NCBI GenBank assembly: GCA_030154265.1
Contig: JASKKH010000003.1
Span: 1-64,000, forward strand
Direction of reading: 5' to 3'
DNA length: 64,000 nt
Source: Clostridia bacterium
Lineage (GTDB): Bacteria > Bacillota > DSM-521 > Neomoorellales > Neomoorellaceae
Shown here: positions 1 through 64,000 of the stretch, piece after piece
Position numbering within the stretch: the stretch's first letter is position 1
Layout of the letters: every line of letters begins with the position of its first letter
The notes under the pieces: generated by a model
What the model saw: the letters and a program-made list of their open reading frames with translations, nothing else
Database searches by the model: none
Told to the model about the DNA's origin: nothing
Made by a program: the position numbers and the translations under genes

Positions 1-13
1 GATATTGAGCCAT
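1..13 (-). CDS. 5' end of a minus-strand gene running off the left edge
   Basis: Read on the minus strand, an ATG at position 13 is followed by codons for M-A-Q-Y before the window ends. A good Shine-Dalgarno (AGGAGA, plus-strand 20-25) lies 6 bases upstream. Nothing can be said about the product. The call rests only on the start codon plus ribosome site, so it could be chance. Confidence 0.4.
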
Positions 14-700
14 TTCAAATCTCCTCTCGTTAGGTATTGTTTGCACCTTTATTCTAACTGAGGAATTTGATAAATGGCTCTCTTTATTTTTCAGAAAACC
101 TATTTTACACAATTATACGGACTCAACTTTAAAAACTGATGGCATTGTTAAAATAATATGTTATTTTCAACTTTAAAATATTTAAAATTGAAATATTTGT
201 TTTTTATTTTTTGGAATTTTAGCTTCATTTATATTTCACTATAATCTACACCATCCTCTTGACTGGAAATAACAGAAGTGATATTGTTAAAATGATAGTA
301 TCTAAGCTTGGTCTATAAGAGTTATTGAGTTATAAAGTTTAATTTTTGGGCTAGATTGTTCTCTAACAGCGAACTATCAAGTTTATTTACAAGGTTTAGT
401 TATTTAGTTAATTGAAAGTTAGTTCTTCTGTACAAGCCTTGAGGATGGCGTTAGGGGTTGATTAGTCCAGCCAGGAAATGAACTGCTATAGAAAAGTGTT
501 GATTTATGGTCATATAACTTATGAGAGAGAAACTGGCTGTTAAAGAATGGTATACCATTTTATGGGAGCCAGATGATTATAATGGGCCATTTTACCTGTG
601 TAGAGATGAAATTTACATCTTCTAGATAGCAGGTAAAGCCTGGCGTGTCTCGAATATATTATTTGGGATGCACCGGGCTTTTCATTGATAAATTCATTTA
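14..700. other. AT-rich stretch without an intact gene
   Basis: No open frame, tRNA or clear regulatory element is visible in these roughly 690 bases. The right part (about 520-700) may hold further unrecognisable remains of the CoA-transferase pseudogene that follows. The left part probably contains the promoter of the minus-strand gene at the window edge. Confidence 0.5.
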
Positions 701-715
701 CTCTATGTTAGTGGC

Positions 716-1318
716 CCCTATCAGGCCAATAAAGCTATGCGAGATGCAATTAACAGGCGAGAAGTTGAATATGTGGATTTACATATGGGACAAGTAGCCC
801 AGCAGGCTCGTGTGGTTCCCCTCGAAACACTTACGATCCTTTTAACTCGTGTAGATGAAAAGAATTGATACACCTTATATTTCATGTGAACCTGAAAAAA
901 TAGCTGCTATTGTTATTACCGATATTCCGGATTAAGGAATAAAGTTGGCTCTGGTAGAAGATATCAGTAAGCAAATAGGTGAAGGGAATAGCTCGTCAGT
1001 CTTGACTTATTGCCATCAATACAGCTATCGAGGCAAATTTTACTACAGCTTCAATCGCTAAAGATGGCGCTGTATCTTGTGTGGTCCCCATGGTATCTCA
1101 TGTTGACCATAATGAACATGAGGTCCATGTTATAGTTACAGAATGGGGCGTGGCTGACTTACGTAACAAGAGTTCTTTGGAACGGGTCTGATAATTCTTG
1201 GATAATTATTAACAACTGTGCCCATCCTAAGAATTGTTCCTTACTTAATGATTATTTAAATAAGGGGTTACGTAGTGAAGGCCATATACCTCATTATTTA
1301 CCAGAAGCCCTGTCTTGA
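716..1318 (+). pseudogene. Decayed succinyl-CoA:acetate CoA-transferase (Cat1/Ach1 family)
   Basis: Translating in shifting frames recovers blocks in the order of the Cat1/Ach1-type acetyl-CoA hydrolase/transferase family. These are PYQANKAMRDAIN then EVEYVDLHMGQVAQQ (from 716), a block TPYISCEPEKIAAI (about 869-910), AINTAIEA joined to SIAKDGAVSCVVPMVSHVD (about 1012-1110), VIVTEWGVADLR (about 1133-1170), then INNCAHP and LPEALS near 1207-1318. In-frame stops, frameshifts and at least one large internal deletion separate the blocks, and the N-terminal third is missing or unrecognisable. The intact enzyme would exchange CoA between succinyl-CoA and acetate or propionate, which fits the methylmalonyl-CoA genes directly downstream. 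It is clearly dead here. Confidence 0.85.
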
Positions 1319-1405
1319 CATATACGTTATCAAGGGACAGGCAGTATGTTGCCCAGTTGATTAGCCAGAAAAAAACTGGCTTGAAAAAATGAGAGGAGGT
1401 TTCTG

Positions 1406-3082
1406 ATGTTTAAAGAAGAGGCTTTGAAAGCCATCGCCGAAGCTAAAGAAAAATGGGATGAAAGTGTTGGGGAAAAAGTAAAAAAACGCCCAGAAAGACA
1501 TGATCCATTTCTTACTGGTTCTGGGTATGAGGTTGAGAGGATTTATACACCTCTTGACGTACAGGATATGGATTACCTGGAGGACCGTGGTTTTCCTGGT
1601 CAGTATCCTTTTACTCGTGGTGTCCAACCTACTATGTACCGCGGCCGTCTATGGACTATGCGCCAGTATGCCGGTTTTGGTACAGCAACCGAATCAAACC
1701 GTCGTTATAAATACTTATTAGAGAATGGCCAAACTGGTCTTAGTGTAGCCTTTGACTTACCTACACAGATTGGTCTTGACTCAGACGATCCTTTATCTGA
1801 AGGTGAAGTAGGTAAAGTTGGTGTTGCTATTGACTCATTAGAGGATATGGAAATCCTCTTTGATGGAATTGATTTAAGTAAAGTTAGTACTTCAATGACC
1901 ATTAACGCCTCAGCAGCTGTCTTACTATGTATGTATATGGCAGTGGCTGAGAAACAGGGTGTAGACTTCAAAGACTTAAAAGGTACTATTCAGAATGATA
2001 TTCTTAAAGAGTATGCAGCAAGGGGTACCTATATCTTCCCACCAGGTCCCTCCATGCGTCTAGTTACCAATACCTTCGAGTTCTGTTCTAAATATGTACC
2101 TAACTGGAACACAATTAGTATCAGTGGTTACCACATGCGTGAAGCTGGTTGTACAGCTGCTCAGGAAATTGCATTTACACTTGCTGATGGTATTGCTTAT
2201 GTTGAGGCAGCTATTGAAGCAGGTCTAAATGTTGATGATTTTGCTCCGCGTCTAGCTTTCTTCTTTGCATGTCATAATGACTTTTTAGAAGAAATCGCTA
2301 AGTTTAGGGCAGCACGCCGTCTGTGGGCAGAAATCATGAAGAATCGCTTTGGTGCTAAGAAAGAACGTTCCATGATGCTACGTTTCCACACCCAGACAGC
2401 CGGCTGTACCTTAACAGCTCAACAGCCACTAAATAACATTATCCGTGTTACTATCCAGGCTTTAGCCGCTGCTCTTGGTGGTACCCAGTCTCTCCACACC
2501 AATTCTTATGACGAAGCATTGGCATTGCCGACTGAAGAAGCAGTACGTATTGCTTTACGTACTCAGCAGATTATCGGTTATGAAAGTGGCGTAGACAATA
2601 CTATCGATCCTATCGGTGGTTCTTACTACGTTGAATATTTGACCAATAAACTGGTTAACGATGCTAAAGAATATATCAAGAAAATTGATGACCTTGGTGG
2701 AGCTCCGAAAGCTATTGAAAATGGTTTCATTCAATGGGAAATTCAGGATGCTTCTTATCGTTACCAGAGGAGTATTGAAGAAGGACGTCGTATACAGGTC
2801 GGTGTTAATAAATTCCGTATGGAGCATGTACCTGTTAAAGGATTGCTTAAAGTTGATCCTGCTATCGGTCAAGCTCAGTCTGAACGTCTTAAGAAACTCA
2901 GAGAGAAAAGGGATAATGAAAAAGTACAGAACACCTTGGCAGAATTGCGCCGCGTAGCTGAAGGTGAAGGAAACTTAGTTCCTCCTATCTTTGAAGCGGT
3001 TAAAGCATATGCAACCTTGGGTGAAATTTGTGGCGTTTTACGTGAAGTATTCGGTGAATATCAAGGCAGCGTAGGGCTGTAA
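1406..3082 (+). CDS. mcmA1: Methylmalonyl-CoA mutase, large (catalytic) subunit
   Basis: Catalyses the cobalamin-dependent isomerisation of succinyl-CoA and (R)-methylmalonyl-CoA with the small subunit encoded next. The 558-residue product covers the TIM-barrel substrate domain only (for example [16 protein letters not shown] and [10 protein letters not shown] near residues 87-120), because the B12 domain is a separate gene. Two residues that separate methylmalonyl- from isobutyryl-CoA mutases can be read: Tyr88 in RQYAGF and Arg206 in AARGTYI. Isobutyryl-CoA mutases have Phe and Gln there, so methylmalonyl-CoA is the expected substrate. ATG follows GAGAGGAGG. First intact gene of a mutase-MeaB-epimerase set. 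Confidence 0.95.
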
Positions 3083-3116
3083 GTTTTTAGTTAGACGAAG
3101 GAGGTTCTTAATCACC

Positions 3117-3512
3117 ATGAGTAATATACGTGTTCTTGTGGCCAAAGTCGGTTTGGATGGTCACGACCGTGGAGCAAAAGTAATCGTTCGTGCATTGCGT
3201 GATGCTGGTATGGAGGTTATTTATACTGGTATTCGTCAGACTCCAGAACAGATTGTTGCAGCAGCAATCCAGGAAGACGTTGATGTAATCGGTTTAAGCA
3301 GTCTTTCTGGTGGGCATATGCATCTTTTCCCAAAAGTAGTTAATCTGCTTAATGAAAAAGTACCTGATAATAACATCCTAGTTATCGGCGGCGGTATTAT
3401 TCCAGATGATGATATTGAAGAATTAAAGAAAGCAGGTATTGCTGCTATCTTTGGACCTGGAACACCGCTCAAAGATATTATAAACCTCATTGAGGAAAAG
3501 GCTGGTAAGTAA
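3117..3512 (+). CDS. mcmA2: Methylmalonyl-CoA mutase, small B12-binding subunit
   Basis: A stand-alone cobalamin-binding domain of 131 residues. It carries the base-off/His-on signature: DxHxxG as D14-H16-G19, the SxL...GG stretch (SSLSGGH, near residues 60-66) and the GGG loop (GGGIIP). It docks onto the large subunit 34 bases upstream to make the active mutase. A good GGAGG site precedes the ATG. Split mutases of this type are common in Clostridia and archaea. Confidence 0.95.
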
Positions 3513-3549
3513 GTAGCATAATTTCTGTTAAATTAAGGATGGGATAGTA

Positions 3550-4482
3550 TTGGTGGAAAAGCTTCTTGCGGATTTTCGTGCTGGTGATAAGGTGGCTGCG
3601 GCCAGAATTATTACCATGTTGGAAAAAGGGGATCCCAAAGGTAAGGAAATACTAAAGGATCTTTATAAACAATGTGGCCGAGGATATGTCATCGGATTAA
3701 CAGGCCCAGCCGGAGCTGGTAAAAGTACCTTGACCGATGCACTAGTTAAGGAACTACGTAAGAAGGACTACCGGGTTGGGGTGGTGGCGATTGACCCCAC
3801 CAGCCCCTTTACCGGTGGTGCCCTTTTAGGTGATCGTATCCGTATGGGTGACATTGCTATGGATCCTGGAGTTTTTATCCGTAGTATGGGTACTCGTGGT
3901 AACCTAGGTGGGCTATCATGGGAAGCCAGAGATGCTCTAACAGTGCTTGACGCATTTGGATGTGATTATCTTATCGTAGAAACAGTGGGTGCAGGTCAGT
4001 CCCAGGTAGAGGTAGAAAAAGTAGTAGATACAGTTGTTATGGTTACAGTACCCGGCCTGGGTGACGATATTCAGGCAAACAAAGCTGGCATCATGGAAAT
4101 CGGTGACCTTTATGTTGTAAATAAAGCTGACCGTGGTGATGCAGACCAGGTCGTACGTTATCTTGAAGCAAGTCTGGAGTTAGGGCACAAAACAGAGGGT
4201 TGGCAGCCTAGAGTATGTAAAACCATAGCCTGGAAAGGCGAGGGGGTTGCCGATGTACTAGATGCAATTACAGCCCATCGCAGTTTCCTTGAAGAGACTG
4301 GTAAGCTAGAAGAAATGAGGAAAATTCGGACTTACGAAGAAATTATTGCTCGGGCACGGAAAATGGTCATAGATGAGTTAAAAGAATATAAAGGTATTAA
4401 TGAAATAGTAGAAAGGGTCTATAATCGTGATCAAGATCCGATAACTGCTGCTGAAGAACTTGTCAATAGTGTAGTGAAGTAA
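3550..4482 (+). CDS. meaB: MeaB/ArgK-type G3E GTPase, mutase chaperone
   Basis: A P-loop GTPase that gates cobalamin loading and protects methylmalonyl-CoA mutase from inactivation. The Walker A motif (GPAGAGKST) starts at residue 52. The switch region holds DPTSPFTGGALLGDR, which is typical of the family, and the base-recognition motif is NKAD. Length (310 residues) is normal. TTG at 3550 is chosen because AAGGATGGG lies about 10 bases before it; GTG at 3553 is the alternative. Its place after the two mutase subunits matches its role. Confidence 0.93.
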   Translation: MVEKLLADFRAGDKVAAARIITMLEKGDPKGKEILKDLYKQCGRGYVIGLTGPAGAGKSTLTDALVKELRKKDYRVGVVAIDPTSPFTGGALLGDRIRMGDIAMDPGVFIRSMGTRGNLGGLSWEARDALTVLDAFGCDYLIVETVGAGQSQVEVEKVVDTVVMVTVPGLGDDIQANKAGIMEIGDLYVVNKADRGDADQVVRYLEASLELGHKTEGWQPRVCKTIAWKGEGVADVLDAITAHRSFLEETGKLEEMRKIRTYEEIIARARKMVIDELKEYKGINEIVERVYNRDQDPITAAEELVNSVVK

Positions 4483-4533
4483 TATACTATTGACTAAACA
4501 AAATTCCAGGGACAAAGGGGGATTTTCTAGAAC

Positions 4534-4944
4534 ATGAAGGTATTAAAGGTTGACCACATTGGCTTGGCAGTAAAAAGCCTTCAGGACACCTTGCCCTTCT
4601 ATGAAGAAATTCTAGGGATTAAGAGCAATGGAACTGAGGAAATTCCCGATCAAAAAGTTCGGGTGGCTTTTTTGCCGGTAGGCGATAGCGAAATTGAGCT
4701 TTTAGAAGCTACTGAACCAGATAGTCCTATTGCTAAATTTATTGAAAGTCGTGGGGAAGGCCTTCAACATATTGCTTTACGGGTGGATGACATCGAAGCA
4801 ACCATAGCTGAGCTTAAAGAAAAAGGTGTACGTATGATTGATGAAAAGCCACGTTATGGTGCTGGTGGTGCTAGTATTGCATTTGTCCATCCAAAGGCTA
4901 CTAAAGGGTTACTATTGGAACTTTCCCAGAGAAATGATGATTAG
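4534..4944 (+). CDS. mce: Methylmalonyl-CoA epimerase
   Basis: A vicinal-oxygen-chelate protein of 136 residues that interconverts (S)- and (R)-methylmalonyl-CoA, linking the decarboxylase product to the mutase. Two VOC half-domains are visible: VDHIGLAV with likely metal ligand His8, and GLQHIALRVDD with His79. The C-terminal Glu129 in LLLELSQ completes the metal site in this family. Probably co-transcribed with the mutase genes, starting 51 bases after meaB behind AAAGGGGG. Confidence 0.95.
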   Translation: MKVLKVDHIGLAVKSLQDTLPFYEEILGIKSNGTEEIPDQKVRVAFLPVGDSEIELLEATEPDSPIAKFIESRGEGLQHIALRVDDIEATIAELKEKGVRMIDEKPRYGAGGASIAFVHPKATKGLLLELSQRNDD

Positions 4945-5124
4945 TAACTAGACTAGATATACTCATAGTCAAATTATGGATAGATTAGTTTAAGTATGGC
5001 TAAATTAGATTAAGTGTTGTATAGAAAATAACTTTATGTTACTGTATAAACGACCTTTATTTTATAGACGATTTGATGAAGGCGTTAGCCATTTTTCTGG
5101 CGCTCTTGCAAAATTATGTGAGAA

Positions 5125-5151
5125 GCTGGGATGGTCTTAGACTATCCCAGC
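5125..5151. other. Strong 13-bp hairpin in the mce-mmdA gap
   Basis: Two 13-base arms (5125-5137 and 5139-5151) around a central T pair with a single G-T mismatch. No U-run follows on either strand, so it is not a standard intrinsic terminator. It sits 41 bases before mmdA and could be a processing or mRNA-stability site, or part of a 5' leader, between the mutase and decarboxylase halves of the cluster. Confidence 0.6.
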
Positions 5152-5191
5152 AAATATCTACTTGGCGAAAAAATGGTAGGGGCGTGATTTA

Positions 5192-6742
5192 ATGAGTACT
5201 ACTAAAGAAAAAATAGAACAGCTAAAAGAAAAATCAGCTAAAATTGAGCTCGGTGGTGGCCCTAAGCGTATTGAAAAACAACACCAGAAAGGCAAAATGA
5301 CAGCTCGGGAAAGAATAGCTGCATTGCTCGACGAGGGTAGCTTTACCGAGTTAGATAAGTTTGTTAAACATCGTTGTACTAATTTCGGCATGGAAAAAGT
5401 TGATGCACCTGCAGAAGGTGTTGTAACCGGTTATGGTACCATTAATGGCCAGTTAGTTTATGTTTATGCTCAGGACTTTACCGTTGTTGGCGGTTCCTTA
5501 GGTGAAATGCATGCCAAGAAGATTTGTAAAGTACAAGACTTGGCATTGAAGATGGGTGTACCTTGTATTGGTTTAAATGACTCAGGTGGTGCCCGTATTC
5601 AGGAAGCCGTTGATGCTTTAAGTGGATATGGCCAAATTTTCTTCCGTAATACCATTTCATCTGGTGTAATTCCTCAGATTTCAGTTATTATGGGACCCTG
5701 TGCCGGTGGTGCTGTATATTCTCCGGCGATTACAGACTTTGTCTTTATGGTACAAGGGGCTGAAATGTATATTACAGGTCCCCAAGTTATTAAGGCTGTT
5801 ACAGGGGAACAAATTACCGGTGAAGCATTAGGTGGAGCAATGGCTCATAACCAAATAAGCGGTAATGCTCACTTTATGGCATCTAACGAAGAAGAATGTT
5901 TGGAACAGGTTAAGAAGTTAATTAGCTTCCTACCATCCAATAATTTAGAAGCACCTCCTGAAGTTGATACTGGCGATGATCCAGGAAGAATCGAAGAAAA
6001 GTTAAACAGCATTGTTCCAGATGCTGCCAATCGTGCTTATGATATGAAAGAAGTAATTGCTGCCATAGTTGACAATGGTGACTTTTTAGAAAACCAAGCA
6101 CATTATGCACCAAATATTATAACTTGCTTTGCCAGGGTAGGGGGACGTTCAGTAGGTATTATTGCTAACCAACCCCGTGTATTAGGTGGCTCTTTGGATA
6201 TTAATGCATCGGATAAAGCCGCAAGATTTATTCGTTTCTGTGATGCATTTAATATTCCATTGGTAAATCTTGTTGACGTGCCTGGATATATGCCTGGTAG
6301 AAATCAGGAACACGGTGGTATTATTCGACATGGTGCTAAACTATTATATGCTTATTCAGAAGCAACTGTACCAAAGATTACAATAGTTGTTCGTAAGGCT
6401 TACGGTGGTTCTTACCTTGCTATGTGTAGTCGTGACCTTGGTGCTGATTATGTCATTGCATGGCCAACTGCTGAAATTGCTGTTATGGGGGCAGAAGGTG
6501 CTGCTAATATTATCTTCCGTAAGGAGATTGAATCAGCTGCTGATCCCCAGGCAAAACGTGCCGAGAAAATTGCTGAATATAAAGAACGGTTTGCTAACCC
6601 ATATGTAGCTGCCGAAAGGGGCTTTGTTGATATGGTTATCGAACCTTCTGAAACCCGTCCTCGCTTGTATAATGCATTACAATCATTAAGCAGCAAACGT
6701 GAAAGCCGGCCAGCTAAGAGACATGGTAATATTCCCTTATAA
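5192..6742 (+). CDS. mmdA: Methylmalonyl-CoA decarboxylase alpha (carboxyltransferase) subunit
   Basis: A carboxyltransferase of 516 residues that moves the carboxyl group of (S)-methylmalonyl-CoA to biotin on the carrier subunit, releasing propionyl-CoA. Acyl-CoA carboxylase beta-type motifs are clear: GLNDSGGARIQE and MGPCAGGAVYSPAITDF in the N-terminal crotonase-like half, and VPGYMPGRNQEHGGIIRHGAK and AYGGSYLAMCSRDLGAD in the C-terminal half. Propionyl-CoA carboxylase beta is the main alternative. The oxaloacetate-decarboxylase-type gamma and beta membrane subunits directly downstream favour the Na+-pumping decarboxylase. Confidence 0.93.
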   Translation: MSTTKEKIEQLKEKSAKIELGGGPKRIEKQHQKGKMTARERIAALLDEGSFTELDKFVKHRCTNFGMEKVDAPAEGVVTGYGTINGQLVYVYAQDFTVVGGSLGEMHAKKICKVQDLALKMGVPCIGLNDSGGARIQEAVDALSGYGQIFFRNTISSGVIPQISVIMGPCAGGAVYSPAITDFVFMVQGAEMYITGPQVIKAVTGEQITGEALGGAMAHNQISGNAHFMASNEEECLEQVKKLISFLPSNNLEAPPEVDTGDDPGRIEEKLNSIVPDAANRAYDMKEVIAAIVDNGDFLENQAHYAPNIITCFARVGGRSVGIIANQPRVLGGSLDINASDKAARFIRFCDAFNIPLVNLVDVPGYMPGRNQEHGGIIRHGAKLLYAYSEATVPKITIVVRKAYGGSYLAMCSRDLGADYVIAWPTAEIAVMGAEGAANIIFRKEIESAADPQAKRAEKIAEYKERFANPYVAAERGFVDMVIEPSETRPRLYNALQSLSSKRESRPAKRHGNIPL

Positions 6743-6784
6743 TAAAAGTTATGTATTAATTATTTTTGAAAAGGAGGGAAAGTC

Positions 6785-7183
6785 ATGCAGGAGCCAAGTG
6801 CATTGAGTATTTTGCTTCTCAATATGACTGTAGTCTTTGCGGTGCTTATCTTCTTAATGTTTGTTATTAAAATAACGTCTGCAGTCGTTGAAAGCTTCAA
6901 TCGTAAAGAGGCACCGGCACCAGCACCGACTCCGGCACCTAGTCCGGCTTCTCAGGTTGCCCAGAGTGTTGGTTCGGCAGCTGCTTCAGCAGAAGCCCAA
7001 AAAAAAACAGAGGCTTCTAAATTAAATCAAGTTGCTGCTATTAGTGCAGCTATCAGTTGTTATTTAGATAGTCAAAATTATAAGATTGTAAGTATTAGAC
7101 CTTTGTTTACAACTAAATCCTGGACTCAGATTAGTCAACAGGAAGCTGTCCTAAATAGACAAAAGATCCTAGTTGGGAGGTAA
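6785..7183 (+). CDS. mmdD: Na+-pumping decarboxylase gamma/delta (OadG-like) subunit
   Basis: A 132-residue protein with one N-terminal membrane helix (about residues 9-33), an Ala-Pro linker (about residues 40-58) and a soluble tail. This is the layout of OadG/MmdD subunits, which tie the carboxyltransferase to the membrane subunit. The extreme tail (about residues 98-132, SIRPLFTTKSWTQISQQE and following) fits the family's short C-terminal segment. AAAAGGAGGG precedes the ATG. The sequence is poorly conserved in this family, so the call leans partly on context. Confidence 0.88.
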   Translation: MQEPSALSILLLNMTVVFAVLIFLMFVIKITSAVVESFNRKEAPAPAPTPAPSPASQVAQSVGSAAASAEAQKKTEASKLNQVAAISAAISCYLDSQNYKIVSIRPLFTTKSWTQISQQEAVLNRQKILVGR

Positions 7184-7191
7184 AGAACAAT

Positions 7192-7605
7192 ATGAAAAAG
7201 TTTAATGTAACAGTTAATGGTGAGACCTTTGAAGTAATAGTGGAAGAAGCTGGTGGAGATAGTGCAAGTGTTAGCAGACCAGCACCTGTAGCAGCACCGA
7301 AACCTGCTCCGGCTCCTGCGCCTAAGCCTGCAGCAGCTCCGGCGCCGGCACCTGCACCTGCACCTGCACCTGCACCAGCTCCTGCCGCAGCAAGTGGTAA
7401 TACTATCAACGCTCCTATGCCTGGTACTGTTTTAGATATTAAAGTTAAGGAAGGCGACAGTGTCAAGGAAGGTCAGTTAGTCTTAATTCTTGAAGCAATG
7501 AAAATGGAAAACGAGGTTTTTGCACCTTGCGACGGTACTGTAAGTAAGATTCATGTCTCAACTGGACAGGCAGTAAATTCAGGTGATCCGATGATCTCCC
7601 TATAA
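7192..7605 (+). CDS. mmdC: Biotin carrier subunit of methylmalonyl-CoA decarboxylase
   Basis: Carries the biotin that shuttles CO2 from MmdA to the membrane subunit MmdB. The biotin/lipoyl domain (about residues 70-137) ends with the standard EAMKMEN motif, with biotinyl Lys104. It is preceded by a long, flexible Pro-Ala linker (about residues 30-67) written as near-perfect repeats of GCN-CCN codons. The linker probably lets the biotin swing between active sites. Starts 8 bases after mmdD. Confidence 0.95.
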   Translation: MKKFNVTVNGETFEVIVEEAGGDSASVSRPAPVAAPKPAPAPAPKPAAAPAPAPAPAPAPAPAPAAASGNTINAPMPGTVLDIKVKEGDSVKEGQLVLILEAMKMENEVFAPCDGTVSKIHVSTGQAVNSGDPMISL

Positions 7606-7622
7606 ATTAGGAGGGAAATAGA

Positions 7623-8738
7623 TTGGGTATTGGTCAACAATTAGTAGATTTATTAAATACGACTGGACTTGTTAACCTAACTACTGGTAATATAATTATG
7701 ATCATAGTAGGTTTAGTCCTTCTGGTTTTAGCACTCAGAGGGGTTGAACCATTGTTGATGCTGCCCATTGCATTTGGTTGTATTTTGGTTAATTTACCGA
7801 ATACAGGCCTTATGGATGAGCATGGTTTGTTCCGTTATCTCTTTTTTGGAACTCAGCATGAAATTTTTCCATGTTTGATTTTTATGGGTGTTGGTGCTAT
7901 GACCGACTTTGGTCCATTGTTAGCTAACCCCTCGACTCTACTATTAGGTGCAGCAGCTCAGTTTGGTGTATTTATTGCCCTTTATGGTGCCAAATTGATG
8001 GGCTTTACCCTCCAAGAAGCCGGTGCTATTGGTATTATTGGAGGTGCTGATGGTCCTACCTCTATCTTCTTAGCAATGAAAATGGCACCTCAGATTTTAG
8101 GTGCAATTGCTGTTGCTGCATATTGTTATATGTCCTTGGTACCGGTTATTCAGCCTCCAGTTATGATGGCCTTGACTACCAAGGAAGAACGTCAGATTAC
8201 AATGGGACAGTTGCGTCAAGTTTCCAAAACTGAAAAGATTGTTTTCCCTATTGCTGTTACAGTAATTGTTGTTCTTTTACTACCTCCTGTAGCACCATTG
8301 CTTGGTATGCTTATGCTAGGTAACTTGTTCCGTGAATGTGGAGTTACTGACAGATTGTCGAAAACTGCTCAGAATGAGCTTGTTAATATAACTACTATTT
8401 TCTTGGCTACTACTGTTGGGGCAACCATGGATGCTAACAGCTTCTTAACCCTCAAGACTATTCAAATTATCGTACTTGGCTTAGTTGCCTTTATGGGTGG
8501 CACAGCTGCTGGTGTCTTAATGGCTAAGTTAATGAATCTCTTCTTAAAAGAAAAGATCAATCCGCTTATCGGTTCTGCTGGTGTTTCCGCTGTTCCGATG
8601 GCTGCCCGTGTATCACAGGTCGTAGCCCAGAAAGAAAAACCTGGTAACTTCATATTAATGCATGCTATGGGTCCTAACGTTGCTGGTGTTATTGGTACTG
8701 CAACAGCTGCAGGTGTTATGTTAGCTATGCTTATGTAA
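7623..8738 (+). CDS. mmdB: Na+-translocating decarboxylase beta (membrane) subunit
   Basis: A polytopic membrane protein of 371 residues, the OadB/GcdB/MmdB family. It decarboxylates carboxybiotin and exports Na+. Family motifs include [14 protein letters not shown] and [15 protein letters not shown], where the Asp in GGADGPT is in the region essential for Na+ coupling. A late NTTTI-like segment reads [17 protein letters not shown]. The start is TTG at 7623 behind AGGAGGG. Last gene of the decarboxylase operon, followed by a terminator. Confidence 0.95.
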
Positions 8739-8781
8739 TCTTTACTAGCTAAAAACAAAACTGCTATTATATTTCATTTAA

Positions 8782-8830
8782 TATAAAAAGGAGTGGGCTT
8801 TAGGTGTGAACTATGCCCCTCCTTTTTATA
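8782..8830 (+). terminator. Terminator after mmdB
   Basis: A hairpin with arms near 8784-8798 and 8814-8828 (AAAAAGGAG then GGGC against GCCC then CTCCTTTTT, with one bulged T). The right arm ends in a U-rich tract. It lies 44 bases after mmdB and closes the operon. The A-rich left arm means it could also act for the opposite strand. Confidence 0.8.
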
Positions 8831-8938
8831 TTCTATATCGGAATAAATAATTATCTGGTTGTAATATAGTAATTATTACTTAATAACCTTTAATTAATTA
8901 AGGACATGTTATAAAATACTATATATGGGGGTGAATTT

Positions 8939-10600
8939 ATGGCAGGTAAAATTATTGTTAGGTTACCTGATAACGTTGTAAAGAAATTTAACCCTGGAAC
9001 GTCAGTTTTAGAAGTATTGGGTACTGGCAAAGAACCTGGGGAACCATTAGTTGCAATTGTAAATGGTGAGGTAGCAGAGTTATCAAAGAAGCTATATCAA
9101 AATGCAACAATACAACCTGTTACTATAAATAGCCCCTTAGGTTTTAGGACTTACGAAAAGAGCTTATGTTTTTTACTTATTAAAGCAGTAAATGAAGTGT
9201 TATCAGGTGCAAGGGTTACAATAGAACATTCTTTAAGCAAAGGCCTATATGGAGAAATACATTACAATAGAAAAATAAATGAGAAAGACATCGAATTAAT
9301 TAAAGAAAAAATGAAAGAGATAGTTAGTAAAGATGAGAAAATCGAAAAGATAAAGATGAGTAAAGAAGAGTGTAAAAGAATATTTAAAAGCTATGGAATG
9401 AAAGATCGACTTAGGCTTCTTAAATATATAGAACTTGATTACATAAACATGTATAAATGCGGTAACTTATATGACTATTTTTATGGTCCTTTGGTTCCTT
9501 CTATGGGTTATTTAAATCTTTTTGATTTGAAACTATACGCTCCTGGATTTATATTAATGTATCCTCATCCAGAAGATCCAGAGACAATAGCTCCTTATAA
9601 AGACCTTCCAAAACTAGCTAAGGTTTTTAGAGAAACGGAGAAATGGGCTAGAATACTTGATATTGCTGATGTAGCTTCTTTAAACGACAAGGTTAGTTCT
9701 GAAGAAATTAATGATATTATCCTTGTTAATGAAGCTTTACACGAAAAAAGAATCGCTAAAATCGCAGATAAAATATATGAAAATAAAGATAGAATTAAAA
9801 TTGTTTTAATTGCAGGGCCATCTTCCTCAGGCAAAACGACCTTTGCCAATAGACTATCCATACAGCTTAAAGTATTGGGATTAAAACCTTATCCTATTTC
9901 ACTAGATGATTATTTTGTGGATAGAGAATATACCCCACTTGATGAAAAAGGTGAATATGATTTTGAGTCAATAAACGCCCTGGATTTAGAACTTTTTAAT
10001 AAACATCTTATGTCTTTATTAAATGGTGATGAAATAGAACTTGTTAGATATAACTTTATTACAGGTCACAGAGAATGGACCGGTAAAAAATATAAGATGG
10101 GTGATAACTCTGTACTTATAATTGAGGGAATACATGGGTTAAATGAAACGCTGACAAGCTCCATTCCTAAAGAAAACAAGTTTAAAATATATATTAGCGC
10201 CTTAACACAGTTAAATATAGATAATCATAATAGAATACCAACTACTGATGTTCGAAAACTAAGAAGAATTGTCAGGGATTATAACTACAGAGGTAGAAGT
10301 GCAGAGAAAACAATTACAACCTGGCACAAGGTCAGGGAAGGTGAGGAAAAAAATATTTTCCCCTTTCAGGAAGAAGCTGATACGATGTTTAACTCTACAC
10401 TTGTATATGAGATGAGTATATTAAAAAAATATGCAGAACCCCTTTTACGTGAAATACCTAAGGACAGTCCTGCTTATATAGAGGCCAAAAGGTTACTGAT
10501 ATTATTGCGGTATTTTAAAACAGCTAATGAAGAGAAAGTAATACCAAATAATTCAATTATAAGAGAGTTTATTGGTGGAAGTGTTTTCCATGAAGAATAG
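8939..10600 (+). CDS. Nucleoside (uridine) kinase-like P-loop protein with TGS-like N-terminus
   Basis: A 553-residue two-part protein. The N-terminal quarter resembles the TGS and second additional domains of threonyl-tRNA synthetase (for example IEHSLSKGLYGEIHYN near residues 98-113). The C-terminal half is a uridine kinase/phosphoribulokinase fold with Walker A AGPSSSGKTT at residues 292-301 and ISLDDYFVDRE after it. Such fusions are common in Clostridia and are annotated as nucleoside kinases, but the exact substrate is unknown to me. Single gene behind GGGGGTGA. Confidence 0.85.
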   Translation: MAGKIIVRLPDNVVKKFNPGTSVLEVLGTGKEPGEPLVAIVNGEVAELSKKLYQNATIQPVTINSPLGFRTYEKSLCFLLIKAVNEVLSGARVTIEHSLSKGLYGEIHYNRKINEKDIELIKEKMKEIVSKDEKIEKIKMSKEECKRIFKSYGMKDRLRLLKYIELDYINMYKCGNLYDYFYGPLVPSMGYLNLFDLKLYAPGFILMYPHPEDPETIAPYKDLPKLAKVFRETEKWARILDIADVASLNDKVSSEEINDIILVNEALHEKRIAKIADKIYENKDRIKIVLIAGPSSSGKTTFANRLSIQLKVLGLKPYPISLDDYFVDREYTPLDEKGEYDFESINALDLELFNKHLMSLLNGDEIELVRYNFITGHREWTGKKYKMGDNSVLIIEGIHGLNETLTSSIPKENKFKIYISALTQLNIDNHNRIPTTDVRKLRRIVRDYNYRGRSAEKTITTWHKVREGEEKNIFPFQEEADTMFNSTLVYEMSILKKYAEPLLREIPKDSPAYIEAKRLLILLRYFKTANEEKVIPNNSIIREFIGGSVFHEE

Positions 10601-10608
10601 CCATTTAT

Positions 10609-10869
10609 GAGGTTGGTTCAAAATATCCCGTATCACTGCAAAGGTGGTATGGGATTAAATATTTAAATGATTATTCAATTTCATGAAAAAGGTTGTTTTT
10701 AAAACTGAAATTAATAGTATTCTTGTTACTCTTAATGGTAATTTTAAAAGTGAGATAACCTAGAATTTTAATCTTTGTATCACTACAAAAGTGCTACAGG
10801 ATTAACTATTTTATGAAGCGATTTTAATAAAAGTTAAAATTTTTGGGAAAAGACTTTTTGGACCTCCTC
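10609..10869. mobile_element. MITE-like non-coding element
   Basis: A 261-base element bounded by imperfect terminal inverted repeats: GAGGTTGGTTCAAAA at the left, and at the right an end whose complement reads GAGGAGGTCCAAAAAGT. Inside are two diverged copies (10618-10690 and 10770-10833) of a ~65-70-base unit with a hairpin near ATCCCGTATCAC. A related copy lies at 23132-23206. It has no coding capacity. The ends resemble those of IS1182-type elements, which is a guess from memory. Confidence 0.6.
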
Positions 10870-11001
10870 TTGTTTAAGTATAAATAAACTAAAAAAAATC
10901 ATCAATTATAACAAAAAGAGGAAATAAAAGAGGAATTGAAAATTAGAGCAAAAATATAAAATAGTATAACCTAAATTCAATATAAAGGAGTAGTTTTTGT
11001 A

Positions 11002-12675
11002 TTGGATAAAAAAAAGGTATTAATTGTAGGCGGTGTAGCTGGTGGTGCTAGTGCTGCAACAAGAATAAGGCGTTTAGATGAGCATGCTGAAATTATAATA
11101 TTTGAGCGCGGTGAACATATTTCCTTTGCTAATTGTGGTCTTCCATATTATGTTAGTGGGGTAATTGCTGAAAGGGAAAGACTTCTACTGCAAACACCTT
11201 ATAACATGAAGAAGCGCTATAACATTGATGTTCGTATAAACAGTGAAGTAACTCGTATTTTTCCAGATGAAAAGTTAGTTGAAGTTAAAGAAAAAGACGG
11301 TAAGACATACAAAGAGTCTTATAGCCATTTAATACTGTCCCCAGGTGCATCTCCTATTCGCCCTCCTTTACCAGGTATTGATGCAGAAAATATATTTGTG
11401 CTTCGGAATATACCAGATATTGATGCTATAAAAGCTTTTATCGATGAAAGCAAACCCCAAAAGGCTGTAATAATAGGTGGCGGATTTATAGGTATAGAGA
11501 TGGCGGAGAACTTCTATGCCTTAGGATTGGAAACAACTATTGTTGAAATGGCAGATCAGGTATTAGGGGCACTGGACTATGAAATGGCAGCAATAGTTCA
11601 ACGGCGAATTAGGGCTAAGGGAATTAGATTAATCCTAAAAAATGGGGTCAAAGCATTTGAACAAAAAGGAAATGGCATAACCGAAATTTTACTACAAAAT
11701 GGTGAAAGAATTTCTGCGAATATAATTATATTAGCAATAGGTGTCAAACCAGATACAAAGTTAGCCAAAGAAGCCGGATTGAGTATTGGTGAACACGGTG
11801 GAATTAAAGTAAATGAACGGCTGCAAACATCTGATCCTAATATCTTTGCCATTGGTGATGCCATTGAAGTTAAGGATTTTGTTACAGGGGCAAATACCCT
11901 TATCCCGTTAGCAGGTCCTGCAAACAAGCAGGGGAGAATAGTTGCTGACGTTATAGCTGGACGAAATGCCAGATATGAAGGAACACAGGGGACAGCAATT
12001 GTAAAAGCATTTGACATTATCATAGCCTCTACTGGTGCTAACGAAAAAGTTCTTAAAAAAGCGGGGATTCCTTATGAAGTTTCCTATACACACTCCGGAT
12101 CCCACGCTTCATATTATCCAAATCCCAGCATGATGGCTATAAAGCTCATTTTCAGTCCGGATGATGGAAAGGTATTGGGAGCCCAAATAGTTGGCAGCGG
12201 TGGTGTAGATAAAAGAATAGATAGTATAGCAGGTGCCATAAGAAGGGGAGCAACGGTATTTGATCTACAGGAATTAGAACTTGCATATGCACCTCCATTT
12301 TCGTCTCCCAAAGATCCCGTAAATATGGCTGGTTATGTTGCTGGAAATATAGTAAACGGTGACCTTCCTATAATCCATTGGCATCAAATTCAGAACCTCG
12401 ATTTAGAAAAAACTTTATTAGTTGATGTTCGTACCCCAAAAGAATTTGAAATGGGACATATCGATGGAGCCGTTAATATTCCTCTTGATAATATTAGAGA
12501 ACGGCTTTCGGAATTCCCACATGATAAGGAGATAGTTATCTATTGCCAGGTAGGCTTAAGGGGTTATTTGGCCTGCCGGATTCTTGTTCAACATGGGTTC
12601 AAACAAATTAAAAATCTAAGCGGTGGGATAGTGACCCTCACCCCTCCTTTGGCAGAACGAAAATTAATTAGATAG
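11002..12675 (+). CDS. CoA-disulfide reductase/NADH oxidase family protein with rhodanese domain
   Basis: An FAD/NAD(P)-linked disulfide reductase joined to a C-terminal sulfurtransferase domain (557 residues). The N-terminal Rossmann motif is VGGVAGGASAATRIRR. Redox Cys45 sits in SFANCGLPYY, as in CoA-disulfide reductases and persulfide reductases. A second NAD motif (IIGGGFIGIEMAENF) is near residue 155. The rhodanese domain (about 460-557) keeps its active Cys515 in IYCQVGLRG. Likely reduces CoA disulfide or CoA/glutathione persulfide, for redox and sulfane-sulfur control. TTG start behind AAAGGAG. Confidence 0.9.
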   Translation: MDKKKVLIVGGVAGGASAATRIRRLDEHAEIIIFERGEHISFANCGLPYYVSGVIAERERLLLQTPYNMKKRYNIDVRINSEVTRIFPDEKLVEVKEKDGKTYKESYSHLILSPGASPIRPPLPGIDAENIFVLRNIPDIDAIKAFIDESKPQKAVIIGGGFIGIEMAENFYALGLETTIVEMADQVLGALDYEMAAIVQRRIRAKGIRLILKNGVKAFEQKGNGITEILLQNGERISANIIILAIGVKPDTKLAKEAGLSIGEHGGIKVNERLQTSDPNIFAIGDAIEVKDFVTGANTLIPLAGPANKQGRIVADVIAGRNARYEGTQGTAIVKAFDIIIASTGANEKVLKKAGIPYEVSYTHSGSHASYYPNPSMMAIKLIFSPDDGKVLGAQIVGSGGVDKRIDSIAGAIRRGATVFDLQELELAYAPPFSSPKDPVNMAGYVAGNIVNGDLPIIHWHQIQNLDLEKTLLVDVRTPKEFEMGHIDGAVNIPLDNIRERLSEFPHDKEIVIYCQVGLRGYLACRILVQHGFKQIKNLSGGIVTLTPPLAERKLIR

Positions 12676-13362
12676 TTAGAAATAAATATTATTTTAGGAC
12701 TACTTTAAGTTAAGCATATCTAAATAAAAGGAGTTGGGAAAGTAATTAAATGATTATAACCAAACTTCTTATTTTTATTGCTTAATAGCATATCCCTTGG
12801 ACAAGAATAGACAACAGTTACCTATTCTATTAATCTAATATGATGGTTATCAAATAATGTATGTGAACTTGGAGAGATGTACTATCTCTATTTATGAATG
12901 TTAGTGATAGTTCTGTTCTAATAAAATGGCATTTTTTCTTCAGGTTATAGTTTCTAAAAAATTGGCATACGTTCCAATAAGTAAAAAAATATTGCGGTAG
13001 AATAAAAAATTTATTAAAAAAGGAGTGAAGGTTTTACCAAAATTTCTTCAAGAATTAGATTTTGTAGATTTGGTTTTACTTGTAATTTTAGTTTTTACTT
13101 TATCAGGAGCAGTTCCGGATAAGGTTATGCCCCAAGCTACTGAATGGACAGGTGGTTAATTTCTTTTCTAGTAGGTAAGAAAATACCACAGTCTCTCAAA
13201 CGGTAAACTCTGAATTTATTAAGTAAACTATACCTAAACTGTTAAAATGTGATATAATTTTACTAGTTAAATATGATATAATTCCTATTTAAGATATGAT
13301 TTTGAATCCAAATACCAAACCCAGGACTTTATTACATATAAGAAAATCGTTTTGTTTAGTGT
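12676..13362. other. Long AT-rich intergenic region
   Basis: Apart from a possible 44-codon frame (13025-13159), no gene is visible. Two similar blocks containing GATATAATT (TATAAT at 13253-13258 and 13277-13282) look like -10 elements for the gene at 13411, but neither has a convincing -35 at the right distance. The remainder shows no structure I can name. Confidence 0.5.
13025..13159 (+). CDS. Possible small membrane protein, 44 aa
   Basis: A GTG-started frame encodes a short product with one likely membrane helix (about residues 14-30, LVLLVILVFTLSGAV) and a polar tail ending in TEWTGG. AAAAAGGAG abuts the GTG with almost no spacer, which weakens the start. I see no better in-frame start. 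No family recognised. It may be a real small protein or a chance frame in a gene-poor stretch. Confidence 0.3.
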   Translation: MKVLPKFLQELDFVDLVLLVILVFTLSGAVPDKVMPQATEWTGG

Positions 13363-13390
13363 CCACTCCTATCTGGGGTGGTTTATTTTA
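13363..13390 (+). terminator. Small hairpin with U-rich tail before the AIRS-ThiN gene
   Basis: CCACTCC (13363-13369) pairs with GGGGTGG (13375-13381), with one G-T, and is followed by TTTATTTTA. It ends only about 20 bases before the AUG at 13411, so it could attenuate that gene or terminate upstream transcription. Confidence 0.45.
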
Positions 13391-13410
13391 TAGTAGGAGG
13401 CATTAGGCTT

Positions 13411-14988
13411 ATGATTGGGAAAGTAAACGATGATTTTTTTCGCAAGGCTATCTTGCCAAATACAGGGGCAGAAAACCCTAACATAATTATAGGTCCACAT
13501 ATGGGAATAGATGCAGCCGTTCTAAAAGTTGGAGATGAATATCTTGCTATTGCTGAAGACCCAATATTTCCTGGACCAACAATGTCACCAAAAGATTTTG
13601 CTTGGATAACAGTACATATTGGAGCAAGTGATGTAGCCGTAATGGGAATCAAACCCCAGTATATGACTTATTCTTTGTTATTACCTCCGGGAACCCCAGA
13701 AGACTATATCTCGGAATTAGTTAAATACATAAGCAAATATGCCCAAGAATTAGGAATAAAAATTGCAGGAGGACATACAGGTTTTTATGGTGCAGTAACG
13801 GTACCAACTATTGGGGGCATAACCGTCTGGGGTATGGGCAGCGAAGTAATTTCTCCAAAAGGGGCTCAGGTTGGTGACTCAGTCATTATAACTAAGGGAG
13901 CAGCTATTGAAGCTGTTGCTCTTATTGCCAGTGAATTAGATGATACATTGTTAGCAAAGGGTGTATCACCAGAATTAATTGACCGGGCAAAAAAACGTAT
14001 GCGGGAAGTATCAGTAGTTGCAGATGCGGAGATAGCAGTAAATGTAGGTGGTGTTCACGCCATGCATGATGCCACTGAAGGTGGATTGGCCCGGGGACTT
14101 TGGGAGGTAGCTGAGGCTTCTGGGGTAGGTCTTATGATTGAGCGATCAAAGGTTCCATTACCAAAAGATATAGAAGCTATATGTTCTCACTTTGAACTTA
14201 ACCCCTATGAAATAATTAGTGAAGGAACCCTAGTTTTGACCTGTGACCCAGAAAAAGAGGAGTCCTTAATTAAAGCATTTATAGAAAAAGGAATTGAAGC
14301 AGCGGTTATTGGAAAAGTAATTCCAGTTTCAGAAGGTCGTTACTGGATAAATCCTTCTGGTCAAAAAGAAAATCTCATTCCCCCATCCATTGACCGCTTT
14401 TGGGAAGTATTTTTTAATGCCCTAGAACTTAAAAATGAGGTCAATAAGGATGAAGAGGCCTTCCTTTGCAAAGAGCTGGGGCAGGCTGTTAAGGAATTAC
14501 AGTCAACTAACATAGTAAATTTAATACCTGAAATCGGTGCCAATCTAGCTTATGCTCTCACTGATGCCAAGGAACTAAAGGATATTGCTGCTATACCGGG
14601 GCGGATGCTGCGGTTTAAAGGGCAGGTAGCTACCCTGGGTGAACCTGAAATGGGATGTTCAAGCCATATGGGTGGTACAATTCTTGCCGTTCGAAAATTA
14701 TTCCCAACAGCAAGATGCGTTATTAACTTACGCAATAACCAAAAGATTAGGGAGGCTTGCAAAGAGTTAGGATTTAAGGTTGTTAATATGCCGACTCCAC
14801 CAGATTACCGACAGGAAGACGATGATTTCTATAAAGATTTAAATAAGGTTCTCTCAAGTTGTAGTCAGCTACCTGATGTTATTGAAATACCTGATCGAAT
14901 TAATTTAGAGAGACTAATCCTGGTATTAGGAGAAAGTTTAGAGGAAACGGTTAACAAAGTTAAAGCATTATCAGAGAAAATAAAATAG
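13411..14988 (+). CDS. AIR-synthase-like protein fused to a ThiN (thiamine-phosphate synthase) domain
   Basis: The product has 525 residues from the preferred ATG at 13411 (AGGAGG 10 bases upstream; GTG at 13378 has no such site). Residues about 1-330 are an AIR synthase/ThiL/HypE/SelD-type ATP-binding enzyme (GIDAAVLKVGDEYLA, GASDVAVMG, HDATEGGLARGLWEVAE). Residues about 360-525 resemble ThiN, the thiamine-phosphate synthase found mainly in archaeal ThiDN proteins (LIPEIGANLAYAL, PGRMLRF, GCSSHMGG). It may join thiamine phosphate and convert it further, but that is inference. A thiamin-unrelated role for the AIRS half is possible. Confidence 0.75.
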   Translation: MIGKVNDDFFRKAILPNTGAENPNIIIGPHMGIDAAVLKVGDEYLAIAEDPIFPGPTMSPKDFAWITVHIGASDVAVMGIKPQYMTYSLLLPPGTPEDYISELVKYISKYAQELGIKIAGGHTGFYGAVTVPTIGGITVWGMGSEVISPKGAQVGDSVIITKGAAIEAVALIASELDDTLLAKGVSPELIDRAKKRMREVSVVADAEIAVNVGGVHAMHDATEGGLARGLWEVAEASGVGLMIERSKVPLPKDIEAICSHFELNPYEIISEGTLVLTCDPEKEESLIKAFIEKGIEAAVIGKVIPVSEGRYWINPSGQKENLIPPSIDRFWEVFFNALELKNEVNKDEEAFLCKELGQAVKELQSTNIVNLIPEIGANLAYALTDAKELKDIAAIPGRMLRFKGQVATLGEPEMGCSSHMGGTILAVRKLFPTARCVINLRNNQKIREACKELGFKVVNMPTPPDYRQEDDDFYKDLNKVLSSCSQLPDVIEIPDRINLERLILVLGESLEETVNKVKALSEKIK

Positions 14989-14994
14989 TTTAGT

Positions 14995-15030
14995 AAAAAG
15001 CACTCTCATCTTCCAGAGAGTGCTTTTTTT
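14995..15030 (+). terminator. Intrinsic terminator
   Basis: AAAAAGCACTCTC (14995-15007) pairs with GAGAGTGCTTTTTTT (15016-15030) around an 8-base loop, 7 bases after the AIRS-ThiN gene. The run of seven T residues on the plus strand makes it a textbook terminator. The A-run also allows function on the other strand. Confidence 0.93.
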
Positions 15031-15105
15031 GTCGCTCGAAGGCAGGGGAGCGAAAAAAATTGTCGAATTACCTATTAATGTAAAAATAAATGGAGGAGAG
15101 ACCTT

Positions 15106-15816
15106 ATGTTCGGCAAAATGAAATTTTGGGCCATTTGTGGTGTGCTTTTGGTGTTAGCAATACTTTTTGTTACCGGAGCGACCGGTAATGGACAGGCTCA
15201 GGGGGATAAAACCATGGATAATAGTAATATTAATTCAGAAGCAGTAGAATTTGAAAAAAATAAAAACAATGATTTAATAGAACAGAATGATGAAAAAAAT
15301 AACGAACAGAATGAAAAACGAAAAGACGAAGTCGATGTTGAAGAAAAAGAAAATAATGAGATAACAAGTAATGATAAAGCTAACAAAGAAAATACTAATG
15401 CTGTTAATAATGATAAAAATTTTGTCCCCCCCGAAGAAGGTTACTGGCTTGATGTAAATATAACAGAACAGAAATTACGGATTTATCTTGATGGTGATTT
15501 GGTTAAAGAATGGGTTGTTTCCACAGGAGTTCCCAATAAACCAACACCTTTAGGAATATTTAAAATTCAGAACAGAGGCCAATGGTTTTTTAGCGAGAAA
15601 TATCAACAAGGAGCCAAGTGGTGGGTCTCTTTTAAAGATTGGGGCGTATACCTTTTTCATAGCGTTCCTATGGATAGAGAAAAAAATATGCTCCCCGAAG
15701 AAGCAGCTAAACTGGGTAACCCGGCTTCACATGGTTGTGTCCGGTTGGAAGTAGAAAATGCGAAGTGGATTTATGACAATATTCCTCAGGGTTCACCTGT
15801 TTATATTCACAATTGA
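15106..15816 (+). CDS. Exported L,D-transpeptidase (YkuD family)
   Basis: A cell-wall enzyme that makes 3-3 peptide crosslinks or attaches proteins to peptidoglycan. Residues 1-28 form a signal sequence or membrane anchor. Residues about 35-105 are a low-complexity linker rich in Asn, Glu, Lys and Asp. The YkuD domain (about 107-236) has LFHSVPMD and the catalytic motif SHGCVRL, with nucleophile Cys211. ATG follows TGGAGGAG. Nothing in the neighbours points to a dedicated partner. Confidence 0.92.
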   Translation: MFGKMKFWAICGVLLVLAILFVTGATGNGQAQGDKTMDNSNINSEAVEFEKNKNNDLIEQNDEKNNEQNEKRKDEVDVEEKENNEITSNDKANKENTNAVNNDKNFVPPEEGYWLDVNITEQKLRIYLDGDLVKEWVVSTGVPNKPTPLGIFKIQNRGQWFFSEKYQQGAKWWVSFKDWGVYLFHSVPMDREKNMLPEEAAKLGNPASHGCVRLEVENAKWIYDNIPQGSPVYIHN

Positions 15817-15879
15817 TTCGTTGTAAAATAAAAGCAAAACGAATAATAGATGACAAGCCAACGAAAGGGGAGTTTATTG

Positions 15880-16662
15880 ATGAGGATTGCCATTATAGGT
15901 GGATCGGGTGTTTATGATCCTGGTATTTTAACAAATATTCATGAAGAGAAAATAGAGACACCATATGGTATGGTGGATATAAAAGTTGGTACTTATGAAG
16001 GTGAGGAAATAGGGTTCATGCCGCGCCATGGTGAGAAACATTCACTACCTCCCCATAAAGTCAATTACCGAGCAAATATCTGGGCCCTAAAGAAGTTAAA
16101 AGTAGAGAGGGTTTTGGCAACAGCTGCAGTAGGTTCTACAAATACAGATTTTCAGCCAGGTGATTTTGTTATTGTTAACGATTTCTTAGATTTTACCAAA
16201 AATAGAACATATACTTTTTTTGAAGGCGGACAAATGGGAGTAGTACATACAGATTTCACTGAACCTTACTGTCCAGAATTACGCAAGGTTCTAGTAGAAA
16301 CAGCAAAAAAACTGGGTATTAAAGCCCATGATGGTGGGGTTTATGCTTGCACAGAGGGCCCCCGCTTTGAAACCCCTGCCGAAATCCGTATGATTAGTCG
16401 TTTGGGTGGGGATTTAGTAGGTATGACTAATGTCCCTGAAGTCGTTTTGGCCCACGAGCTAGGCCTATGTTACGGTCTTATTGCCATGGTTACTAACTTA
16501 GGAGCAGGGATTTCTGAAAATCCATTAAGTCATCAGGAAGTTTTAGATATAATGGATCAGAATGGCAAAAACCTCAAAAATCTCATTATGGAATCTATTC
16601 CGGCTATTCCTTTGGAGAGAAATTGCAGTTGTAACCAGAGCGGAGGGAAAATCGAGGTTTAG
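15880..16662 (+). CDS. mtnP: S-methyl-5'-thioadenosine phosphorylase (or MTI phosphorylase)
   Basis: Phosphorolyses methylthioadenosine to adenine and methylthioribose-1-phosphate, the substrate of MtnA encoded further on. ATG at 15880 is taken because AAAGGGGAG lies just before it; an upstream in-frame ATG (15850) would add ten residues with no ribosome site. The 260-residue product shows GGSGVYDPG, MPRHGEKHSLPPHKVNYRAN, EGPRFETPAEIRM and the nucleoside-binding stretch GGDLVGMTNVPEVVLA. Preference for adenosine or inosine forms cannot be settled by eye. Its last codons form the first unit of a decayed tandem repeat. Confidence 0.92.
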   Translation: MRIAIIGGSGVYDPGILTNIHEEKIETPYGMVDIKVGTYEGEEIGFMPRHGEKHSLPPHKVNYRANIWALKKLKVERVLATAAVGSTNTDFQPGDFVIVNDFLDFTKNRTYTFFEGGQMGVVHTDFTEPYCPELRKVLVETAKKLGIKAHDGGVYACTEGPRFETPAEIRMISRLGGDLVGMTNVPEVVLAHELGLCYGLIAMVTNLGAGISENPLSHQEVLDIMDQNGKNLKNLIMESIPAIPLERNCSCNQSGGKIEV

Positions 16663-16940
16663 AGCTTGAAAAGGGTACTTCGTTCTTAAGGGTGGAAAAT
16701 GTTGCAAACTTAACGGTGGAAAAATGAGGTTTAGAACTAGGTAAAAAGTTGTAACCTCAAACAATGGGAAACTCGAGGTCTGGGCTGACAAAATCCTCGC
16801 TTTTGTGACGGATAAAAGTTTTAATCTCAATGGTTGAAAACTCGAGGTCTAGATAATAAAAATCTCGCTTTTGAGACGGATAAAAAGCTGAAACTCAATG
16901 GTCGGGAAATGAATCTCATCAGTTATAAACTCGAAGTGTA
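16641..16940. repeat. Degenerate ~66-68-base tandem repeat at the mtnP 3' end
   Basis: Similar units begin near 16641, 16713, 16763, 16829 and 16897. The best pair (16763-16828 and 16829-16896) share AAACTCGAGGTCT, TCTCGCTTTTG or a variant, and GACGGATAAAA, with periods of 66 and 68 bases. The first unit overlaps the final codons and stop of mtnP (SGGKIEV), which suggests the array arose by duplication of the gene end. No ORF runs through it. It fills the gap up to ahcY, whose ribosome site follows it. Confidence 0.75.
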
Positions 16941-16960
16941 GGGAGGAATTTAAAAAGTTT

Positions 16961-18214
16961 ATGTCTGAATCTATTATTCGTGATCCGGGTTTAACTGAAC
17001 AAGGAGTTCTTAAAATAAATTGGGTTCGTAATAACATGCCTATCCTAAATGAGATTCGTAAAGAATTTGAGGAACGTAAGCCGTTTGCAGGTAAAAATGT
17101 TGCCATCTGCTTACATTTAGAAGCCAAAACAGCTTATCTTGCCGAAGTTATTAAAGCAGGTGGAGCTGAGGTTGCGGTTTGTGGTTCAAATCCACTGTCC
17201 ACCCAGGATGATGTATGTGCTGGGTTAGCAAGTCATGGGATAAAGGTTTTTGCTCGTCATGGCTGCACGGATGAAGAGTACAAGTTTTTTATATCAAAGG
17301 TGTTAGATACCAATCCTCATCTTCTTATTGATGATGGTGGAGATATGGTTCATTTACTCCATACTGAACGAAGAGAACTCTTGCCCAATATTATTGGCGG
17401 TGCAGAGGAAACGACAACAGGTATCTTGCGTTTAAAAGCCATGGAAAAAGAAGGTGTATTAGAATTTCCCATGGTTGCTGTCAATAATGGTGACTGTAAA
17501 CACTTATTTGACAATCGTTATGGTACAGGTCAATCTACCTGGGACGGAATAATTCGTAATACTAATCTAACTGTTTGTGGGAAAACAGTTGTTGTCGCCG
17601 GTTATGGTTGGTGTGGCAAGGGTGTAGCAATGCGAGCCAAAGGACTGGGCGCTCGAGTGATAGTTACAGAGGTAAATCCCATTTGTGCCAATGAAGCTTT
17701 AATGGATGGCTTTCAGGTCATGCCTATGAAAGAGGCAGCTAAGTGTGGCGATATTTTTGTTACAGTTACCGGGTGTAAAGATGTTATAAGAGATGAACAC
17801 TTTGCTGTTATGAAAGATGGTGCCATTTTAGCTAATGCTGGTCATTTTGATGTAGAAATAAACAAGCAAGATTTAATGGCTATGTCTAAGGAGCACCGAA
17901 AGGCAAGAAATAACATAGAACAGTATGTTTTAGAAGATGGTCGGCTTATTAATCTTTTAGCAGAAGGTCGCTTGGTAAATATTGCCGCTGCTGACGGGCA
18001 TCCGGCAGAAATAATGGATCTTACATTTGCTCTGCAAGCCCTTTCAATGGAATATTTGCTTAAAAACAGCGGAAAATTACCTAACAAAGTTATTGAGGTA
18101 ACAGAGGAAATTGACCATCAGGTAGCGTGGTTACGATTAAAGTCTTTGGGAGTGGAGATTGATAGGTTAACTGAAGAACAGGAAAAATATCTTGCCAGCT
18201 GGAGACATGAATAG
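16961..18214 (+). CDS. ahcY: Adenosylhomocysteinase family protein
   Basis: Splits S-adenosylhomocysteine (or S-inosylhomocysteine) to homocysteine and the nucleoside with bound NAD+. The 417-residue product lacks the insertion of longer bacterial forms, matching archaeal and Thermotoga-type enzymes. Visible motifs are [22 protein letters not shown], the NAD-binding [17 protein letters not shown], and [12 protein letters not shown] after GGGAGGAA. It lies between mtnP and mtnA, so the three genes handle both by-products of S-adenosylmethionine use. Confidence 0.93.
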
Positions 18215-18230
18215 CTTAAGACATTATACT

Positions 18231-18270
18231 AAAGGTAGCCATATTAGTTTCAATATGGTTACCTTTTATT
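18231..18270 (+). terminator. Hairpin between ahcY and mtnA
   Basis: AAAGGTAGCCATATT (18231-18245) pairs with AATATGGTTACCTTT (18252-18266) with one G-T mismatch, and TTATTT follows. It ends only 20 bases before the mtnA start, so it may partly terminate and lower mtnA expression relative to ahcY. Confidence 0.75.
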
Positions 18271-18286
18271 TAAAGAGGTGTTTGTC

Positions 18287-19327
18287 ATGTTAGAACCCAT
18301 AGCTCCAATTAATTGGGAAAAAGATCAGGTAGTAATAATTGATCAGACATGCTTGCCAGAAAAAGAGGTATATATTTATCCTCAAAAAGTAGAAGAAGTA
18401 TGGGATGCAATTAAAAAATTAAAGGTACGTGGTGCGCCGGCTATCGGTATTGCAGCAGCTTTTGGTCTGTATTTGGCTGTTAAGGATTCCCGTGCAGGGG
18501 ATAAAAAGGGTTTTCTAGCTGAATTAAATAAAGCCTCTGATTATCTTGCTTCTTCACGTCCTACGGCTGTTAATTTGTTTTGGGCTTTAGATAGGGTAAA
18601 AAGAGCAGTTGAAGCAGCTGATACTGATAATGTTGCTGATTTAATTAATTTGGTACACAAAGAAGCATTGGCTATTCGTGATGAAGATGAGGCTATGTGT
18701 CGAGCTATCGGTAAAAATGGTGCCTCACTTCTAAGAGATGTTGATTCTGTACTGACGCATTGTAACGCAGGTACTCTGGCTACATCCCGTTTTGGTACTG
18801 CACTATCTCCCATTTATGAATTAAAGAAGCAGGGTAAGCTGTTAAAGGTTTTTGTTGATGAAACCAGACCTCTCCTTCAAGGAGCCCGATTAACTGCTTG
18901 GGAACTTCACCAAGCCGGTATACCTCTAACACTTATTACTGATAATATGGCAGCTGCTGTTATGGCTCGTGGTTGGGTGCAGGCAGTTATTGTAGGAGCG
19001 GACCGCATTACCGCAAATGGAGATGTTGCTAATAAAATAGGTACCTATGGAGTGGCTATCCTTGCAAAAGAACATAATATTCCTTTTTATGTGGCAGCAC
19101 CGGCATCTACTTTTGATTTAAGTTTAGAAAGTGGCGAGCAAATCCCAATAGAAGAAAGAAATCCGGAAGAAGTCAGTCATTTTGGTCTTAGACGTACGGC
19201 TCCGGAAGGAATAGATATATTTAATCCGGCTTTTGATGTAACACCTTCACGTTATGTTACAGCCATAATTACCGAAAAAGGTGTAATTAGACCACCTTAC
19301 AAACAAAACATTGCAAAGATGTTCTAG
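18287..19327 (+). CDS. mtnA: Methylthioribose-1-phosphate isomerase
   Basis: Converts methylthioribose-1-phosphate to methylthioribulose-1-phosphate, the step after mtnP. ATG at 18287 is preferred because AAAGAGG ends about 8 bases before it; GTG at 18278 overlaps that site. Family motifs are RGAPAIGIAAAFGLYLA, THCNAGTLATSRFGTA, DETRPLLQGARLTAWEL, GADRITANGDVANKIGTYG and YVAAPASTFD. The length (346 residues) is standard. Later salvage genes (mtnB, mtnD and others) are not in the window. Confidence 0.95.
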   Translation: MLEPIAPINWEKDQVVIIDQTCLPEKEVYIYPQKVEEVWDAIKKLKVRGAPAIGIAAAFGLYLAVKDSRAGDKKGFLAELNKASDYLASSRPTAVNLFWALDRVKRAVEAADTDNVADLINLVHKEALAIRDEDEAMCRAIGKNGASLLRDVDSVLTHCNAGTLATSRFGTALSPIYELKKQGKLLKVFVDETRPLLQGARLTAWELHQAGIPLTLITDNMAAAVMARGWVQAVIVGADRITANGDVANKIGTYGVAILAKEHNIPFYVAAPASTFDLSLESGEQIPIEERNPEEVSHFGLRRTAPEGIDIFNPAFDVTPSRYVTAIITEKGVIRPPYKQNIAKMF

Positions 19328-19392
19328 GCTTAGGGCTAAGAACCATAGCATAGGCAAGAGAAACATAAGCAAGAAAAAAGCCCAAAAATCAA

Positions 19393-20322
19393 TCATGATT
19401 TTAGAGCTGATTCCAAATAGGTTAAAGTACAATTTGTTGCATCAAGTCTAACACGGATACCTAATGGCAGCGTTAATTGGGTTGGCAGGTGACCAGCTGG
19501 TAAACCGTAGATACAGGGCTTACCTAATGGTACCAAGTCGCGCTTAATTATATCTAGAGGGGTCAAATTATTTCTAGAATTTATGCAACGTGTAAACTGG
19601 CCAAATATAATTCCGGCAGCAACTTCTAATTTTCCTGCTAGTTTTAATTGCATAAGCATTCTATCGATGCGGTAAGGTGCTTCATCTACTTCTTCAAGGA
19701 AGAGGATTTTACCAGTTGTATCGATTTCAAATGGTGTTCCCAATGTTGCTGTTACCAGTGAAAGGTTACCTCCTATTATCATCCCTTCAGCTTGACCAGG
19801 AGAAATAGTTACCGGCTTTATAAATCCATGGTCAAGAGTCCCTAAAGGTTCATTTAAAGTTATTGTACGGATAAGAGATTCAATAGTATAGGGTGATATT
19901 ATATCCTCGCCTAGTTCAGGGTAAATCATAGGCCCATGAAAGGTTACCAGCCCCGTCATCTTATTAATTGCTAAATGTAAAGCAGTAATGTCACTGTATC
20001 CTATTAATATTTTAGGATTTGAGCGGATTAGTTGGTAATTAATGTCCTGTAAGAGTCTAAGGGTTCCATAACCACCTCGAAGGCAGATCAAAGCCTTCAC
20101 ATTGGGGTCTTCGAACATCTGGTGCAAGTTAGCCAGACGTTTGGCATCGCTGCCAGCCAGATAGCCTTTAGACTGAAAATATGATTCAATAACGTTGAAA
20201 CCAAACTTATTAAAGAAAGCTTTGCCCCTTTCCAGGTACTTTATATCAGGAAGTGGGCTTGCCGGATAGATAACGCCTATTGTATCACCTTTTTTAAGTT
20301 GTGGTGGTTTTAAAATATTCAT
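19393..20322 (-). CDS. LD-carboxypeptidase (S66 family, LdcA/MccF-like)
   Basis: A serine peptidase of 309 residues that removes the terminal D-residue of muropeptide tetrapeptides, or cleaves microcin-like peptide nucleotides. Catalytic Ser lies in ILIGYSDITAL, the Glu region is FLEEVDEAPYRIDRML, and the His is in GLPAGHLPTQLTLP, so the Ser-Glu-His triad looks intact. Start ATG behind AAAGGAG. Transcribed alone, convergent with mtnA; their 3' ends are about 65 bases apart. Confidence 0.9.
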   Translation of the reverse strand: MNILKPPQLKKGDTIGVIYPASPLPDIKYLERGKAFFNKFGFNVIESYFQSKGYLAGSDAKRLANLHQMFEDPNVKALICLRGGYGTLRLLQDINYQLIRSNPKILIGYSDITALHLAINKMTGLVTFHGPMIYPELGEDIISPYTIESLIRTITLNEPLGTLDHGFIKPVTISPGQAEGMIIGGNLSLVTATLGTPFEIDTTGKILFLEEVDEAPYRIDRMLMQLKLAGKLEVAAGIIFGQFTRCINSRNNLTPLDIIKRDLVPLGKPCIYGLPAGHLPTQLTLPLGIRVRLDATNCTLTYLESALKS

Positions 20323-20595
20323 TTCTGTGATATACTCCTTTCAGTTTCCTTAAATCTATTCCGAAGAGTTTAAATATTAATATATTGCTAAAAAAGGTTT
20401 TTAAGGTTATTATTCAGTTGGAATATTATTAAAATAATCTAGATATATTCTTAAATTAATTTGTGGGAAATCTATAAATACCCTATGAAAGGGGTAAAAT
20501 TATTACGAATAGTTTTTAGTGGATATATATTTAAGCTATATAATTTTGAGAAGAAAAATGTGTAATTTTATTAATTAAATGGGGGGGAGGGCGCT

Positions 20596-21495
20596 ATGAG
20601 ACAACAACTTGGTGCTGATACAGGTTTAGCTGCGAGGATGTTTTTAACAATGTTCTTGTTAGCAGCTTTGTATCTCTTCTTTTTAACTGTTTTATGGCAG
20701 GCCGGTGTGGGTTATACTGGAATAATCTTTTTTGTTGGTATTATGCTTTTTTTTCAGTATTATTTTTCCGATCGCATGGTTCTCTGGTCTATGGGTGCTA
20801 AAGAAGTTTCCCCAAATGAGGCACCTAAGCTTCATGCTTTAGTGGAAAGATTATCAGCTTTAGCAGACTTACCGAAACCAAGGGTAGCAATTGTCCCTAC
20901 ATCTATGCCTAATGCCTTTGCTACTGGCCGCAATCCGTCTAATGCGGTAGTAGCAGTAACCACAGGTCTGATGGATCGTCTTGATCTGCCTGAACTGGAG
21001 GCGGTTTTAGCCCACGAATTAAGTCATGTCAAAAATCGTGATATGACAGTATTAACTTTAGCCAGCTTTTTTGCTACAGTTGCTTCCTACATTGTTCAAA
21101 ACTTTTTCTTTTGGGGTGGAGCATTTGCCAGAGACGACGATGATGGTCCAAATAATGTAATATTAGTTTATCTAGTATCTTTGGTGGTGTGGATAATAAG
21201 TTATTTCTTAATTCGGGCTTTATCCCGTTATAGAGAATTTGCAGCTGACCGTGGTGCAGCTATGCTTACTGGGTCACCCAGTAATCTAGCATCGGCCTTA
21301 ATAAAAATAAGCGGTAGTATGAACCGCATTCCTAACAGGGATTTGCGTCAAGCAGAAGCATTTAATGCCTTTTTCATTATACCGGCTCTAGGTGGTAAAA
21401 ACAGTCTTATGGAATTATTTTCGACGCACCCATCATTGGAACGTCGTCTAGCTTACTTGCGCAAATTGGAACAGGAAATGGAGTTTAGACGGTGA
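20596..21495 (+). CDS. htpX: HtpX-type membrane zinc protease (M48)
   Basis: A membrane metalloprotease for quality control of damaged membrane proteins. Two N-terminal helices (about residues 12-60) precede the catalytic motif AHELSHVKNRD, with zinc ligands His140 and His144 and catalytic Glu141. A later helix (about 190-210) is followed by the third-ligand region REFAADRGAAML. First gene of an overlapping set with pspAB, pspA and pspAA, so membrane stress is the common theme. The start follows a G-rich site (GGGGGGGAGGG). Confidence 0.93.
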   Translation: MRQQLGADTGLAARMFLTMFLLAALYLFFLTVLWQAGVGYTGIIFFVGIMLFFQYYFSDRMVLWSMGAKEVSPNEAPKLHALVERLSALADLPKPRVAIVPTSMPNAFATGRNPSNAVVAVTTGLMDRLDLPELEAVLAHELSHVKNRDMTVLTLASFFATVASYIVQNFFFWGGAFARDDDDGPNNVILVYLVSLVVWIISYFLIRALSRYREFAADRGAAMLTGSPSNLASALIKISGSMNRIPNRDLRQAEAFNAFFIIPALGGKNSLMELFSTHPSLERRLAYLRKLEQEMEFRR

Positions 21496-22058
21496 GTTTC
21501 TGGGATGCCCTCCTGGGGCGCACCCGGGTACCACCAGCTAGAACTGATTCTCTTTTTGATTTGAGCACAGCAATTATCACCTTAGAGACTAAATTAGGAT
21601 GGAAGCCTAGCGGTCGGGCAGGAATAGTTTTACGCCCAGCTACAGATAGTCTATATACAGAAGCTCAAGGAGAAACCGAAGAACTGGTGGCTTTAGCGGC
21701 CCAGGAAATGGAGAGTCGGTTACAGACAAAAAAAGATGAATATGATTATTTTTGGTTATTACTAGAAGATCCTGATTGGGAAGATCTAGTTTCCTTAGCC
21801 CATATGGCCGGGAAAAATTTAAAAGATAATGGAGCCGGGGATCGTCTTTTGGCGGCAGTTTTTGGATTAAAAAAAGAAGAAAAAGAATTATACATTATTT
21901 TTAATTATAAACGGGGGCGCTTTTACCCCTTTATTCCTCTAGGTTTTAAAAGGCGTGACAATGCTCAGGAAATGCGTATTGTTTCTGTAATGGATAAAGA
22001 ACTACCTTGGGAAAAGGATATAAGTCGCTGGTATCCTTTATGGGACTGTCCGGTATAA
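21492..22058 (+). CDS. pspAB: PspA-associated protein PspAB-like
   Basis: A soluble 188-residue protein that I match to the PspAB family, which neighbours htpX and pspA in actinobacteria, archaea and some Firmicutes. Features are a short SFWDALLGRTR start, an Asp-rich middle (YDYFWLLLEDPDWEDL) and an aromatic C-terminus (WYPLWDCPV). The GTG start overlaps the htpX stop by four bases, indicating coupled translation. Biochemical role is not known to me; it is probably an accessory factor of the PspA membrane-repair system. Confidence 0.8.
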   Translation: MSFWDALLGRTRVPPARTDSLFDLSTAIITLETKLGWKPSGRAGIVLRPATDSLYTEAQGETEELVALAAQEMESRLQTKKDEYDYFWLLLEDPDWEDLVSLAHMAGKNLKDNGAGDRLLAAVFGLKKEEKELYIIFNYKRGRFYPFIPLGFKRRDNAQEMRIVSVMDKELPWEKDISRWYPLWDCPV

Positions 22059-22086
22059 GCGGTCTAAAAAGAAAGGAGCTTTACCC

Positions 22087-22788
22087 ATGGGATTATTATC
22101 TCGTATGTCTACAATATTTAAGGCTAAAATGAGTAAGTTACTTGATAAAGCAGAAAATCCACATGAAACTCTGGAATATTCATACAATCGCCAAATGGAA
22201 TTATTACGAAACGTTAAGCGCAACCTAGCAGATGTAGTGGCTTCAAAAAAACGTCTTGAGTTACAAGCAGTAAAACTAAAGGATAATGTTAATAAGTTAG
22301 AGGATAAGGCACGCCAAGCCCTTGAATTGGGTAGAGAAGATTTGGCCACCACTGCCTTGGAACGTAAGGCAGCTATTCAACAACAGTTAGAAGGATTAGA
22401 AGAACAAATTAGAGGTTTGGAAGCTGAGCAGGAGAAGTTGGCTTCAGTTGAAGCTAAAATCCAGGCCAAAGTAGAAGCCTTCCGTACAAAGAAAGAAGTT
22501 CTTAAAGCCCAATATTCAGCGGCTCAAGCTCAAGTTAAAATTGGGGAGGCAGCTACCGGTCTTTCCGAAGAATTGGCTGATGTCTCTTTAGCCATTCAAC
22601 GTGCTGAAGAAAAAACGGAAAGTATGCGTTCTCGGGCGGCTGCTATTGATGAGTTAGTAAATTCAGGTATTTTGGATGATGCCTTTGATAATAGTGACCC
22701 TCTTGATAAAGAACTTAAAAAAGCCAGTATTACCAGCCAAGTTCAAAGTGATTTGGAGCGACTAAAAAAAGAGGTGGGTAAAGCTTGA
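22087..22788 (+). CDS. pspA: PspA/IM30 (ESCRT-III-like) membrane-stress protein
   Basis: A 233-residue, almost wholly helical coiled-coil protein that polymerises on damaged inner membrane to keep it sealed. The N-terminus has the amphipathic membrane-binding helix (GLLSRMSTIFKAKMSKLLD), followed by the family signature NPHETLEYSYNRQMELL and long Lys/Glu/Gln-rich coils to about residue 190. ATG behind AAAGGAG. Placed between PspAB and PspAA with htpX upstream. Confidence 0.93.
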   Translation: MGLLSRMSTIFKAKMSKLLDKAENPHETLEYSYNRQMELLRNVKRNLADVVASKKRLELQAVKLKDNVNKLEDKARQALELGREDLATTALERKAAIQQQLEGLEEQIRGLEAEQEKLASVEAKIQAKVEAFRTKKEVLKAQYSAAQAQVKIGEAATGLSEELADVSLAIQRAEEKTESMRSRAAAIDELVNSGILDDAFDNSDPLDKELKKASITSQVQSDLERLKKEVGKA

Positions 22789-23063
22789 TTATACGTATAT
22801 TAACAGAAGGACAATATAAAGTTGAAGGCCAGGCACTAACCGATCTTGATAATCTTGATGATAAACTATTAGACGCTTTGGCTTGTGGCAATAAAGAAGA
22901 GTACGAAAACAGTTTTAGAGAAGTTTTATCTTTAATTCGTGGTCGTGGTACCAAAATTCCTGATACCGAACTTGTAGAGTCGGATCTTATATTACCAGCA
23001 CCAGATACTAACTTTGATGAGGCAAAGACTCTTTTTGATGAATATCCAAGAGATTTGACTTGA
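22785..23063 (+). CDS. pspAA: PspA-associated protein PspAA-like
   Basis: A 92-residue protein matching the small PspAA family found directly after pspA. It begins MIIRILTEGQYKVEG and carries the typical LTDLDNLDDKLLDALA segment; the rest is acidic (LVESDLILPAPDTNFDEA). The TTG start overlaps the pspA stop by four bases, so the two are translated together. Function inferred only from association with PspA. Confidence 0.85.
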   Translation: MIIRILTEGQYKVEGQALTDLDNLDDKLLDALACGNKEEYENSFREVLSLIRGRGTKIPDTELVESDLILPAPDTNFDEAKTLFDEYPRDLT

Positions 23064-23131
23064 TTCACTTTTAACCTTTTAAATTTTCTGTTTAGAATAA
23101 GGAAAATCTTAAGAATTGTCCTGATATAAAA

Positions 23132-23206
23132 GGGGGCTGTCCCCAAAAAGTATCCCGTATTACTATAAAAGTGGTACGGGATTAATTATTTATAACGACG
23201 ATTTCA
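23132..23206. repeat. Second copy of the MITE-like repeat
   Basis: Begins GGGGGCTGTCCCC and continues through ATCCCGTATTAC, a short loop, then GTGGTACGGGAT, matching the left half of the element at 10609-10690 with scattered changes. The hairpin is better preserved here. The right terminal repeat is missing or unrecognisable before the dedA stop, so this looks like a truncated copy. It lies between the convergent pspAA and dedA genes. Confidence 0.65.
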
Positions 23207-23250
23207 ATGTCAAAGTGCTAAAAATTGAGGAATTATAACCGGCAGAAAAC

Positions 23251-23859
23251 CTAATTTAGATGATGTTTTTTCCGCCAGTATACGAATATCATTAAAATTA
23301 AGCCTAAAACTATGATTATGTCGAAACGATGAAAGATGGGGCCAAGTTGTTCCCAGTTAGCACCTAGTTGTTGGCCGACGTATACAAGAAGTATTGACCA
23401 AGGTAAAGAACCAAGAAAAGTATAAACGACAAAACGACCAAATGGCATTTTGGAAATACCTGCAGGAAGTGATATAAATGTACGAATAACAGGCATTAAC
23501 CTAGTAAAGAAAACGGTAGCTTCACCATAGTTAGTAAACCATTTATCTGCTATAGCTATTTCTTTATCTGATATAAATATGTAATGGCCATATTTCCTTA
23601 AGAATGGACGACCTCCTAAAAGACCTACGAAATAAGCAATTATTGAACCAATTGTGCCCCCAATAGTACCAGCCAATACGGTTTCCCAAAACTCTAATTT
23701 CCCTATACTAACCAGATAGCCACCAAAAGGAAGAATAATTTCACTTGGTAAAGGGATACATGCACTTTCGATAGCCATACCAATGGCTACACCAAGATAT
23801 CCTAGACTGGCAATAATTTCGGTAACTGCATTAAAAAATGGAGTCAGCAGTTCGGTCAA
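23251..23859 (-). CDS. DedA-family membrane protein
   Basis: A 202-residue VTT/SNARE-associated-domain membrane protein with about five hydrophobic segments. Family motifs are ESACIPLPSEIILPFGGYL, GGTIGSIIAYFVG and FFTRLMPVIRTFISLPAGISKM, where Glu and Arg residues are typical of DedA lipid carriers. Members recycle undecaprenyl phosphate or other lipids across the membrane; the exact substrate here is unknown. The TTG start has AGGAGGATC about 8 bases upstream. Confidence 0.92.
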   Translation of the reverse strand: MTELLTPFFNAVTEIIASLGYLGVAIGMAIESACIPLPSEIILPFGGYLVSIGKLEFWETVLAGTIGGTIGSIIAYFVGLLGGRPFLRKYGHYIFISDKEIAIADKWFTNYGEATVFFTRLMPVIRTFISLPAGISKMPFGRFVVYTFLGSLPWSILLVYVGQQLGANWEQLGPIFHRFDIIIVLGLILMIFVYWRKKHHLN

Positions 23860-24084
23860 AATAAGATCCTCCTAACAAACTTTCATTTTGATAAGGGTTC
23901 CTCCGAATAAATTATATCAAATTATTATTTCTTTATGTTTCAATTTTATTTTAAAAGTTTCTCTAGCAGTAAAATGTTAACTTCTCTTTAGTTCAGGGTT
24001 GAATTATAATGATTTTATTACGGATTTTTTAAATACTTCTAATATAAAATTGGACAACCTATCATAATGGAAGGGGAAAGTATA

Positions 24085-24666
24085 GTGCAGGTTAAGGATT
24101 TACTTAAAGAAAAAATACGTCAAGAAGGACGAGTGGTTTCTGATGATGTTTTAAAGGTTGATGCTTTTTTAAATCATCAAATTGATCCCATATTAATGCT
24201 TAAAATTGGGGAAGAATTTACTTCACGCTTCTCAGGTTGTGAAATTACAAAAGTTTTAACAGTTGAAGCCTCAGGGATAGCTGTTGCTTTAATGACTGGT
24301 CTATGTCTTAAAGTACCTGTTGTATTTGCAAAGAAAAAACAACCGTCTACTATGGGTGAAGAGATTTATTGTGGCAAAGTACGGTCTTTTACCAGGGAAG
24401 AAGTCGTTCAAATTGTCGTAGACGGTAATTATTTAGGTCCCGATGATAAAGTACTTATTATCGATGATTTCTTGGCATCCGGGGAAGCGGCCAAAGGCCT
24501 CTTAAAGATTGTTGAACAAGCTGGGGCCAGTTTGGTCGGTATAGGTACAGTTATTGAAAAGGTATTCCAAAGCGGTGGCAATTCTTTAAGGAAACAGGGC
24601 ATTAGGGTTGAGAGCCTTATAAAGATTGGCAGCCTGGCAAATGGGGAAGTAGAATTTTTGAATTAA
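24085..24666 (+). CDS. xpt: Xanthine phosphoribosyltransferase
   Basis: Salvages xanthine to XMP with PRPP. The GTG at 24085 is preferred because AAGGGGAA lies 7 bases before it and the resulting length of 193 residues matches Bacillus Xpt. The ATG at 24067 would overlap that ribosome site. Conserved features are VLKVDAFLNHQIDP, the PRPP loop VLIIDDFLASGEAA and KKKQPSTMGEEIY. No purine riboswitch is recognisable upstream, unlike in Bacillus. Confidence 0.93.
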   Translation: MQVKDLLKEKIRQEGRVVSDDVLKVDAFLNHQIDPILMLKIGEEFTSRFSGCEITKVLTVEASGIAVALMTGLCLKVPVVFAKKKQPSTMGEEIYCGKVRSFTREEVVQIVVDGNYLGPDDKVLIIDDFLASGEAAKGLLKIVEQAGASLVGIGTVIEKVFQSGGNSLRKQGIRVESLIKIGSLANGEVEFLN

Positions 24667-24717
24667 GGAAGCTAAAATAAAAAATGATTCAAAAAGGGTA
24701 GACTAGAAATAGCTTCA

Positions 24718-25485
24718 TTGGAGGTGGTTTTCATCCCTCAAGTTAACCAGCTTTTTCTAATCAGTGGTTCGGGAATGATTTTAGCAGCTTTAATTGCAAT
24801 TTATCTTTGGCGGCGTGAAGCTCGCTGGACATTCTTTGTCCTTGGTGGTCTTTCATGGCTTATTTCTGTATTCTTAAAAGGGGTCTTGGCCTTTTACATT
24901 AACAGGTTTGTATATGCTGGTACTCAACAATTACCACCATTAATCTCGGGTCTTTCTTACTGGACTTATGTAGGTTTACTGACAGGTATTTTTGAAGTAG
25001 GTATAGTCTATTTTTTTGCTACCAGTACACATTCTTTACGCAGAGCTAGATGGCAGGAAGCAATAGCATTTGGTATAGGCTTTGGTTCTTTAGAAGCAAT
25101 TTTTTTAGGCATATTATCATTAATAACTGTTATCTGGGGTTTACAAGGCACCCTGCTACCGGCTATAGTTGCCCCATTTATGATTAAAGAAGGAGTTATT
25201 CTATGGGTTTTAGCACCTATAGTTGAACGTGTCTTTACTATTTTAATTCATACTTTCGCAGCCGTTGTGACAATCTATAGTGTCCGGATAAGGTTACTTC
25301 GATGGTTTTGGCTGGCTTTTATCTATAAAACTGCTACAGATGCAGTCGTTGCTTATGCACAAATGAGTTATGGTCTACATACTTTGCAGCATGTGTGGAC
25401 TATTGAAGCAGTTGTTGCTACCTTTGGATTAGTGGGTCTATTGGGGATAGCTGCTTTGCGCCGAAATTATGATGCATTATGGTAG
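24718..25485 (+). CDS. YhfC-like intramembrane protein (putative glutamic-type protease)
   Basis: A 255-residue polytopic protein with seven or eight hydrophobic segments. It resembles the YhfC family (distantly related to CAAX/PrsW-type proteases), with LTGIFEVGIVYFF and IAFGIGFGSLEAIF providing acidic residues within helices and a late HTFAAVVTIY His. The catalytic assignment is inference. The start is uncertain: TTG at 24718 lies on top of the only good ribosome site (GGAGGTGG, 24720-24727), and no standard codon lies downstream at the right distance. Confidence 0.7.
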   Translation: MEVVFIPQVNQLFLISGSGMILAALIAIYLWRREARWTFFVLGGLSWLISVFLKGVLAFYINRFVYAGTQQLPPLISGLSYWTYVGLLTGIFEVGIVYFFATSTHSLRRARWQEAIAFGIGFGSLEAIFLGILSLITVIWGLQGTLLPAIVAPFMIKEGVILWVLAPIVERVFTILIHTFAAVVTIYSVRIRLLRWFWLAFIYKTATDAVVAYAQMSYGLHTLQHVWTIEAVVATFGLVGLLGIAALRRNYDALW

Positions 25486-25510
25486 TATAGAAAAGCACAA
25501 ATAATAAAAA

Positions 25511-25551
25511 ATGGGTAAAACTCATGTTTTATTACTATGAGTTCTACCCAT
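25511..25551. other. Long hairpin after the YhfC-like gene
   Basis: ATGGGTA-AACTCAT (25511-25525 with an extra A) pairs with ATGAGTT-TACCCAT (25537-25551 with an extra C), giving 14 pairs around an 11-base loop. It lies 26 bases past the stop. No T-run follows, so it may protect the transcript end rather than terminate. Confidence 0.6.
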
Positions 25552-25669
25552 GACTATTGGAATTGTAAATTGTACCTGGCGAAAAATATTAAGTTGTCTC
25601 AAGTGAATATTGAAAGCATTTAATTTATAACTGTTTGGCAGGAACTCCTGAAGGTTACCCTAAAAAGGG

Positions 25670-25710
25670 CCTAAAATAATTTAATTATAATTAAATGCTT
25701 TAATTTTAGG
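25670..25710. repeat. Nested inverted repeat with perfect AT palindrome
   Basis: CCTAAAAT (25670-25677) and ATTTTAGG (25703-25710) flank a perfect 18-base palindrome of A and T only (25679-25696). It could be an operator or cruciform, or the scar of an inserted element. The composition makes chance more likely than for a GC-rich repeat. Confidence 0.5.
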
Positions 25711-25899
25711 ATAGGTTATTAACTTGTTGGGCGTACTACGGTAAAAACTATTATCTTTATTAATCTTTTATCGGCAGTATTACTGCTAGATTTCCTTTAA
25801 ACCAGAACAAGGTTTTAAAGGACTAATTTTTTAATGATTTTAAAGATAATATTTAATATTTACCGTTACCCTTAGACCGATAAGTAGTGTTAAAATTTC

Positions 25900-26049
25900 T
25901 TAAGATGTATCCCAATAGGTGTTATTTATTCCAATATTTAAAGGTAATAATTTTATTATATTATCCGGTTTTCTACCGATTACATTTTTTAAAGCCTTAA
26001 TCAACCCAAAGTTAAAATCAAAGCAGCCTAAACATAAGGTAGTTTCCAT
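25900..26049 (-). CDS. Small CxxC protein, 49 aa, unknown function
   Basis: The ATG at 26049 has an excellent ribosome site (TTAAGGAG) about 9 bases upstream, although the frame stays open further upstream to 26166. The product begins METTLCLGCFDFNFG and ends INNTYWDTS. The Cys-x-x-Cys pair near the N-terminus could bind metal or be redox active. Not hydrophobic enough for a membrane protein. I do not recognise a family. A 12-bp perfect inverted repeat lies just upstream of the ribosome site, which suggests a regulated single-gene unit. Confidence 0.55.
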   Translation of the reverse strand: METTLCLGCFDFNFGLIKALKNVIGRKPDNIIKLLPLNIGINNTYWDTS

Positions 26050-26079
26050 AAAAAACTCACTCCTTAATAGATTTTGGAC

Positions 26080-26110
26080 ATGGATAATATACTGATTATA
26101 TATTATCCAT
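26080..26110. promoter_or_regulatory. Perfect 12-bp inverted repeat upstream of the small CxxC gene
   Basis: ATGGATAATATA (26080-26091) and TATATTATCCAT (26099-26110) are exact complements around a 7-base spacer. The repeat ends about 14 bases before the ribosome site of the minus-strand gene at 26049, and a TATAAT on that strand lies inside it. It therefore looks like an operator over a promoter, or a 5'-leader hairpin. Confidence 0.6.
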
Positions 26111-26178
26111 AAATTTCCATATTCCTGCCTATTAAGTTTATTTTTATGTAAAAAAAACTGACTCATATTTAGGTCTCA

Positions 26179-26207
26179 TTGCTCATAAAGTTTCCCTATG
26201 GTAAAAT
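26179..26207 (+). promoter_or_regulatory. Sigma-A type promoter of the MBL-fold gene
   Basis: TTGCTC (26179-26184) and TAAAAT (26202-26207) are 17 bases apart, 35 bases before the preferred start of the downstream gene. Assigned by eye from the consensus TTGACA-N17-TATAAT. Confidence 0.5.
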
Positions 26208-26241
26208 TATCATAATTAAGAATAGTGGGAGGTTTCTCAAG

Positions 26242-26901
26242 ATGCGTTGGTTAGGTCATGCATCTTTTTATCTTGAAAGTCCAGAAGGGGTGAGGTTAGT
26301 AACCGATCCTTTTGGTCCTGAAGTTTTCCCGGTACCTTCTGTTAATGCTGATATAGTAACTATTTCCCATGAACATTTTGATCACAACCATTTAGATGGG
26401 ATTAAGGGAGAACCACAGGTATGGAGGGGCTTAACCCCCGATGGAGCGGATTGGGAAAATTTCGATAAGAGTTTTAAAGATATACATGCCTACACGGTAC
26501 CTGCATACCATGATAAGAATGAAGGTAGTCAAAGAGGCAAAAATGCTGTCTTTGTATTAGAAATGGGAGATATGCGTCTGGTACATCTTGGAGACCTGGG
26601 ACATTTATTAAATGAAGAGCAGGTTAAACAGATTGGCCGGGTTGATTTACTGATGCTACCAGTAGGCGGTTATTTTACAATTGATGCAGAAGAGGCCTGG
26701 CAAATTATTGAGGCATTAAAACCCAAGGTTATAGTGCCTATGCACTATTTAGTAGAAGGAATGGAAAATTTCCCTATTGCTGGTGTTGATAATTTTTTAG
26801 GTGATCGTAAAAATGTACGGCATTTTGAAGAAATTGATTTATCTTCAGTAAAATTACCAGAGCAGCAGGAAATATGGGTGTTTGAAAGAAGTAAATCATA
26901 A
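26242..26901 (+). CDS. MBL-fold metal-dependent hydrolase
   Basis: A 219-residue metallo-beta-lactamase-fold protein of the UlaG-like/UPF0173 type. The metal motif is HEHFDH (His43, His45, Asp47, His48), and further ligand regions are VHLGDLGHLL and VPMHY. The ATG at 26242 is chosen because TGGGAGG lies before it and the fold starts at once (MRWLGHASFYLE). The upstream ATG at 26179 lies on the promoter. The substrate is unknown. A terminator follows. Confidence 0.88.
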   Translation: MRWLGHASFYLESPEGVRLVTDPFGPEVFPVPSVNADIVTISHEHFDHNHLDGIKGEPQVWRGLTPDGADWENFDKSFKDIHAYTVPAYHDKNEGSQRGKNAVFVLEMGDMRLVHLGDLGHLLNEEQVKQIGRVDLLMLPVGGYFTIDAEEAWQIIEALKPKVIVPMHYLVEGMENFPIAGVDNFLGDRKNVRHFEEIDLSSVKLPEQQEIWVFERSKS

Positions 26902-26911
26902 ATAAAATACC

Positions 26912-26937
26912 AACCGGGTTAAAGACCCGGTTTTTAA
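26912..26937 (+). terminator. Terminator after the MBL-fold gene
   Basis: AACCGGGT (26912-26919) pairs with ACCCGGTT (26925-26932) around a 5-base loop, and further T residues follow. It lies 10 bases after the stop codon. Confidence 0.9.
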
Positions 26938-26979
26938 TTTCAACTTCCCTTTTAATTGTGGTGATAATGTGGTGATATT

Positions 26980-27561
26980 ATGACTGAACGAAATGACTCC
27001 TACTTTACAGTTGCTGAAGAAGCCATAAATGAAATAAAAATTGAACGGTCCCGTTTTATCGGGCACTGTAAAGAAGTGGATAGTGAAGAAGAAGCAAAAG
27101 AATTTATAAATTTAATTTCGACGGAACACCGACAAGCTAACCATAATTGTTTTGCCTATAAATTGGGCTGGGGGAAAACAGAATTAACGTATTACAGTGA
27201 TGACGGTGAGCCCAATGGAACGGGTGGAAGGCCTATCTTAGGGGCTATAAACAGTTTAGAATTAACTAATGTAGTAGTGGTGGTTACTCGTTACTTTGGT
27301 GGTAAAAAGTTAGGGGTTCGTGGCCTTATTGAGGCTTATGGTCAAGCAGCACGTCTGGCTTTAGAAAAAGCGAGAAAGGTAAAACGAGTTGTTACCCGGG
27401 AGTTAGAAGTGGTTTGTAATTACAGTGAACTCGATCGGATCTTATATATCGTTAATAAATATGGTGGTAAAGTCTTAAACTCGGATTATAGTTCTGATGT
27501 ACGTTTAAATATTGCATTACCTTTATCTGTATGGGAAGAAGTATCCCAATTGATTAAATAA
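26980..27561 (+). CDS. YigZ/IMPACT-family protein
   Basis: A 193-residue member of the YigZ/UPF0029 family, related to eukaryotic IMPACT. Signature stretches are SRFIGHCKEV, YYSDDGEPNGTGGRPIL and VTRYFGGKKLGVRGL near residues 75-118. A ferredoxin-like C-terminal domain (about 130-193) completes the usual two-domain form. Its role in bacteria is unresolved; ribosome- or proline-peptide-related functions have been proposed. The ribosome site (GGTGAT) is weak. Confidence 0.92.
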   Translation: MTERNDSYFTVAEEAINEIKIERSRFIGHCKEVDSEEEAKEFINLISTEHRQANHNCFAYKLGWGKTELTYYSDDGEPNGTGGRPILGAINSLELTNVVVVVTRYFGGKKLGVRGLIEAYGQAARLALEKARKVKRVVTRELEVVCNYSELDRILYIVNKYGGKVLNSDYSSDVRLNIALPLSVWEEVSQLIK

Positions 27562-27640
27562 AAATAAAAAATAACTCGTTGCAAGTTTTAGGCCTATTCT
27601 TGCCAAACTAATGAAAACAGGGCAGGAAAGGTGTTAATTA

Positions 27641-28258
27641 ATGAAGCAAATTATTGACTTTATATTGACTCTTTATGAAAAAATATTAGGACGATTAAAA
27701 GAGACACGTTTAAGACATACTTGGTCCTTCATAAAAGATAAGTTAAAAAAACTGCCTGTACCTTTAAGGTGGCAGTTTTACACTATCACACTGATATTAG
27801 TGATAGGTATTTTTTCCGGTATTAGTAATTACTTAAATAAACAACCTAACAAACAACCCATTGTGCCACCGCCAGCAAAAAAAGAAATGCAGGTTCCTTT
27901 AAAACAGGAAGAAAAGAACCTCTTGGCCCGTCTTGTAGCGGCAGAGGCACAAAATGAGCCCTATGTAGGGCAAGTGGCAGTTGTTGCTGTTGTCCTAAAC
28001 CGTTTAGAAAGCCCAGCTTTTCCGAACACTATTCCTGAAATTGTTTTTGAGCCTTGGGCTTTTGAAAGTGTTGCTAACGGTTTTATTTGGCAGGTTCCAA
28101 TAAAATCATCATACTACACTGCTGTTCAGGATGCCCTTAGCGGTTGGGATCCCAGTAACGGTGCCCTTTATTTTTTTAATCCGGAAAAAGCTACTAGTGC
28201 CTGGATTTGGACTAGACCTCAAATAACTAAAATAGGGAATCATATTTTTACTTACTAG
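27641..28258 (+). CDS. SleB/CwlJ-like cell wall hydrolase
   Basis: Has the hydrolase fold of spore-cortex lytic enzymes. The basic N-terminus (about residues 1-45) precedes one membrane helix (about 46-66). The catalytic domain (about 88-205) begins LLARLVAAEAQNEPYVGQVA, the usual site of the catalytic Glu, and includes AVVLNRLESPAFPNTI and GALYFFNPEKA. Such enzymes cut cortex peptidoglycan during germination or act in vegetative walls. The short length and membrane anchor leave the exact role open. Confidence 0.88.
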   Translation: MKQIIDFILTLYEKILGRLKETRLRHTWSFIKDKLKKLPVPLRWQFYTITLILVIGIFSGISNYLNKQPNKQPIVPPPAKKEMQVPLKQEEKNLLARLVAAEAQNEPYVGQVAVVAVVLNRLESPAFPNTIPEIVFEPWAFESVANGFIWQVPIKSSYYTAVQDALSGWDPSNGALYFFNPEKATSAWIWTRPQITKIGNHIFTY

Positions 28259-28327
28259 TTATGATTCTATCTATGATTTATTTAGGTTTCACTAGCTATA
28301 ATTTTAACTATGATTTATTTAGATTTT
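28254..28327. repeat. 37-base imperfect tandem duplication between convergent genes
   Basis: Unit 1 (28254-28290) and unit 2 (28291-28327) both begin ACTAG and share CTATGATTTATTTAG, with a handful of differences. Unit 1 includes the stop of the SleB-like gene and unit 2 includes the last codons and stop of cinA on the other strand. Confidence 0.75.
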
Positions 28328-29546
28328 TCCAAAGCAGATATAATGCATTTTGGGAGGACTGCCACTTTATAATTTCTCTTTGACCGGCAAATAGGTTCTT
28401 TTTAACAAACAACTTTCCTTTGTAATCAAGACCAATGTAAACTAGCCCAACAGGTTTTTGAGGACTCCCACCACCAGGTCCTGCAATACCGGTTATGCCA
28501 ATACCTATATCTGCTCCCATGACGTTACGGATTCCTGTAGCCATAGCTTCGGCAACATCGGGACTGACTGCTCCTTTAGCTTTTAAAATATAAGGGTCTA
28601 CACCTAATAAATTGATTTTAGCCTCGTTACTGTATGTTATCATGCCGCCAAGAAAATAACTGGAACTTCCAGAAATGTTTGTTATACGATTGGCCACAAG
28701 TCCTCCAGTACAAGATTCAGCTGTGGCTAAAGTAAGATTTTTCTCAGCAAGCAGCTTACCAACAATGCCTTCCAAAGTATCATCATCAGTTCCAAAAATA
28801 AAGTCCTTTAGCCTTTGCCTAATTTCTTTTTCAAGTGGGGTAATCATTTCTTTAGCTTTTTCTGGACTGTTTGCTCTGGCGGTGATGCGTAGAATAACTT
28901 GCCCTGGCTTTGACAGTGGAGCCACAGTGGGGTTTTGGCCATGAAGGAGGTCTTTGACCGTTTTTTCTACAGCAGACTCACCAATATTAGTCATTTTAAG
29001 GATTCTGGAAAGAATAATCTCTTTTTTGTTATTATGCAATTGTAAAAGGGGAAGTACTTGTTCAGTTACCATTAATTTAAATTCATGAGGTGGTCCTGGT
29101 AACAAAATATATCTTTTATTATCGTGTTCCAAAAAAATACCACAGGCAGTGCCAACAGGATTATTAAGAATTTTAGCTCCTTCAGGTACTAAAGCCTGTT
29201 TTAAATTATTACTTGTCATTAAAAGATCACGGGATTTAAAATACCGCTTTACGTTTTCTAAGGCTTCAGGGTGTTCAACCAGACGTAAATTTAGAGCTTC
29301 AGCAAGTGCTTCCCGGGATAGGTCATCTTCAGTGGGGCCAAGGCCACCACTGACAATAATTATATCAGCTTCCTTACGAGCGTTATTTATAGCTTGTTTA
29401 ATTCTTTCTAAATTATCACCAACGACCACTTGGCGATATAGACTTATTCCAGCAGCCGCCAGTTGTTCTCCAAGAAAGGCGGCATTTGTATTAGTTATTT
29501 GTCCCAAGAGCATTTCTGTTCCTGTAAAAATGGCCTCGGCATGCAT
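28308..29546 (-). CDS. cinA: CinA: nicotinamide-nucleotide amidohydrolase / damage-inducible protein
   Basis: A 412-residue two-domain protein. The N-terminal MoCF/MogA-like domain (about 1-170; EAIFTGTEMLLGQITNTNAA, VSGGLGPTEDDLS) is the ADP-ribose/NMN pyrophosphatase-type part. The C-terminal PncC domain (about 250-412; TLATAESCTGGLVANRIT, GITGIAGPGGGSPQKPVGLVYIG) deamidates NMN in pyridine nucleotide recycling. Full length and apparently intact. It often lies near recA in Firmicutes, but not within this window. Confidence 0.95.
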   Translation of the reverse strand: MHAEAIFTGTEMLLGQITNTNAAFLGEQLAAAGISLYRQVVVGDNLERIKQAINNARKEADIIIVSGGLGPTEDDLSREALAEALNLRLVEHPEALENVKRYFKSRDLLMTSNNLKQALVPEGAKILNNPVGTACGIFLEHDNKRYILLPGPPHEFKLMVTEQVLPLLQLHNNKKEIILSRILKMTNIGESAVEKTVKDLLHGQNPTVAPLSKPGQVILRITARANSPEKAKEMITPLEKEIRQRLKDFIFGTDDDTLEGIVGKLLAEKNLTLATAESCTGGLVANRITNISGSSSYFLGGMITYSNEAKINLLGVDPYILKAKGAVSPDVAEAMATGIRNVMGADIGIGITGIAGPGGGSPQKPVGLVYIGLDYKGKLFVKKNLFAGQREIIKWQSSQNALYLLWKNLNKS

Positions 29547-29569
29547 AAAAATTCGTCTCCGAATTAAGA

Positions 29570-29599
29570 AAATAAAAAGCGCCCTATACTACGGCGCTT
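29570..29599 (-). terminator. Terminator of the small His/Gly-rich gene
   Basis: On the minus strand AAGCGCC pairs with GGCGCTT (plus-strand arms 29593-29599 and 29577-29583), and TTTATTTTC follows. The stem overlaps the stop codon of the gene at 29584-29736 and ends about 24 bases before the cinA start, separating the two genes. Confidence 0.75.
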
Positions 29600-29736
29600 A
29601 TACTAGCAGTTTCACGGTTTCCTTCTCCATGGCCGCTGCCATGTCCACCCCCATGTCCACCTAAACTGTTAACAGATGTAACAAAAATACCTACGGTCAA
29701 CCATCCAACTAAAAATAAAATAACTTTCCAATTCAT
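29584..29736 (-). CDS. Small exported or membrane-anchored His/Gly-rich protein, 50 aa
   Basis: The frame starts MNWKVILFLVGWLTVGIFV, a strong hydrophobic segment. It continues with a short Gly-His stretch (GGHGGGHGSGHGEG) and ends ISAVV. The four regularly spaced His residues could bind metal ions outside the membrane. A ribosome site (AAAGG) is present but about 14 bases from the ATG. A terminator hairpin placed exactly at the stop codon supports a real gene. No family recognised. Confidence 0.6.
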   Translation of the reverse strand: MNWKVILFLVGWLTVGIFVTSVNSLGGHGGGHGSGHGEGNRETASISAVV

Positions 29737-29850
29737 ATTAAAACACCAGACCTTTCTTTTAAAAAACTTGTCCTAAATGTACAAAATATAAACCTATATG
29801 AATGAAGACAATATGTTATACAAAAATAGTATACCAAGGCTTTTTACCAG

Positions 29851-29879
29851 TTGCAATGACTATAATGTAGCTTTATAAT
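29851..29879 (+). promoter_or_regulatory. Sigma-A type promoter of htrA
   Basis: TTGCAA (29851-29856) and TATAAT (29874-29879) are separated by exactly 17 bases, about 140 bases upstream of the htrA start. This is the best housekeeping promoter match I found in the window. Confidence 0.65.
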
Positions 29880-30016
29880 TTTTGATAGAATAAAGGTGAC
29901 GATATCCTAAGATTTAATTTAATCATTTGTAGTAGTTTTAAGACATTTCCAAGTTTTTGCCTGATATACTTATAATTACCATAAATAGTTATTATCCTGA
30001 GATAGGAGGTATAGCA

Positions 30017-31177
30017 GTGTGGTCTAAAGCCGGAAGGACTAATATATCGATTTTATTAGTAATATTAGTTTTCCTTACAGGGGTAGCGGCGACTGTTGGT
30101 TTTTATAATATAACAGGTGCGATAGCTACTCCCCAACAAAGCTATCTAAGTGCCAATGATAGTAATCAACCTGCCTCAATTAGTATTCCAAGTAATTTAG
30201 GTCCAGGAACTATTGCAGACATTGTTGATAAAGTTGGACCAGCGGTGGTTCGGATAGACACAGTAACTGAAACTCGCGTAGAGAGTCCCTTTGATGATCC
30301 ATTCTTCCGCCAATTTTTTGGCGAAGAATTTGATTTTGGTCCCAGAGAACAACGAAGCTTAGGATCGGGTTTCATCATTTCTAAAGATGGATATATATTA
30401 ACCAATCAACATGTTATAGAAGGAGCTAAGGAGGTTAAAGTAACTCTTGTAGGTTATGATAAACCTATTGATGCCCGAATCGTTGGTGCCGATAGATCAT
30501 TAGATTTGGCTATTCTTAAAATAAATACCAGCAAAAGTCTTCCATTTTTAAAGCTTGGTGATGTAGATAAGGTTAGAGTTGGTGACTGGGCTATAGCTAT
30601 TGGCAATCCCAATGGGCTTGATCATACCGTGACGGTAGGGGTTATTAGTGCCAAAGGTCGCCCGATAGACATTGAAAATCGTCACTATGAAAATTTATTG
30701 CAAACAGATGCCTCTATTAATCCTGGTAACAGCGGTGGTCCGTTACTAAATCTTAAAGGTGAAGTGATTGGTATCAACACTGCAGTTAATGTTGGGGCTC
30801 AAGGTATCGGCTTTGCTATTCCAAGCAGTACGGTACAGCCTGTTCTTAATGATTTAATGACAAAAGGGAAAATTGCCCGCCCCTGGATGGGTGTTGGCTT
30901 AAATCAGGTCACACCTGATGTAGCTGAAATACTTGGTCTTGGAAAAAATAAAGGTGCTCTAATAACCAAGGTGGTACCTGGTAGTCCGGCAGCAAGGGCC
31001 GGTATCCAGAAGTATGATATTGTCTTGGAGTTTAATGGTCAAACAGTTAAGGATCCCAATGACTTGGTATCCAAGGTTCAAGCCCTAAAGATTGGCCAGT
31101 CGGTTAAACTTAAGGTTTTCCGCCGTGGTAAGATAATAGATATTAACCTGGTTTTAGGTGAGAAGCCATCAGAATAG
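30017..31177 (+). CDS. htrA: HtrA/DegP-type serine protease
   Basis: A membrane-anchored trypsin-like protease for misfolded exported proteins. GTG at 30017 is used because AGGAGG lies 7 bases before it; the longer frame from 29957 overlaps that site. A single N-terminal anchor helix (about residues 10-30) is followed by the protease domain with His132 (TNQHVIEGA), Asp163 (SLDLAILKI) and Ser239 (NPGNSGGPLL). One PDZ domain follows (about 285-386). A terminator follows the gene. Confidence 0.94.
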   Translation: MWSKAGRTNISILLVILVFLTGVAATVGFYNITGAIATPQQSYLSANDSNQPASISIPSNLGPGTIADIVDKVGPAVVRIDTVTETRVESPFDDPFFRQFFGEEFDFGPREQRSLGSGFIISKDGYILTNQHVIEGAKEVKVTLVGYDKPIDARIVGADRSLDLAILKINTSKSLPFLKLGDVDKVRVGDWAIAIGNPNGLDHTVTVGVISAKGRPIDIENRHYENLLQTDASINPGNSGGPLLNLKGEVIGINTAVNVGAQGIGFAIPSSTVQPVLNDLMTKGKIARPWMGVGLNQVTPDVAEILGLGKNKGALITKVVPGSPAARAGIQKYDIVLEFNGQTVKDPNDLVSKVQALKIGQSVKLKVFRRGKIIDINLVLGEKPSE

Positions 31178-31200
31178 AAAGAATATATAGGGTATAAGAT

Positions 31201-31236
31201 AAACCTCGGGGTTTTACCCCGAGGTTTTATTTTATG
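31201..31236 (+). terminator. Terminator after htrA
   Basis: AAACCTCGGGGT (31201-31212) pairs with ACCCCGAGGTTT (31216-31227) around a 3-base loop, with a T-rich tail. Strong intrinsic terminator. Confidence 0.93.
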
Positions 31237-31379
31237 GTTCACAACATAAATTTTATTGCACAAAATGAAAGGGAGAAAATTCGACAATTAATAAAAATTT
31301 AAGGAACTAATTACTTAAGTTATGGTTTAATATATATATAGATAATAGTTTAAGTTTTAACAAAGGAGAGACTGCCCCA

Positions 31380-32321
31380 GTGGGAAAACAATCAAAGGCC
31401 AATGAGTGTCAGGGCTGGCTGAAAGCACTACTAAAAGCAGAGCAATTTACCTTTGCACTTCTAGTTTTAATAGTTATTTTAGCTTCTGGTGGTGAATCCT
31501 GGGGTTTACCTCGTTCCGGGGCAGAGCCTATAAAAAATTATCAAGTATCTGTTGTTAATGCCGATAATAATAAGATGGTGGTAGAAGAACCTTCTAAATC
31601 CGTTCCTGTAGGAGAGGCTCCAAAACCTTCTGGCGAAATAACCAAACCTGAAGAAACGCCTGAACCTGAAGAGACAGAACAACCTGAAGAAACGACTAAA
31701 CCTTCTGGGCCGAAAGTATGGCATAAAAAGATTATAAGACAATTTCCGGGGGCTGGTCATAAAGTAGCTATAACTTTTGATGATGGACCTCGTCCAGAAT
31801 GGACAGAACGTTATCTTAGGGTTTTAGAAGCCAAAGGAGCCCGGGCGACTTTTTTTGTTGTTGGAGCACAGGCCCCAAAAAATGCCGATTTGGTAAGGGC
31901 TATATTGGCTTCTGGGAATGAAGTTGGTAACCATTCATGGAGTCACTCTTTTCTTGGAAAAGTACCTGAGGACGTGGTAAGAGCTGATATAAGTAAATCC
32001 ATGGAAGTCCTCGAAAAAATTACCGGACAACCTATTAAATATTTCCGACCTCCATATGGTTCTATAAGTCCCCAATTAGTTGCTGCTGCTGAAAGCCTAG
32101 GGGTAAAAACCGTCACCTGGAGTATTGACCCTCGTGACTGGGCAAAACCGTTGCCTGAAAAAATAGTTAATCATGTTATGAACCGTGTGCAAAATGGCAG
32201 TATAATTCTACTTCATGAAGGGCATCCGGGAACTTTAGTAGCTCTGCCTCTACTAATAAATAAATTACAGGAAAAGGGTTATGAGTTGGTAACTTTATCA
32301 GAGTTACTTAGTGGTCAATAA
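31380..32321 (+). CDS. Exported polysaccharide deacetylase (NodB/PdaA-like)
   Basis: A cell-wall or surface-polysaccharide deacetylase of 313 residues. A membrane segment (about residues 20-42) is followed by a Pro/Glu/Thr linker with PEE-type repeats (about 75-115). The NodB domain (about 125-313) carries TFDDGP with catalytic Asp, the metal-binding HSWSH motif, RPPYG and a final LLHEG His. GTG start with AAAGGAG 9 bases before it. Substrate (peptidoglycan N-acetyl groups or other glycans) not decided. Confidence 0.92.
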   Translation: MGKQSKANECQGWLKALLKAEQFTFALLVLIVILASGGESWGLPRSGAEPIKNYQVSVVNADNNKMVVEEPSKSVPVGEAPKPSGEITKPEETPEPEETEQPEETTKPSGPKVWHKKIIRQFPGAGHKVAITFDDGPRPEWTERYLRVLEAKGARATFFVVGAQAPKNADLVRAILASGNEVGNHSWSHSFLGKVPEDVVRADISKSMEVLEKITGQPIKYFRPPYGSISPQLVAAAESLGVKTVTWSIDPRDWAKPLPEKIVNHVMNRVQNGSIILLHEGHPGTLVALPLLINKLQEKGYELVTLSELLSGQ

Positions 32322-32349
32322 TTATAAATCAATCTTTAAGGAACGAACT

Positions 32350-32380
32350 AAAAATTCTCTAAAAAAGGGATTTTTTGTTT
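32350..32380 (+). terminator. Terminator after the deacetylase
   Basis: AAAAATTCTC (32350-32359) pairs, with G-T wobbles, to GGGATTTTTT (32367-32376), followed by GTTT. The stem is AT-rich and weak, but the placement before the chemotaxis operon is sensible. Confidence 0.55.
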
Positions 32381-32426
32381 AATGGATTAATTTAAATCTA
32401 TAAAAGAATGGAAAGGCGGGATTTTT

Positions 32427-32924
32427 ATGGCAACGGAAAAAGAAAAAATAGCAAAAGAAGAAATTCAGTTAGTAGTTTTTAGACTTGCCAATGAAACTTA
32501 TGGGGTTGATATAAATCACGTTCAGGAAATTATTCGTATGCAAGACATTACAGAAATCCCGAGGACTCCGGATTTTATCGAAGGCGTAATTAATTTACGT
32601 GGTCGCATTATTCCTGTGATTGACTTACACAAACGTTTTGGTTTACCAGAGGCCGAAACAAACAGTAATACTCGCATTATGGTAGTTGAATTAGAAAAAG
32701 TTACAGTCGGTATGATCGTAGATTCTGTTTCTGAGGTTTTAAGAATGCCTACTACAAGCATTGAACCCCCACCGTCTATGATTAACGGCATAGATGTCGC
32801 CTATCTAAAAGGTGTTGGGAAATGGGAGGATAATCGGTTAATTATCTTGCTCGATTTAGAACGTGTCTTAAAAGAAAGAGAGCAACGTCAATTAGAGCAA
32901 GAAGTAGCTGTTGGGGAGGATTAA
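32427..32924 (+). CDS. cheW: Chemotaxis coupling protein CheW
   Basis: A 165-residue CheW domain that bridges chemoreceptors and CheA. It shows FRLANETYGVDINHVQEII, PDFIEGVINLRGRIIPVIDL and the NRLIILLDLERVL ending typical of the family. It is followed directly by cheA (ATG one base past the cheW stop), so the two are probably translated together. Confidence 0.94.
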   Translation: MATEKEKIAKEEIQLVVFRLANETYGVDINHVQEIIRMQDITEIPRTPDFIEGVINLRGRIIPVIDLHKRFGLPEAETNSNTRIMVVELEKVTVGMIVDSVSEVLRMPTTSIEPPPSMINGIDVAYLKGVGKWEDNRLIILLDLERVLKEREQRQLEQEVAVGED

Positions 32925-32925
32925 A

Positions 32926-35058
32926 ATGAGTGACCTCGATATGTCTCAATATTTGGGTGTGTTCATTGATGAGGCAGAAGAACAAATCCAACAGTTGGAT
33001 GAAACTATCGTGCAATTGGAAAAAAAACCTGATGATTTGGGGTTATTAAATACCATATTTAGGGCAGCTCATACTTTAAAAGGGGCTGCTGCTTCTATGG
33101 GTTTTGATAAATTATCAACCCTTACCCATCGTATGGAAAATGTTCTTGATAACTTGCGTGCGGGCAAGTTATTACTTTCTGAATATATAATTGATATTCT
33201 TTTGGCTAGCCTTGATAAGATGAAAGACCTAAAAGAAAATATAATTGCCACAGGTACTGATCAAGGGGAAATAGATAATATAGTTGCTGATTTAGAAAAT
33301 ATTCTCAGCGGCTCGATAGATAATGTTTCTCAGCCCCAAAAAATAACACAAGATAACCTTGAGCTAGATGAGGTTGAAAAAAATGTTATCAGGTCCGCTG
33401 AAGTAAAGGGCTATAATGCATATGAGATTAAAATAGTACTTGAACCGGACTGCCAGATGAAATCGGCTCGGGTTTATTTAATATTTAATAATCTAAAAGA
33501 GCAAGGAGAAGTTATTAAGAGTATCCCCCATACAAGGGATTTGGAAAAGGAAAATTTCGACGATACTTTTACCTTGGTTTTTGTTAGTCCTGAGGATATT
33601 GATATCTTAACAAATATCATTAAATCCATATCGGAAATTAAAGAGGTAAAGATAACTCCGATTCATCTTGAAGGAAATAAGGAAGAAAATAAAGAACAAG
33701 ATAAAAAAGAAGAGGCTGTCTATAAAACAGGTTCAGAGCAGAAAGACGATAAAGTCAAAACAGATAAAAAAGTTAAGGGACTTAAAGTAAGGCAAACCGT
33801 TCGGGTTGATGTTCAGCGTTTGGAAACCCTTATGAACCTTGTTGGAGAGTTAGTTATCGATAGAACCCGCCTTTTAGATATTGGTAACGGACTCAAAGTT
33901 CGGATGAATACTAAAGAATATTTCAAAACGTTAAATAATGATGGCAACAATATAAAATCAGATTTATCTGGTAATGAGGATTTGTTAGATTCTTTGGAAG
34001 AAGTGTCACTTCATATTGGCAGGATTACTTCCGACTTGCAGGAAGAAATAATGAAGGCCCGTATGTTTCCCATAGACCAGGTTTTCAATCGTTTCCCTCG
34101 CATGGTTAGGAATTTAGCTCAAAAAGCAGGTAAAGAAATTGAATTTAATATTGAAGGACGGGAAACTGAACTGGATCGTACGGTCATAGAGGAAATTGGA
34201 GACCCATTAATCCATCTATTACGTAATGCAATTGACCATGGAATAGAAACTCCTGAGGAAAGACTTAGTAAGGGTAAAGATCGTAAAGGTAAAATAAACC
34301 TTAAGGCATATCATCAAGAAAACCAAATTGTTATCACAGTTGAAGATGATGGTGCAGGGATTGATGCTGAAAAGATTAAAGCTAAAGCTATAGAGAAGGG
34401 ATTAATCTCTACTGATAATGCAGATAGATTAAGTCAATCTGAAGCATTAAATCTTATTTTTTTACCAGGATTTTCAACATCCCGGAAAATAACCGATGTT
34501 TCCGGCCGTGGCGTAGGCATGGATATTGTTAGAAACCACATTGAAAAAATAAACGGGACTATCGATATTTCTACGACTCCTGGCAAAGGAACCTGCTTTA
34601 TTATTAAGTTGCCTTTAACCCTTGCAATTAACCATTCCCTTCTAACTCGTGTTGGTAAAGGGGTTTATGCCTTTCCTCTTACCAATGTGGTAGAGATTAT
34701 CGATTTAAAAACAATTGAAATCCAAAAGGTCCAAGGTCGACAGGTAGCAGTTGTTCGGGGCCGGGTTCTGCCTCTTGTGTATCTTGGTCAGGCTTTGGGT
34801 GTAATTAATACTCCTCCCGAAAAGGAAAACCTTTTTGTTGTTATTGTCGGTTTGGTTGAAAAACAGGTTGGTTTCATTGTTGATAACCTGATTGGTGAAC
34901 AAGAAATAGTAATTAAATCACTTGGAAACTTCATAGGTAAAATATCAGGCATTGCTGGGGCAACAATTCTGGGTGACGGTAGTGTAGCCTTGATATTGGA
35001 CATCCAAAGCCTGATTAACCATTTAGGAGGAGAGTCGGGGCGTGACTTCGATAATTAA
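32926..35058 (+). CDS. cheA: Chemotaxis histidine kinase CheA
   Basis: A 710-residue kinase that phosphorylates CheY and CheB. ATG at 32926 follows GGGGAGGA; the in-frame TTG at 32911 lies in that site. The HPt domain has phospho-acceptor His49 in FRAAHTLKGAAASMGF. A CheY-binding segment (about 145-245), a Lys-rich linker, the dimerisation helices, and the ATP-binding domain (HLLRNAIDHGIETPEER, DDGAGID, GRGVGMDIV) follow. The C-terminal CheW-like regulatory domain runs from about 570. Confidence 0.95.
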   Translation: MSDLDMSQYLGVFIDEAEEQIQQLDETIVQLEKKPDDLGLLNTIFRAAHTLKGAAASMGFDKLSTLTHRMENVLDNLRAGKLLLSEYIIDILLASLDKMKDLKENIIATGTDQGEIDNIVADLENILSGSIDNVSQPQKITQDNLELDEVEKNVIRSAEVKGYNAYEIKIVLEPDCQMKSARVYLIFNNLKEQGEVIKSIPHTRDLEKENFDDTFTLVFVSPEDIDILTNIIKSISEIKEVKITPIHLEGNKEENKEQDKKEEAVYKTGSEQKDDKVKTDKKVKGLKVRQTVRVDVQRLETLMNLVGELVIDRTRLLDIGNGLKVRMNTKEYFKTLNNDGNNIKSDLSGNEDLLDSLEEVSLHIGRITSDLQEEIMKARMFPIDQVFNRFPRMVRNLAQKAGKEIEFNIEGRETELDRTVIEEIGDPLIHLLRNAIDHGIETPEERLSKGKDRKGKINLKAYHQENQIVITVEDDGAGIDAEKIKAKAIEKGLISTDNADRLSQSEALNLIFLPGFSTSRKITDVSGRGVGMDIVRNHIEKINGTIDISTTPGKGTCFIIKLPLTLAINHSLLTRVGKGVYAFPLTNVVEIIDLKTIEIQKVQGRQVAVVRGRVLPLVYLGQALGVINTPPEKENLFVVIVGLVEKQVGFIVDNLIGEQEIVIKSLGNFIGKISGIAGATILGDGSVALILDIQSLINHLGGESGRDFDN

Positions 35059-36091
35059 GGTTCTTGTCGTTGATGACTCTGCTTTTATGCGGCAAGTTAT
35101 AATAGGCATTCTTAAAAATGAACCCAATATTCAGGTTGTGGGCTATGCTCGTAATGGCGAGGAAGCTTTAAGGAAAATAGCTGGTCTGCGTCCCCATGTC
35201 GTAACCTTGGACGTAGAGATGCCGATTATGGACGGGTTGACTACCTTAAAGGTCCTTATGAAAGAAAATCCAGTTCCAGTCGTTATGTTATCAGCCCTTA
35301 CCACTGCTCATGCCGATGTAACTATAAGGGCATTGGAATTAGGGGCAGTAGATTTTATACTGAAACCGGCAAAGAGAGAAGATATAACCGAGTTGGCAGA
35401 CGTTTTACCGAATAAGATTAGGGCTGCTGCACGGGCACCGGTAAGACAGTTCTGTGGGGATAAAAGCAGCCGGGAGATTGTCCCGGCCTCTTTTATTTCT
35501 ACCCCAAAATCAGGCAAGGTGGAAATAATAGCTATCGGGACTTCAACTGGTGGGCCTTCCGCTTTACAGCGTGTTTTAACGGGTTTACCCGGTAACCTTC
35601 CTGCTGGAATAGTTATTGTCCAGCATATGCCTCGGGGGTTTACAGCTCCATTGGCCAAACGATTAAACCAACTGTCTCAATTAGAAATAAGAGAGGCAGA
35701 ACCTGATGACGTAATTAAACCGGGTTTAGCCCTAATCGCACCGGCTGGTAAACAGATGGTATTGGTAAGACAAGCCGGTAAAGTACAAGTGCGGTTACAA
35801 GAAGAAGCAGATATCAATACGTTATTTAAACCTTCAGTCGATGTACTTTTCCTTTCAGTGGCTAAAGAATATAAAGCTAGAAGCTTAGGCGTAATTTTAA
35901 CAGGCATGGGAAATGACGGTGTTCGAGGACTTACAGCCATTAAAGAAGAAGGGGGCAGGGTTTTAGCCCAGGATGAAGCCTCCTGTATTGTTTACGGTAT
36001 GCCAAAGGCAGCAGTAGAAAAAGGAGTAGTAGATAAGGTTATACCATTATCAGAAATGGCCAAAGAAATTGTAGAAACTGTAACAAAATAG
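35042..36091 (+). CDS. cheB: Protein-glutamate methylesterase CheB
   Basis: Removes methyl groups from chemoreceptors when phosphorylated by CheA. The receiver domain (about 1-125) has DDSAFMR and phospho-acceptor Asp57 in TLDVEMPIMDG. The methylesterase domain (about 160-349) has Ser168 in GTSTGGPSAL, His in VQHMPRGFT and Asp in GMGNDGVRG, a full catalytic set. The GTG start lies 17 bases inside the cheA 3' end behind AGGAGGAGAG. Confidence 0.95.
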   Translation: MTSIIKVLVVDDSAFMRQVIIGILKNEPNIQVVGYARNGEEALRKIAGLRPHVVTLDVEMPIMDGLTTLKVLMKENPVPVVMLSALTTAHADVTIRALELGAVDFILKPAKREDITELADVLPNKIRAAARAPVRQFCGDKSSREIVPASFISTPKSGKVEIIAIGTSTGGPSALQRVLTGLPGNLPAGIVIVQHMPRGFTAPLAKRLNQLSQLEIREAEPDDVIKPGLALIAPAGKQMVLVRQAGKVQVRLQEEADINTLFKPSVDVLFLSVAKEYKARSLGVILTGMGNDGVRGLTAIKEEGGRVLAQDEASCIVYGMPKAAVEKGVVDKVIPLSEMAKEIVETVTK

Positions 36092-36105
36092 TCTTAATAT
36101 AATCC

Positions 36106-36133
36106 TAAAGTTCGACTATCAATTACCGATATA
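36106..36133 (+). promoter_or_regulatory. Sigma-28 (SigD) promoter upstream of flgM
   Basis: TAAAGTTC (36106-36113) and ACCGATAT (36125-36132) match the flagellar consensus TAAA-N15-GCCGATAA with the right spacing, 68 bases before flgM. It would place flgM, flgN, flgK and flgL under FliA/SigD control. Confidence 0.8.
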
Positions 36134-36200
36134 AAAGATATAAGAGATATGATCGTTAAATATACCAGTTAAATGATGTAACAGGTGGTGCAGAGGCTTG

Positions 36201-36488
36201 ATGAAAATTACAGGACAAGGACCGGTTAACTGGAAACGTGCAGTTGATGCTTATAACAATTCAAATAAAGATAAAAATAAAGTTCCTCTAAAAAAGGATT
36301 CTTTTCAGATCTCTTCAGATATTCGCTTCCTGGAAAAGATAAAAGATGAGCTAAAGGCCCAGGTACAAAATGACGTGGGACTACGAAATGACCGTATCGA
36401 ATCTATACGTTCCCGTATCGAAAATGGGACCTATAAAGTTTCCATGGCGGATGTAGCCGATGCAATTATGAAGGAATTAGGTCTATGA
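36201..36488 (+). CDS. flgM: Anti-sigma-28 factor FlgM
   Basis: Holds sigma-28 inactive until the hook is complete, then is exported. The 95-residue product has a polar, disordered N-terminal half and a helical C-terminal half (NDRIESIRSRIENGTYKVSM then ADVADAIMKELGL) that is the usual sigma-binding region. ATG at 36201 (or the TTG just before) follows CAGAGG. It heads the late flagellar operon and so regulates its own promoter. Confidence 0.92.
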   Translation: MKITGQGPVNWKRAVDAYNNSNKDKNKVPLKKDSFQISSDIRFLEKIKDELKAQVQNDVGLRNDRIESIRSRIENGTYKVSMADVADAIMKELGL

Positions 36489-36859
36489 GGAAACTGAAAG
36501 AAATTTTACAGGATGAGTTAAAAGTTCTTAAAGAACTCGTAGCAGTTAGCCAAAAAGAGCAGATAACTCTTAAAACTGAGGATATAAAGTCTCTCCAATC
36601 GGTTACTGAGGTAAAGGCTGATTTATCCAGACGGTTAGCCATGTTAGAACAGGAAAGAGGACAATCACCTGAGTTAAATAAAATGGATAAGGAAATCGAC
36701 CAGCTAAAAGAAGCTTTGGCAAATACTGTGCGAGAACTTCAGGAAATAAATGAAACCAATCGGTTGCTGACCCGTCAATCTTTGGCTTATGTTAAGAAGA
36801 TACTATCTTTACTAAAGCCAGATGAACAATCAAGCTTAAAGGTTGACCGGATTGTTTAA
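36485..36859 (+). CDS. flgN: FlgN-family flagellar export chaperone
   Basis: A 124-residue coiled-coil protein that escorts FlgK and FlgL to the export gate. It is almost fully helical, with Leu/Lys/Glu-rich heptads and no membrane segment. Its ATGA overlap with flgM and position before flgK support the call more than the sequence does. Confidence 0.85.
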   Translation: MRKLKEILQDELKVLKELVAVSQKEQITLKTEDIKSLQSVTEVKADLSRRLAMLEQERGQSPELNKMDKEIDQLKEALANTVRELQEINETNRLLTRQSLAYVKKILSLLKPDEQSSLKVDRIV

Positions 36860-36913
36860 AGCTATAAGCCATTGTTTTGGCTTTTATTATATAAAGTTAG
36901 AGGTGGACAATTA

Positions 36914-38359
36914 ATGCCCGGATCCTTTGTGGGTTTTAATACTGCTTTGCGAGGGCTTAGAGCGCAGCAAAGGGGTATGTATACAACTTCGCATAATATT
37001 GCCAATGCCAATACAGAAGGTTATACCCGTCAACGTGTTGTCATGACAACGACACCTGCTTACCCTATCCCATCGATAAATCATCCTGGCGGTTCGGGTT
37101 GGCAAGTAGGTACTGGTGTGGTAAGCCAGGAAATTTTGCGTGTGCGAGACGAGTTTTTGGATAGCCAGATTCGCAGAGAGACAGGCACACAGGGGAAATG
37201 GGAACAGATAGAGGATGTTTTAAAACAGATCGAAGTGGTTTTCAAGGAACCTTCTGAAACAGGTCTTAGTACCCTGTTAAGTCAGTTTTGGGCTTCCTGG
37301 CAAGAGTTTGCCAAGAACGCTGATAGTGTTCCGGTGCGGACAACTTTAGCCGAAACGGCTAACTCTTTAGCAGAGGCTTTTAATCACAGCTATAACCAAT
37401 TAAAGACTATTCAAAACGATATTGACCAGGTTATTGAATTAAAGGTTAAAGAGGCTAATTCCCTTATCCGACAGATAGCCGATTTGAATGAGCAAATTTA
37501 TAATATTGCGGCTACTGGCGATCACCCCAATGATTTAATGGACCAGCGGGACTTATTATTAGATAAACTGAGCAAAATCATTGATTTTAATGTAAAAGTG
37601 AATCCGATTAATATGAACGGGGAAGAATTTTCTGAGGGCAGGATAACTATTACGGTTCAGGACAGTGATGGGAATATTATAGATTTAACAGCAGTTGATG
37701 CTGATAATAATTTAATTAATTCTTTAAGTGTTGATAATACTGACAAATCTAAAGTGGTTTTAAACGGTGTAGAAGTAAAATTTAATAATGGCGAAATAAA
37801 AGGTTTACAAGAGGTGCGCAATAACAATTTGGATTCATATATAAATAACCTTAACGATTTGGCCAAGTATTTGGCAACTAACATAAATGAAATACATAAA
37901 GAGGGCTATGACCTTTATGGAAATAAGGCAGGTGAAGACTTCTTTTTAGGTGTTGACGCCGGAAACCTTAGGATTAACCCTGAAATCTATAAAGATCCAA
38001 GTAAAATAGCTGGTGCTAAAAGTCCATCCAGAGGAGATGGGTCTAATGCACTGGAAATTGCACAATTGCAGAATAAAGCGATAAGTGACTTGCAGGAAGC
38101 TACCTTTGATGACTACTATAAGAACTTCACAGCAAGCTTAGGTGTAGCTGCCCATGAAGCCGAGTGTATGGTTGTTAATCAGACTGCCTTAGTTGATCAG
38201 CTTATTAATCGTAAAGAATCTATTTCCGGAGTCTCCTTGGATGAAGAGATGTCCAATATGTTGCTCTATCAGCGAGCATATGAAGCATCTGCCAGAATGA
38301 TCACTACCCTGGACAGTATGTTAGATAAGATTATTAATGGTATGGGTGTAGTCCGTTAA
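36914..38359 (+). CDS. flgK: Flagellar hook-associated protein FlgK (HAP1)
   Basis: Forms the first junction ring between hook and filament. ATG at 36914 is chosen because AGAGGTGG precedes it and the conserved axial start follows (GSFVGFNTALRGLRAQQRGM, then TTSHNIANANTEGYTRQRVV). The earlier in-frame ATG at 36872 would add 14 residues with no homology. The C-terminus (AYEASARMITTLDSMLDKII) is the conserved D0 helix. 481 residues is a normal length. Confidence 0.95.
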   Translation: MPGSFVGFNTALRGLRAQQRGMYTTSHNIANANTEGYTRQRVVMTTTPAYPIPSINHPGGSGWQVGTGVVSQEILRVRDEFLDSQIRRETGTQGKWEQIEDVLKQIEVVFKEPSETGLSTLLSQFWASWQEFAKNADSVPVRTTLAETANSLAEAFNHSYNQLKTIQNDIDQVIELKVKEANSLIRQIADLNEQIYNIAATGDHPNDLMDQRDLLLDKLSKIIDFNVKVNPINMNGEEFSEGRITITVQDSDGNIIDLTAVDADNNLINSLSVDNTDKSKVVLNGVEVKFNNGEIKGLQEVRNNNLDSYINNLNDLAKYLATNINEIHKEGYDLYGNKAGEDFFLGVDAGNLRINPEIYKDPSKIAGAKSPSRGDGSNALEIAQLQNKAISDLQEATFDDYYKNFTASLGVAAHEAECMVVNQTALVDQLINRKESISGVSLDEEMSNMLLYQRAYEASARMITTLDSMLDKIINGMGVVR

Positions 38360-38373
38360 GGAGGAAAAATTAA

Positions 38374-39288
38374 ATGCGTATAACTAACCACATGCTCTCT
38401 AGAAATGTCATTCGCAATATCACCCATAACCTCGAGGTTATGTCAAAAACTCAGGAACAAATGGCATCCGGGCATACTGTAAATCGTCCCTCTGATGATC
38501 CGATTTATACTGCCAGGATTTTGTCTTTCAAATCTTCTATTGCTGCAGATGATCAATATAAAAAGAATATGGAAGATGCCAAAGGTTGGCTGGATGCTTC
38601 TGATGGTGCTCTGGATTTGACTATAAAGGTTTTACAGCGGGCTAGGGAGTTGGCTGTTTATGGGTCGAACGGGACTTTGCCCAAAAATTCTATGGAAGCT
38701 CAGGCAAAAGAAGTAGATCAATTAATCGACGAATTAAAACAAACCGCCAATATATCTTACGGTGGTCGTTATCTCTTTGGTGGGACTGACACAACAGAAG
38801 TTCCTTTTGAAAAGGTCGGCAATAATATTGTTTATAAGGGCAATACAGGAAGTTTAGAATGGGAAATAGCTCCAAATGTTACCATGGCTGTCAATGAAAA
38901 TGGCCAAAAAATCTTCATGGAAGCAATAGATAGTGATGGTGATGGTGTAAAGGATAAAGGTATCTTCGACCTCTTGGGTGAACTAAGTACTAGTTTAAAA
39001 AGTGGAGATTATCAGGCTGTTAGCAATACATTAGGGGATTTTTCAAAGGCCGTTGACCATGTTTTGAGCATTCGAGCTACTTTAGGTGCTAAAAGTAACC
39101 GCATGGAACTGGCTATGGCTCGTTTGGATGAAAGTCAACTAAGTCTTAAAGAAACAATGTCTAAACTGGCAGACGTTGACTTAGCTGAAGTTGTTATGAA
39201 TTATAAGGCTCAGGAATATGTATACCAGGCTGCCCTGGCTACAGGTGCGAAGGTTCTACAACCAAGTCTTATTGATTACCTCAGGTAA
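38374..39288 (+). CDS. flgL: Flagellar hook-associated protein FlgL (HAP3)
   Basis: The second junction protein, between FlgK and flagellin. The 304-residue product begins MRITNHMLSRNVIRNI and contains ASGHTVNRPSDDPIYTARIL, as expected for the flagellin-like N-terminal D0/D1 helices. The matching C-terminal helices end KVLQPSLIDYLR. It follows flgK by 14 bases behind AAGGAGG. Confidence 0.95.
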   Translation: MRITNHMLSRNVIRNITHNLEVMSKTQEQMASGHTVNRPSDDPIYTARILSFKSSIAADDQYKKNMEDAKGWLDASDGALDLTIKVLQRARELAVYGSNGTLPKNSMEAQAKEVDQLIDELKQTANISYGGRYLFGGTDTTEVPFEKVGNNIVYKGNTGSLEWEIAPNVTMAVNENGQKIFMEAIDSDGDGVKDKGIFDLLGELSTSLKSGDYQAVSNTLGDFSKAVDHVLSIRATLGAKSNRMELAMARLDESQLSLKETMSKLADVDLAEVVMNYKAQEYVYQAALATGAKVLQPSLIDYLR

Positions 39289-39390
39289 TTTGATATAAAA
39301 ACGGGCATAAGAATTTTTGGCACGGTATTTAGATTCGGTATTAGACGAAGAAGGTTTACTTGCTTTTGAGAAATATGGAGGGGACCGGCT

Positions 39391-42300
39391 TTGAAAAAGA
39401 AAATAACAAAAATAATGCAAATATTTATGCTCGCCTTAGTGGCGTTATTTTTTTATAGTGGTCAGGCATTGGCCACCACCCCTCAGATTGATTCTGTAAG
39501 CCCAAGTAGCGGCCCTCTTAGCGGTGGCACTAAAGTTACTATTAGTGGAAATAATTTTACAGCCAATTCTAAAGTCTATTTTGATGAGTCCCAGGCATTG
39601 GAAGTATACTATGTTAATAATACCGAATTAGAAGTGAAAACACCTCCAAGTCCGGTATCAGGAAAGGTGGATATTAAAATTGTTAATGAAGATGGTGAGC
39701 AGGGTGTTAAATTTGATGCTTTTCTCTATAATCCTATAATTACTGAGGTTACGGAAGATACTCGTGAAGGAAGTACTGTCGGTGGCGATCAAATTACAAT
39801 TAAGGGTGAGGGTTTCCAAAATGATTTAACACTGTACGTTGGTACTAATGTTGCTACCAATGTGACTGTTTCTAGTGACGGTACAACCATAAACGCAATA
39901 ACACCACCTGGTTCAACAGGACCGGTTAAAATCAAAGTAGTTAACCCTGATGGCGGTTCAGCAGTGCTATCTGATACTTCTAATGAAACTTTTAAATATA
40001 GGCTAAGCAATCCTGTTATTAATAAATTTGAGCCTGACAGAGGGACAATAGAAGGTGAGACACAAGTAACCATTTACGGGGACGAGTTAAGTCCCGATGG
40101 CACTGTCTACTTTGGAGATTCACCTGCTATTATTGATAAAGAAGCCTCCAATACTACAAAGTTAGAAGTTACGACACCACCATCCGGTACCGCTGGCTTT
40201 GTAAAAGTTACTATATATAATCCTGATGGGGAGTCAGCCACTGCTGCTGATGAGTATGAATATATTGTAGTCCCCCAAATACTTTCTATAACTCCAAACT
40301 ATGGATCGCCTGAAGGTGGAGAAGAGGTTACTATAGAGGGTAATAACTTTTTAGCCTTAGATTCCCCTGTGGTAACTTTTGGTGGTGAACAAGCTGATAT
40401 AAAAGAGAAGGGATCAAATGACCAGGGAATGAGTTATCTCAAAGTTCTTACCCCTGCTTTTGATTCTATAGGTGCTGTCGATGTGGCTGTTTATGATGCA
40501 AGTGACATAGACAAAATTGATATTGTTTATAGAGGGTTTACTTACAAAAATGAACTCAGTCAGCCAAGAATCGATAGCATTACACCTAATTCCGGCAGTG
40601 TCGAAGGTGGCATGGAGGTTACTATTAAAGGTCAGAATTTCTTTTCAGGTGTAGATGTACCCCTTAAAGTATTTTTTGGTGAAAAGGAAGCAACCCAAGT
40701 AACCGTAAAAAGTTCTGAAGAAATTGCAGTAGTTGTCCCACAAAGTGATGTAACTGGGCCGGTTGACGTAACTGTAGAAAACTCGGACGGGGCACAATAT
40801 ACTTTTTCCAATGGATTTAATTATCTTGCTCCGGAACGGGTTCTTTTAATAACAAATATTACTCCTAACAAGGGAACCATGGAAGGTGGTACCCCAGTTA
40901 CCATCAATGGTGCCAATTTTCTTGAACCTGATAACGACTCTTCAGATAATGTTACAGTTGATGTTAGCTTAACGATTGGTGGTCATGAGGTAAACGACCT
41001 TAAATTTATTGACAGTCATACTTATGAGGCTGTTGCTCCTCCCGGCTATGGAACCGTAGATGTAAGTTTATTAATAACGAAGACTACAAAAAAAGAAGAT
41101 GGTACATCTGAAATATTTACTGAAAGAGCAATTTTAAAAGACGGGTATACCTATGTTATTCCTGAAAGTAATCCCATCATCACTGGTGTTACACCTTCCA
41201 GAGGGCCGAAAGCAGGCGGGACACTAATAACAATCGAAGGTACAGATTTCCGGGCACCTAAGACGGGAGAGGAAGTAAAGGTTTATATCGGCGGTGTTGA
41301 GGCGACAAATGTACAGGTAGAAAGTAGTACCAAAATTACGGCCTATACCCCGGCTTCAGAAACCGTTGGTCTAAAGGATATTGTTGTAATAAATCCTGAC
41401 CTGGCTACAGCAATTATGCCTAATGCCTTTACTTATGTTGCTAATATTATGACTATTGTCAGTGTCACCCCGGATAAGGGTCCGGTTTCTGGCTCAACTT
41501 TGATAACAATTACCGGTGCTAACTTTGACCAAGATGAAGAACAATATACAGCTGTTGAAATAGGAACAGAAACAGAGGAAGCAAGAGAATTTTATTCAGC
41601 GACAATAGTTGAAATTACTGAAGATGGAACTACCATAAAAGCTTTAACACCTGAACACACAGCTGGTATTAAAGATGTTGTGGTTAAAAATCGTTTTGGA
41701 AGCGTAACCTTACCTGGTGCTTTCACCTATTATGTACCTTCCAGCGAACCCCAAATTATGGATATAGAGCCTAAAAGTGGTCCCACTACAGGAGGTACGC
41801 CTATCACAATACGGGGTGTTAACTTCCAGGCTAAAGCTAAGGTTACCATTGGCGGCAAGGAAGCTGCTGAAGTAGAGGTTATTGATGTTGATGAAATTCG
41901 TGCCGTTACTCCATCCGGAGAACCCGGTCCTCAGGATATTGTGGTTCATAACCCTGATGGAGGTAAGGCTACCCTAACCTCAGGCTTCATATATATTAGT
42001 CATCCTGAGATAAAAAGCATAAATCCTGACCGGGGAAGTGTTAACGGAGGTGACATTGTCACCATTAAGGGTAATGACTTTTATCCAGGTATGCAGATTT
42101 TCTTTGGTACCGATTTAAGCATTAAGTATGAAACAGTATCCGAAGGTGTTTATCAGCAGGTACCAAAGGGTGACTACGAACAGGTACTGGATGGAGATAT
42201 TTTTGTTGTTGACCCACAAACGGTTAAGTTACGTTTACCTGCCTGGAATGAAACAGTACCAGAAGAGGGATTAAAGGTAGACGTGGCTATCATCAACTCC

Positions 42301-45300
42301 GATTCTCAATATTCCCAAGACGGGGGGTCAGTCATAGCTCCTGAAATTTTTACTTATCGTGAACCTGTTTTTAAACCAATTATTGAAGACATTACTCCAA
42401 ACTTTGGCCCTGCAGAAGGGAAAAATGAGGTACTTATAACCGGAACGGATTTCCAGCCTGATGCCAAGGTCTATTTTGGCTGGGAAGAGGCCAAGGTACT
42501 CGAGGTCACTCCTAACCTGATTAGGGTTAGCGCCCCTGCTAATAGTCCGGGATTTTATGATGTAACCGTAGTCAATGTAAATGATACAAGTACCGTTACA
42601 AAAGAAGATGCATATGAGTACCGTCAGCCTTTAACCTCACCCCGCATTACCGGTGCTTTTCCAGCCTACGGTCCTGCGGCAGGCGGAATCTTACTTAAAA
42701 TAACCGGTCAGTACTTCTGGCCCGGGGTTAAGGTTTTTATTGGTACAAAAGAAGCACATCTTTATGTGGATGAAAATGGATATATTGTTGCTCCAGAATT
42801 TGATAATGAAGGTAATCTCATACCTCCGGAAAATGGAAAAGAGATTGACCCTCTGGTAACTTCTAGTGGTGAGGTCATTTATGTGCATACTCCTCCGGGT
42901 CCTAAGGCAGGGGAGACTTATGTACCTGGTCCGGTTGACATATATATAGTTAATCCTGACGGGGGAAGTGCCAACCTCCGCGAAGGGTTTACCTACAAAG
43001 TACCCGACAGTGATCCTGTAATTACAAAGATTGATCCGATTATCGGGACTACCAAAGGTGGTACTCCAGTAACTATTACAGGTGAAGACTTCCGTGAGGA
43101 ACTGGAGGTATATTTTGATGGCATTAAGGTAGAGGTAACCAAAGTCACCCCAACTGAGGTTAAGGTCATAACCCCGGCTCATGAACCCGGCTTTGTCGAT
43201 ATAACTTTAGTTAATAAGGATAGCGGTATTGCTGCATTTTACAGGGCTTTTGAATACCGGGTGCCGGCCAGTCAACCGGAAATTGAAAGTATCGAACCTG
43301 ACATAGGTAGTATTATGGGTGGCACCCCGGTTGTTATCAAAGGTGATGATTTCCGTAAAGGTGAAGACGGTAGTGTACCTAAGGTATATTTTGACGGTAC
43401 AGAAGCTACTGATGTTCAGTATATAGACTATAAAACCCTAACCTGTGTCACCCCTCCGGGAGAAGCAGGCAAGGCTGATGTTACTGTGGCTAATCCAGAT
43501 CTAGGCTCATTTACACTAAGACAAGGATTTACCTACCAAAGTTCGGTTCCTAAAATAGAAGCCGTTGTCCCAAACCGGGCAACGAGAGAGGGCGGTATTC
43601 AGGTTGTCATAAGAGGCAGTGACTTTATATCAACACCTGAATCGGTTCTCGAAGTGTATTTTGGTACTGAACCGGGAACCGAGACCGCTGTTAATGCTGA
43701 AGGGACAATGATTAAGACAATTCTCCCTCCGGCAAAAGATGGCCGTTTAGGAGCTGTTGATGTCAAAGTTATTAACGGCGACGGCGTTGAAGTAGTATTA
43801 AAGGACGGCTTTACCTACGTAGTGCCTGACAGTCAGCCGGTTGTTGAAAGCATAGATCCTAACGAAGGCAGTACCAATGGTGGTAACTGGGCTACTATTA
43901 AAGGCCAAGATTTTCGTAAAGACCCTGAGGTCTTTATCGGAGGCCAGCCAGCCCAGACCGTAAAATTAATAGATAGTAATACAATCCGGATTAAATTGCC
44001 GCCTCATACTGAAGGGGCTAAAGACGTCATGGTAGTTAACTATGACGGCGGTACAGGTATCCTTCCTGCGGGTTATATCTATAAGATACCCGAGAGTGAA
44101 CCCATTATTGAAAAAATTGAACCCAACAGGGGCCCTCAGGTAGGTGGAACCTCAATTACCGTAACAGGTTTAGACTTTCGTGAAGGGGTAGAGCTCTATA
44201 TCGGTGGAGCCCTTGCCGAGGACATTAAACGGGTAGATTATGCCACTATTACAGCAGAAACCCCACCGGGCAGTGTAGGACCGGCAGATGTTACTGTCGT
44301 TAACCCCGACCGCGGCACTTATACTCTTAGCAAAGGTTTTACTTACTATTTTGTTGAGACACCAACTATAAATAGCGTCGAGCCTAACGAAGGACCTGCT
44401 ACCGGGGGAACGGAAATTACAATCAGTGGTAGTAAGTTTAAAAGGGATACCAAAGTATATGTTGGTGATGCTCTGGCAGATAACATTGAAGTAGTAAGTG
44501 ATATTTTAATTAAGGCTACAACTCCACCGGGTGATGTTGGCTGGCAGGAGGTTAAAGTAGTTAATCTTGACGGGGGCTGGAGTTCCCTTGAAGAAGGTTT
44601 TAAATATCTAAGACCTCGTGGTGTGCCTGATACACCAACAGGTTTTTATGCCAAGCTAGTTGACCCTGAAACCCTTAAACTAAAATGGAATCCTTCTGAA
44701 TTTGCCAACTACTATGAAATCTGGGTAAGTGGAGGACGTTACAGAGATTACCGTTTCCTTGCTCGGACCAGTGATACAATCTACTACACTGACAGCTTAT
44801 TAGAAGATGCAGGTCATTACTTCAAAGTCAGGGCTGTAAATGAGTTCGGATGTTCAGGTTTTTCCGATGAATACTATGCCCGTGTTGAAGAAGACGATGA
44901 CGATGATTACCCAGAAAGGGACGACGTTCAAACAAAAACAACTCATGGTATAGCTGAAACTACCATTAACGATTCAAGAGTTTTATCGAGACATTATAAC
45001 TTGGATTTCTCGTCATCTGAGTACAGGAATACAAGAAAGTTTATTGTAAGAGTAGACGCTGAGGCAGTTGATTACGCCAGAGGGGGATTGACCCTACACC
45101 TTAATGACCTGTCTCTTGGTGTACCGGTTAATGTCTTAAAGGATATATATAAGGACACCATAGGTTACAATCAAAAGGATTCCTGGGTAGAGGTAATTAT
45201 AGAGGATCTTGGACAGAAAGAAGCAGAGTCATTACTTAAATATTTACCTCGGAGTTCTGAGATTGTTTCCCATGTCTGGAGTGTAAAATTCCAGGGGCGC

Positions 45301-45510
45301 ATTGGCAGACACACATATCCCGACAGTGTTTTACCCGTAGGGACAATGCTAAACTTTTCTAACGTTTCTGGAACTGTAACTTCACCGGTTGTGTATTGTT
45401 TTAATGCTTTTACTCATACCTGGGAGCAGGCTGATAGTTACTATACACCGACTGCTGTAGAGGTCCGTATACCAGGAAAATATGTATTAGTTGATAGCGG
45501 AGGAAGGTAA
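39391..45510 (+). CDS. Giant exported protein with 18 IPT/TIG repeats and an FN3 domain
   Basis: A 2039-residue secreted surface protein. A signal peptide (residues 1-28, cleavage after ALA) is followed by 18 IPT/TIG immunoglobulin-like domains of roughly 85-115 residues. Each opens with a version of I-x-P-x-x-G-x-x-x-GG-x-x-V-T-I-x-G-x-x-F (first near residue 32, last near 1655). A fibronectin type III-like domain (about 1743-1830), an acidic stretch and an unrecognised ~190-residue C-terminal domain end it. No SLH, LPXTG or membrane anchor is visible. TTG start behind GGAGGGG. Probably a filament, adhesin or surface-layer component. Two SLH proteins follow. Confidence 0.85.
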   Translation: MKKKITKIMQIFMLALVALFFYSGQALATTPQIDSVSPSSGPLSGGTKVTISGNNFTANSKVYFDESQALEVYYVNNTELEVKTPPSPVSGKVDIKIVNEDGEQGVKFDAFLYNPIITEVTEDTREGSTVGGDQITIKGEGFQNDLTLYVGTNVATNVTVSSDGTTINAITPPGSTGPVKIKVVNPDGGSAVLSDTSNETFKYRLSNPVINKFEPDRGTIEGETQVTIYGDELSPDGTVYFGDSPAIIDKEASNTTKLEVTTPPSGTAGFVKVTIYNPDGESATAADEYEYIVVPQILSITPNYGSPEGGEEVTIEGNNFLALDSPVVTFGGEQADIKEKGSNDQGMSYLKVLTPAFDSIGAVDVAVYDASDIDKIDIVYRGFTYKNELSQPRIDSITPNSGSVEGGMEVTIKGQNFFSGVDVPLKVFFGEKEATQVTVKSSEEIAVVVPQSDVTGPVDVTVENSDGAQYTFSNGFNYLAPERVLLITNITPNKGTMEGGTPVTINGANFLEPDNDSSDNVTVDVSLTIGGHEVNDLKFIDSHTYEAVAPPGYGTVDVSLLITKTTKKEDGTSEIFTERAILKDGYTYVIPESNPIITGVTPSRGPKAGGTLITIEGTDFRAPKTGEEVKVYIGGVEATNVQVESSTKITAYTPASETVGLKDIVVINPDLATAIMPNAFTYVANIMTIVSVTPDKGPVSGSTLITITGANFDQDEEQYTAVEIGTETEEAREFYSATIVEITEDGTTIKALTPEHTAGIKDVVVKNRFGSVTLPGAFTYYVPSSEPQIMDIEPKSGPTTGGTPITIRGVNFQAKAKVTIGGKEAAEVEVIDVDEIRAVTPSGEPGPQDIVVHNPDGGKATLTSGFIYISHPEIKSINPDRGSVNGGDIVTIKGNDFYPGMQIFFGTDLSIKYETVSEGVYQQVPKGDYEQVLDGDIFVVDPQTVKLRLPAWNETVPEEGLKVDVAIINSDSQYSQDGGSVIAPEIFTYREPVFKPIIEDITPNFGPAEGKNEVLITGTDFQPDAKVYFGWEEAKVLEVTPNLIRVSAPANSPGFYDVTVVNVNDTSTVTKEDAYEYRQPLTSPRITGAFPAYGPAAGGILLKITGQYFWPGVKVFIGTKEAHLYVDENGYIVAPEFDNEGNLIPPENGKEIDPLVTSSGEVIYVHTPPGPKAGETYVPGPVDIYIVNPDGGSANLREGFTYKVPDSDPVITKIDPIIGTTKGGTPVTITGEDFREELEVYFDGIKVEVTKVTPTEVKVITPAHEPGFVDITLVNKDSGIAAFYRAFEYRVPASQPEIESIEPDIGSIMGGTPVVIKGDDFRKGEDGSVPKVYFDGTEATDVQYIDYKTLTCVTPPGEAGKADVTVANPDLGSFTLRQGFTYQSSVPKIEAVVPNRATREGGIQVVIRGSDFISTPESVLEVYFGTEPGTETAVNAEGTMIKTILPPAKDGRLGAVDVKVINGDGVEVVLKDGFTYVVPDSQPVVESIDPNEGSTNGGNWATIKGQDFRKDPEVFIGGQPAQTVKLIDSNTIRIKLPPHTEGAKDVMVVNYDGGTGILPAGYIYKIPESEPIIEKIEPNRGPQVGGTSITVTGLDFREGVELYIGGALAEDIKRVDYATITAETPPGSVGPADVTVVNPDRGTYTLSKGFTYYFVETPTINSVEPNEGPATGGTEITISGSKFKRDTKVYVGDALADNIEVVSDILIKATTPPGDVGWQEVKVVNLDGGWSSLEEGFKYLRPRGVPDTPTGFYAKLVDPETLKLKWNPSEFANYYEIWVSGGRYRDYRFLARTSDTIYYTDSLLEDAGHYFKVRAVNEFGCSGFSDEYYARVEEDDDDDYPERDDVQTKTTHGIAETTINDSRVLSRHYNLDFSSSEYRNTRKFIVRVDAEAVDYARGGLTLHLNDLSLGVPVNVLKDIYKDTIGYNQKDSWVEVIIEDLGQKEAESLLKYLPRSSEIVSHVWSVKFQGRIGRHTYPDSVLPVGTMLNFSNVSGTVTSPVVYCFNAFTHTWEQADSYYTPTAVEVRIPGKYVLVDSGGR

Positions 45511-45512
45511 TT

Positions 45513-48041
45513 ATGCCGGGGAAAAGGCAATTTATATTAAAACTATTTATAGTACCCTTTTTATTAATATTTTTACTGGCTTGTCCCCAATCGGCTATGG
45601 CGCAACCCAATTATCCACTAACGTCGGCAGAGTCCAATGAAGATACTGCTCCGGAGATAGTAAACGGCCAGACTTTTAAGGGCTTCCCCAATATTAAACA
45701 AAAACTGGAAGCTGTTCAGTTTACTGATACCCTGAACCACTGGTCATATAATTCGGTTTTAAATTTGGCAGCTCAGGATATAGTCCATGGCCGGGGAGAG
45801 GGAAGATTTGTCCCGGAAGCAAATGTAACCAGGGAAGAAGCTCTGGCCCTACTGGCACGGCTTACGGCTTTAGAGGAAAATCTTCAAAATAATACCCAAA
45901 TCCCCCCTCTTGGCCAGCCCAATCGCACTATAGCCATAGCAGCAGCCGGCGGTCTTTTATCACCAGAGGAATTTGCCTATACCAAGGAAGAGTGGAAAAA
46001 GCCTGCTGAGCGCCAGGAAGTGGTAACCTGGGTAGGCCGTGCTTTAGAACTTACACCGGTAAGCGGCGGGGTTTATCCTTACCTTGCCAGTTTTAACGAT
46101 GGACTGCTTGTAGATGAAGAAAAGGCCCCTTGGATCGAAGCTGTACTACAAGAGGACTTGGTGGCCGGAGTAAATCCGGGTGTTTTTGCCCCGCGTCGGT
46201 CAGTAAAAAGGGGCGAAATAGCAGCTTTATTATCCAGAATAGATAAAAAATTAGGTTATCGAAGGGGTGTCCAGCAGGTAGAAGGGCAGGTTACCGAACG
46301 TTTAGAAACCCATTTGACTTATGGAGAGTTATTAGTAACCTTAAGGGTAGCTACCCTTAAAGGGCCAGTCATAAACCTCGAGGTCAAGATGACACCAAGT
46401 GGTGAACCCATTAACGACTTTATCCTCTATAAAGACGGTAAGCTTGTTTTGGGTCAAAAATTAACTGTTGGTGATCCGGTTCAACTGACTCTTCAGGGAG
46501 GACATGTACTTTTAGCTCAAAGCCGTGGTGACCGTCAATCACAGACAGGCATGATTCTGGCTGTTGATGATAAAGAAATACTACTCCAGGATTACCAGGG
46601 CAATAAATACCGTTATGATGTTGGCCCTATGCTGGCTAAAAAACCTTATAGTGTCTTAGCTAGAATTATCCCTGGACAGGAGGTAACTGTAAAGCTCCAG
46701 GGTGGTGTAGTTTCAGATATAACTCCTATGGAAAGACAAAGTACCCCAGCATATATACCGGACGATAATAGAGTTTTAGATGGATATCTCAGGGAGATAA
46801 GAAGCAATAAGCTATATGTAGTTACTCCTTCGGGTAAAGAAGAAGAGGTTAAAGTAAATCACCTTACCCAGATTGCCAGGGGCGGTCAAAATTTAGATGT
46901 CATGGATTTAAAAGTAGGGGATAAGGTGAAGGTTACCTTAAACAGTTATGCTGAGGCTAAAGAGATAAAAGTAGGTAACAGTTATTCCCGGATTGACAAC
47001 ATATTAAAAGGAAAACTTGACCGTTTTAACTACCAGGACGGCAGGGTTGTTCTCCGAGGAGCTAAGGAATTCTTTTATGGTGAATGGCTGCCTGCAGAAC
47101 CCCTAAAGACTTTAAACTTAAACAGAAAAGCCACTACCGAAATTGGTGATCAATACCAAACGGGTTACAGTCAAAGAGAACCAGAAGTAATCGTAGCTGC
47201 AGTTAAAGACTCCCGTGGCGAAACCGGTATTGAAGCAGCTAAGATAAACAAAGAAACAAGGATTTATGAGGGTTTCTTGGAAGATATCTCCTTAGGTGCC
47301 GGAGAAATATTACTGGAAGGTGAGAGTAATGTATTTACTTTTAACCCTCAAAGCCTATTTGTAAAGAATAATCAAGTTGTTAATCCAGCCGACCTTGAAC
47401 AAGGAGATTATCTCTTCATAGAAGTTACACCTGCTGAAGATAGTCATCAAATCCAGATGGCCGTAACTGAAGATCTATTACCACGTTCCTGGCAGTTATA
47501 CCGCGGTGAAATAGAAACGGTAGGAAAAGAAGAATTTGAACTCGACGATGTTGAGGAAATGGGAAGTACCAAAGGTGAACAGTACGACTGGGAAGAAGCT
47601 GACGACGATGACATGGAGTTTGACCTGGCCTGGGAATCGGTCATCATAGGTGAAGATGGCCCGTTAACCAGAGACCAGTTCGCTTACAGCCGTTTTACTG
47701 AGGACTTTGAGGGCTACGAAGCCTATGTCCTGGCAAGGGATGAGGAAGCCAAAGGTATATTAGTACTACCGGAAAGTGCAACAGATGCTAACATGTTAAG
47801 TGTTGGCCGTATTCAGGAAATAGACTTAACTTCTGGTGAGATCACAGTCAATCCATTAAGAGACTGGAGTCCAGGTTATCGTAACTGGCAGAGTAGCAGT
47901 TTCCCCATGACTTTAGATGTCAATGCAGCTCTAGTTATGAAAGAGAGAGAGGTTGCTTCTTTTAGTGACCTTAAAGTTAATGATAATGTCTATATTGTCC
48001 ATGACCGAAAAAAGGGTCTGGTCTTAGTTGCCAATGATTGA
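45513..48041 (+). CDS. SLH-domain surface protein with long beta-rich region
   Basis: An 842-residue exported protein starting two bases after the IPT-repeat gene. The signal sequence contains LLAC (Cys24), which could be a lipobox, but also AMA before QP (about residue 30), a signal peptidase I site. Three SLH-like motifs (about 70-250; LNHWSYNSVLNLAAQDIVHG, EAVLQEDLVAGVNPGVFAP) should bind secondary wall polymer. The rest (about 260-842) appears to be repeated short beta domains with phrases such as DGYLREIRSNKLYVV and VGRIQEIDLTSGEITV. An acidic patch lies near residue 690. Confidence 0.85.
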   Translation: MPGKRQFILKLFIVPFLLIFLLACPQSAMAQPNYPLTSAESNEDTAPEIVNGQTFKGFPNIKQKLEAVQFTDTLNHWSYNSVLNLAAQDIVHGRGEGRFVPEANVTREEALALLARLTALEENLQNNTQIPPLGQPNRTIAIAAAGGLLSPEEFAYTKEEWKKPAERQEVVTWVGRALELTPVSGGVYPYLASFNDGLLVDEEKAPWIEAVLQEDLVAGVNPGVFAPRRSVKRGEIAALLSRIDKKLGYRRGVQQVEGQVTERLETHLTYGELLVTLRVATLKGPVINLEVKMTPSGEPINDFILYKDGKLVLGQKLTVGDPVQLTLQGGHVLLAQSRGDRQSQTGMILAVDDKEILLQDYQGNKYRYDVGPMLAKKPYSVLARIIPGQEVTVKLQGGVVSDITPMERQSTPAYIPDDNRVLDGYLREIRSNKLYVVTPSGKEEEVKVNHLTQIARGGQNLDVMDLKVGDKVKVTLNSYAEAKEIKVGNSYSRIDNILKGKLDRFNYQDGRVVLRGAKEFFYGEWLPAEPLKTLNLNRKATTEIGDQYQTGYSQREPEVIVAAVKDSRGETGIEAAKINKETRIYEGFLEDISLGAGEILLEGESNVFTFNPQSLFVKNNQVVNPADLEQGDYLFIEVTPAEDSHQIQMAVTEDLLPRSWQLYRGEIETVGKEEFELDDVEEMGSTKGEQYDWEEADDDDMEFDLAWESVIIGEDGPLTRDQFAYSRFTEDFEGYEAYVLARDEEAKGILVLPESATDANMLSVGRIQEIDLTSGEITVNPLRDWSPGYRNWQSSSFPMTLDVNAALVMKEREVASFSDLKVNDNVYIVHDRKKGLVLVAND

Positions 48042-48052
48042 GGGTGAAGGTA

Positions 48053-49606
48053 TTGCAAAAGTTTAAGTTAGAAAGGTTAGAGTCAGGTTTTGTCTGTTTC
48101 GTACTCTTTATTATCTTCCTTTTAACGTTCTCCTTACCGGCATTTGCTGAGGATTTTTACCGTTATCAGGGGGGTATTAAAGGGGAAGAAGAATATGCTG
48201 AGATGCTCTACATTACCGGTGAACCCATTCTTTTAAAAGGGACGGTACGGGAATCAACCGGCAGGTCTAGAGACGGTAACATCATGACCAACATCAGTTA
48301 CAACCTGGAAAACAAGGAAAAAGAGATCAGGCTTACCCGAAGTTTAAGCTATGTAACTACTAAAGAAGAAAGAGATAAGCAAGAAGTAAACACAACTGAG
48401 CTTGAAAGGTTTAGAGAGTCAATAAGGATAGGTAGAGACCGCTATAACTTAGAAGAGTTTCAATTTTCACGTTCAGAAATCTTAGACAACCAACCTGCTG
48501 TTACTTATAAAAGTGGTAACTGGTCGGCTCGTAAGGTTTATAGTGTGAATAGAGACATGGCTACCGTGACAGTTGAAACCTGGGGCAACAATGTCGGCTA
48601 TGATCATGCCTGGGGAAGTCAGGATACCGCCCATGAAGAAGGTGTCGTCTATTTTGATGGTAAAGTAGAGCTAGATAGGGATACCTCTGTTAACACCGAG
48701 TGGAGTGCTAGCTTCAGTCAGGACCTTTCCTATAACCGCTCTCGTTATTTAGAGTACCAGGAAAACGAACCGACGGCTATCAGTTTCTCAGGCGGCTATG
48801 TTGATAATACCTATACCACTGAATCAATCAGCTATGAAGGTAATTTCCCTGACCTGGATAACGGCGTACTTGCCAGCAGCCGCTGGAGAAAGTTGGATGG
48901 CAGTCACCAAATAAGGAGTATCCCTTCTAAAAAGAGGTTACAGGTTGCTAACCTTATAGACGTCCGTGGTCATTGGGCCGAAGAAGACATCCGTAAGCTC
49001 TACGGCCTTGGAGCCTTTGAAAAAAGGGGAAACTACTTTCACCCAACAGCTTACTTTTTCCGCGGCCAGTTAGCCAAGGCATTAGTATCGGTACTGGATT
49101 TAAAATTACCCGAACCACCTCAAGAACAACAAAGAATGACTCTATATGCTAACTACTTTGGGAATAACCAAAAGCAACAAGAACAAGAAGAGGAACCTCT
49201 TTTTGCTGATGTGTCAGTAGACGATCCGAATTATAAATATTATAAAGCCGTATATGAAGCAGGGGTCATGACCGGGACCGGCCCAGGTGTCTTTGGTGCT
49301 ACCAAAACCGTAACCAAAGTTCAGGCTATAACCATACTTATACGAGCCTTGGGCTTAGAAGGCTTGGCGCCGGCAGGTTACATCTATACAACATTTGAAG
49401 ATGACTGGCAAATACCCGACTGGGCTAGAGCCTCGGTTTATGTAGCCGAAAAAATAGGCCTCATCAAAGGTGACGAATATGGCTGCTTAAGGCCAAATGA
49501 TATCCTGACCAGAGCCGAAGCAGCTTCCTTGTTAAATAACTTCATCAGATTTTTACGAGAAGAGATGACTGTTGATTACCGTGAAAGGATATTAAATTAT
49601 AACTAA
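48053..49606 (+). CDS. Exported SLH-domain protein
   Basis: About 517 residues from TTG at 48053, chosen because GAGGGTGAAGG lies before it; a TTG at 48038 overlapping the previous stop is the alternative. A signal peptide (FVCFVLFIIFLLTFSLPAFA) precedes a novel beta-rich, Arg/Tyr-rich region. Three SLH motifs sit at the C-terminus (from about residue 300; DVRGHWAEEDIRKLYGLGA, YKYYKAVYEAGVMTGTG, WARASVYVAEKIGLIKG). It likely anchors to the wall with the preceding SLH protein as partner. The N-terminal domain is unrecognised. Confidence 0.85.
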   Translation: MQKFKLERLESGFVCFVLFIIFLLTFSLPAFAEDFYRYQGGIKGEEEYAEMLYITGEPILLKGTVRESTGRSRDGNIMTNISYNLENKEKEIRLTRSLSYVTTKEERDKQEVNTTELERFRESIRIGRDRYNLEEFQFSRSEILDNQPAVTYKSGNWSARKVYSVNRDMATVTVETWGNNVGYDHAWGSQDTAHEEGVVYFDGKVELDRDTSVNTEWSASFSQDLSYNRSRYLEYQENEPTAISFSGGYVDNTYTTESISYEGNFPDLDNGVLASSRWRKLDGSHQIRSIPSKKRLQVANLIDVRGHWAEEDIRKLYGLGAFEKRGNYFHPTAYFFRGQLAKALVSVLDLKLPEPPQEQQRMTLYANYFGNNQKQQEQEEEPLFADVSVDDPNYKYYKAVYEAGVMTGTGPGVFGATKTVTKVQAITILIRALGLEGLAPAGYIYTTFEDDWQIPDWARASVYVAEKIGLIKGDEYGCLRPNDILTRAEAASLLNNFIRFLREEMTVDYRERILNYN

Positions 49607-49661
49607 AAAATAAAGGTGAAATATACTACTCTTGAAATTAAGAAAATTTTTTAAAAGCCCC

Positions 49662-49689
49662 TTAAGTTTTAAAATAGATAACCGATATA
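49662..49689 (+). promoter_or_regulatory. Sigma-28 promoter of flagellin
   Basis: TTAAGTTT (49662-49669) and ACCGATAT (49681-49688) align with the flgM promoter at the same spacing, 68 bases before the flagellin start. One mismatch to TAAA in the -35 element. Confidence 0.75.
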
Positions 49690-49756
49690 TGGTAATGGCA
49701 GGTGGAACAAATCAGAAGCTTGTTTTACAGAAGATTTAAAAGGGGGTAAAGTTAAA

Positions 49757-50731
49757 TTGATTATTAATCACAACATCTCAGCACTAAATACCTATCGGCA
49801 GTTGACCTACGTCAACAGCATGTCTAGCAAATCACTAGAAAAATTATCGTCAGGTTACCGTATTAATCGCGCAGGAGACGATGCAGCGGGTCTGGCAATT
49901 TCTGAGAAAATGCGTGGTCAGATTCGTGGTTTGGATCAGGCCGTGCGCAATGCTCAAGACGGCATTTCGTTAATCCAGACGGCAGAAGGCGCTCTGAACG
50001 AGACCCACAGTATTCTCCAGAGAATGCGGGAGCTGGCAACCCAGGCTGCAAATGACACCAACACATTAGAAGATCGTATACAAATTCAAAAAGAAATCAA
50101 CCAGCTCACCGAAGAAATTGATCGCATTGGTATAACAACAGAGTTTAACACGCAAAGGCTTCTTGACGGCTCTTACAGTGGTAGTCTCCAGATTGGTGCT
50201 AACGAGGGGCAGGAAATTGGCCTCGCGATTGGAGACATGCGGGCAATCAAAATTTCTGGTGGGACTTTTGTTGCAGATGGATTACAAGTCGCTAATAGTG
50301 GCGCTAAATGGATGGCTGTGGACAGTAATGGTAGTTTGCAAAGCGGTGTTGGTTCGGGAAGCGGCTTAAATGTTGTTAAACTTCATTACGTAGCAGCAGA
50401 TGGTAGTATTACCGAAAAGAAAGGTGCTGCTATAAGCGTATTGACACAGAGTGGTGCAAGTGCGGCCATTACGACTTTTAATAACGCTATCGAAAAGGTT
50501 TCTACTGAGCGTTCCAAGCTTGGCGCTGTCCAAAACCGTTTGGAACACACCATAAATAACTTAAGTGTTGCTTCAGAAAATCTTACGGCAGCTGAGTCCC
50601 GCATTCGTGACGTGGATATGGCCAAAGAAATGATGGCGTTTGCTAAGAATAACATCATTAGCCAAGCAGCAACTGCCATGCTTGCCCAGGCAAACCAGCA
50701 ACCGCAGCAAGTTCTTTCATTACTCAGATAA
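49757..50731 (+). CDS. hag: Flagellin
   Basis: The filament subunit, 324 residues. The N-terminal helices read MIINHNISALNTYRQL and SGYRINRAGDDAAGLAISEK. The C-terminal helices read AESRIRDVDMAKEMMAFAKN and end QQPQQVLSLLR; both halves of the D0/D1 core are complete. The central variable part (about 150-230) is short and rich in Gly, Ser, Ala and Thr, offering O-glycosylation sites. TTG start with AAGGGGG. It has its own sigma-28 promoter and terminator. Probable target of the sugar pathway downstream. Confidence 0.97.
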   Translation: MIINHNISALNTYRQLTYVNSMSSKSLEKLSSGYRINRAGDDAAGLAISEKMRGQIRGLDQAVRNAQDGISLIQTAEGALNETHSILQRMRELATQAANDTNTLEDRIQIQKEINQLTEEIDRIGITTEFNTQRLLDGSYSGSLQIGANEGQEIGLAIGDMRAIKISGGTFVADGLQVANSGAKWMAVDSNGSLQSGVGSGSGLNVVKLHYVAADGSITEKKGAAISVLTQSGASAAITTFNNAIEKVSTERSKLGAVQNRLEHTINNLSVASENLTAAESRIRDVDMAKEMMAFAKNNIISQAATAMLAQANQQPQQVLSLLR

Positions 50732-50746
50732 AAATACTAAAGTTTC

Positions 50747-50779
50747 GGAGACATTAGCGCAGCTAATGTCTCCTTTTTG
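50747..50779 (+). terminator. Flagellin terminator
   Basis: GGAGACATTAGC (50747-50758) pairs perfectly with GCTAATGTCTCC (50762-50773) and is followed by five T residues. Strong intrinsic terminator 16 bases after the stop. Confidence 0.95.
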
Positions 50780-50805
50780 TAGGTAAAGATTTTTAAGGTT
50801 TACTA

Positions 50806-50834
50806 TAAAGGTTTTCATAATAATTACCGATATG
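50806..50834 (+). promoter_or_regulatory. Probable sigma-28 promoter of the glycosylation island
   Basis: TAAAGG (50806-50811) and ACCGATAT (50826-50833) match the other flagellar promoters, with a spacer one base longer than at flgM. It lies about 80 bases before the 198-aa gene at 50911. Confidence 0.6.
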
Positions 50835-50910
50835 AAATGATAAAGGTAAATAAGAAAATCTTTATTTTGAGATAGGTAGCGATAGAGATTTTATTGGGGA
50901 GGTGGAAAGA

Positions 50911-51507
50911 GTGCAATTGATACTTGATGGGGAATTGGTTATGAACCAGGAAATTAATGTGGGGAGAATTATTCAAGCTATAGAAGATTATTTACGCCAA
51001 TCTTTAAATAAAGGTAGAGTTTTATTCAGTTGTCGCATTAATGATATGGAAGTTGAAGATCCGATTGAAACTCTACTTATAAATGATAAGGAAAATAATA
51101 TTAAAACAGTAGAAATAGTAACAAAGGATAAAATTACTTTGATATATGAGACAGTTGAGACAGCTATACAATATAATGTTAAATTAGTTTCTGCAATCAA
51201 AAATATAGCTACTGATATTAATACCGGTAAAGATTTTGATCAGAAAATTATGTTACAGATTATAGAAGGTCTGGAGTGGCTTTTATCAGTTTGTATTAGG
51301 TTGGAAAATCAAAAAAATCTACTAACTTTTAATAATGTGGAATCATTTGTCGATATAGTTGAGGATATAAAGAAAGCATTGAATAGTCTTGTTGAGGCTA
51401 TGGAAATTGGAGATATGGTTACTTTGTCGGATATTTTTGAGTATGAATTACTTGAAAAGTTGGAACGAATAGGCGAAATATTACAATCTTATCATGCTCA
51501 AATATAA
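50911..51507 (+). CDS. Unrecognised 198-aa protein at the head of the glycosylation island
   Basis: GTG at 50911 is used because GGGGAGGTGG ends about 6 bases upstream; GTG at 50902 overlaps that site. The first ~75 residues look like mixed strands (LILDGELVMNQEINVG, KTVEIVTKDKITLIYETVE). The rest is helical and acidic with regular Leu/Ile spacing. No signal peptide or membrane segment. It lies between flagellin and maf, behind a sigma-28-like promoter, so a role in flagellin handling or glycosylation is likely but unproven. No family recognised. Confidence 0.8.
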   Translation: MQLILDGELVMNQEINVGRIIQAIEDYLRQSLNKGRVLFSCRINDMEVEDPIETLLINDKENNIKTVEIVTKDKITLIYETVETAIQYNVKLVSAIKNIATDINTGKDFDQKIMLQIIEGLEWLLSVCIRLENQKNLLTFNNVESFVDIVEDIKKALNSLVEAMEIGDMVTLSDIFEYELLEKLERIGEILQSYHAQI

Positions 51508-51520
51508 AGAGGTTTGTAAT

Positions 51521-53410
51521 ATGAATTTGATTGATAACATTAATGTTTTGAAAAGACTCAATCCTAATTTGTGGAAAAAATTGAGAGAAGTTAGTGAAAA
51601 ATTAGAACAGGATCAAAGATTTAAAATTATAGAGGCAAAAAGTGGAGTCCCTACCTTAGAAGTTGAATATCAGGGGAAACATTTGCCTCTTCATAGCAGG
51701 TACAACCCTGAAAAAGAAGCTGAAAAATTTATAAACCAGTTTGACCAAACTGAAGTTACAAAATATAAACATGTTTTCTTTTATGGCGTAGGCATGGGTT
51801 ACCATATTACAGCTTTTATGAATAAGTATCCCAATATTAATTTTTCACTTTATGAACCTAACCCAACTGTATTTTATAAGTTTTTATCTTATAGATCATT
51901 AAAAGATTTTCCAATAAAAAATTTAAAACATATATTTGTTGAACAGGAACCTAATGACGTACAAAAATTTGCAAGCGAATTCTTAGATACAATTAATGAG
52001 GAAATATTATTCGTAATTTTACCAAGTTATGAACGGGTGTTTAAAGAGGATTATAAAAGGTTCGTTAAAGATTTCCTTCAAACTTTGAAAGACAAAAGAA
52101 GTTCACTTCATACTAATTTGGGATATCAAAAACGTTGGATAATAAATAGTTTAATTAATTTTCCTGAAGTGCTAAAAACACCAAACATCTTGCATGATAT
52201 TGATAAAGAAAATTTTATGAATAAACCTGCTTTGTTAGTCGCAGCGGGGCCTTCTCTCGATGATGAGATTGAAAATATACGCTATATTAAAGGAAATAAT
52301 CTAGCATATATTTTTTCAATAGGTTCTGCTATCAATGCCTTAATTGAACATAATATTTACCCTAATGCTATATGCTCATATGACCCGTCAGAGAGAAATC
52401 AAGTAGTCTTTACTAAAATGATTGATAAAAATATTACCTCAATACCTCTTATATTTGGCAGTAGTATAGGTTTTGAAAGTTTACAGAAGTACCCGGGTAA
52501 AGATAAATTTCATATGATTACAAGCCAAGATACTGTTTCAAATTATTTCTTAAAAAGAAAAGACAATAATAAGATAAAAGTAGTCTTGGATGCACCTTCA
52601 ATAGCTGTTTTGACTCTGGATGTTTTATATAAATTAGGCTGTAATCCTATCATCCTAGTTGGTCAAAATTTAGGTTATAGGAAAGATAAATTTTATGCTA
52701 AAGGTATATCTTATAAACACCAATCAACAGAAATTACAGAGGAACAAAAAAGAAATTTAATCGAAGTTGAAGATGTCTATGGTGGAAGGATTTATTCTGA
52801 TGAATCATTTTTAAGAATGAAAAAACAAATGGAGTATTATATTGAGTTTTACAATAACGTTGAAATTATCAACACTACAAAAGGTGGAGCAAAGATAGAA
52901 GGCACCTCTTTTATGGAATTAGCAAATGTTATAAAAAATAAACTAAAACACAAGGTTAATTTTGATTGCTTTAATATTATTACTGAAAACACTTATGATA
53001 TAAAGTATGTTCAAGGAAAAATTGAGGAAATGGAAAAGCAACTTAAAGCAATAATAAAAATTATTAATGATTTAACCCGTTGTTTACAAAAAATCTATAA
53101 ACTGGCAGAAGAAAATAAATTTCAAAAGTTAGAGGATATTTTTAAGAAACTTGATAAATTATTTTCAAAGATGAATAAGAATGATTTTTACAAAGTCTTT
53201 TTACAACCAATGAATCGGGTTCAATATGAAATTCTAAAAAAGAATGTTTCGACTGTACGATTTGAAAAAGATATGGCTTGGAAGGCGCGAAAAGTTGTTC
53301 AAGAGTTTGGTAAATTTATCCAAGTGTGTCAAAAAGATATTCAATTTGTTAATCCTATTTTCAAAAGGGTATCAGTACAGGTTTTAGATTACATAAATGA
53401 GTCCCTTTAG
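51521..53410 (+). CDS. Maf-type motility accessory factor, putative nonulosonic acid transferase
   Basis: A 629-residue DUF115/MAF_flag10 protein. Maf proteins are the leading candidates for moving CMP-pseudaminic or legionaminic acid onto Ser/Thr of flagellin in the cytoplasm. The N-terminal domain (HVFFYGVGMGYHITAFMNKY, about 85-105) is followed by the DUF115 core (KPALLVAAGPSLDDEIENI from about residue 243; ICSYDPSERNQ; PIILVGQNLGY). A helical C-terminal domain completes it. ATG at 51521 follows AAGAGG and overlaps nothing; the earlier ATG lies in the previous gene. Markedly AT-rich codons. Confidence 0.88.
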   Translation: MNLIDNINVLKRLNPNLWKKLREVSEKLEQDQRFKIIEAKSGVPTLEVEYQGKHLPLHSRYNPEKEAEKFINQFDQTEVTKYKHVFFYGVGMGYHITAFMNKYPNINFSLYEPNPTVFYKFLSYRSLKDFPIKNLKHIFVEQEPNDVQKFASEFLDTINEEILFVILPSYERVFKEDYKRFVKDFLQTLKDKRSSLHTNLGYQKRWIINSLINFPEVLKTPNILHDIDKENFMNKPALLVAAGPSLDDEIENIRYIKGNNLAYIFSIGSAINALIEHNIYPNAICSYDPSERNQVVFTKMIDKNITSIPLIFGSSIGFESLQKYPGKDKFHMITSQDTVSNYFLKRKDNNKIKVVLDAPSIAVLTLDVLYKLGCNPIILVGQNLGYRKDKFYAKGISYKHQSTEITEEQKRNLIEVEDVYGGRIYSDESFLRMKKQMEYYIEFYNNVEIINTTKGGAKIEGTSFMELANVIKNKLKHKVNFDCFNIITENTYDIKYVQGKIEEMEKQLKAIIKIINDLTRCLQKIYKLAEENKFQKLEDIFKKLDKLFSKMNKNDFYKVFLQPMNRVQYEILKKNVSTVRFEKDMAWKARKVVQEFGKFIQVCQKDIQFVNPIFKRVSVQVLDYINESL

Positions 53411-53454
53411 GTTAGAGTTAATTAGCAATAGTTTGGAATAATGGGGGAATAACC

Positions 53455-54843
53455 TTGAGGATATTAATAGTAATTTATGATAATAATTCATATATTTCAT
53501 GGTTTCCGCAAGGACTTGCATATATTGCTTCTGTATGTCGAAATGCAGGCCACGAAGTTATTATTTATAATCAAGATGTATATCATTGGCCTGAAAGTCA
53601 TTTGTTGAATTTATTAAATAGAGAAAAATTTGATGTAGTTGCAGTAAGCGTTGTAGGTGGGTACTACCAATATAGGAAATTGCTCAAAATATCAGAAGCA
53701 ATAAATAACGCAAAGTATAGGCCTTTTTATATGATAGGGGGTCATGGACCTGCACCAGAACCAGAATATTTTTTAAAGAAAACTAAAGCGGATGTTGTTG
53801 TAATTGGTGAAGGAGAAATAACTGTATTAGAAATTTTGGAGGCAATTAAAGGAGAGAGAGAATTATCTTCAATAGAAGGAATAGCATATTTAGAAAATGG
53901 GAAATGTATTCAAACTCCAAGACGTAAATTGATTAGTGATATAGATAAAATCCCTTTTCCTGCTTATGATTTATTTCCTATGGATCATTATACATTATTA
54001 AGAATGCCTCACATTGAAAACTCTGAGAGGTGCATGCCTGTTTTATCAGGTAGAGGGTGTACGTTTAAGTGTAATTTCTGTTATAGGATGGATCCAGGTT
54101 TTAGGGCAAGGTCAGCTGAAAATATTATTGAAGAGATAGAATTGTTAAAAAAAGATTATAATGTTAGTTATATAGTTTTTTCTGATGAATTGTTAATGAG
54201 TTCTGTAGAAAGGACGATAGAACTTTGTGATAAATTTATGAAGGCAAAATTAAATGTCAAGTGGTCCTGTAATGGTAGACTAAATTATGCTAAACCAGAA
54301 GTATTAAAATTAATGAAAGAAGCAGGATGCGTTTTTATTAATTATGGGATTGAATCTATGGATCAACAAATCTTAAATGTTATGAATAAAGGGCTTACAG
54401 TTAAACAAATATACGATGGTATTGAGAATACATTAAAGGTAGGAATAAGTCCAGGATGTAATATTATTTTTGGAAATATTGGCGAAACGGAAGAGGCATT
54501 AAAGCTTGGAGTTGATTTCTTATTAAATTATGATGACCATTCTCAAATGAGAACAATTAGACCGGTTACTCCTTATCCTGGATCACCGCTATATTATTAT
54601 GCTATCGAAAAGGGATTGTTAAAAGACTGTGAAGACTTTTATGAAAATAAACATTTAAATTCCGATTTATTATCTGTCAATTTTACTAATTTAAGTGATG
54701 AAGATTTTCATAAAGCCTTATTCGAAGCTAATAAACAACTTATAGATAATTATTTTAATGCTCAAAGAAAAAAAGTTATAGACAAAGCTAAAAAACTATA
54801 TTTTGAGAAAGATGTTACCTTTAGAGGGTTTAGACAGACATAA
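53455..54843 (+). CDS. B12-binding-domain radical SAM protein
   Basis: A 462-residue enzyme with a cobalamin-binding-type Rossmann N-terminus (about 1-135; FPQGLAYIASVCRNAGHEV, GGHGPAPEPEYFL, ADVVVIGEGE). It lacks the DxHxxG motif, as is usual for class B radical SAM enzymes. The radical SAM core carries the 4Fe-4S cluster motif at Cys202, Cys206 and Cys209 (GCTFKCNFCYR). A C-terminal segment follows (about 385-462). Class B members often methylate unreactive carbons. Between maf and legG, it probably modifies the sugar, flagellin or a lipid. TTG start behind GGGGGAA. Confidence 0.88.
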   Translation: MRILIVIYDNNSYISWFPQGLAYIASVCRNAGHEVIIYNQDVYHWPESHLLNLLNREKFDVVAVSVVGGYYQYRKLLKISEAINNAKYRPFYMIGGHGPAPEPEYFLKKTKADVVVIGEGEITVLEILEAIKGERELSSIEGIAYLENGKCIQTPRRKLISDIDKIPFPAYDLFPMDHYTLLRMPHIENSERCMPVLSGRGCTFKCNFCYRMDPGFRARSAENIIEEIELLKKDYNVSYIVFSDELLMSSVERTIELCDKFMKAKLNVKWSCNGRLNYAKPEVLKLMKEAGCVFINYGIESMDQQILNVMNKGLTVKQIYDGIENTLKVGISPGCNIIFGNIGETEEALKLGVDFLLNYDDHSQMRTIRPVTPYPGSPLYYYAIEKGLLKDCEDFYENKHLNSDLLSVNFTNLSDEDFHKALFEANKQLIDNYFNAQRKKVIDKAKKLYFEKDVTFRGFRQT

Positions 54844-54948
54844 CTAAAGTAGAATAAAAAAGAAAAACTTTATAGCCTTAATTAATAAAATTAAGCTTAT
54901 TGAAAAGTAGCCCACTTTTTTATGCAGTATAAGTATGGGGGGACTATT

Positions 54949-56136
54949 GTGGGCATACGAAAAATTTGTATAGTAACAGGCACACGTGCAGAATACGGTT
55001 TACTTTATTGGTTAATGAAAGAAGTGCAAGCAGATGATGAGCTTGAATTACAAGTTATAGCTACCGGTATGCATTTGTCACCCGAATTTGGTTTAACTTA
55101 TAAATTAATTGAACAAGATGGCTTTAGAATTGATGAAAAAGTAGAAATGTTATTATCTAGTGATACACCTGTAGGTATTACTAAATCTATTGGTCTAGCA
55201 ACTATTGGTTTCGCTGATGCATTAGCTCGATTAAAACCCGATATCATCGTATTACTGGGTGATCGTTATGAAATTTTGGCAGCTGCTCAAGCAGCTATGG
55301 TAGCAAGAATCCCAATTGCTCATATACATGGCGGAGAAACTACAGAAGGAGTAATTGATGAAGCAATAAGACATTCAGTTACTAAGATGTCACAATTACA
55401 TTTTGTATCCGCAGAGCCTTATAAAAAAAGAGTAATACAGCTGGGCGAAAACCCGGAAAGAGTTTATAATTTTGGTGCCATTGGGTTAGATAATATTACA
55501 TATTTATCATTATTAGATCGTAATAACTTTGAACAGTCAATAGGTTTTAAACTTGGTGAAAAAAATTTTATGGTTACTTATCATCCAGTGACTTTAAAGA
55601 AAAACAATACAAAAAGAGCTATGTTGGCAATTTTTAATGCTTTAGATAAATTTCCTGAAGCAAAAATAATATTTACAAAAACCAATTCAGATACAGAGGG
55701 TAGAATTATTAATCAAATGATTGAAGAATATGCAGCAAAAAGAAACGAGCGTGTCAAAGTTTTTACTTCTTTAGGTCAGTTACGTTATTTAAGCGCTCTA
55801 AAACATGTTGATGTAGTTATAGGGAACTCATCTAGTGGATTGATTGAAGCACCGTTCTTTAAAAAGCCGACTGTGAATATTGGTGAAAGGCAGCGTGGTC
55901 GATTAAAAGCTTCTTCTGTAATTGATTGTAAGGAAAACACAGAGGAAATAGTAGCTGCTATTAATAGAGCATTATCTCCTGAATTTCAGCAATTGCTTTC
56001 AGATTTAGACTTACCTTATGGTAAAGGGAATGTCTCTTATAAAATTAAAGAATGTCTTAAAAATATAGACTTAACAAATATCTTGATGAAAAAGTTCTAT
56101 GACATAACATACAAGGATGAAGCAATTATAACCTAA
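54949..56136 (+). CDS. legG: NDP-GlcNAc-type 2-epimerase, hydrolysing (LegG/NeuC family)
   Basis: Hydrolyses and epimerises an NDP-2,4-diacetamido-trideoxyhexose to the free manno sugar, the substrate of LegI. The 395-residue product from GTG 54949 (GGGGGGAC before it) starts with GIRKICIVTGTRAEYGLL, followed by IVLLGDRYEILAAAQAA, HIHGGETTEGVIDEAIRH and GNSSSGLIEAPFF, all typical of NeuC-type epimerases. In legionaminic acid routes this step acts on a GDP sugar. UDP-GlcNAc hydrolysis for sialic acid is the alternative, but legB, legC and an acetyltransferase nearby favour LegG. Confidence 0.85.
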   Translation: MGIRKICIVTGTRAEYGLLYWLMKEVQADDELELQVIATGMHLSPEFGLTYKLIEQDGFRIDEKVEMLLSSDTPVGITKSIGLATIGFADALARLKPDIIVLLGDRYEILAAAQAAMVARIPIAHIHGGETTEGVIDEAIRHSVTKMSQLHFVSAEPYKKRVIQLGENPERVYNFGAIGLDNITYLSLLDRNNFEQSIGFKLGEKNFMVTYHPVTLKKNNTKRAMLAIFNALDKFPEAKIIFTKTNSDTEGRIINQMIEEYAAKRNERVKVFTSLGQLRYLSALKHVDVVIGNSSSGLIEAPFFKKPTVNIGERQRGRLKASSVIDCKENTEEIVAAINRALSPEFQQLLSDLDLPYGKGNVSYKIKECLKNIDLTNILMKKFYDITYKDEAIIT

Positions 56137-56451
56137 TTAATATTTTGTTTTGGATGGTTATATCAATGGGTTTAGAACAAAAAGGGAAATTAACGTATGA
56201 ATTAACGATACTTCCGGTTTTTCCTAAAAATATGTGAGTATACCTATTTATTTGGGTAGTAGCATTAGAAACCGGCAAAAACTGCTTCTGCAATTTTTTG
56301 GGTTAAGAAACTCTAGTAATATTATATTATTCATTTATAAAGTAATACTGTTTGAGTGGCGCATTAACAAAAGATATCTGATTTACTGAAGAATAGAGTA
56401 GTAGCGCTGTCAAGTCTCAGAAGCATTTATATTATTGAAGGAGATATTATA
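56137..56451. other. Gap inside the sugar operon
   Basis: No convincing gene. A 23-codon ATG frame (56166-56237) has no good ribosome site. No terminator or sigma-28 motif was found. The gap is odd inside an otherwise tightly packed pathway and may mark a lost gene. Confidence 0.45.
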
Positions 56452-57534
56452 GTGATAAATAGAGTATTTATAATTGCTGAAGCTGGCGTTAACCATAACG
56501 GTTCTATTGATATGGCTACTAAATTAATTGATGTTGCAGCAAAAGCTGGTGCCGATGCAGTAAAGTTTCAAACGTTCAAAGCAGATAATCTTGTTAGTAA
56601 AAAAGCTCCAAAGGCCGAATATCAAACAAAAACAACAGATGCATCAGAAAGTCAGTATGAAATGATTAAACGATTAGAATTAGATGAAAAAGCACATGAA
56701 AAACTGCTTGAACATTGTAAAAGACATGATATTGAATTTTTATCTACACCTTTTGATTTAAAAAGTGCAGATATGTTAGCTTCCGACCTTAATATAAAAA
56801 AAATAAAAATATCCTCAGGAGATATTACTAATGCTCCATTATTGTTGCAGGCAGCAAAAACAGGTAAACCAGTGATACTCTCAACTGGCATGAGTAGACT
56901 TAGTGATATTGAGATGGCTTTAGGAGTATTAGCTTTTGGTTACATATCTATAGACAAAAAACCTTCAATAAAATCATTTAAAAAAGCCTATATGTCTGAG
57001 GAAGGGCAAAAGGCCCTAAAAAATAATGTAATTTTACTTCATTGTACAACAGAATACCCTGCACCATATGAAGAAGTAAACCTTAAGGCAATGGATACAT
57101 TAAGAACTGCTTTTGATTTACCTGTTGGGCTATCGGATCATACTACCGGTATTGCTGTTCCAATAGCTGCTGTAGCAAGGGGAGCAGTTGTAATTGAAAA
57201 ACATTTTACTTTAGACAAGAATCTGCCAGGTCCTGATCATGAGGCATCACTTGAACCAGAGGAATTGGAACAAATGGTAAAATCTATTCGCCATGTAGAA
57301 AAGTCGTTAGGTTCACACCTAAAGACACCTGCCCCTTCTGAAGTTAAAAATATAAAGGTGGTTAGGAAAAGCTTAGTTGCTTCCAGAGACATAAAAAAAG
57401 GCGAAATTTTCACGGAAGAGAACCTTACTGTTAAGCGTCCGGGTAATGGTGTATCGCCAATGTATTATTGGGATTGGCTTGGTAAAGCTGCAACAAAGGA
57501 CTATTGCAAGGATGAAGTGATAACTTATGAATAA
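56452..57534 (+). CDS. legI: N-acetylneuraminate/legionaminate synthase (NeuB/LegI family)
   Basis: Condenses the free 2,4-diacetamido-trideoxy-mannose with phosphoenolpyruvate to legionaminic acid. The 360-residue protein has the NeuB TIM barrel (IIAEAGVNHNGSIDMATKLI, AVKFQTFKADNLV, ILSTGMSRLSDIEMAL, HCTTEYPAPYEEVNL, VGLSDHTTG, IEKHFTLDKNLPGPDHEASL). A C-terminal SAF/antifreeze-like domain runs from about residue 295. GTG start behind GAAGGAGA. Distinguishing NeuB, LegI and PseI by eye is not firm; the pathway context gives LegI. Confidence 0.88.
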   Translation: MINRVFIIAEAGVNHNGSIDMATKLIDVAAKAGADAVKFQTFKADNLVSKKAPKAEYQTKTTDASESQYEMIKRLELDEKAHEKLLEHCKRHDIEFLSTPFDLKSADMLASDLNIKKIKISSGDITNAPLLLQAAKTGKPVILSTGMSRLSDIEMALGVLAFGYISIDKKPSIKSFKKAYMSEEGQKALKNNVILLHCTTEYPAPYEEVNLKAMDTLRTAFDLPVGLSDHTTGIAVPIAAVARGAVVIEKHFTLDKNLPGPDHEASLEPEELEQMVKSIRHVEKSLGSHLKTPAPSEVKNIKVVRKSLVASRDIKKGEIFTEENLTVKRPGNGVSPMYYWDWLGKAATKDYCKDEVITYE

Positions 57535-58150
57535 ACCTGTGATTATCATTGGCGGTGGTGGTCACGCTAAGGTATTAATTGACTCTCTTAAAATTCTCAA
57601 GATTAGAATAATTGGCATAACGGAAAATTCAAAAAAGGATCATATATCAGAAGTAAAAATTATAGGTTATGATGACATTATATTAAATTACTCAACTGAT
57701 GAGATTGAATTAGTAAATGGCTTAGGTTCTATAGCAACATCAAAGCGAAGGCAATTGTTTGAGACTTTTAAAATGCAAGGTTATAACTTTAAAAGTGTTA
57801 TCCACCCGTCCACAGTGATTGCACAAGATGTAGATATGGCAGAAGGAGTACAAATTATGGCTGGTGCTGTTATTCAAACAGGCACAAGCATAGGTGATAA
57901 TACAATTATAAATACAAAGGCTTCTGTAGATCATGATTGTAAAATAGGGGCACATGTACATATAGCACCTGGGGCTACTTTATCAGGTGGTGTGCAAGTT
58001 GGCGAAGGCTGCCATATTGGAACTGGTGCTACAATAATTCAAGGTGTTAACATAGGGAAAGACAGTATAATAGGAGCTGGTGCAGTAGTACTAAATGACG
58101 TACCGGCAGGTGTAACTGTGGTTGGAGTCCCGGCAAAGGTGGTGACATAA
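57527..58150 (+). CDS. legH: NeuD/PglD-family sugar acetyltransferase (LegH role)
   Basis: A left-handed beta-helix acyltransferase of 207 residues: an N-terminal Rossmann-like substrate domain (PVIIIGGGGHAKVLIDSL) followed by hexapeptide repeats from about residue 100 (for example VQIMAGAVIQTGTSIGDNTI). The conserved catalytic His is probably in ASVDHDCKIGAHVH. The likely job is N-acetylation of the 4-amino group made by LegC. O-acetylation of the finished acid, as by NeuD, is the alternative. Overlaps legI by 8 bases. Confidence 0.82.
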   Translation: MNKPVIIIGGGGHAKVLIDSLKILKIRIIGITENSKKDHISEVKIIGYDDIILNYSTDEIELVNGLGSIATSKRRQLFETFKMQGYNFKSVIHPSTVIAQDVDMAEGVQIMAGAVIQTGTSIGDNTIINTKASVDHDCKIGAHVHIAPGATLSGGVQVGEGCHIGTGATIIQGVNIGKDSIIGAGAVVLNDVPAGVTVVGVPAKVVT

Positions 58151-59211
58151 TGAAAGACTGGAAACGAATTTTAATACTGCCTTCCACACCTATTATTAAG
58201 GCCATTAAAATTATTGACGCTGGTGCCATGCAAATCGCTCTTGTTGTTAATGAGAATGAACAATTACTGGGAACAGTGACAGATGGTGATGTACGTCGTG
58301 GGATTTTAAAGGGCGTACCTTTAGAGGCACCAGTTAAAGAAATAATGAATTGTAACCCAACAGTAGTTAAAAAGTATGAAAAACATAGCAAGATATTAGC
58401 TACCATGAAAAGAAAGAGCTTTTCACAAATACCTATGGTGGATGAAAAAGGCCACATTGTAGATTTGATAATGCTAAAAGATTTTATTACACCTAAATGT
58501 CGCAATAACATTGTAGTAATAATGGCAGGCGGTCTTGGTACTCGTCTTAGGCCTATGACTAACCAATGTCCAAAGCCACTTTTAAAAGTGGGTGGTAAGC
58601 CTTTATTAGAAACAATTATAGAAAATTTTATTGAATATGGTTTTAACAATTTTTATTTGTCAGTTAACTATAAAGCTGATATGATAAAAAGTTATTTTGG
58701 TGACGGTTCTAATTGGGGTGTTAGCATTAAATATATTCATGAAGACAAGTGTATGGGAACAGCTGGTGCTTTGAGTCTATTACCAGAAAAGCCTAAAGAT
58801 ACGATCATAGTTATTAATGGTGACTTATTAACCAAAGTAAACTTTCAACAATTTTTAGATTTTCATTGTGATAATAAAGCTGATGCTACAATGTGTGTGC
58901 GCGAATATAATTTTCAGGTTCCCTATGGCGTTGTTAAATCAGATAAACATCGCCTGATAGGAATAGAAGAAAAACCGGTCAAACAATTTTTTATTAGTGC
59001 AGGCATATATGCTCTTGAACCGAGAGTTCTCGATTTTATTCCTAATAATTCGTATTTGGACATGCCTAACTTATTTGAATTGCTTATAAAAAATAAATTA
59101 GAAACAATTGTTTTTCCCATTAGAGAGTATTGGATGGATATTGGGCACATGGATGATTTTGAACGGGCCAATAGTGAGTTTGCTGAGGTGTTTTTAAATG
59201 ATAAAAGGTAA
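58150..59211 (+). CDS. ptmE: CBS-domain nucleotidyltransferase (PtmE-like)
   Basis: A 353-residue fusion of two CBS domains (about 10-115; LLGTVTDGDVRRGILKG, FSQIPMVDEKGHIVDLIML) and a sugar-nucleotide transferase (about 120-353) with signature MAGGLGTRLRPMT and VINGDLLTKV. It resembles Campylobacter PtmE, which makes the GDP-linked glucosamine precursor for legionaminic acid. The CBS pair may sense nucleotides. Its start overlaps the previous stop by one base and its 3' end overlaps legF by 14. The nucleotide used (GTP) is inferred. Confidence 0.85.
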   Translation: MKDWKRILILPSTPIIKAIKIIDAGAMQIALVVNENEQLLGTVTDGDVRRGILKGVPLEAPVKEIMNCNPTVVKKYEKHSKILATMKRKSFSQIPMVDEKGHIVDLIMLKDFITPKCRNNIVVIMAGGLGTRLRPMTNQCPKPLLKVGGKPLLETIIENFIEYGFNNFYLSVNYKADMIKSYFGDGSNWGVSIKYIHEDKCMGTAGALSLLPEKPKDTIIVINGDLLTKVNFQQFLDFHCDNKADATMCVREYNFQVPYGVVKSDKHRLIGIEEKPVKQFFISAGIYALEPRVLDFIPNNSYLDMPNLFELLIKNKLETIVFPIREYWMDIGHMDDFERANSEFAEVFLNDKR

Positions 59212-59902
59212 AAGTATACTTGCAATAATTCCAGCCCGTGGCGGGTCTAAAGGTGTGCCACGTAAAAATATCAGGAAGGTAGCCGGTAAACCTCTTATTG
59301 CTTGGACTATTGAAGAAGCAAAAAAATCTAAATTTATAGACAGGTTAGTCGTTTCTTCAGAAGATAAAGAAATAATTAATATAGCTCGACTATGGGGGTG
59401 CGAAGCGCCTTTTGTTAGGCCAGCTGAACTAGCACGAGATGACACACCTGGGATAGAACCAGTATTACATGCAATAAAAATGCTTTCTGGATACGATTAT
59501 GTAGTATTATTGCAGCCTACATCACCTTTACGTACTGTAGAAGATATTGATGGGTGTATAGAAAAATGTATAGGCAGAAATGCAAGTGCATGTGTATCTG
59601 TTACTAAACCAGATAAAAGTCCATATTGGATGTATGTATTAGATTCCAAGGATTTAATGAACCCATTGATTAAATCAAATAATATTCCTGGCAGACGACA
59701 GGATTTACCAAAGGTATATGCTTTAAATGGTGCTGTTTATGTAGGAAAAAGTGATTATTTAATAAAAAATAAATCATTCTTAACCAAAGAAACAATTGGA
59801 TACATAATGCCCCAAAACAGATCAATAGATATAGACTCAGAAGAAGATTTAATGTTTTGCGAACTATTATTGAACTCTAAAAGAAATGTCAAAGATCGAT
59901 AG
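59198..59902 (+). CDS. legF: CMP-nonulosonate cytidylyltransferase (LegF/NeuA/PtmB family)
   Basis: Activates legionaminic acid with CTP to the CMP sugar used by the transferase. The 234-residue product has the family opening ILAIIPARGGSKGVPRKNIR, then LLQPTSPLRTVEDIDGCIEK and NGAVYVGKSDYL, and ends in the IDIDSEEDLMFCE region that completes the active site. No fused C-terminal phosphatase. ATG inside the ptmE 3' end. Confidence 0.9.
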   Translation: MIKGKSILAIIPARGGSKGVPRKNIRKVAGKPLIAWTIEEAKKSKFIDRLVVSSEDKEIINIARLWGCEAPFVRPAELARDDTPGIEPVLHAIKMLSGYDYVVLLQPTSPLRTVEDIDGCIEKCIGRNASACVSVTKPDKSPYWMYVLDSKDLMNPLIKSNNIPGRRQDLPKVYALNGAVYVGKSDYLIKNKSFLTKETIGYIMPQNRSIDIDSEEDLMFCELLLNSKRNVKDR

Positions 59903-60030
59903 TTTAGTGTTATAATAAAGCCAATTTGTAATGGAAGTATTTATATACATAATATAATAGTTTGAATTTATATTACTGTTACCAGCTTAAAAAAAGTCCC
60001 CCAAAGGGTCTAATGCCAGGAGTTGACTAG

Positions 60031-60207
60031 GTGTTTAAAACGTCGACTTTTTACTTTGAGCGACATTGGTGTACCATACAATGGTACTTTTTTTCATTTT
60101 TTAAAAAGTTCATTAAAGAAGGTGCTAAAAGACTTCCATTTGCAGAAGTAATCACCAAAAAATGTATACGGTTAATATTAGCGGAATTTCTAGGAGTGAA
60201 AGCATGA
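60031..60207 (+). CDS. Possible 58-aa ORF coupled to legB
   Basis: GTG at 60031 has AGGAG 8 bases upstream, and the frame stays open until a TGA that overlaps the legB ATG. The product starts MFKTSTFYFERHWC and is basic and aromatic; the last third (AKRLPFAEVITKKCIR) looks more protein-like. It runs through a hairpin with seven T residues, which argues against translation of the whole frame. It may be the tail of a broken gene. Confidence 0.22.
   Translation: MFKTSTFYFERHWCTIQWYFFSFFKKFIKEGAKRLPFAEVITKKCIRLILAEFLGVKA
60071..60094 (+). terminator. Hairpin with T-run upstream of legB
   Basis: GTACCAT (60071-60077) pairs with ATGGTAC (60081-60087) around ACA, followed by seven T residues. It fits an intrinsic terminator for the legG-legF part. 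That would leave legB and legC needing their own promoter or read-through. Confidence 0.65.
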
Positions 60208-61181
60208 ATTTAAAAGGCAAAAAAATATTAGTAACGGGAGCAGCAGGTTTTATAGGTTCGCACTTAGCGGAAGAACTGGTGAAAAAAGGAGCCAAAGTTA
60301 GAGCCTTAGTAAGATACAATTCTAAAAACAACTGGGGATGGTTAGAAACCTCTAAATTTTTGGATGAAATTGAAATATATATGGGTGATTTGCGGGATTA
60401 CGATAGTGTGAAGGATGCGATGAAAGATGTTGAGATTGTTTTTCATTTAGGTGCATTGATAGGAATTCCTTATTCGTATATTTCACCTTTAGCATATATA
60501 CGTACCAATGTTGAGGGGACATATAACGTACTGCAAAGTGCCAGGGATAATGTTCAACGAGTAGTAGTTACTTCAACAAGTGAAGTTTATGGTACTGCTC
60601 AATATACACCTATAGACGAAAAACACCCGTTACATCCACAGTCTCCTTATGCGGCTACAAAAGTTAGTGCTGATCAATTAGCCTTAAGTTTTTACCGTTC
60701 TTTTGATTTACCGGTTAGTATTATTAGACCATTTAACACCTATGGTCCAAGGCAATCAGCTCGTGCAATAATTCCCACGATAATCTCACAAGCACTGACT
60801 GGAGATATTCTAAAACTAGGTTCTTTAGAACCGGTTAGAGACTTAACTTATGTATTGGATACAGTTTCCGGTTTTATCGAGGTGGGCTTATCAGATACAG
60901 CTGTTGGGCAAGTGATAAATATTGGGGCCAACGAGGTGGTATCTATAGGGGATTTAGTTAAAATCGTTAGCAAATTATTAGATAAAGAGTTGCTTGTAGA
61001 AACGGATCCCAAACGAGTAAGACCGAAAAAGAGTGAGGTTATGAAATTAGTTTGTGATAATACAAAGGCTTTAGAGAACGGATGGAAACCAAGGTATTCG
61101 CTTAAAGATGGTTTACTAGAAACTATTAACTGGATAAATGACAATATAGAGTGTTTTAAACCTTATATCTATAACGTGTAG
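60204..61181 (+). CDS. legB: NDP-GlcNAc 4,6-dehydratase, short SDR family (LegB)
   Basis: Removes water from NDP-GlcNAc to give the 4-keto-6-deoxy sugar that LegC aminates. The 325-residue product from ATG 60204 (TAGGAGTG before it) has the NAD motif VTGAAGFIGSH (from residue 10), the S-x-x-E-VYG segment (TSTSEVYG), catalytic SPYAATK and RPFNTYGPRQSARAIIPTII. The short soluble form with ROS/GPRQSARA-type features matches LegB rather than membrane-bound PglF. Other nucleotide-sugar dehydratases remain possible. Confidence 0.85.
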   Translation: MNLKGKKILVTGAAGFIGSHLAEELVKKGAKVRALVRYNSKNNWGWLETSKFLDEIEIYMGDLRDYDSVKDAMKDVEIVFHLGALIGIPYSYISPLAYIRTNVEGTYNVLQSARDNVQRVVVTSTSEVYGTAQYTPIDEKHPLHPQSPYAATKVSADQLALSFYRSFDLPVSIIRPFNTYGPRQSARAIIPTIISQALTGDILKLGSLEPVRDLTYVLDTVSGFIEVGLSDTAVGQVINIGANEVVSIGDLVKIVSKLLDKELLVETDPKRVRPKKSEVMKLVCDNTKALENGWKPRYSLKDGLLETINWINDNIECFKPYIYNV

Positions 61182-61192
61182 GTGAAAAAACC

Positions 61193-62311
61193 TTGAAAAT
61201 AGAATTGGATGCACCTAATCTTGGACAATTAGAAAAGAAAAAGTTATTAGAGGCAATAGACCTTAACTTCATATCGACAGCTGGACCATTTGTTGCAGAA
61301 TTTGAAGAAAAATTTGCCAAATACGTAGGGGCCAAGTATGCAATTTCAACTCAAAGCGGAACAGCAGCTTTACATATTTCGCTATACGAATTAGGTATTG
61401 GTCCAGGTGACGAGGTTATTTTGCCCGTTTTAACGTTTGTAGCTACAGTAAATCCCATACTTTATGTTGGAGCTACCCCTGTATTTGCAGATGTAGATAG
61501 AGAGACTTGGAATATCAATCCTGAAGAAATAAGAAAAGTTATAAGTACAAAGACAAAAGCGATAATACTTGTGCATCTTTATGGAAATCCATGTCAGATG
61601 GACGAAATTATGGATATTGCTAATGAACATGGGCTATATGTTATAGAGGATGCTACAGAAAGTTTAGGTGCCACATTTAAGGGAAAAATGACAGGTACCT
61701 TTGGAGATATAGGTTGTTTTAGTTTTAATGGAAATAAAGTAATTACCACAGGTGGTGGTGGTATGGTAGTTACTGATAATAAAGAGAAAGCGGATCATAT
61801 TAAATTTTTAGTTAACCAAGCTAGAGATAATTCAAAGGGATATTATCATCCAGAATTAGGTTTTAATTATAGAATGACCAATTTAGAAGCAGCATTAGGG
61901 TTAGCACAATTAAAAAAGGTTGATGAATTTATAAGCAAGAAACGTCAATTTGCCAAAATATATCAACAGGAACTCAGTAGTATTAAGGGTATTTGTTTTC
62001 AACAAGAGTATCCAAAAGCTCAAAGTAATTTTTGGTTAACTTCAGTTACAATTGAGGATTTACCAATTTCTAAATTGCAGAAAACATTACAAAAATATTC
62101 ACCAGCTATTCCATCAAGAAGAATATTTATGCCATTAAGTGAGTTTCCGTACCTGAGGCAGTATGCAAAAGATACCTATACTAATGCTTATGAGATTTAT
62201 AATAAAGGAATAAACTTACCCAGTTCTACTTTAAATGACATTAATGCTATTTTTACTACAGCAAAAGTTTTGAGAGAGTGTAAAATAAGCGGTGAAAGCC
62301 TTCCGAAATAA
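61193..62311 (+). CDS. legC: PLP-dependent sugar aminotransferase (LegC; DegT/DnrJ/EryC1)
   Basis: Adds the 4-amino group to the LegB product using glutamate. The 372-residue protein shows YAISTQSGTAALHISL, GDEVILPVLTFVATVNPIL, VIEDATESLGATFKG and the PLP-lysine region FSFNGNKVITTGGGGM. TTG start 11 bases after legB behind AGGTGAAAA. It ends the sugar block; the next gene, fliD, has its own promoter. Confidence 0.9.
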   Translation: MKIELDAPNLGQLEKKKLLEAIDLNFISTAGPFVAEFEEKFAKYVGAKYAISTQSGTAALHISLYELGIGPGDEVILPVLTFVATVNPILYVGATPVFADVDRETWNINPEEIRKVISTKTKAIILVHLYGNPCQMDEIMDIANEHGLYVIEDATESLGATFKGKMTGTFGDIGCFSFNGNKVITTGGGGMVVTDNKEKADHIKFLVNQARDNSKGYYHPELGFNYRMTNLEAALGLAQLKKVDEFISKKRQFAKIYQQELSSIKGICFQQEYPKAQSNFWLTSVTIEDLPISKLQKTLQKYSPAIPSRRIFMPLSEFPYLRQYAKDTYTNAYEIYNKGINLPSSTLNDINAIFTTAKVLRECKISGESLPK

Positions 62312-62373
62312 TATAATATACCAAAGTAGAAGATTATATCGTTTTATAAATTGACAAAAGACAAGTAAGAAAA

Positions 62374-62491
62374 TTAATGAAATAGGAAAGCCCAAGGATG
62401 CCAATGACGTCTCGGCATGGTGGTTTCCTCCTTTACAAGCTGCTCCTATTCTACCATGCCGATTGTCTGGTGTTTTATGGGGTCAGTATAC
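62374..62491 (-). mobile_element. Possible insertion-sequence end remnant
   Basis: On the minus strand a perfect ribosome site (AAAGGAGG) is followed by ATG (62418) and 14 codons, MPRRHWHPWAFLFH, then a stop. Upstream on that strand lies ACTGACCCCATAAAACACC, which recalls IS3-family ends. A 9-bp perfect inverted repeat, CGGCATGGT (62413-62421) and ACCATGCCG (62453-62461), brackets the ribosome site. This looks like the broken 5' end of a transposase gene, but family assignment is from memory only. Confidence 0.35.
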
Positions 62492-62606
62492 TATTTATTC
62501 TTTATCTTTCATTCTCAGTCAAATAACAATCAATCCATTTAAAAAGAAATGATTATGAATAGGACCTTGTTTTCCAGATTATCCACGGACTTTTTAGAGC
62601 GATAAC

Positions 62607-62634
62607 TAAATATATTAAATTTTGTGCCGAGTAA
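62607..62634 (+). promoter_or_regulatory. Sigma-28 promoter of fliD
   Basis: TAAA (62607-62610), a 15-base spacer and GCCGAGTAA (62626-62634) match the flagellar consensus TAAA-N15-GCCGATAA except for one inserted G. It lies about 115 bases before fliD. Confidence 0.65.
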
Positions 62635-62749
62635 TATAAAGTAGGAAAGTTTTGTAGAATTTAAGTGATTACTTGGGGAAGTATTACATCATACAGAGAT
62701 GTTAAAGACTCACAGGAGGAAAGTAGTTAATTATAAAAGGTGGGGTGGT

Positions 62750-64000
62750 ATGATGTATAACAATTTGAGAATTGGCGGTTTAGCCTCAGGTATAGATACA
62801 GATTCAATTGTAAAACAAATGATGCAAGCTGCAAGAATACCTGTAGATAAAATGTATCAGCAAAAACAAATACTTGAGTGGAAACAAGAGGATTATCGTG
62901 CAATAAACAGAAGCCTTTTATCTTTTAGAGATAAAGTATTTGACATGAAACTAGAGTCTACTTATCTTGCCAAAAAGGCAACAAGCAGTAATGAAGGCGC
63001 ATTGGAGGTTACTGCTACCTCTAATGCGACCGAAGGGGTTTATGATATTGAAATAAAAAAAATGGCTAAGGGAGCAAATTTGATTAGTCAGGGAGCATTA
63101 GCTGAAGAGAGTAAAGATGATGGTAGCACTAAAACCTTAGCAGAACAATTTGGACTATCAAGTAATATTAGTTTTTCTTTAGAAGGTAAAAAGGTTGATG
63201 GGGTTTTTAATACATCGGGGCAAATAGATATAACTCCTAACGATACTATATATACCCTTGTTTCGAAGATTAATGAGGCAAGTACAAATAATGATCTGGG
63301 TATAAAAGCGAACTACGATAGTACAAATAATTATTTTTATATTACTAGTAACACAACCGGTGCTGACCAGCATATTTCAATAATTCCAACGGATGAAGCT
63401 ACTTCTAACTTTTTTAAAGACAATTTAAAGTTAAATGGTACCGATGCAGATGGAGACGGTATCTATGAATTCTCTGATAATGGGCAAGATGCAGAAATTA
63501 CTATAGCTGGCTCAACAATTAACATGTCTACTAATTCATTTTCCTTTATGGGAATGTTTTTTAACTTAAAGGAAGCTCCTTCAGATCCTACTAATCCCAT
63601 TAACGTAACGGTTAATGTCACTAAAGATGTAGATGGTGTGGTTGAAAAAATTAAAAGTTTTGTTGAAGAGTATAATAATTTAATTAGTACTATAAATGAT
63701 AAACTTAATGAAAAAAGGTATAGGGATTATCCGCCTCTTACGGATGCCCAGAAAGAGGAAATGAGTGATAGAGAAATAGAGCTTTGGGAAGAGAAAGCAA
63801 GAAGCGGTCTTTTAAATGGAGAAAACCTTCTATATGATATAGTCTATGATTTTAGATCTGCTATGGCAAGTATTGTTCCAAACCTAAATACTGATTATGA
63901 TAATTTAGCTGCAATTGGAATTAAAACTGCTAACTATTGGGAAGAGGGTAAACTCCATATTGATGATGCTGCTTTACGTAAAGCTGTAGAGGAAGACATG
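62750..64000 (+). CDS. fliD: Flagellar filament cap protein FliD (HAP2), 5' part
   Basis: 417 codons are present and the frame runs off the right edge. It begins MMYNNLRIGGLASGIDTDSI, then KQMMQAARIPVDKMYQQKQ, the conserved FliD N-terminus. The middle contains VSKINEASTNNDLGIKANYD and the FliD_C-type segment VEKIKSFVEEYNNLISTIND. The protein caps the growing filament and folds incoming flagellin. ATG at 62750 or the adjacent 62753 follows GGTGGGG. fliS would be expected next, outside the window. Confidence 0.93.
   Translation, partial: MMYNNLRIGGLASGIDTDSIVKQMMQAARIPVDKMYQQKQILEWKQEDYRAINRSLLSFRDKVFDMKLESTYLAKKATSSNEGALEVTATSNATEGVYDIEIKKMAKGANLISQGALAEESKDDGSTKTLAEQFGLSSNISFSLEGKKVDGVFNTSGQIDITPNDTIYTLVSKINEASTNNDLGIKANYDSTNNYFYITSNTTGADQHISIIPTDEATSNFFKDNLKLNGTDADGDGIYEFSDNGQDAEITIAGSTINMSTNSFSFMGMFFNLKEAPSDPTNPINVTVNVTKDVDGVVEKIKSFVEEYNNLISTINDKLNEKRYRDYPPLTDAQKEEMSDREIELWEEKARSGLLNGENLLYDIVYDFRSAMASIVPNLNTDYDNLAAIGIKTANYWEEGKLHIDDAALRKAVEEDM

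Follow-up and report, generated by a model that had tools for sequence, protein, structure and literature searches.

In genome reconstructions of vitamin B1 metabolism, ThiL or TPK are counted as the only routes to TPP (PMC6593275); the name "ThiN" in a table row of that paper seems to denote the TPK of B. subtilis, not the ThiN domain (PF10120) considered below. S. aureus is reported to have TPK and no ThiL (PMC2766623), and the TPK route is therefore a full alternative. The TMP synthase ThiDN replaces E. coli thiE, and a His is essential in the ThiN of T. maritima (both from PMC11551756). Among the papers listed by literature searches, none describes an AIRS-ThiN fusion or the family to which its AIRS half belongs, here referred to as AIRS-T.

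Such a fusion is encoded in a 64,000-nucleotide stretch of DNA from a Clostridia bacterium, referred to as the window, where the features of the gene are the following:

13411..14988, plus strand: AIRS-ThiN fusion gene, 525 aa, with an alternative upstream GTG start at 13378
13395..13400, plus strand: Shine-Dalgarno-like AGGAGG, seen in the sequence ahead of the ATG at 13411
13510..13821, plus strand: AIRS N-terminal domain, residues 34-137 (Pfam PF00586, E 3.6e-20)
13867..14334, plus strand: AIRS C-terminal domain (AIRS_C), residues 153-308 (Pfam PF02769, E 3.3e-22)
14476..14964, plus strand: ThiN domain, residues 356-518 (Pfam PF10120, E 9.8e-39, 133 bits, cut-off 25)
14602-14604, plus strand: R398, aligned with the Arg of the Arg/His pair thought to be catalytic in ThiN
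14665-14667, plus strand: H419, aligned with the His of that pair

The single open frame begins with the GTG and spans 13378-14988 (536 aa), but the ATG at 13411 is the better start, because the aligned proteins of relatives begin (MIGKVNDDFF) at this Met and the AGGAGG lies ahead of it. A Pfam search with the 525-aa protein placed AIRS, AIRS_C and ThiN far above their cut-offs and found no ThiD domain (PF08543). In an AlphaFold2 model (mean pLDDT 83.3, pTM 0.65, 10 rows), residues 1-332 match HypE (3vyt, Z 33.3), ThiL (3c9t, Z 28.2) and SelD (3u0o, Z 28.0), while residues 347-525 match the ThiN structures 2pb9 (Z 23.7, rmsd 2.1, 171 aligned) and 2php (Z 23.3); no family beyond AIRS and ThiN is found among the matches listed in this comparison (VIA-align). 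The first-pass annotation, which placed a ThiN domain at about residues 360-525 behind an AIRS domain, was thus right about the architecture. The fusion is the only ThiN match in its own genome (G000). Beside it, at 15850-19327, are genes that by eye resemble mtnP, ahcY and mtnA, a neighborhood kept in Moorella. Elsewhere in the window, 39391-45510 encodes a 2039-aa protein in which 18 stretches are TIG domains; genes for S-layer homology proteins come next.

When 17 further family genomes were searched, six of them (G004, G007, G009, G011, G012 and G013) proved to hold full-length fusions with 70-72% identity, so the fusion is not an assembly artefact. A further copy (G001) is cut by the contig end after residue 325, and in G008 (L010 / L063) there is a 77-aa remnant in which the first ~66 residues run in frame into the last few of the protein, so the fusion gene can be lost. 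Relatives that carry a species name include Moorella thermoacetica and M. sulfitireducens. Across the phylum, ThiN was found in 25 of 398 genomes; GTDB contigs, when scanned, yielded 107 relatives, of which 80 were kept. According to local profiles, the AIRS-ThiN order occurs in bacteria, mostly Bacillota, but also in Fibrobacter and in one Methanosarcinaceae MAG, while the reverse ThiN-AIRS order occurs in archaea and some bacteria; in other layouts a ThiN gene lies just upstream, ThiN or ThiDN lies just downstream, or AIRS-T stands alone. The association with ThiN switches many times on the tree, and because the two fusion orders occupy different parts of it, they presumably arose separately or were re-joined. 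One locus (L084:439-2838) encodes a triple fusion, AIRS-ThiN-isochorismatase, of 799 aa. Lone ThiN genes in L035, L038 and L039 (G044, G345 and G209) adjoin genes that by eye resemble aldehyde ferredoxin oxidoreductase and alcohol dehydrogenase; these three genomes have TPK and lack ThiL.

The link of the family to thiamine is provided by the relatives. Of 33 loci examined, the window among them, 25 have a same-strand TPP riboswitch (RF00059) at the head of the AIRS-T gene or of the operon that contains it, and only same-strand genes lie between the aptamer and the AIRS-T gene (gene names were assigned partly by eye). These loci comprise 7 of 11 genomes (G001, G009, G011, G013, G138, G315 and G361, as opposed to G000, G004, G007 and G012), 8 of 11 further loci (all except L069, L073 and L075), 9 of another 10 (all except L088, which begins inside thiE) and L070. 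By chance, fewer than one riboswitch would be expected at the head of an AIRS-T gene (45 aptamers in 18 genomes, about 54 Mb). Genes identified by Pfam or NCBIfam in the operons include thiD, thiE, thiM and thiC (L071), thiD, thiE, ThiL and tenA (L072, where thiL and the fusion share one operon), an NMT1/THI5 binding protein with ThiD-ThiE (L076), TenA (L095), a thiamine-binding protein with ThiE (L078) and ThiE (L130). In L083 and L098 a thiamine-binding protein (PF01910) is encoded directly upstream of AIRS-T, and members of its sequence cluster occupy that position in 8 loci. In G405 the fusion is the last gene of a riboswitch-headed thiD-thiE-thiM-thiC operon, and in G224 a riboswitch operon holds, between its thiC and thiL, a lone ThiN that is similar to the fused type. 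On account of these riboswitches and thi operons, the thiamine link proposed in the first-pass annotation is firm, and the AIRS-T family almost certainly belongs to thiamine metabolism.

Several of these loci hold other genes of interest. In L052:5233-8784 (G138) a TPP riboswitch heads a LuxE-like gene, a LuxC-like acyl reductase, a short-chain dehydrogenase and then AIRS-ThiN, a set divergent from a riboswitch thiD-thiM-thiE set; as a guess, it could be an acid-to-alcohol route for oxidised thiamine or thiazole. An MtnX-like HAD phosphatase (L079:10576-11217 and its cluster in 5 loci), which accompanies AIRS-T in thi operons where the genome has TPK, is a candidate TMP phosphatase. Several archaeal AIRS-T loci (e.g., L091, L107, L113 and L134) have genes nearby that by eye resemble cysteine desulfurase, IscU and cysteine synthase, a putative link to sulfur. 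In Clostridium oryzae (L085:7198-7845) pieces of group II intron RNA lie directly upstream of the AIRS-T TPP riboswitch.

No TPP aptamer was found in 12600-13480 and no decayed one in the window leader, and the fold of the leader is no more stable than that of shuffles (z -0.14). The leader does hold one further feature:

13363..13381, plus strand: hairpin resembling a terminator (7 pairs, followed by TTTATTTTAT), just ahead of the ribosome site and 30 bases from the ATG

The hairpin and its T-run align with the terminator of the TPP riboswitch of G011 and G009, and it seems that in the window lineage the aptamer was lost while the terminator was kept.

In a 91-row tree, from which 14 duplicate or closely similar loci were omitted, the 80 AIRS-T rows fall apart from the ThiL, HypE and SelD references with weak split support (77), and we take the AIRS half as a separate clade of the AIR-synthase fold. 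All 80 rows have D34, D50 and D74 in the N-terminal part and D220 in AIRS_C, which align with Asp residues of ThiL and which we take to be the metal-binding Asp of the fold. Also invariant are H69, H122 and H219, the Glu residues 49, 167, 223 and 271 and Lys 162; a C-terminal D..FW block is nearly invariant. Where ThiL has GGD, presumably a motif of that enzyme, every AIRS-T row has GGH. Given the invariance of these Asp, His, Glu and Lys residues, the AIRS half is probably a working enzyme that uses ATP and has its own kind of pocket. Furthermore, 25 of 50 carrier genomes hold the AIRS half without any ThiN, which points to AIRS as the core and ThiN as an accessory. These two observations bear also on the proposal that the protein has lost catalysis and acts as a sensor of TMP or TPP. 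A ThiN-type domain forms the ligand-binding part of the archaeal regulator ThiR, so that a sensing role would have a precedent, but the four metal-type Asp and three His of the AIRS half are invariant in 80 of 80 rows, and half of the carrier genomes retain the AIRS half with no ThiN at all; we consider a sensor very unlikely.

The family that matches best in both sequence (111.8 bits) and fold (Z 33) is HypE (TIGR02124), i.e., the AIRS half could be a hydrogenase maturation factor to which ThiN was fused incidentally. However, the score is far below the HypE cut-off (251.6), and the C-terminal Cys (PRIC), which we take to be a functional HypE feature, is absent in the window protein while present in the three HypE references (3 of 3); relatives have, in addition, a HypE with PRIC. 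Together with the TPP riboswitch and thi-operon context these data lead us to reject HypE as the function, and the idea of an incidental fusion is hardly credible. Similarly, on the curated ThiL cut-off and the placement in the tree we reject that the protein is a ThiL in disguise.

The gene content of the carriers is consequential for the reaction. In its own genome (99.91% complete), ThiE is found twice (225 and 211 bits, cut-off 145), ThiM is present, and ThiC is present with a TPP aptamer upstream. Profile searches of this genome found no TPK and no ThiL above the cut-off; matches to ThiL at E<=1e-3 were the fusion (97.7 bits), SelD (NCBIfam) and one weak match in a 350-aa frame. The fusion is therefore the only visible candidate for the step from TMP to TPP. 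It is also possible that thiL was lost in an assembly gap of this genome; in a comparison of synteny, the gene beside thiL in G002 had its match here at only 38%, in another setting. The first-pass annotation had named the joint presence of intact thiE and thiL as counting against its proposal, and of that pair thiE is present, thiL not.

Among 35 genomes of the phylum, 27 have ThiL above the cut-off, 7 have TPK of at least 90 bits without ThiL, and only G000 has neither. Genomes were searched for 50 of the 80 kept loci: 32 have ThiL, and of the remaining 18 all but four have a full TPK (14 genomes). Neither is found in G405, G430, G433 and G434, all of which are MAGs of uncertain completeness and the last three archaeal. 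Short TPK matches (33-40 bits over 35-50 residues in frames of 374-429 aa, above the Pfam cut-off), one of them in G405, were counted as absent. A status table of 62 carrier rows, compiled by hand and omitting L082, where the contig ends inside the gene, gives 40 with ThiL only, 16 with TPK only, 1 with both and 5 with neither. Given this near-strict complementarity, the AIRS half is not, as a rule, a substitute for ThiL, and a simple replacement of ThiL by AIRS-T everywhere is weakened accordingly. In independent-pairs tests ThiL and TPK moved in opposite directions in about 5 of 8 pairs (median p 0.06); the link with ThiN was not significant against either TPK or ThiL (5 pairs).

The mechanism that we favor is the following. 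The AIRS half would be the catalytic core of the AIRS-T protein, would bind Mg-ATP and would most likely transfer phosphate to a thiamine compound, and in the window bacterium the likeliest reaction would be TMP + ATP -> TPP + ADP. The ThiN half would most likely bind TMP or its parts and pass TMP to the AIRS half or adjust its activity; it would no longer make TMP, a role left to ThiE. As a whole, with the AIRS half as TMP kinase and the ThiN half binding TMP, this mechanism is quite possible, if somewhat short of an even chance. With neither ThiL nor TPK visible in the genome, the kinase role proposed already in the first-pass annotation is plausible here, and the fold, the pathway, the regulation and the absence of both enzymes in G000 and G405 support it. 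On the other hand, the ThiL cut-off is missed (96 vs 184), and most carriers have ThiL or TPK besides: AIRS-T appears to relieve the need for neither, and if it made TPP freely, loss of ThiL would not require TPK. Further points against a TMP kinase are that L072 has both thiL and the fusion, that the AIRS half is nearer to HypE than to ThiL (112 vs 96 bits; Z 33 vs 28), that the Asp of the ThiL GGD is His in 80 of 80 rows, and that the window gene lacks a TPP aptamer.

Alternatively, the AIRS half may serve thiamine salvage or repair through a different ATP-dependent step, e.g., one that converts thiamine to TMP or activates a precursor or a damaged form, and that would be useful alongside ThiL or TPK; the TPP-forming enzyme of the window genome would then be one that is not visible. 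Carriers have ThiL or TPK almost exclusively, the conserved active-site residues differ from those of ThiL, and the operon partners, i.e., the PF01910 protein directly upstream (L083 and L098, its cluster there in 8 loci), the NMT1/THI5-type binding protein and tenA, fit such a step. However, no single missing step suits all carriers, and G000 and G405 would be left without any TPP-forming enzyme. A salvage or repair role is thus possible, though clearly below even odds. About equally possible is the broader view that AIRS-T is a third, not yet recognized kind of TPP-former beside ThiL and TPK, spread through bacteria and archaea, to which ThiN was joined repeatedly and in both orders, delivering or sensing TMP.

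In the favored mechanism the ThiN half is not a second catalyst. In the alignment of 18 AIRS-ThiN proteins, the column of the essential His, which was equated with H95 of T. maritima ThiN by inference from the alignment with 2pb9, holds His in 9, Tyr in 8 and Asn in 1. The SMPW and GKE blocks of N-terminal and archaeal ThiN are lost in the bacterial AIRS-ThiN proteins, of which L084 retains WGT and EP as a remnant. With these blocks gone and the His kept in only half of the proteins, the ThiN half of this fusion type is eroded; in the window protein it more likely binds a ligand than catalyses TMP synthesis. Moreover, ThiE was found in all 18 genomes searched. In the alternative put forward in the first-pass annotation, both halves are active in one chain, ThiN making TMP and AIRS phosphorylating it. 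R398 and H419 are kept in the window, and the ThiN-AIRS proteins have His in 10 of 10 with the GKE block retained in those of archaea; in some of these genomes (G426, G438 and G447) the ThiN-AIRS protein is the only ThiN. The archaeal proteins may be truly bifunctional. For the window protein, synthesis of TMP is not borne out: the genome has two ThiE genes, 9 of the 18 fusions of this type have Tyr or Asn in place of the His, SMPW and GKE are lost, and the column is presumably that of the His on which T. maritima ThiN depends (PMC11551756). Two active halves are therefore unlikely here.

The TPP control of the AIRS-T relatives in many bacteria and archaea points to an unstudied vitamin B1 enzyme, perhaps the missing last step in the window bacterium. 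A widespread TPP-regulated enzyme family outside the list of ThiL and TPK would alter predictions of which organisms need vitamin B1. Carriers that offer ready candidates for study are Moorella thermoacetica, Clostridium oryzae, Fibrobacter intestinalis and Megasphaera paucivorans.

Compared with known systems, AIRS-T shares with ThiL (TIGR01379; 3c9t/3c9u with TMP and TPP) the AIRS fold (Z 28), the four aligned Asp and a place in thiamine operons and the TPP regulon. It differs from ThiL in having GGH for GGD, in its own invariant H69, H219 and E271 and C-terminal D..FW, and in forming a separate clade; the window protein scores 96.4 bits (97.7 in the genome search) against a ThiL cut-off of 184.15. 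With SelD (TIGR00476) it has the fold and the GGH and TK positions in common, but scores 80.8 bits against a cut-off of 125, and the genome carries a SelD of its own (373 bits). As in ThiDN and the ThiN-type TMP synthases (PF10120; 2pb9, 2php), the ThiN domain of the window is whole and has Arg and His; in contrast to ThiDN, it is fused to AIRS rather than ThiD, and among fusions of this type only 9 of 18 retain the His, with the GKE and SMPW blocks lost. Also close are the ThiN-AIRS proteins (L096, L107, L108, L113, L117, L133, L134, L136, L140 and L142), for which we know of no described function. These consist of the same AIRS clade and ThiN as the window protein, but in the opposite domain order and with the ThiN blocks intact.

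Follow-up and report, generated by a model that had tools for sequence, protein, structure and literature searches.

The stretch of DNA analysed in the present study (64,000 nucleotides of contig JASKKH010000003.1 of a Clostridia bacterium, below called the window) encodes a B12-type radical SAM (rSAM) enzyme. Within its known superfamily, the enzyme forms a new subfamily, for which a new role is predicted. The constant partner of this family, in bacteria as well as in archaea, is the synthesis of nonulosonic acids (NulOs), and not the Maf glycosyltransferase or flagellin. It is quite likely that the enzyme tailors the NulO itself, and it probably makes a modified sialic-acid-like sugar that has not yet been described. 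C-methylation is the single most likely reaction, with about an even chance of being the true one.

The enzyme comprises 462 amino acids and is encoded at 53455..54843 of the plus strand. The reading frame begins with TTG, a GGGGG candidate ribosome-binding site is located at 53443-53447, and the orthologues start at the same residue. The Pfam search revealed an N-terminal B12-binding (Rossmann) domain (53491..53835, +; PF02310, residues 13-127, 65.6 bits with a cut-off of 32.1), and a radical SAM core containing RGCTFKCNFCYR (54046..54504, +; PF04055, residues 198-350, 86.6 bits with a cut-off of 29.5). The motif RGCTFKCNFC of the core is of the CX3CX2C type, and its cysteines C202, C206 and C209 are invariant in the 54 aligned orthologues. 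The core and motif place the protein in the radical SAM superfamily, and the B12 domain preceding the core places it among the Class 1 cobalamin-dependent enzymes, so that it is a B12-type radical SAM enzyme, predicted to bind cobalamin, in line with the first-pass annotation, which gave the same three cysteines. The assumption of the same annotation that the cell uses cobalamin also holds, as methylmalonyl-CoA mutase and MeaB are encoded in the window and other B12-binding proteins elsewhere in the genome.

The AlphaFold model of the protein (mean pLDDT 94.2, pTM 0.91) matches known structures of B12-radical SAM enzymes along most of the chain. Foldseek retrieved AprD4 (TM 0.76) and, with E values of 1e-17 to 1e-21, OxsB, MgmA, TsrM and CysS; a profile search returned the same set and TokK. 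TokK, TsrM, CysS, OxsB and MgmA share with the window protein the N-terminal B12 domain, the CX3CX2C core and the C-terminal helical part, but they are only 16-20% identical to it and have no NulO gene context. The loop following strand 3 of the B12 domain lies under the cobalt in known structures (PMC13331322). This loop reads S65-V-V-G-G-Y-Y-Q-Y73 in the window protein, and nearly all orthologues have GGYYQY or AGYYQY here, whereas the corrin side is occupied by Trp in TokK, Arg in TsrM and an Asn-water pair in OxsB. No His ligand motif was found in the B12 domain of the window protein, and the position of OxsB Asn186 is hydrophobic in the family. No clear counterpart is seen of the Trp that TokK, and judging by alignment probably also CysS and ThnK, places under the cobalt; depending on gap placement, the TokK Trp aligns with Y71 and the CysS Trp with G69. 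This residue defines the TokK/CysS/ThnK-type subgroup only, and the window protein falls outside it. The invariant residues R211, R217, R275, R366, R369, N296, N336, N402, N409, R457 and R460 might be suited to a sugar that carries a carboxylate or phosphate group.

The NCBIfam profiles did not assign the window protein to any named radical SAM family at cut-off. The best-scoring profiles, matched over most of the length, were HpnJ (TIGR03471; 161.3 bits, cut-off 577.6) and BchE (TIGR02026; 144.6 bits, cut-off 481.35), with the ladderane-type family at 122 bits, also below cut-off. Lower scores were given by the AprD4-type model NF033070 (82.1 bits, cut-off 500) and by TIGR04295, B12_rSAM_oligo, whose name refers to oligosaccharide (80.1 bits, cut-off 400). 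The ranking of these scores is weak evidence, because an unrelated B12-rSAM paralogue reaches the same HpnJ score (163.5) and all values are far below cut-off. The radical SAM 1,2-diol dehydratase AprD4 (6fd2) is the top structural match (rmsd 3.5, similar size) and also the best PDB sequence match, although it shows CX3CX3C in the alignment where the window protein has CX3CX2C. AprD4 acts on an aminosugar and requires the reductase AprD3, while no AprD3-like reductase was found in the window operon. AprD4-type dehydration is unlikely because the 5,7-diamido-3,5,7,9-tetradeoxy NulOs, by their established structure, have no vicinal diol; together with the lack of an AprD3 partner, this disfavours AprD4-like dehydration or deoxygenation as the function.

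The gene is a part of a flagellar gene set, flanked by flagellin and fliD-like genes. The flagellin (49757..50731, +; PF00669 and PF00700) is the presumed glycan acceptor. Between fliC and the maf-rSAM-leg run lies a terminator-like stem-loop (50747..50773, +; a consensus match only). The run is preceded by a gene for a 201-aa protein (50902..51507, +) that overlaps maf and has no Pfam or NCBIfam match; similar reading frames stand before maf in two other loci (L009 and L017), and the product is possibly a GlfM-like candidate. The Maf-type flagellin glycosyltransferase (638 aa; 51494..53410, +) matches PF01973, the MptE-like model found in Maf proteins, with 123.6 bits, and the Maf N-terminal model PF20157 with 22.1 bits, just below the cut-off of 23.5. 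Downstream of the rSAM gene are encoded a LegG/NeuC-type hydrolysing 2-epimerase (54922..56136, +; TIGR03568, 502 bits, cut-off 236), a LegI/NeuB-type nonulosonate synthase with a SAF domain (56452..57534, +; TIGR03569, 519 bits, above cut-off; PF03102, PF08666), a NeuD/PglD-type acetyltransferase as the LegH candidate (57527..58150, +; TIGR03570, 231.6 bits), a PtmE-like protein of the sugar-1-P guanylyltransferase type with CBS and nucleotidyltransferase parts (58150..59211, +; PF00483 and two CBS), a LegF-like CMP-nonulosonate synthetase (59198..59902, +; PF02348; 169.8 bits with PseF TIGR03584, below the cut-off of 205.7), a LegB 4,6-dehydratase (60162..61181, +; TIGR04180, 458.8 bits, slightly below the cut-off of 475) and a LegC aminotransferase (61193..62311, +; TIGR04181, 422.6 bits, above the cut-off of 420). 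Judging from these genes, the operon is predicted to encode a legionaminic-acid-type (Leg-type) pathway.

The position of the enzyme between the Maf transferase and LegG, noted in the first-pass annotation, is borne out by the PF01973 gene upstream and the TIGR03568 gene downstream. The spacers are 44 bp on the maf side and 78 bp on the legG side, and the consensus scan found no terminator-like site between the three genes; a second such site, again a consensus match only, lies between the LegF and LegB genes. Matches in the promoter scan were no more than expected by chance. The island has a low GC3, and the rSAM gene (0.19) is as low as the rest. Between the flagellar genes and fliC, the window also encodes a 2039-aa protein with 18 TIG domains (39391-45510), followed by two SLH-domain proteins (45513-48041 and 48038-49606).

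In 84,980 species genomes, a scan with six short peptide patterns taken from the window protein found 73 orthologue loci, 72 of them at 58-79% identity and one at 40%. Such patterns pick out close orthologues preferentially, so that other contexts may be underrepresented and conservation may look higher than it is. The mean column identity over the 54 aligned orthologues was 71%. The carriers are Bacteria of more than a dozen phyla, including Bacillota, Omnitrophota, Nitrospirota, Planctomycetota, Myxococcota, Pseudomonadota, Elusimicrobiota, Margulisiibacteriota and Campylobacterota, and six archaeal genomes. The NulO-linked B12-rSAM group, defined here by full-length identity above 55% and a GYYQY loop, includes the window protein. 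Neighbouring genes were called mechanically, clustered, and named by similarity to window genes and by Pfam. Metagenome bins, where contig misassignment is possible, account for many of the carriers, but the isolate genomes (Desulfoscipio, Desulfosporosinus, Frackibacter and Clostridiaceae 1XD21-72) support the same pattern. Cultured carriers include Desulfoscipio geothermicus DSM 3669, whose orthologue is 79% identical and lies in a maf-rSAM operon (L009), and Desulfosporosinus sp. Tol-M.

In 61 of the 73 loci, a NeuB or NeuA homologue is encoded no more than 10 kb from the rSAM gene; for the 40 loci with at least 7 kb of flank on both sides, the count is 37. Where no such neighbour was seen, 11 of 12 genomes carry NeuB elsewhere, and in one locus (L051) NeuB is about 11 kb away, just beyond the flank taken. 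LegI of the window lies 1.6 kb downstream of the enzyme. As a baseline, 115 of the 399 genomes taken from the phylum (Bacillota-type), or 29%, contain NeuB (PF03102). A Bacillota-type control placed NeuB 0.8-9.3 kb from the orthologue in all seven carrier genomes, versus two of nine more distant B12-rSAM genes with NeuB within 10 kb (Fisher p = 0.003). LegG or PtmE was found in 47 of the 73 loci, NeuB homologues being of other types elsewhere. The run rSAM-LegG-LegI-NeuD-PtmE-LegF has the same order in a Gallionella locus, where LegG, LegI, NeuD and PtmE are 57-67% identical to those of the window and no Maf was seen in the stretch covered (L011). Hopanoid or bacteriochlorophyll genes were not seen in the orthologue loci.

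The association with flagella is much looser. The maf-radical SAM pair, whose absence from all other genomes was among the refuting observations named in the first-pass annotation, was found elsewhere, Maf being present in 12 of the 73 loci; flagellin (FliC) is present in 6. On the orthologue tree, the Maf label needs nine changes, at least six of them forced by well supported branches, and Maf pairing therefore arose several times. Bacterial flagellin is absent from 12 of the 14 tested carrier genomes lacking a flagellin gene at the rSAM locus; a gene may be missing from an incomplete bin, which is an unlikely cause for 12 of 14. The flagellin-glycosylation context suggested earlier is thus correct for the window locus, but for only a minority of the family, whose conserved partner is the NulO pathway. 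A general role as a flagellin modifier was rejected on the same counts, and modification of the flagellin protein, the other target considered earlier, is unlikely as the role of the family since most of the non-flagellar carriers tested have no flagellin.

The 2-Mb genome to which the window belongs contains three NeuB genes in three separate legionaminic-acid-type loci. The other two, located on contigs C12 (L099) and C5 (L100), contain homologues of LegG, LegI, PtmE, LegF and LegC, and no rSAM relative was found in either. The earlier statement that known legionaminic acid synthesis needs no such enzyme agrees with this, and the replacement of a missing Leg step was rejected as a function; the enzyme is an add-on, because two other Leg loci of the same genome do without it. 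It seems that Leg synthesis runs without the rSAM enzyme and that the flagellar locus encodes an additional, dedicated one.

No rSAM relative above about 30% identity was found in the window's own order and class, which indicates that the gene was acquired. The ten matches listed in the plasmid search were all below 30% identity. The orthologue tree, whose bootstrap had not fully settled, mixes phyla, with Gallionella and Sulfuricella among the three rows closest to the window gene (the starred group); this indicates wide horizontal transfer. The orthologue of Marinospirillum perlucidum F3212 (L063:10001-11389) is probably a pseudogene because of two in-frame stops, at the positions of W16 and Y359.

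Orthology, linkage to NulO genes and independence from flagellin together point to a NulO as the substrate. Since the upstream genes vary and NeuB/NeuA are common, this would be the free NulO, its CMP form or a NulO glycoside, and not an upstream nucleotide sugar. In the window, the flagellar operon (maf, rSAM, legG, legI, legH-like, ptmE, legF, legB, legC) would yield CMP-legionaminic acid, which the rSAM enzyme might turn into a variant that Maf then attaches to flagellin. A first SAM would methylate cob(I)alamin; a second would give the 5'-deoxyadenosyl radical, which would abstract hydrogen from an unactivated carbon, either in the sugar or in an N-acyl group; and methylcobalamin would deliver the methyl, with a predicted residue mass of 330.143 instead of 316.127. 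Most characterised members of the B12-radical SAM class methylate carbon, and we know of no sequence signature separating methylases from non-methylases in it. The +14 Da shift is a plausible prediction and not a deduction, because the nearest named families (HpnJ, BchE, ladderane-type) are non-methylases and none is reached at cut-off. The missing counterpart of the TokK-type Trp, and AprD4 as the best structural and PDB sequence match, also speak against this reading. Taken as a whole, the reading as a NulO-tailoring C-methylase, made from sequence, stands slightly short of an even chance. GenK and GenD1 of gentamicin synthesis are B12-radical SAM C-methylases of sugar carbons (PMC5461906); they belong to antibiotic pathways, and the window enzyme is likened to them by reaction, not by sequence. 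PtmH and PtmG are, as is proposed for the window enzyme, optional Leg modifiers encoded in flagellar Leg loci (PMC13317340), but they are not radical SAM or B12 enzymes, PtmH being an N-methyltransferase.

A non-methylating reaction on the same NulO is a possible, though less probable, alternative. Rearrangement, ring contraction, epimerisation, oxidation or deamination would come into question, with cobalamin guiding the substrate radical, a role that has been proposed for it in OxsB. Two of the three top-scoring families, and also ladderane synthase, are given as non-methylases in PMC13142503. HpnJ has a glucosamine-bearing lipid as its substrate (PMC12583986), and the substrate of AprD4, the closest match by fold, is an aminosugar; however, the profile scores are all below cut-off, that of HpnJ far below it and no higher than that of the unrelated paralogue, and the AprD4 reaction would have neither a target in 5,7-diamido NulOs nor its reductase in the operon. 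It is rather unlikely that the enzyme leaves the carbon skeleton unchanged and alters the N-acyl group or makes an unusual acyl donor. The N-acyl groups of NulOs do vary, as in N-methyl-acetimidoyl and N-methyl-glutamyl Leg (PMC13317340), and a NeuD-type acetyltransferase belongs to the same window gene set, with homologues in 26 of the 73 loci, but NeuD is also the ordinary LegH step, and the annotated clusters show no acyl-activating enzyme conserved alongside the rSAM gene.

Methylation of a carbon of flagellin or another glycan-carrying protein appears very improbable. The gene is adjacent to maf, both belonging to an operon-like run that follows fliC, and related enzymes such as MgmA modify proteins (PMC11796369); against this stand the rarity of FliC and Maf at the loci, the carriers devoid of flagellin and the repeated origin of the Maf contexts on the tree. 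Equally remote is a passenger gene, functionally unrelated to NulO, in horizontally moving surface-glycan islands. Its scatter across phyla, the low GC3 shared with the island and the carrier with two in-frame stops would fit such a passenger, but the rSAM protein is better kept (58-79% identity, in a search that favoured close orthologues) than the adjacent LegI, LegG and LegF (medians of 50, 49 and 42% identity to the window proteins), and NeuB/NeuA linkage in 61 of 73 loci is far above the genome-level NeuB baseline of 29%.

Searches of the open-access literature found no paper linking radical SAM with nonulosonic acid and none joining nonulosonic acid with C-methyl; radical SAM, sialic acid, glycan and cobalamin-dependent were not found together, and the sole match for radical SAM and flagellin glycosylation was a Rickettsia genome paper. 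To our knowledge, all known NulO tailoring proceeds by ordinary acyl, amidino, O- or N-methyl chemistry. Sialic-acid-like sugars decide how hosts, phages and neighbours perceive cell surfaces and flagella. The odds are roughly balanced that this widespread B12-rSAM family produces a NulO new to chemistry (C-branched, extended in its chain or rearranged in its skeleton), which some Bacillota attach to flagellin and which other surface glycans of bacteria and archaea contain. A radical enzyme linked to the NulO pathway in many phyla and two domains would imply that a part of the sugar family has been missed, and would account for the separate full Leg pathway kept for flagella.

Several other genes were observed in comparable surroundings. 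Distant B12-rSAM genes (31-32% identity) are located in the Maf-NulO loci L097 (G320 C31, 9944-11341) and L098 (G390 C6, 9032-10810), one with flagellin and a PseI/PseB-like set and the other with Leg genes; flagellar NulO loci may have taken up B12-rSAM enzymes from several subfamilies. A second, different B12-binding rSAM protein is encoded immediately upstream of the orthologue, or else within its NulO locus, in L064 (8418-10004) and L080 (8406-10004), and also in L049, L062 and L076. Near the orthologue in L060, L068, L069, L071, L077 and L019, short NeuB, NeuA, a class III aminotransferase and a glyoxalase-fold protein recur as a set, often with a SPASM radical SAM protein, which suggests another, unnamed NulO-like pathway. 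A protein of about 640 aa without a Pfam match, possibly a glycosyltransferase, follows the orthologue in L043, L064, L073, L080, L038 and L029.
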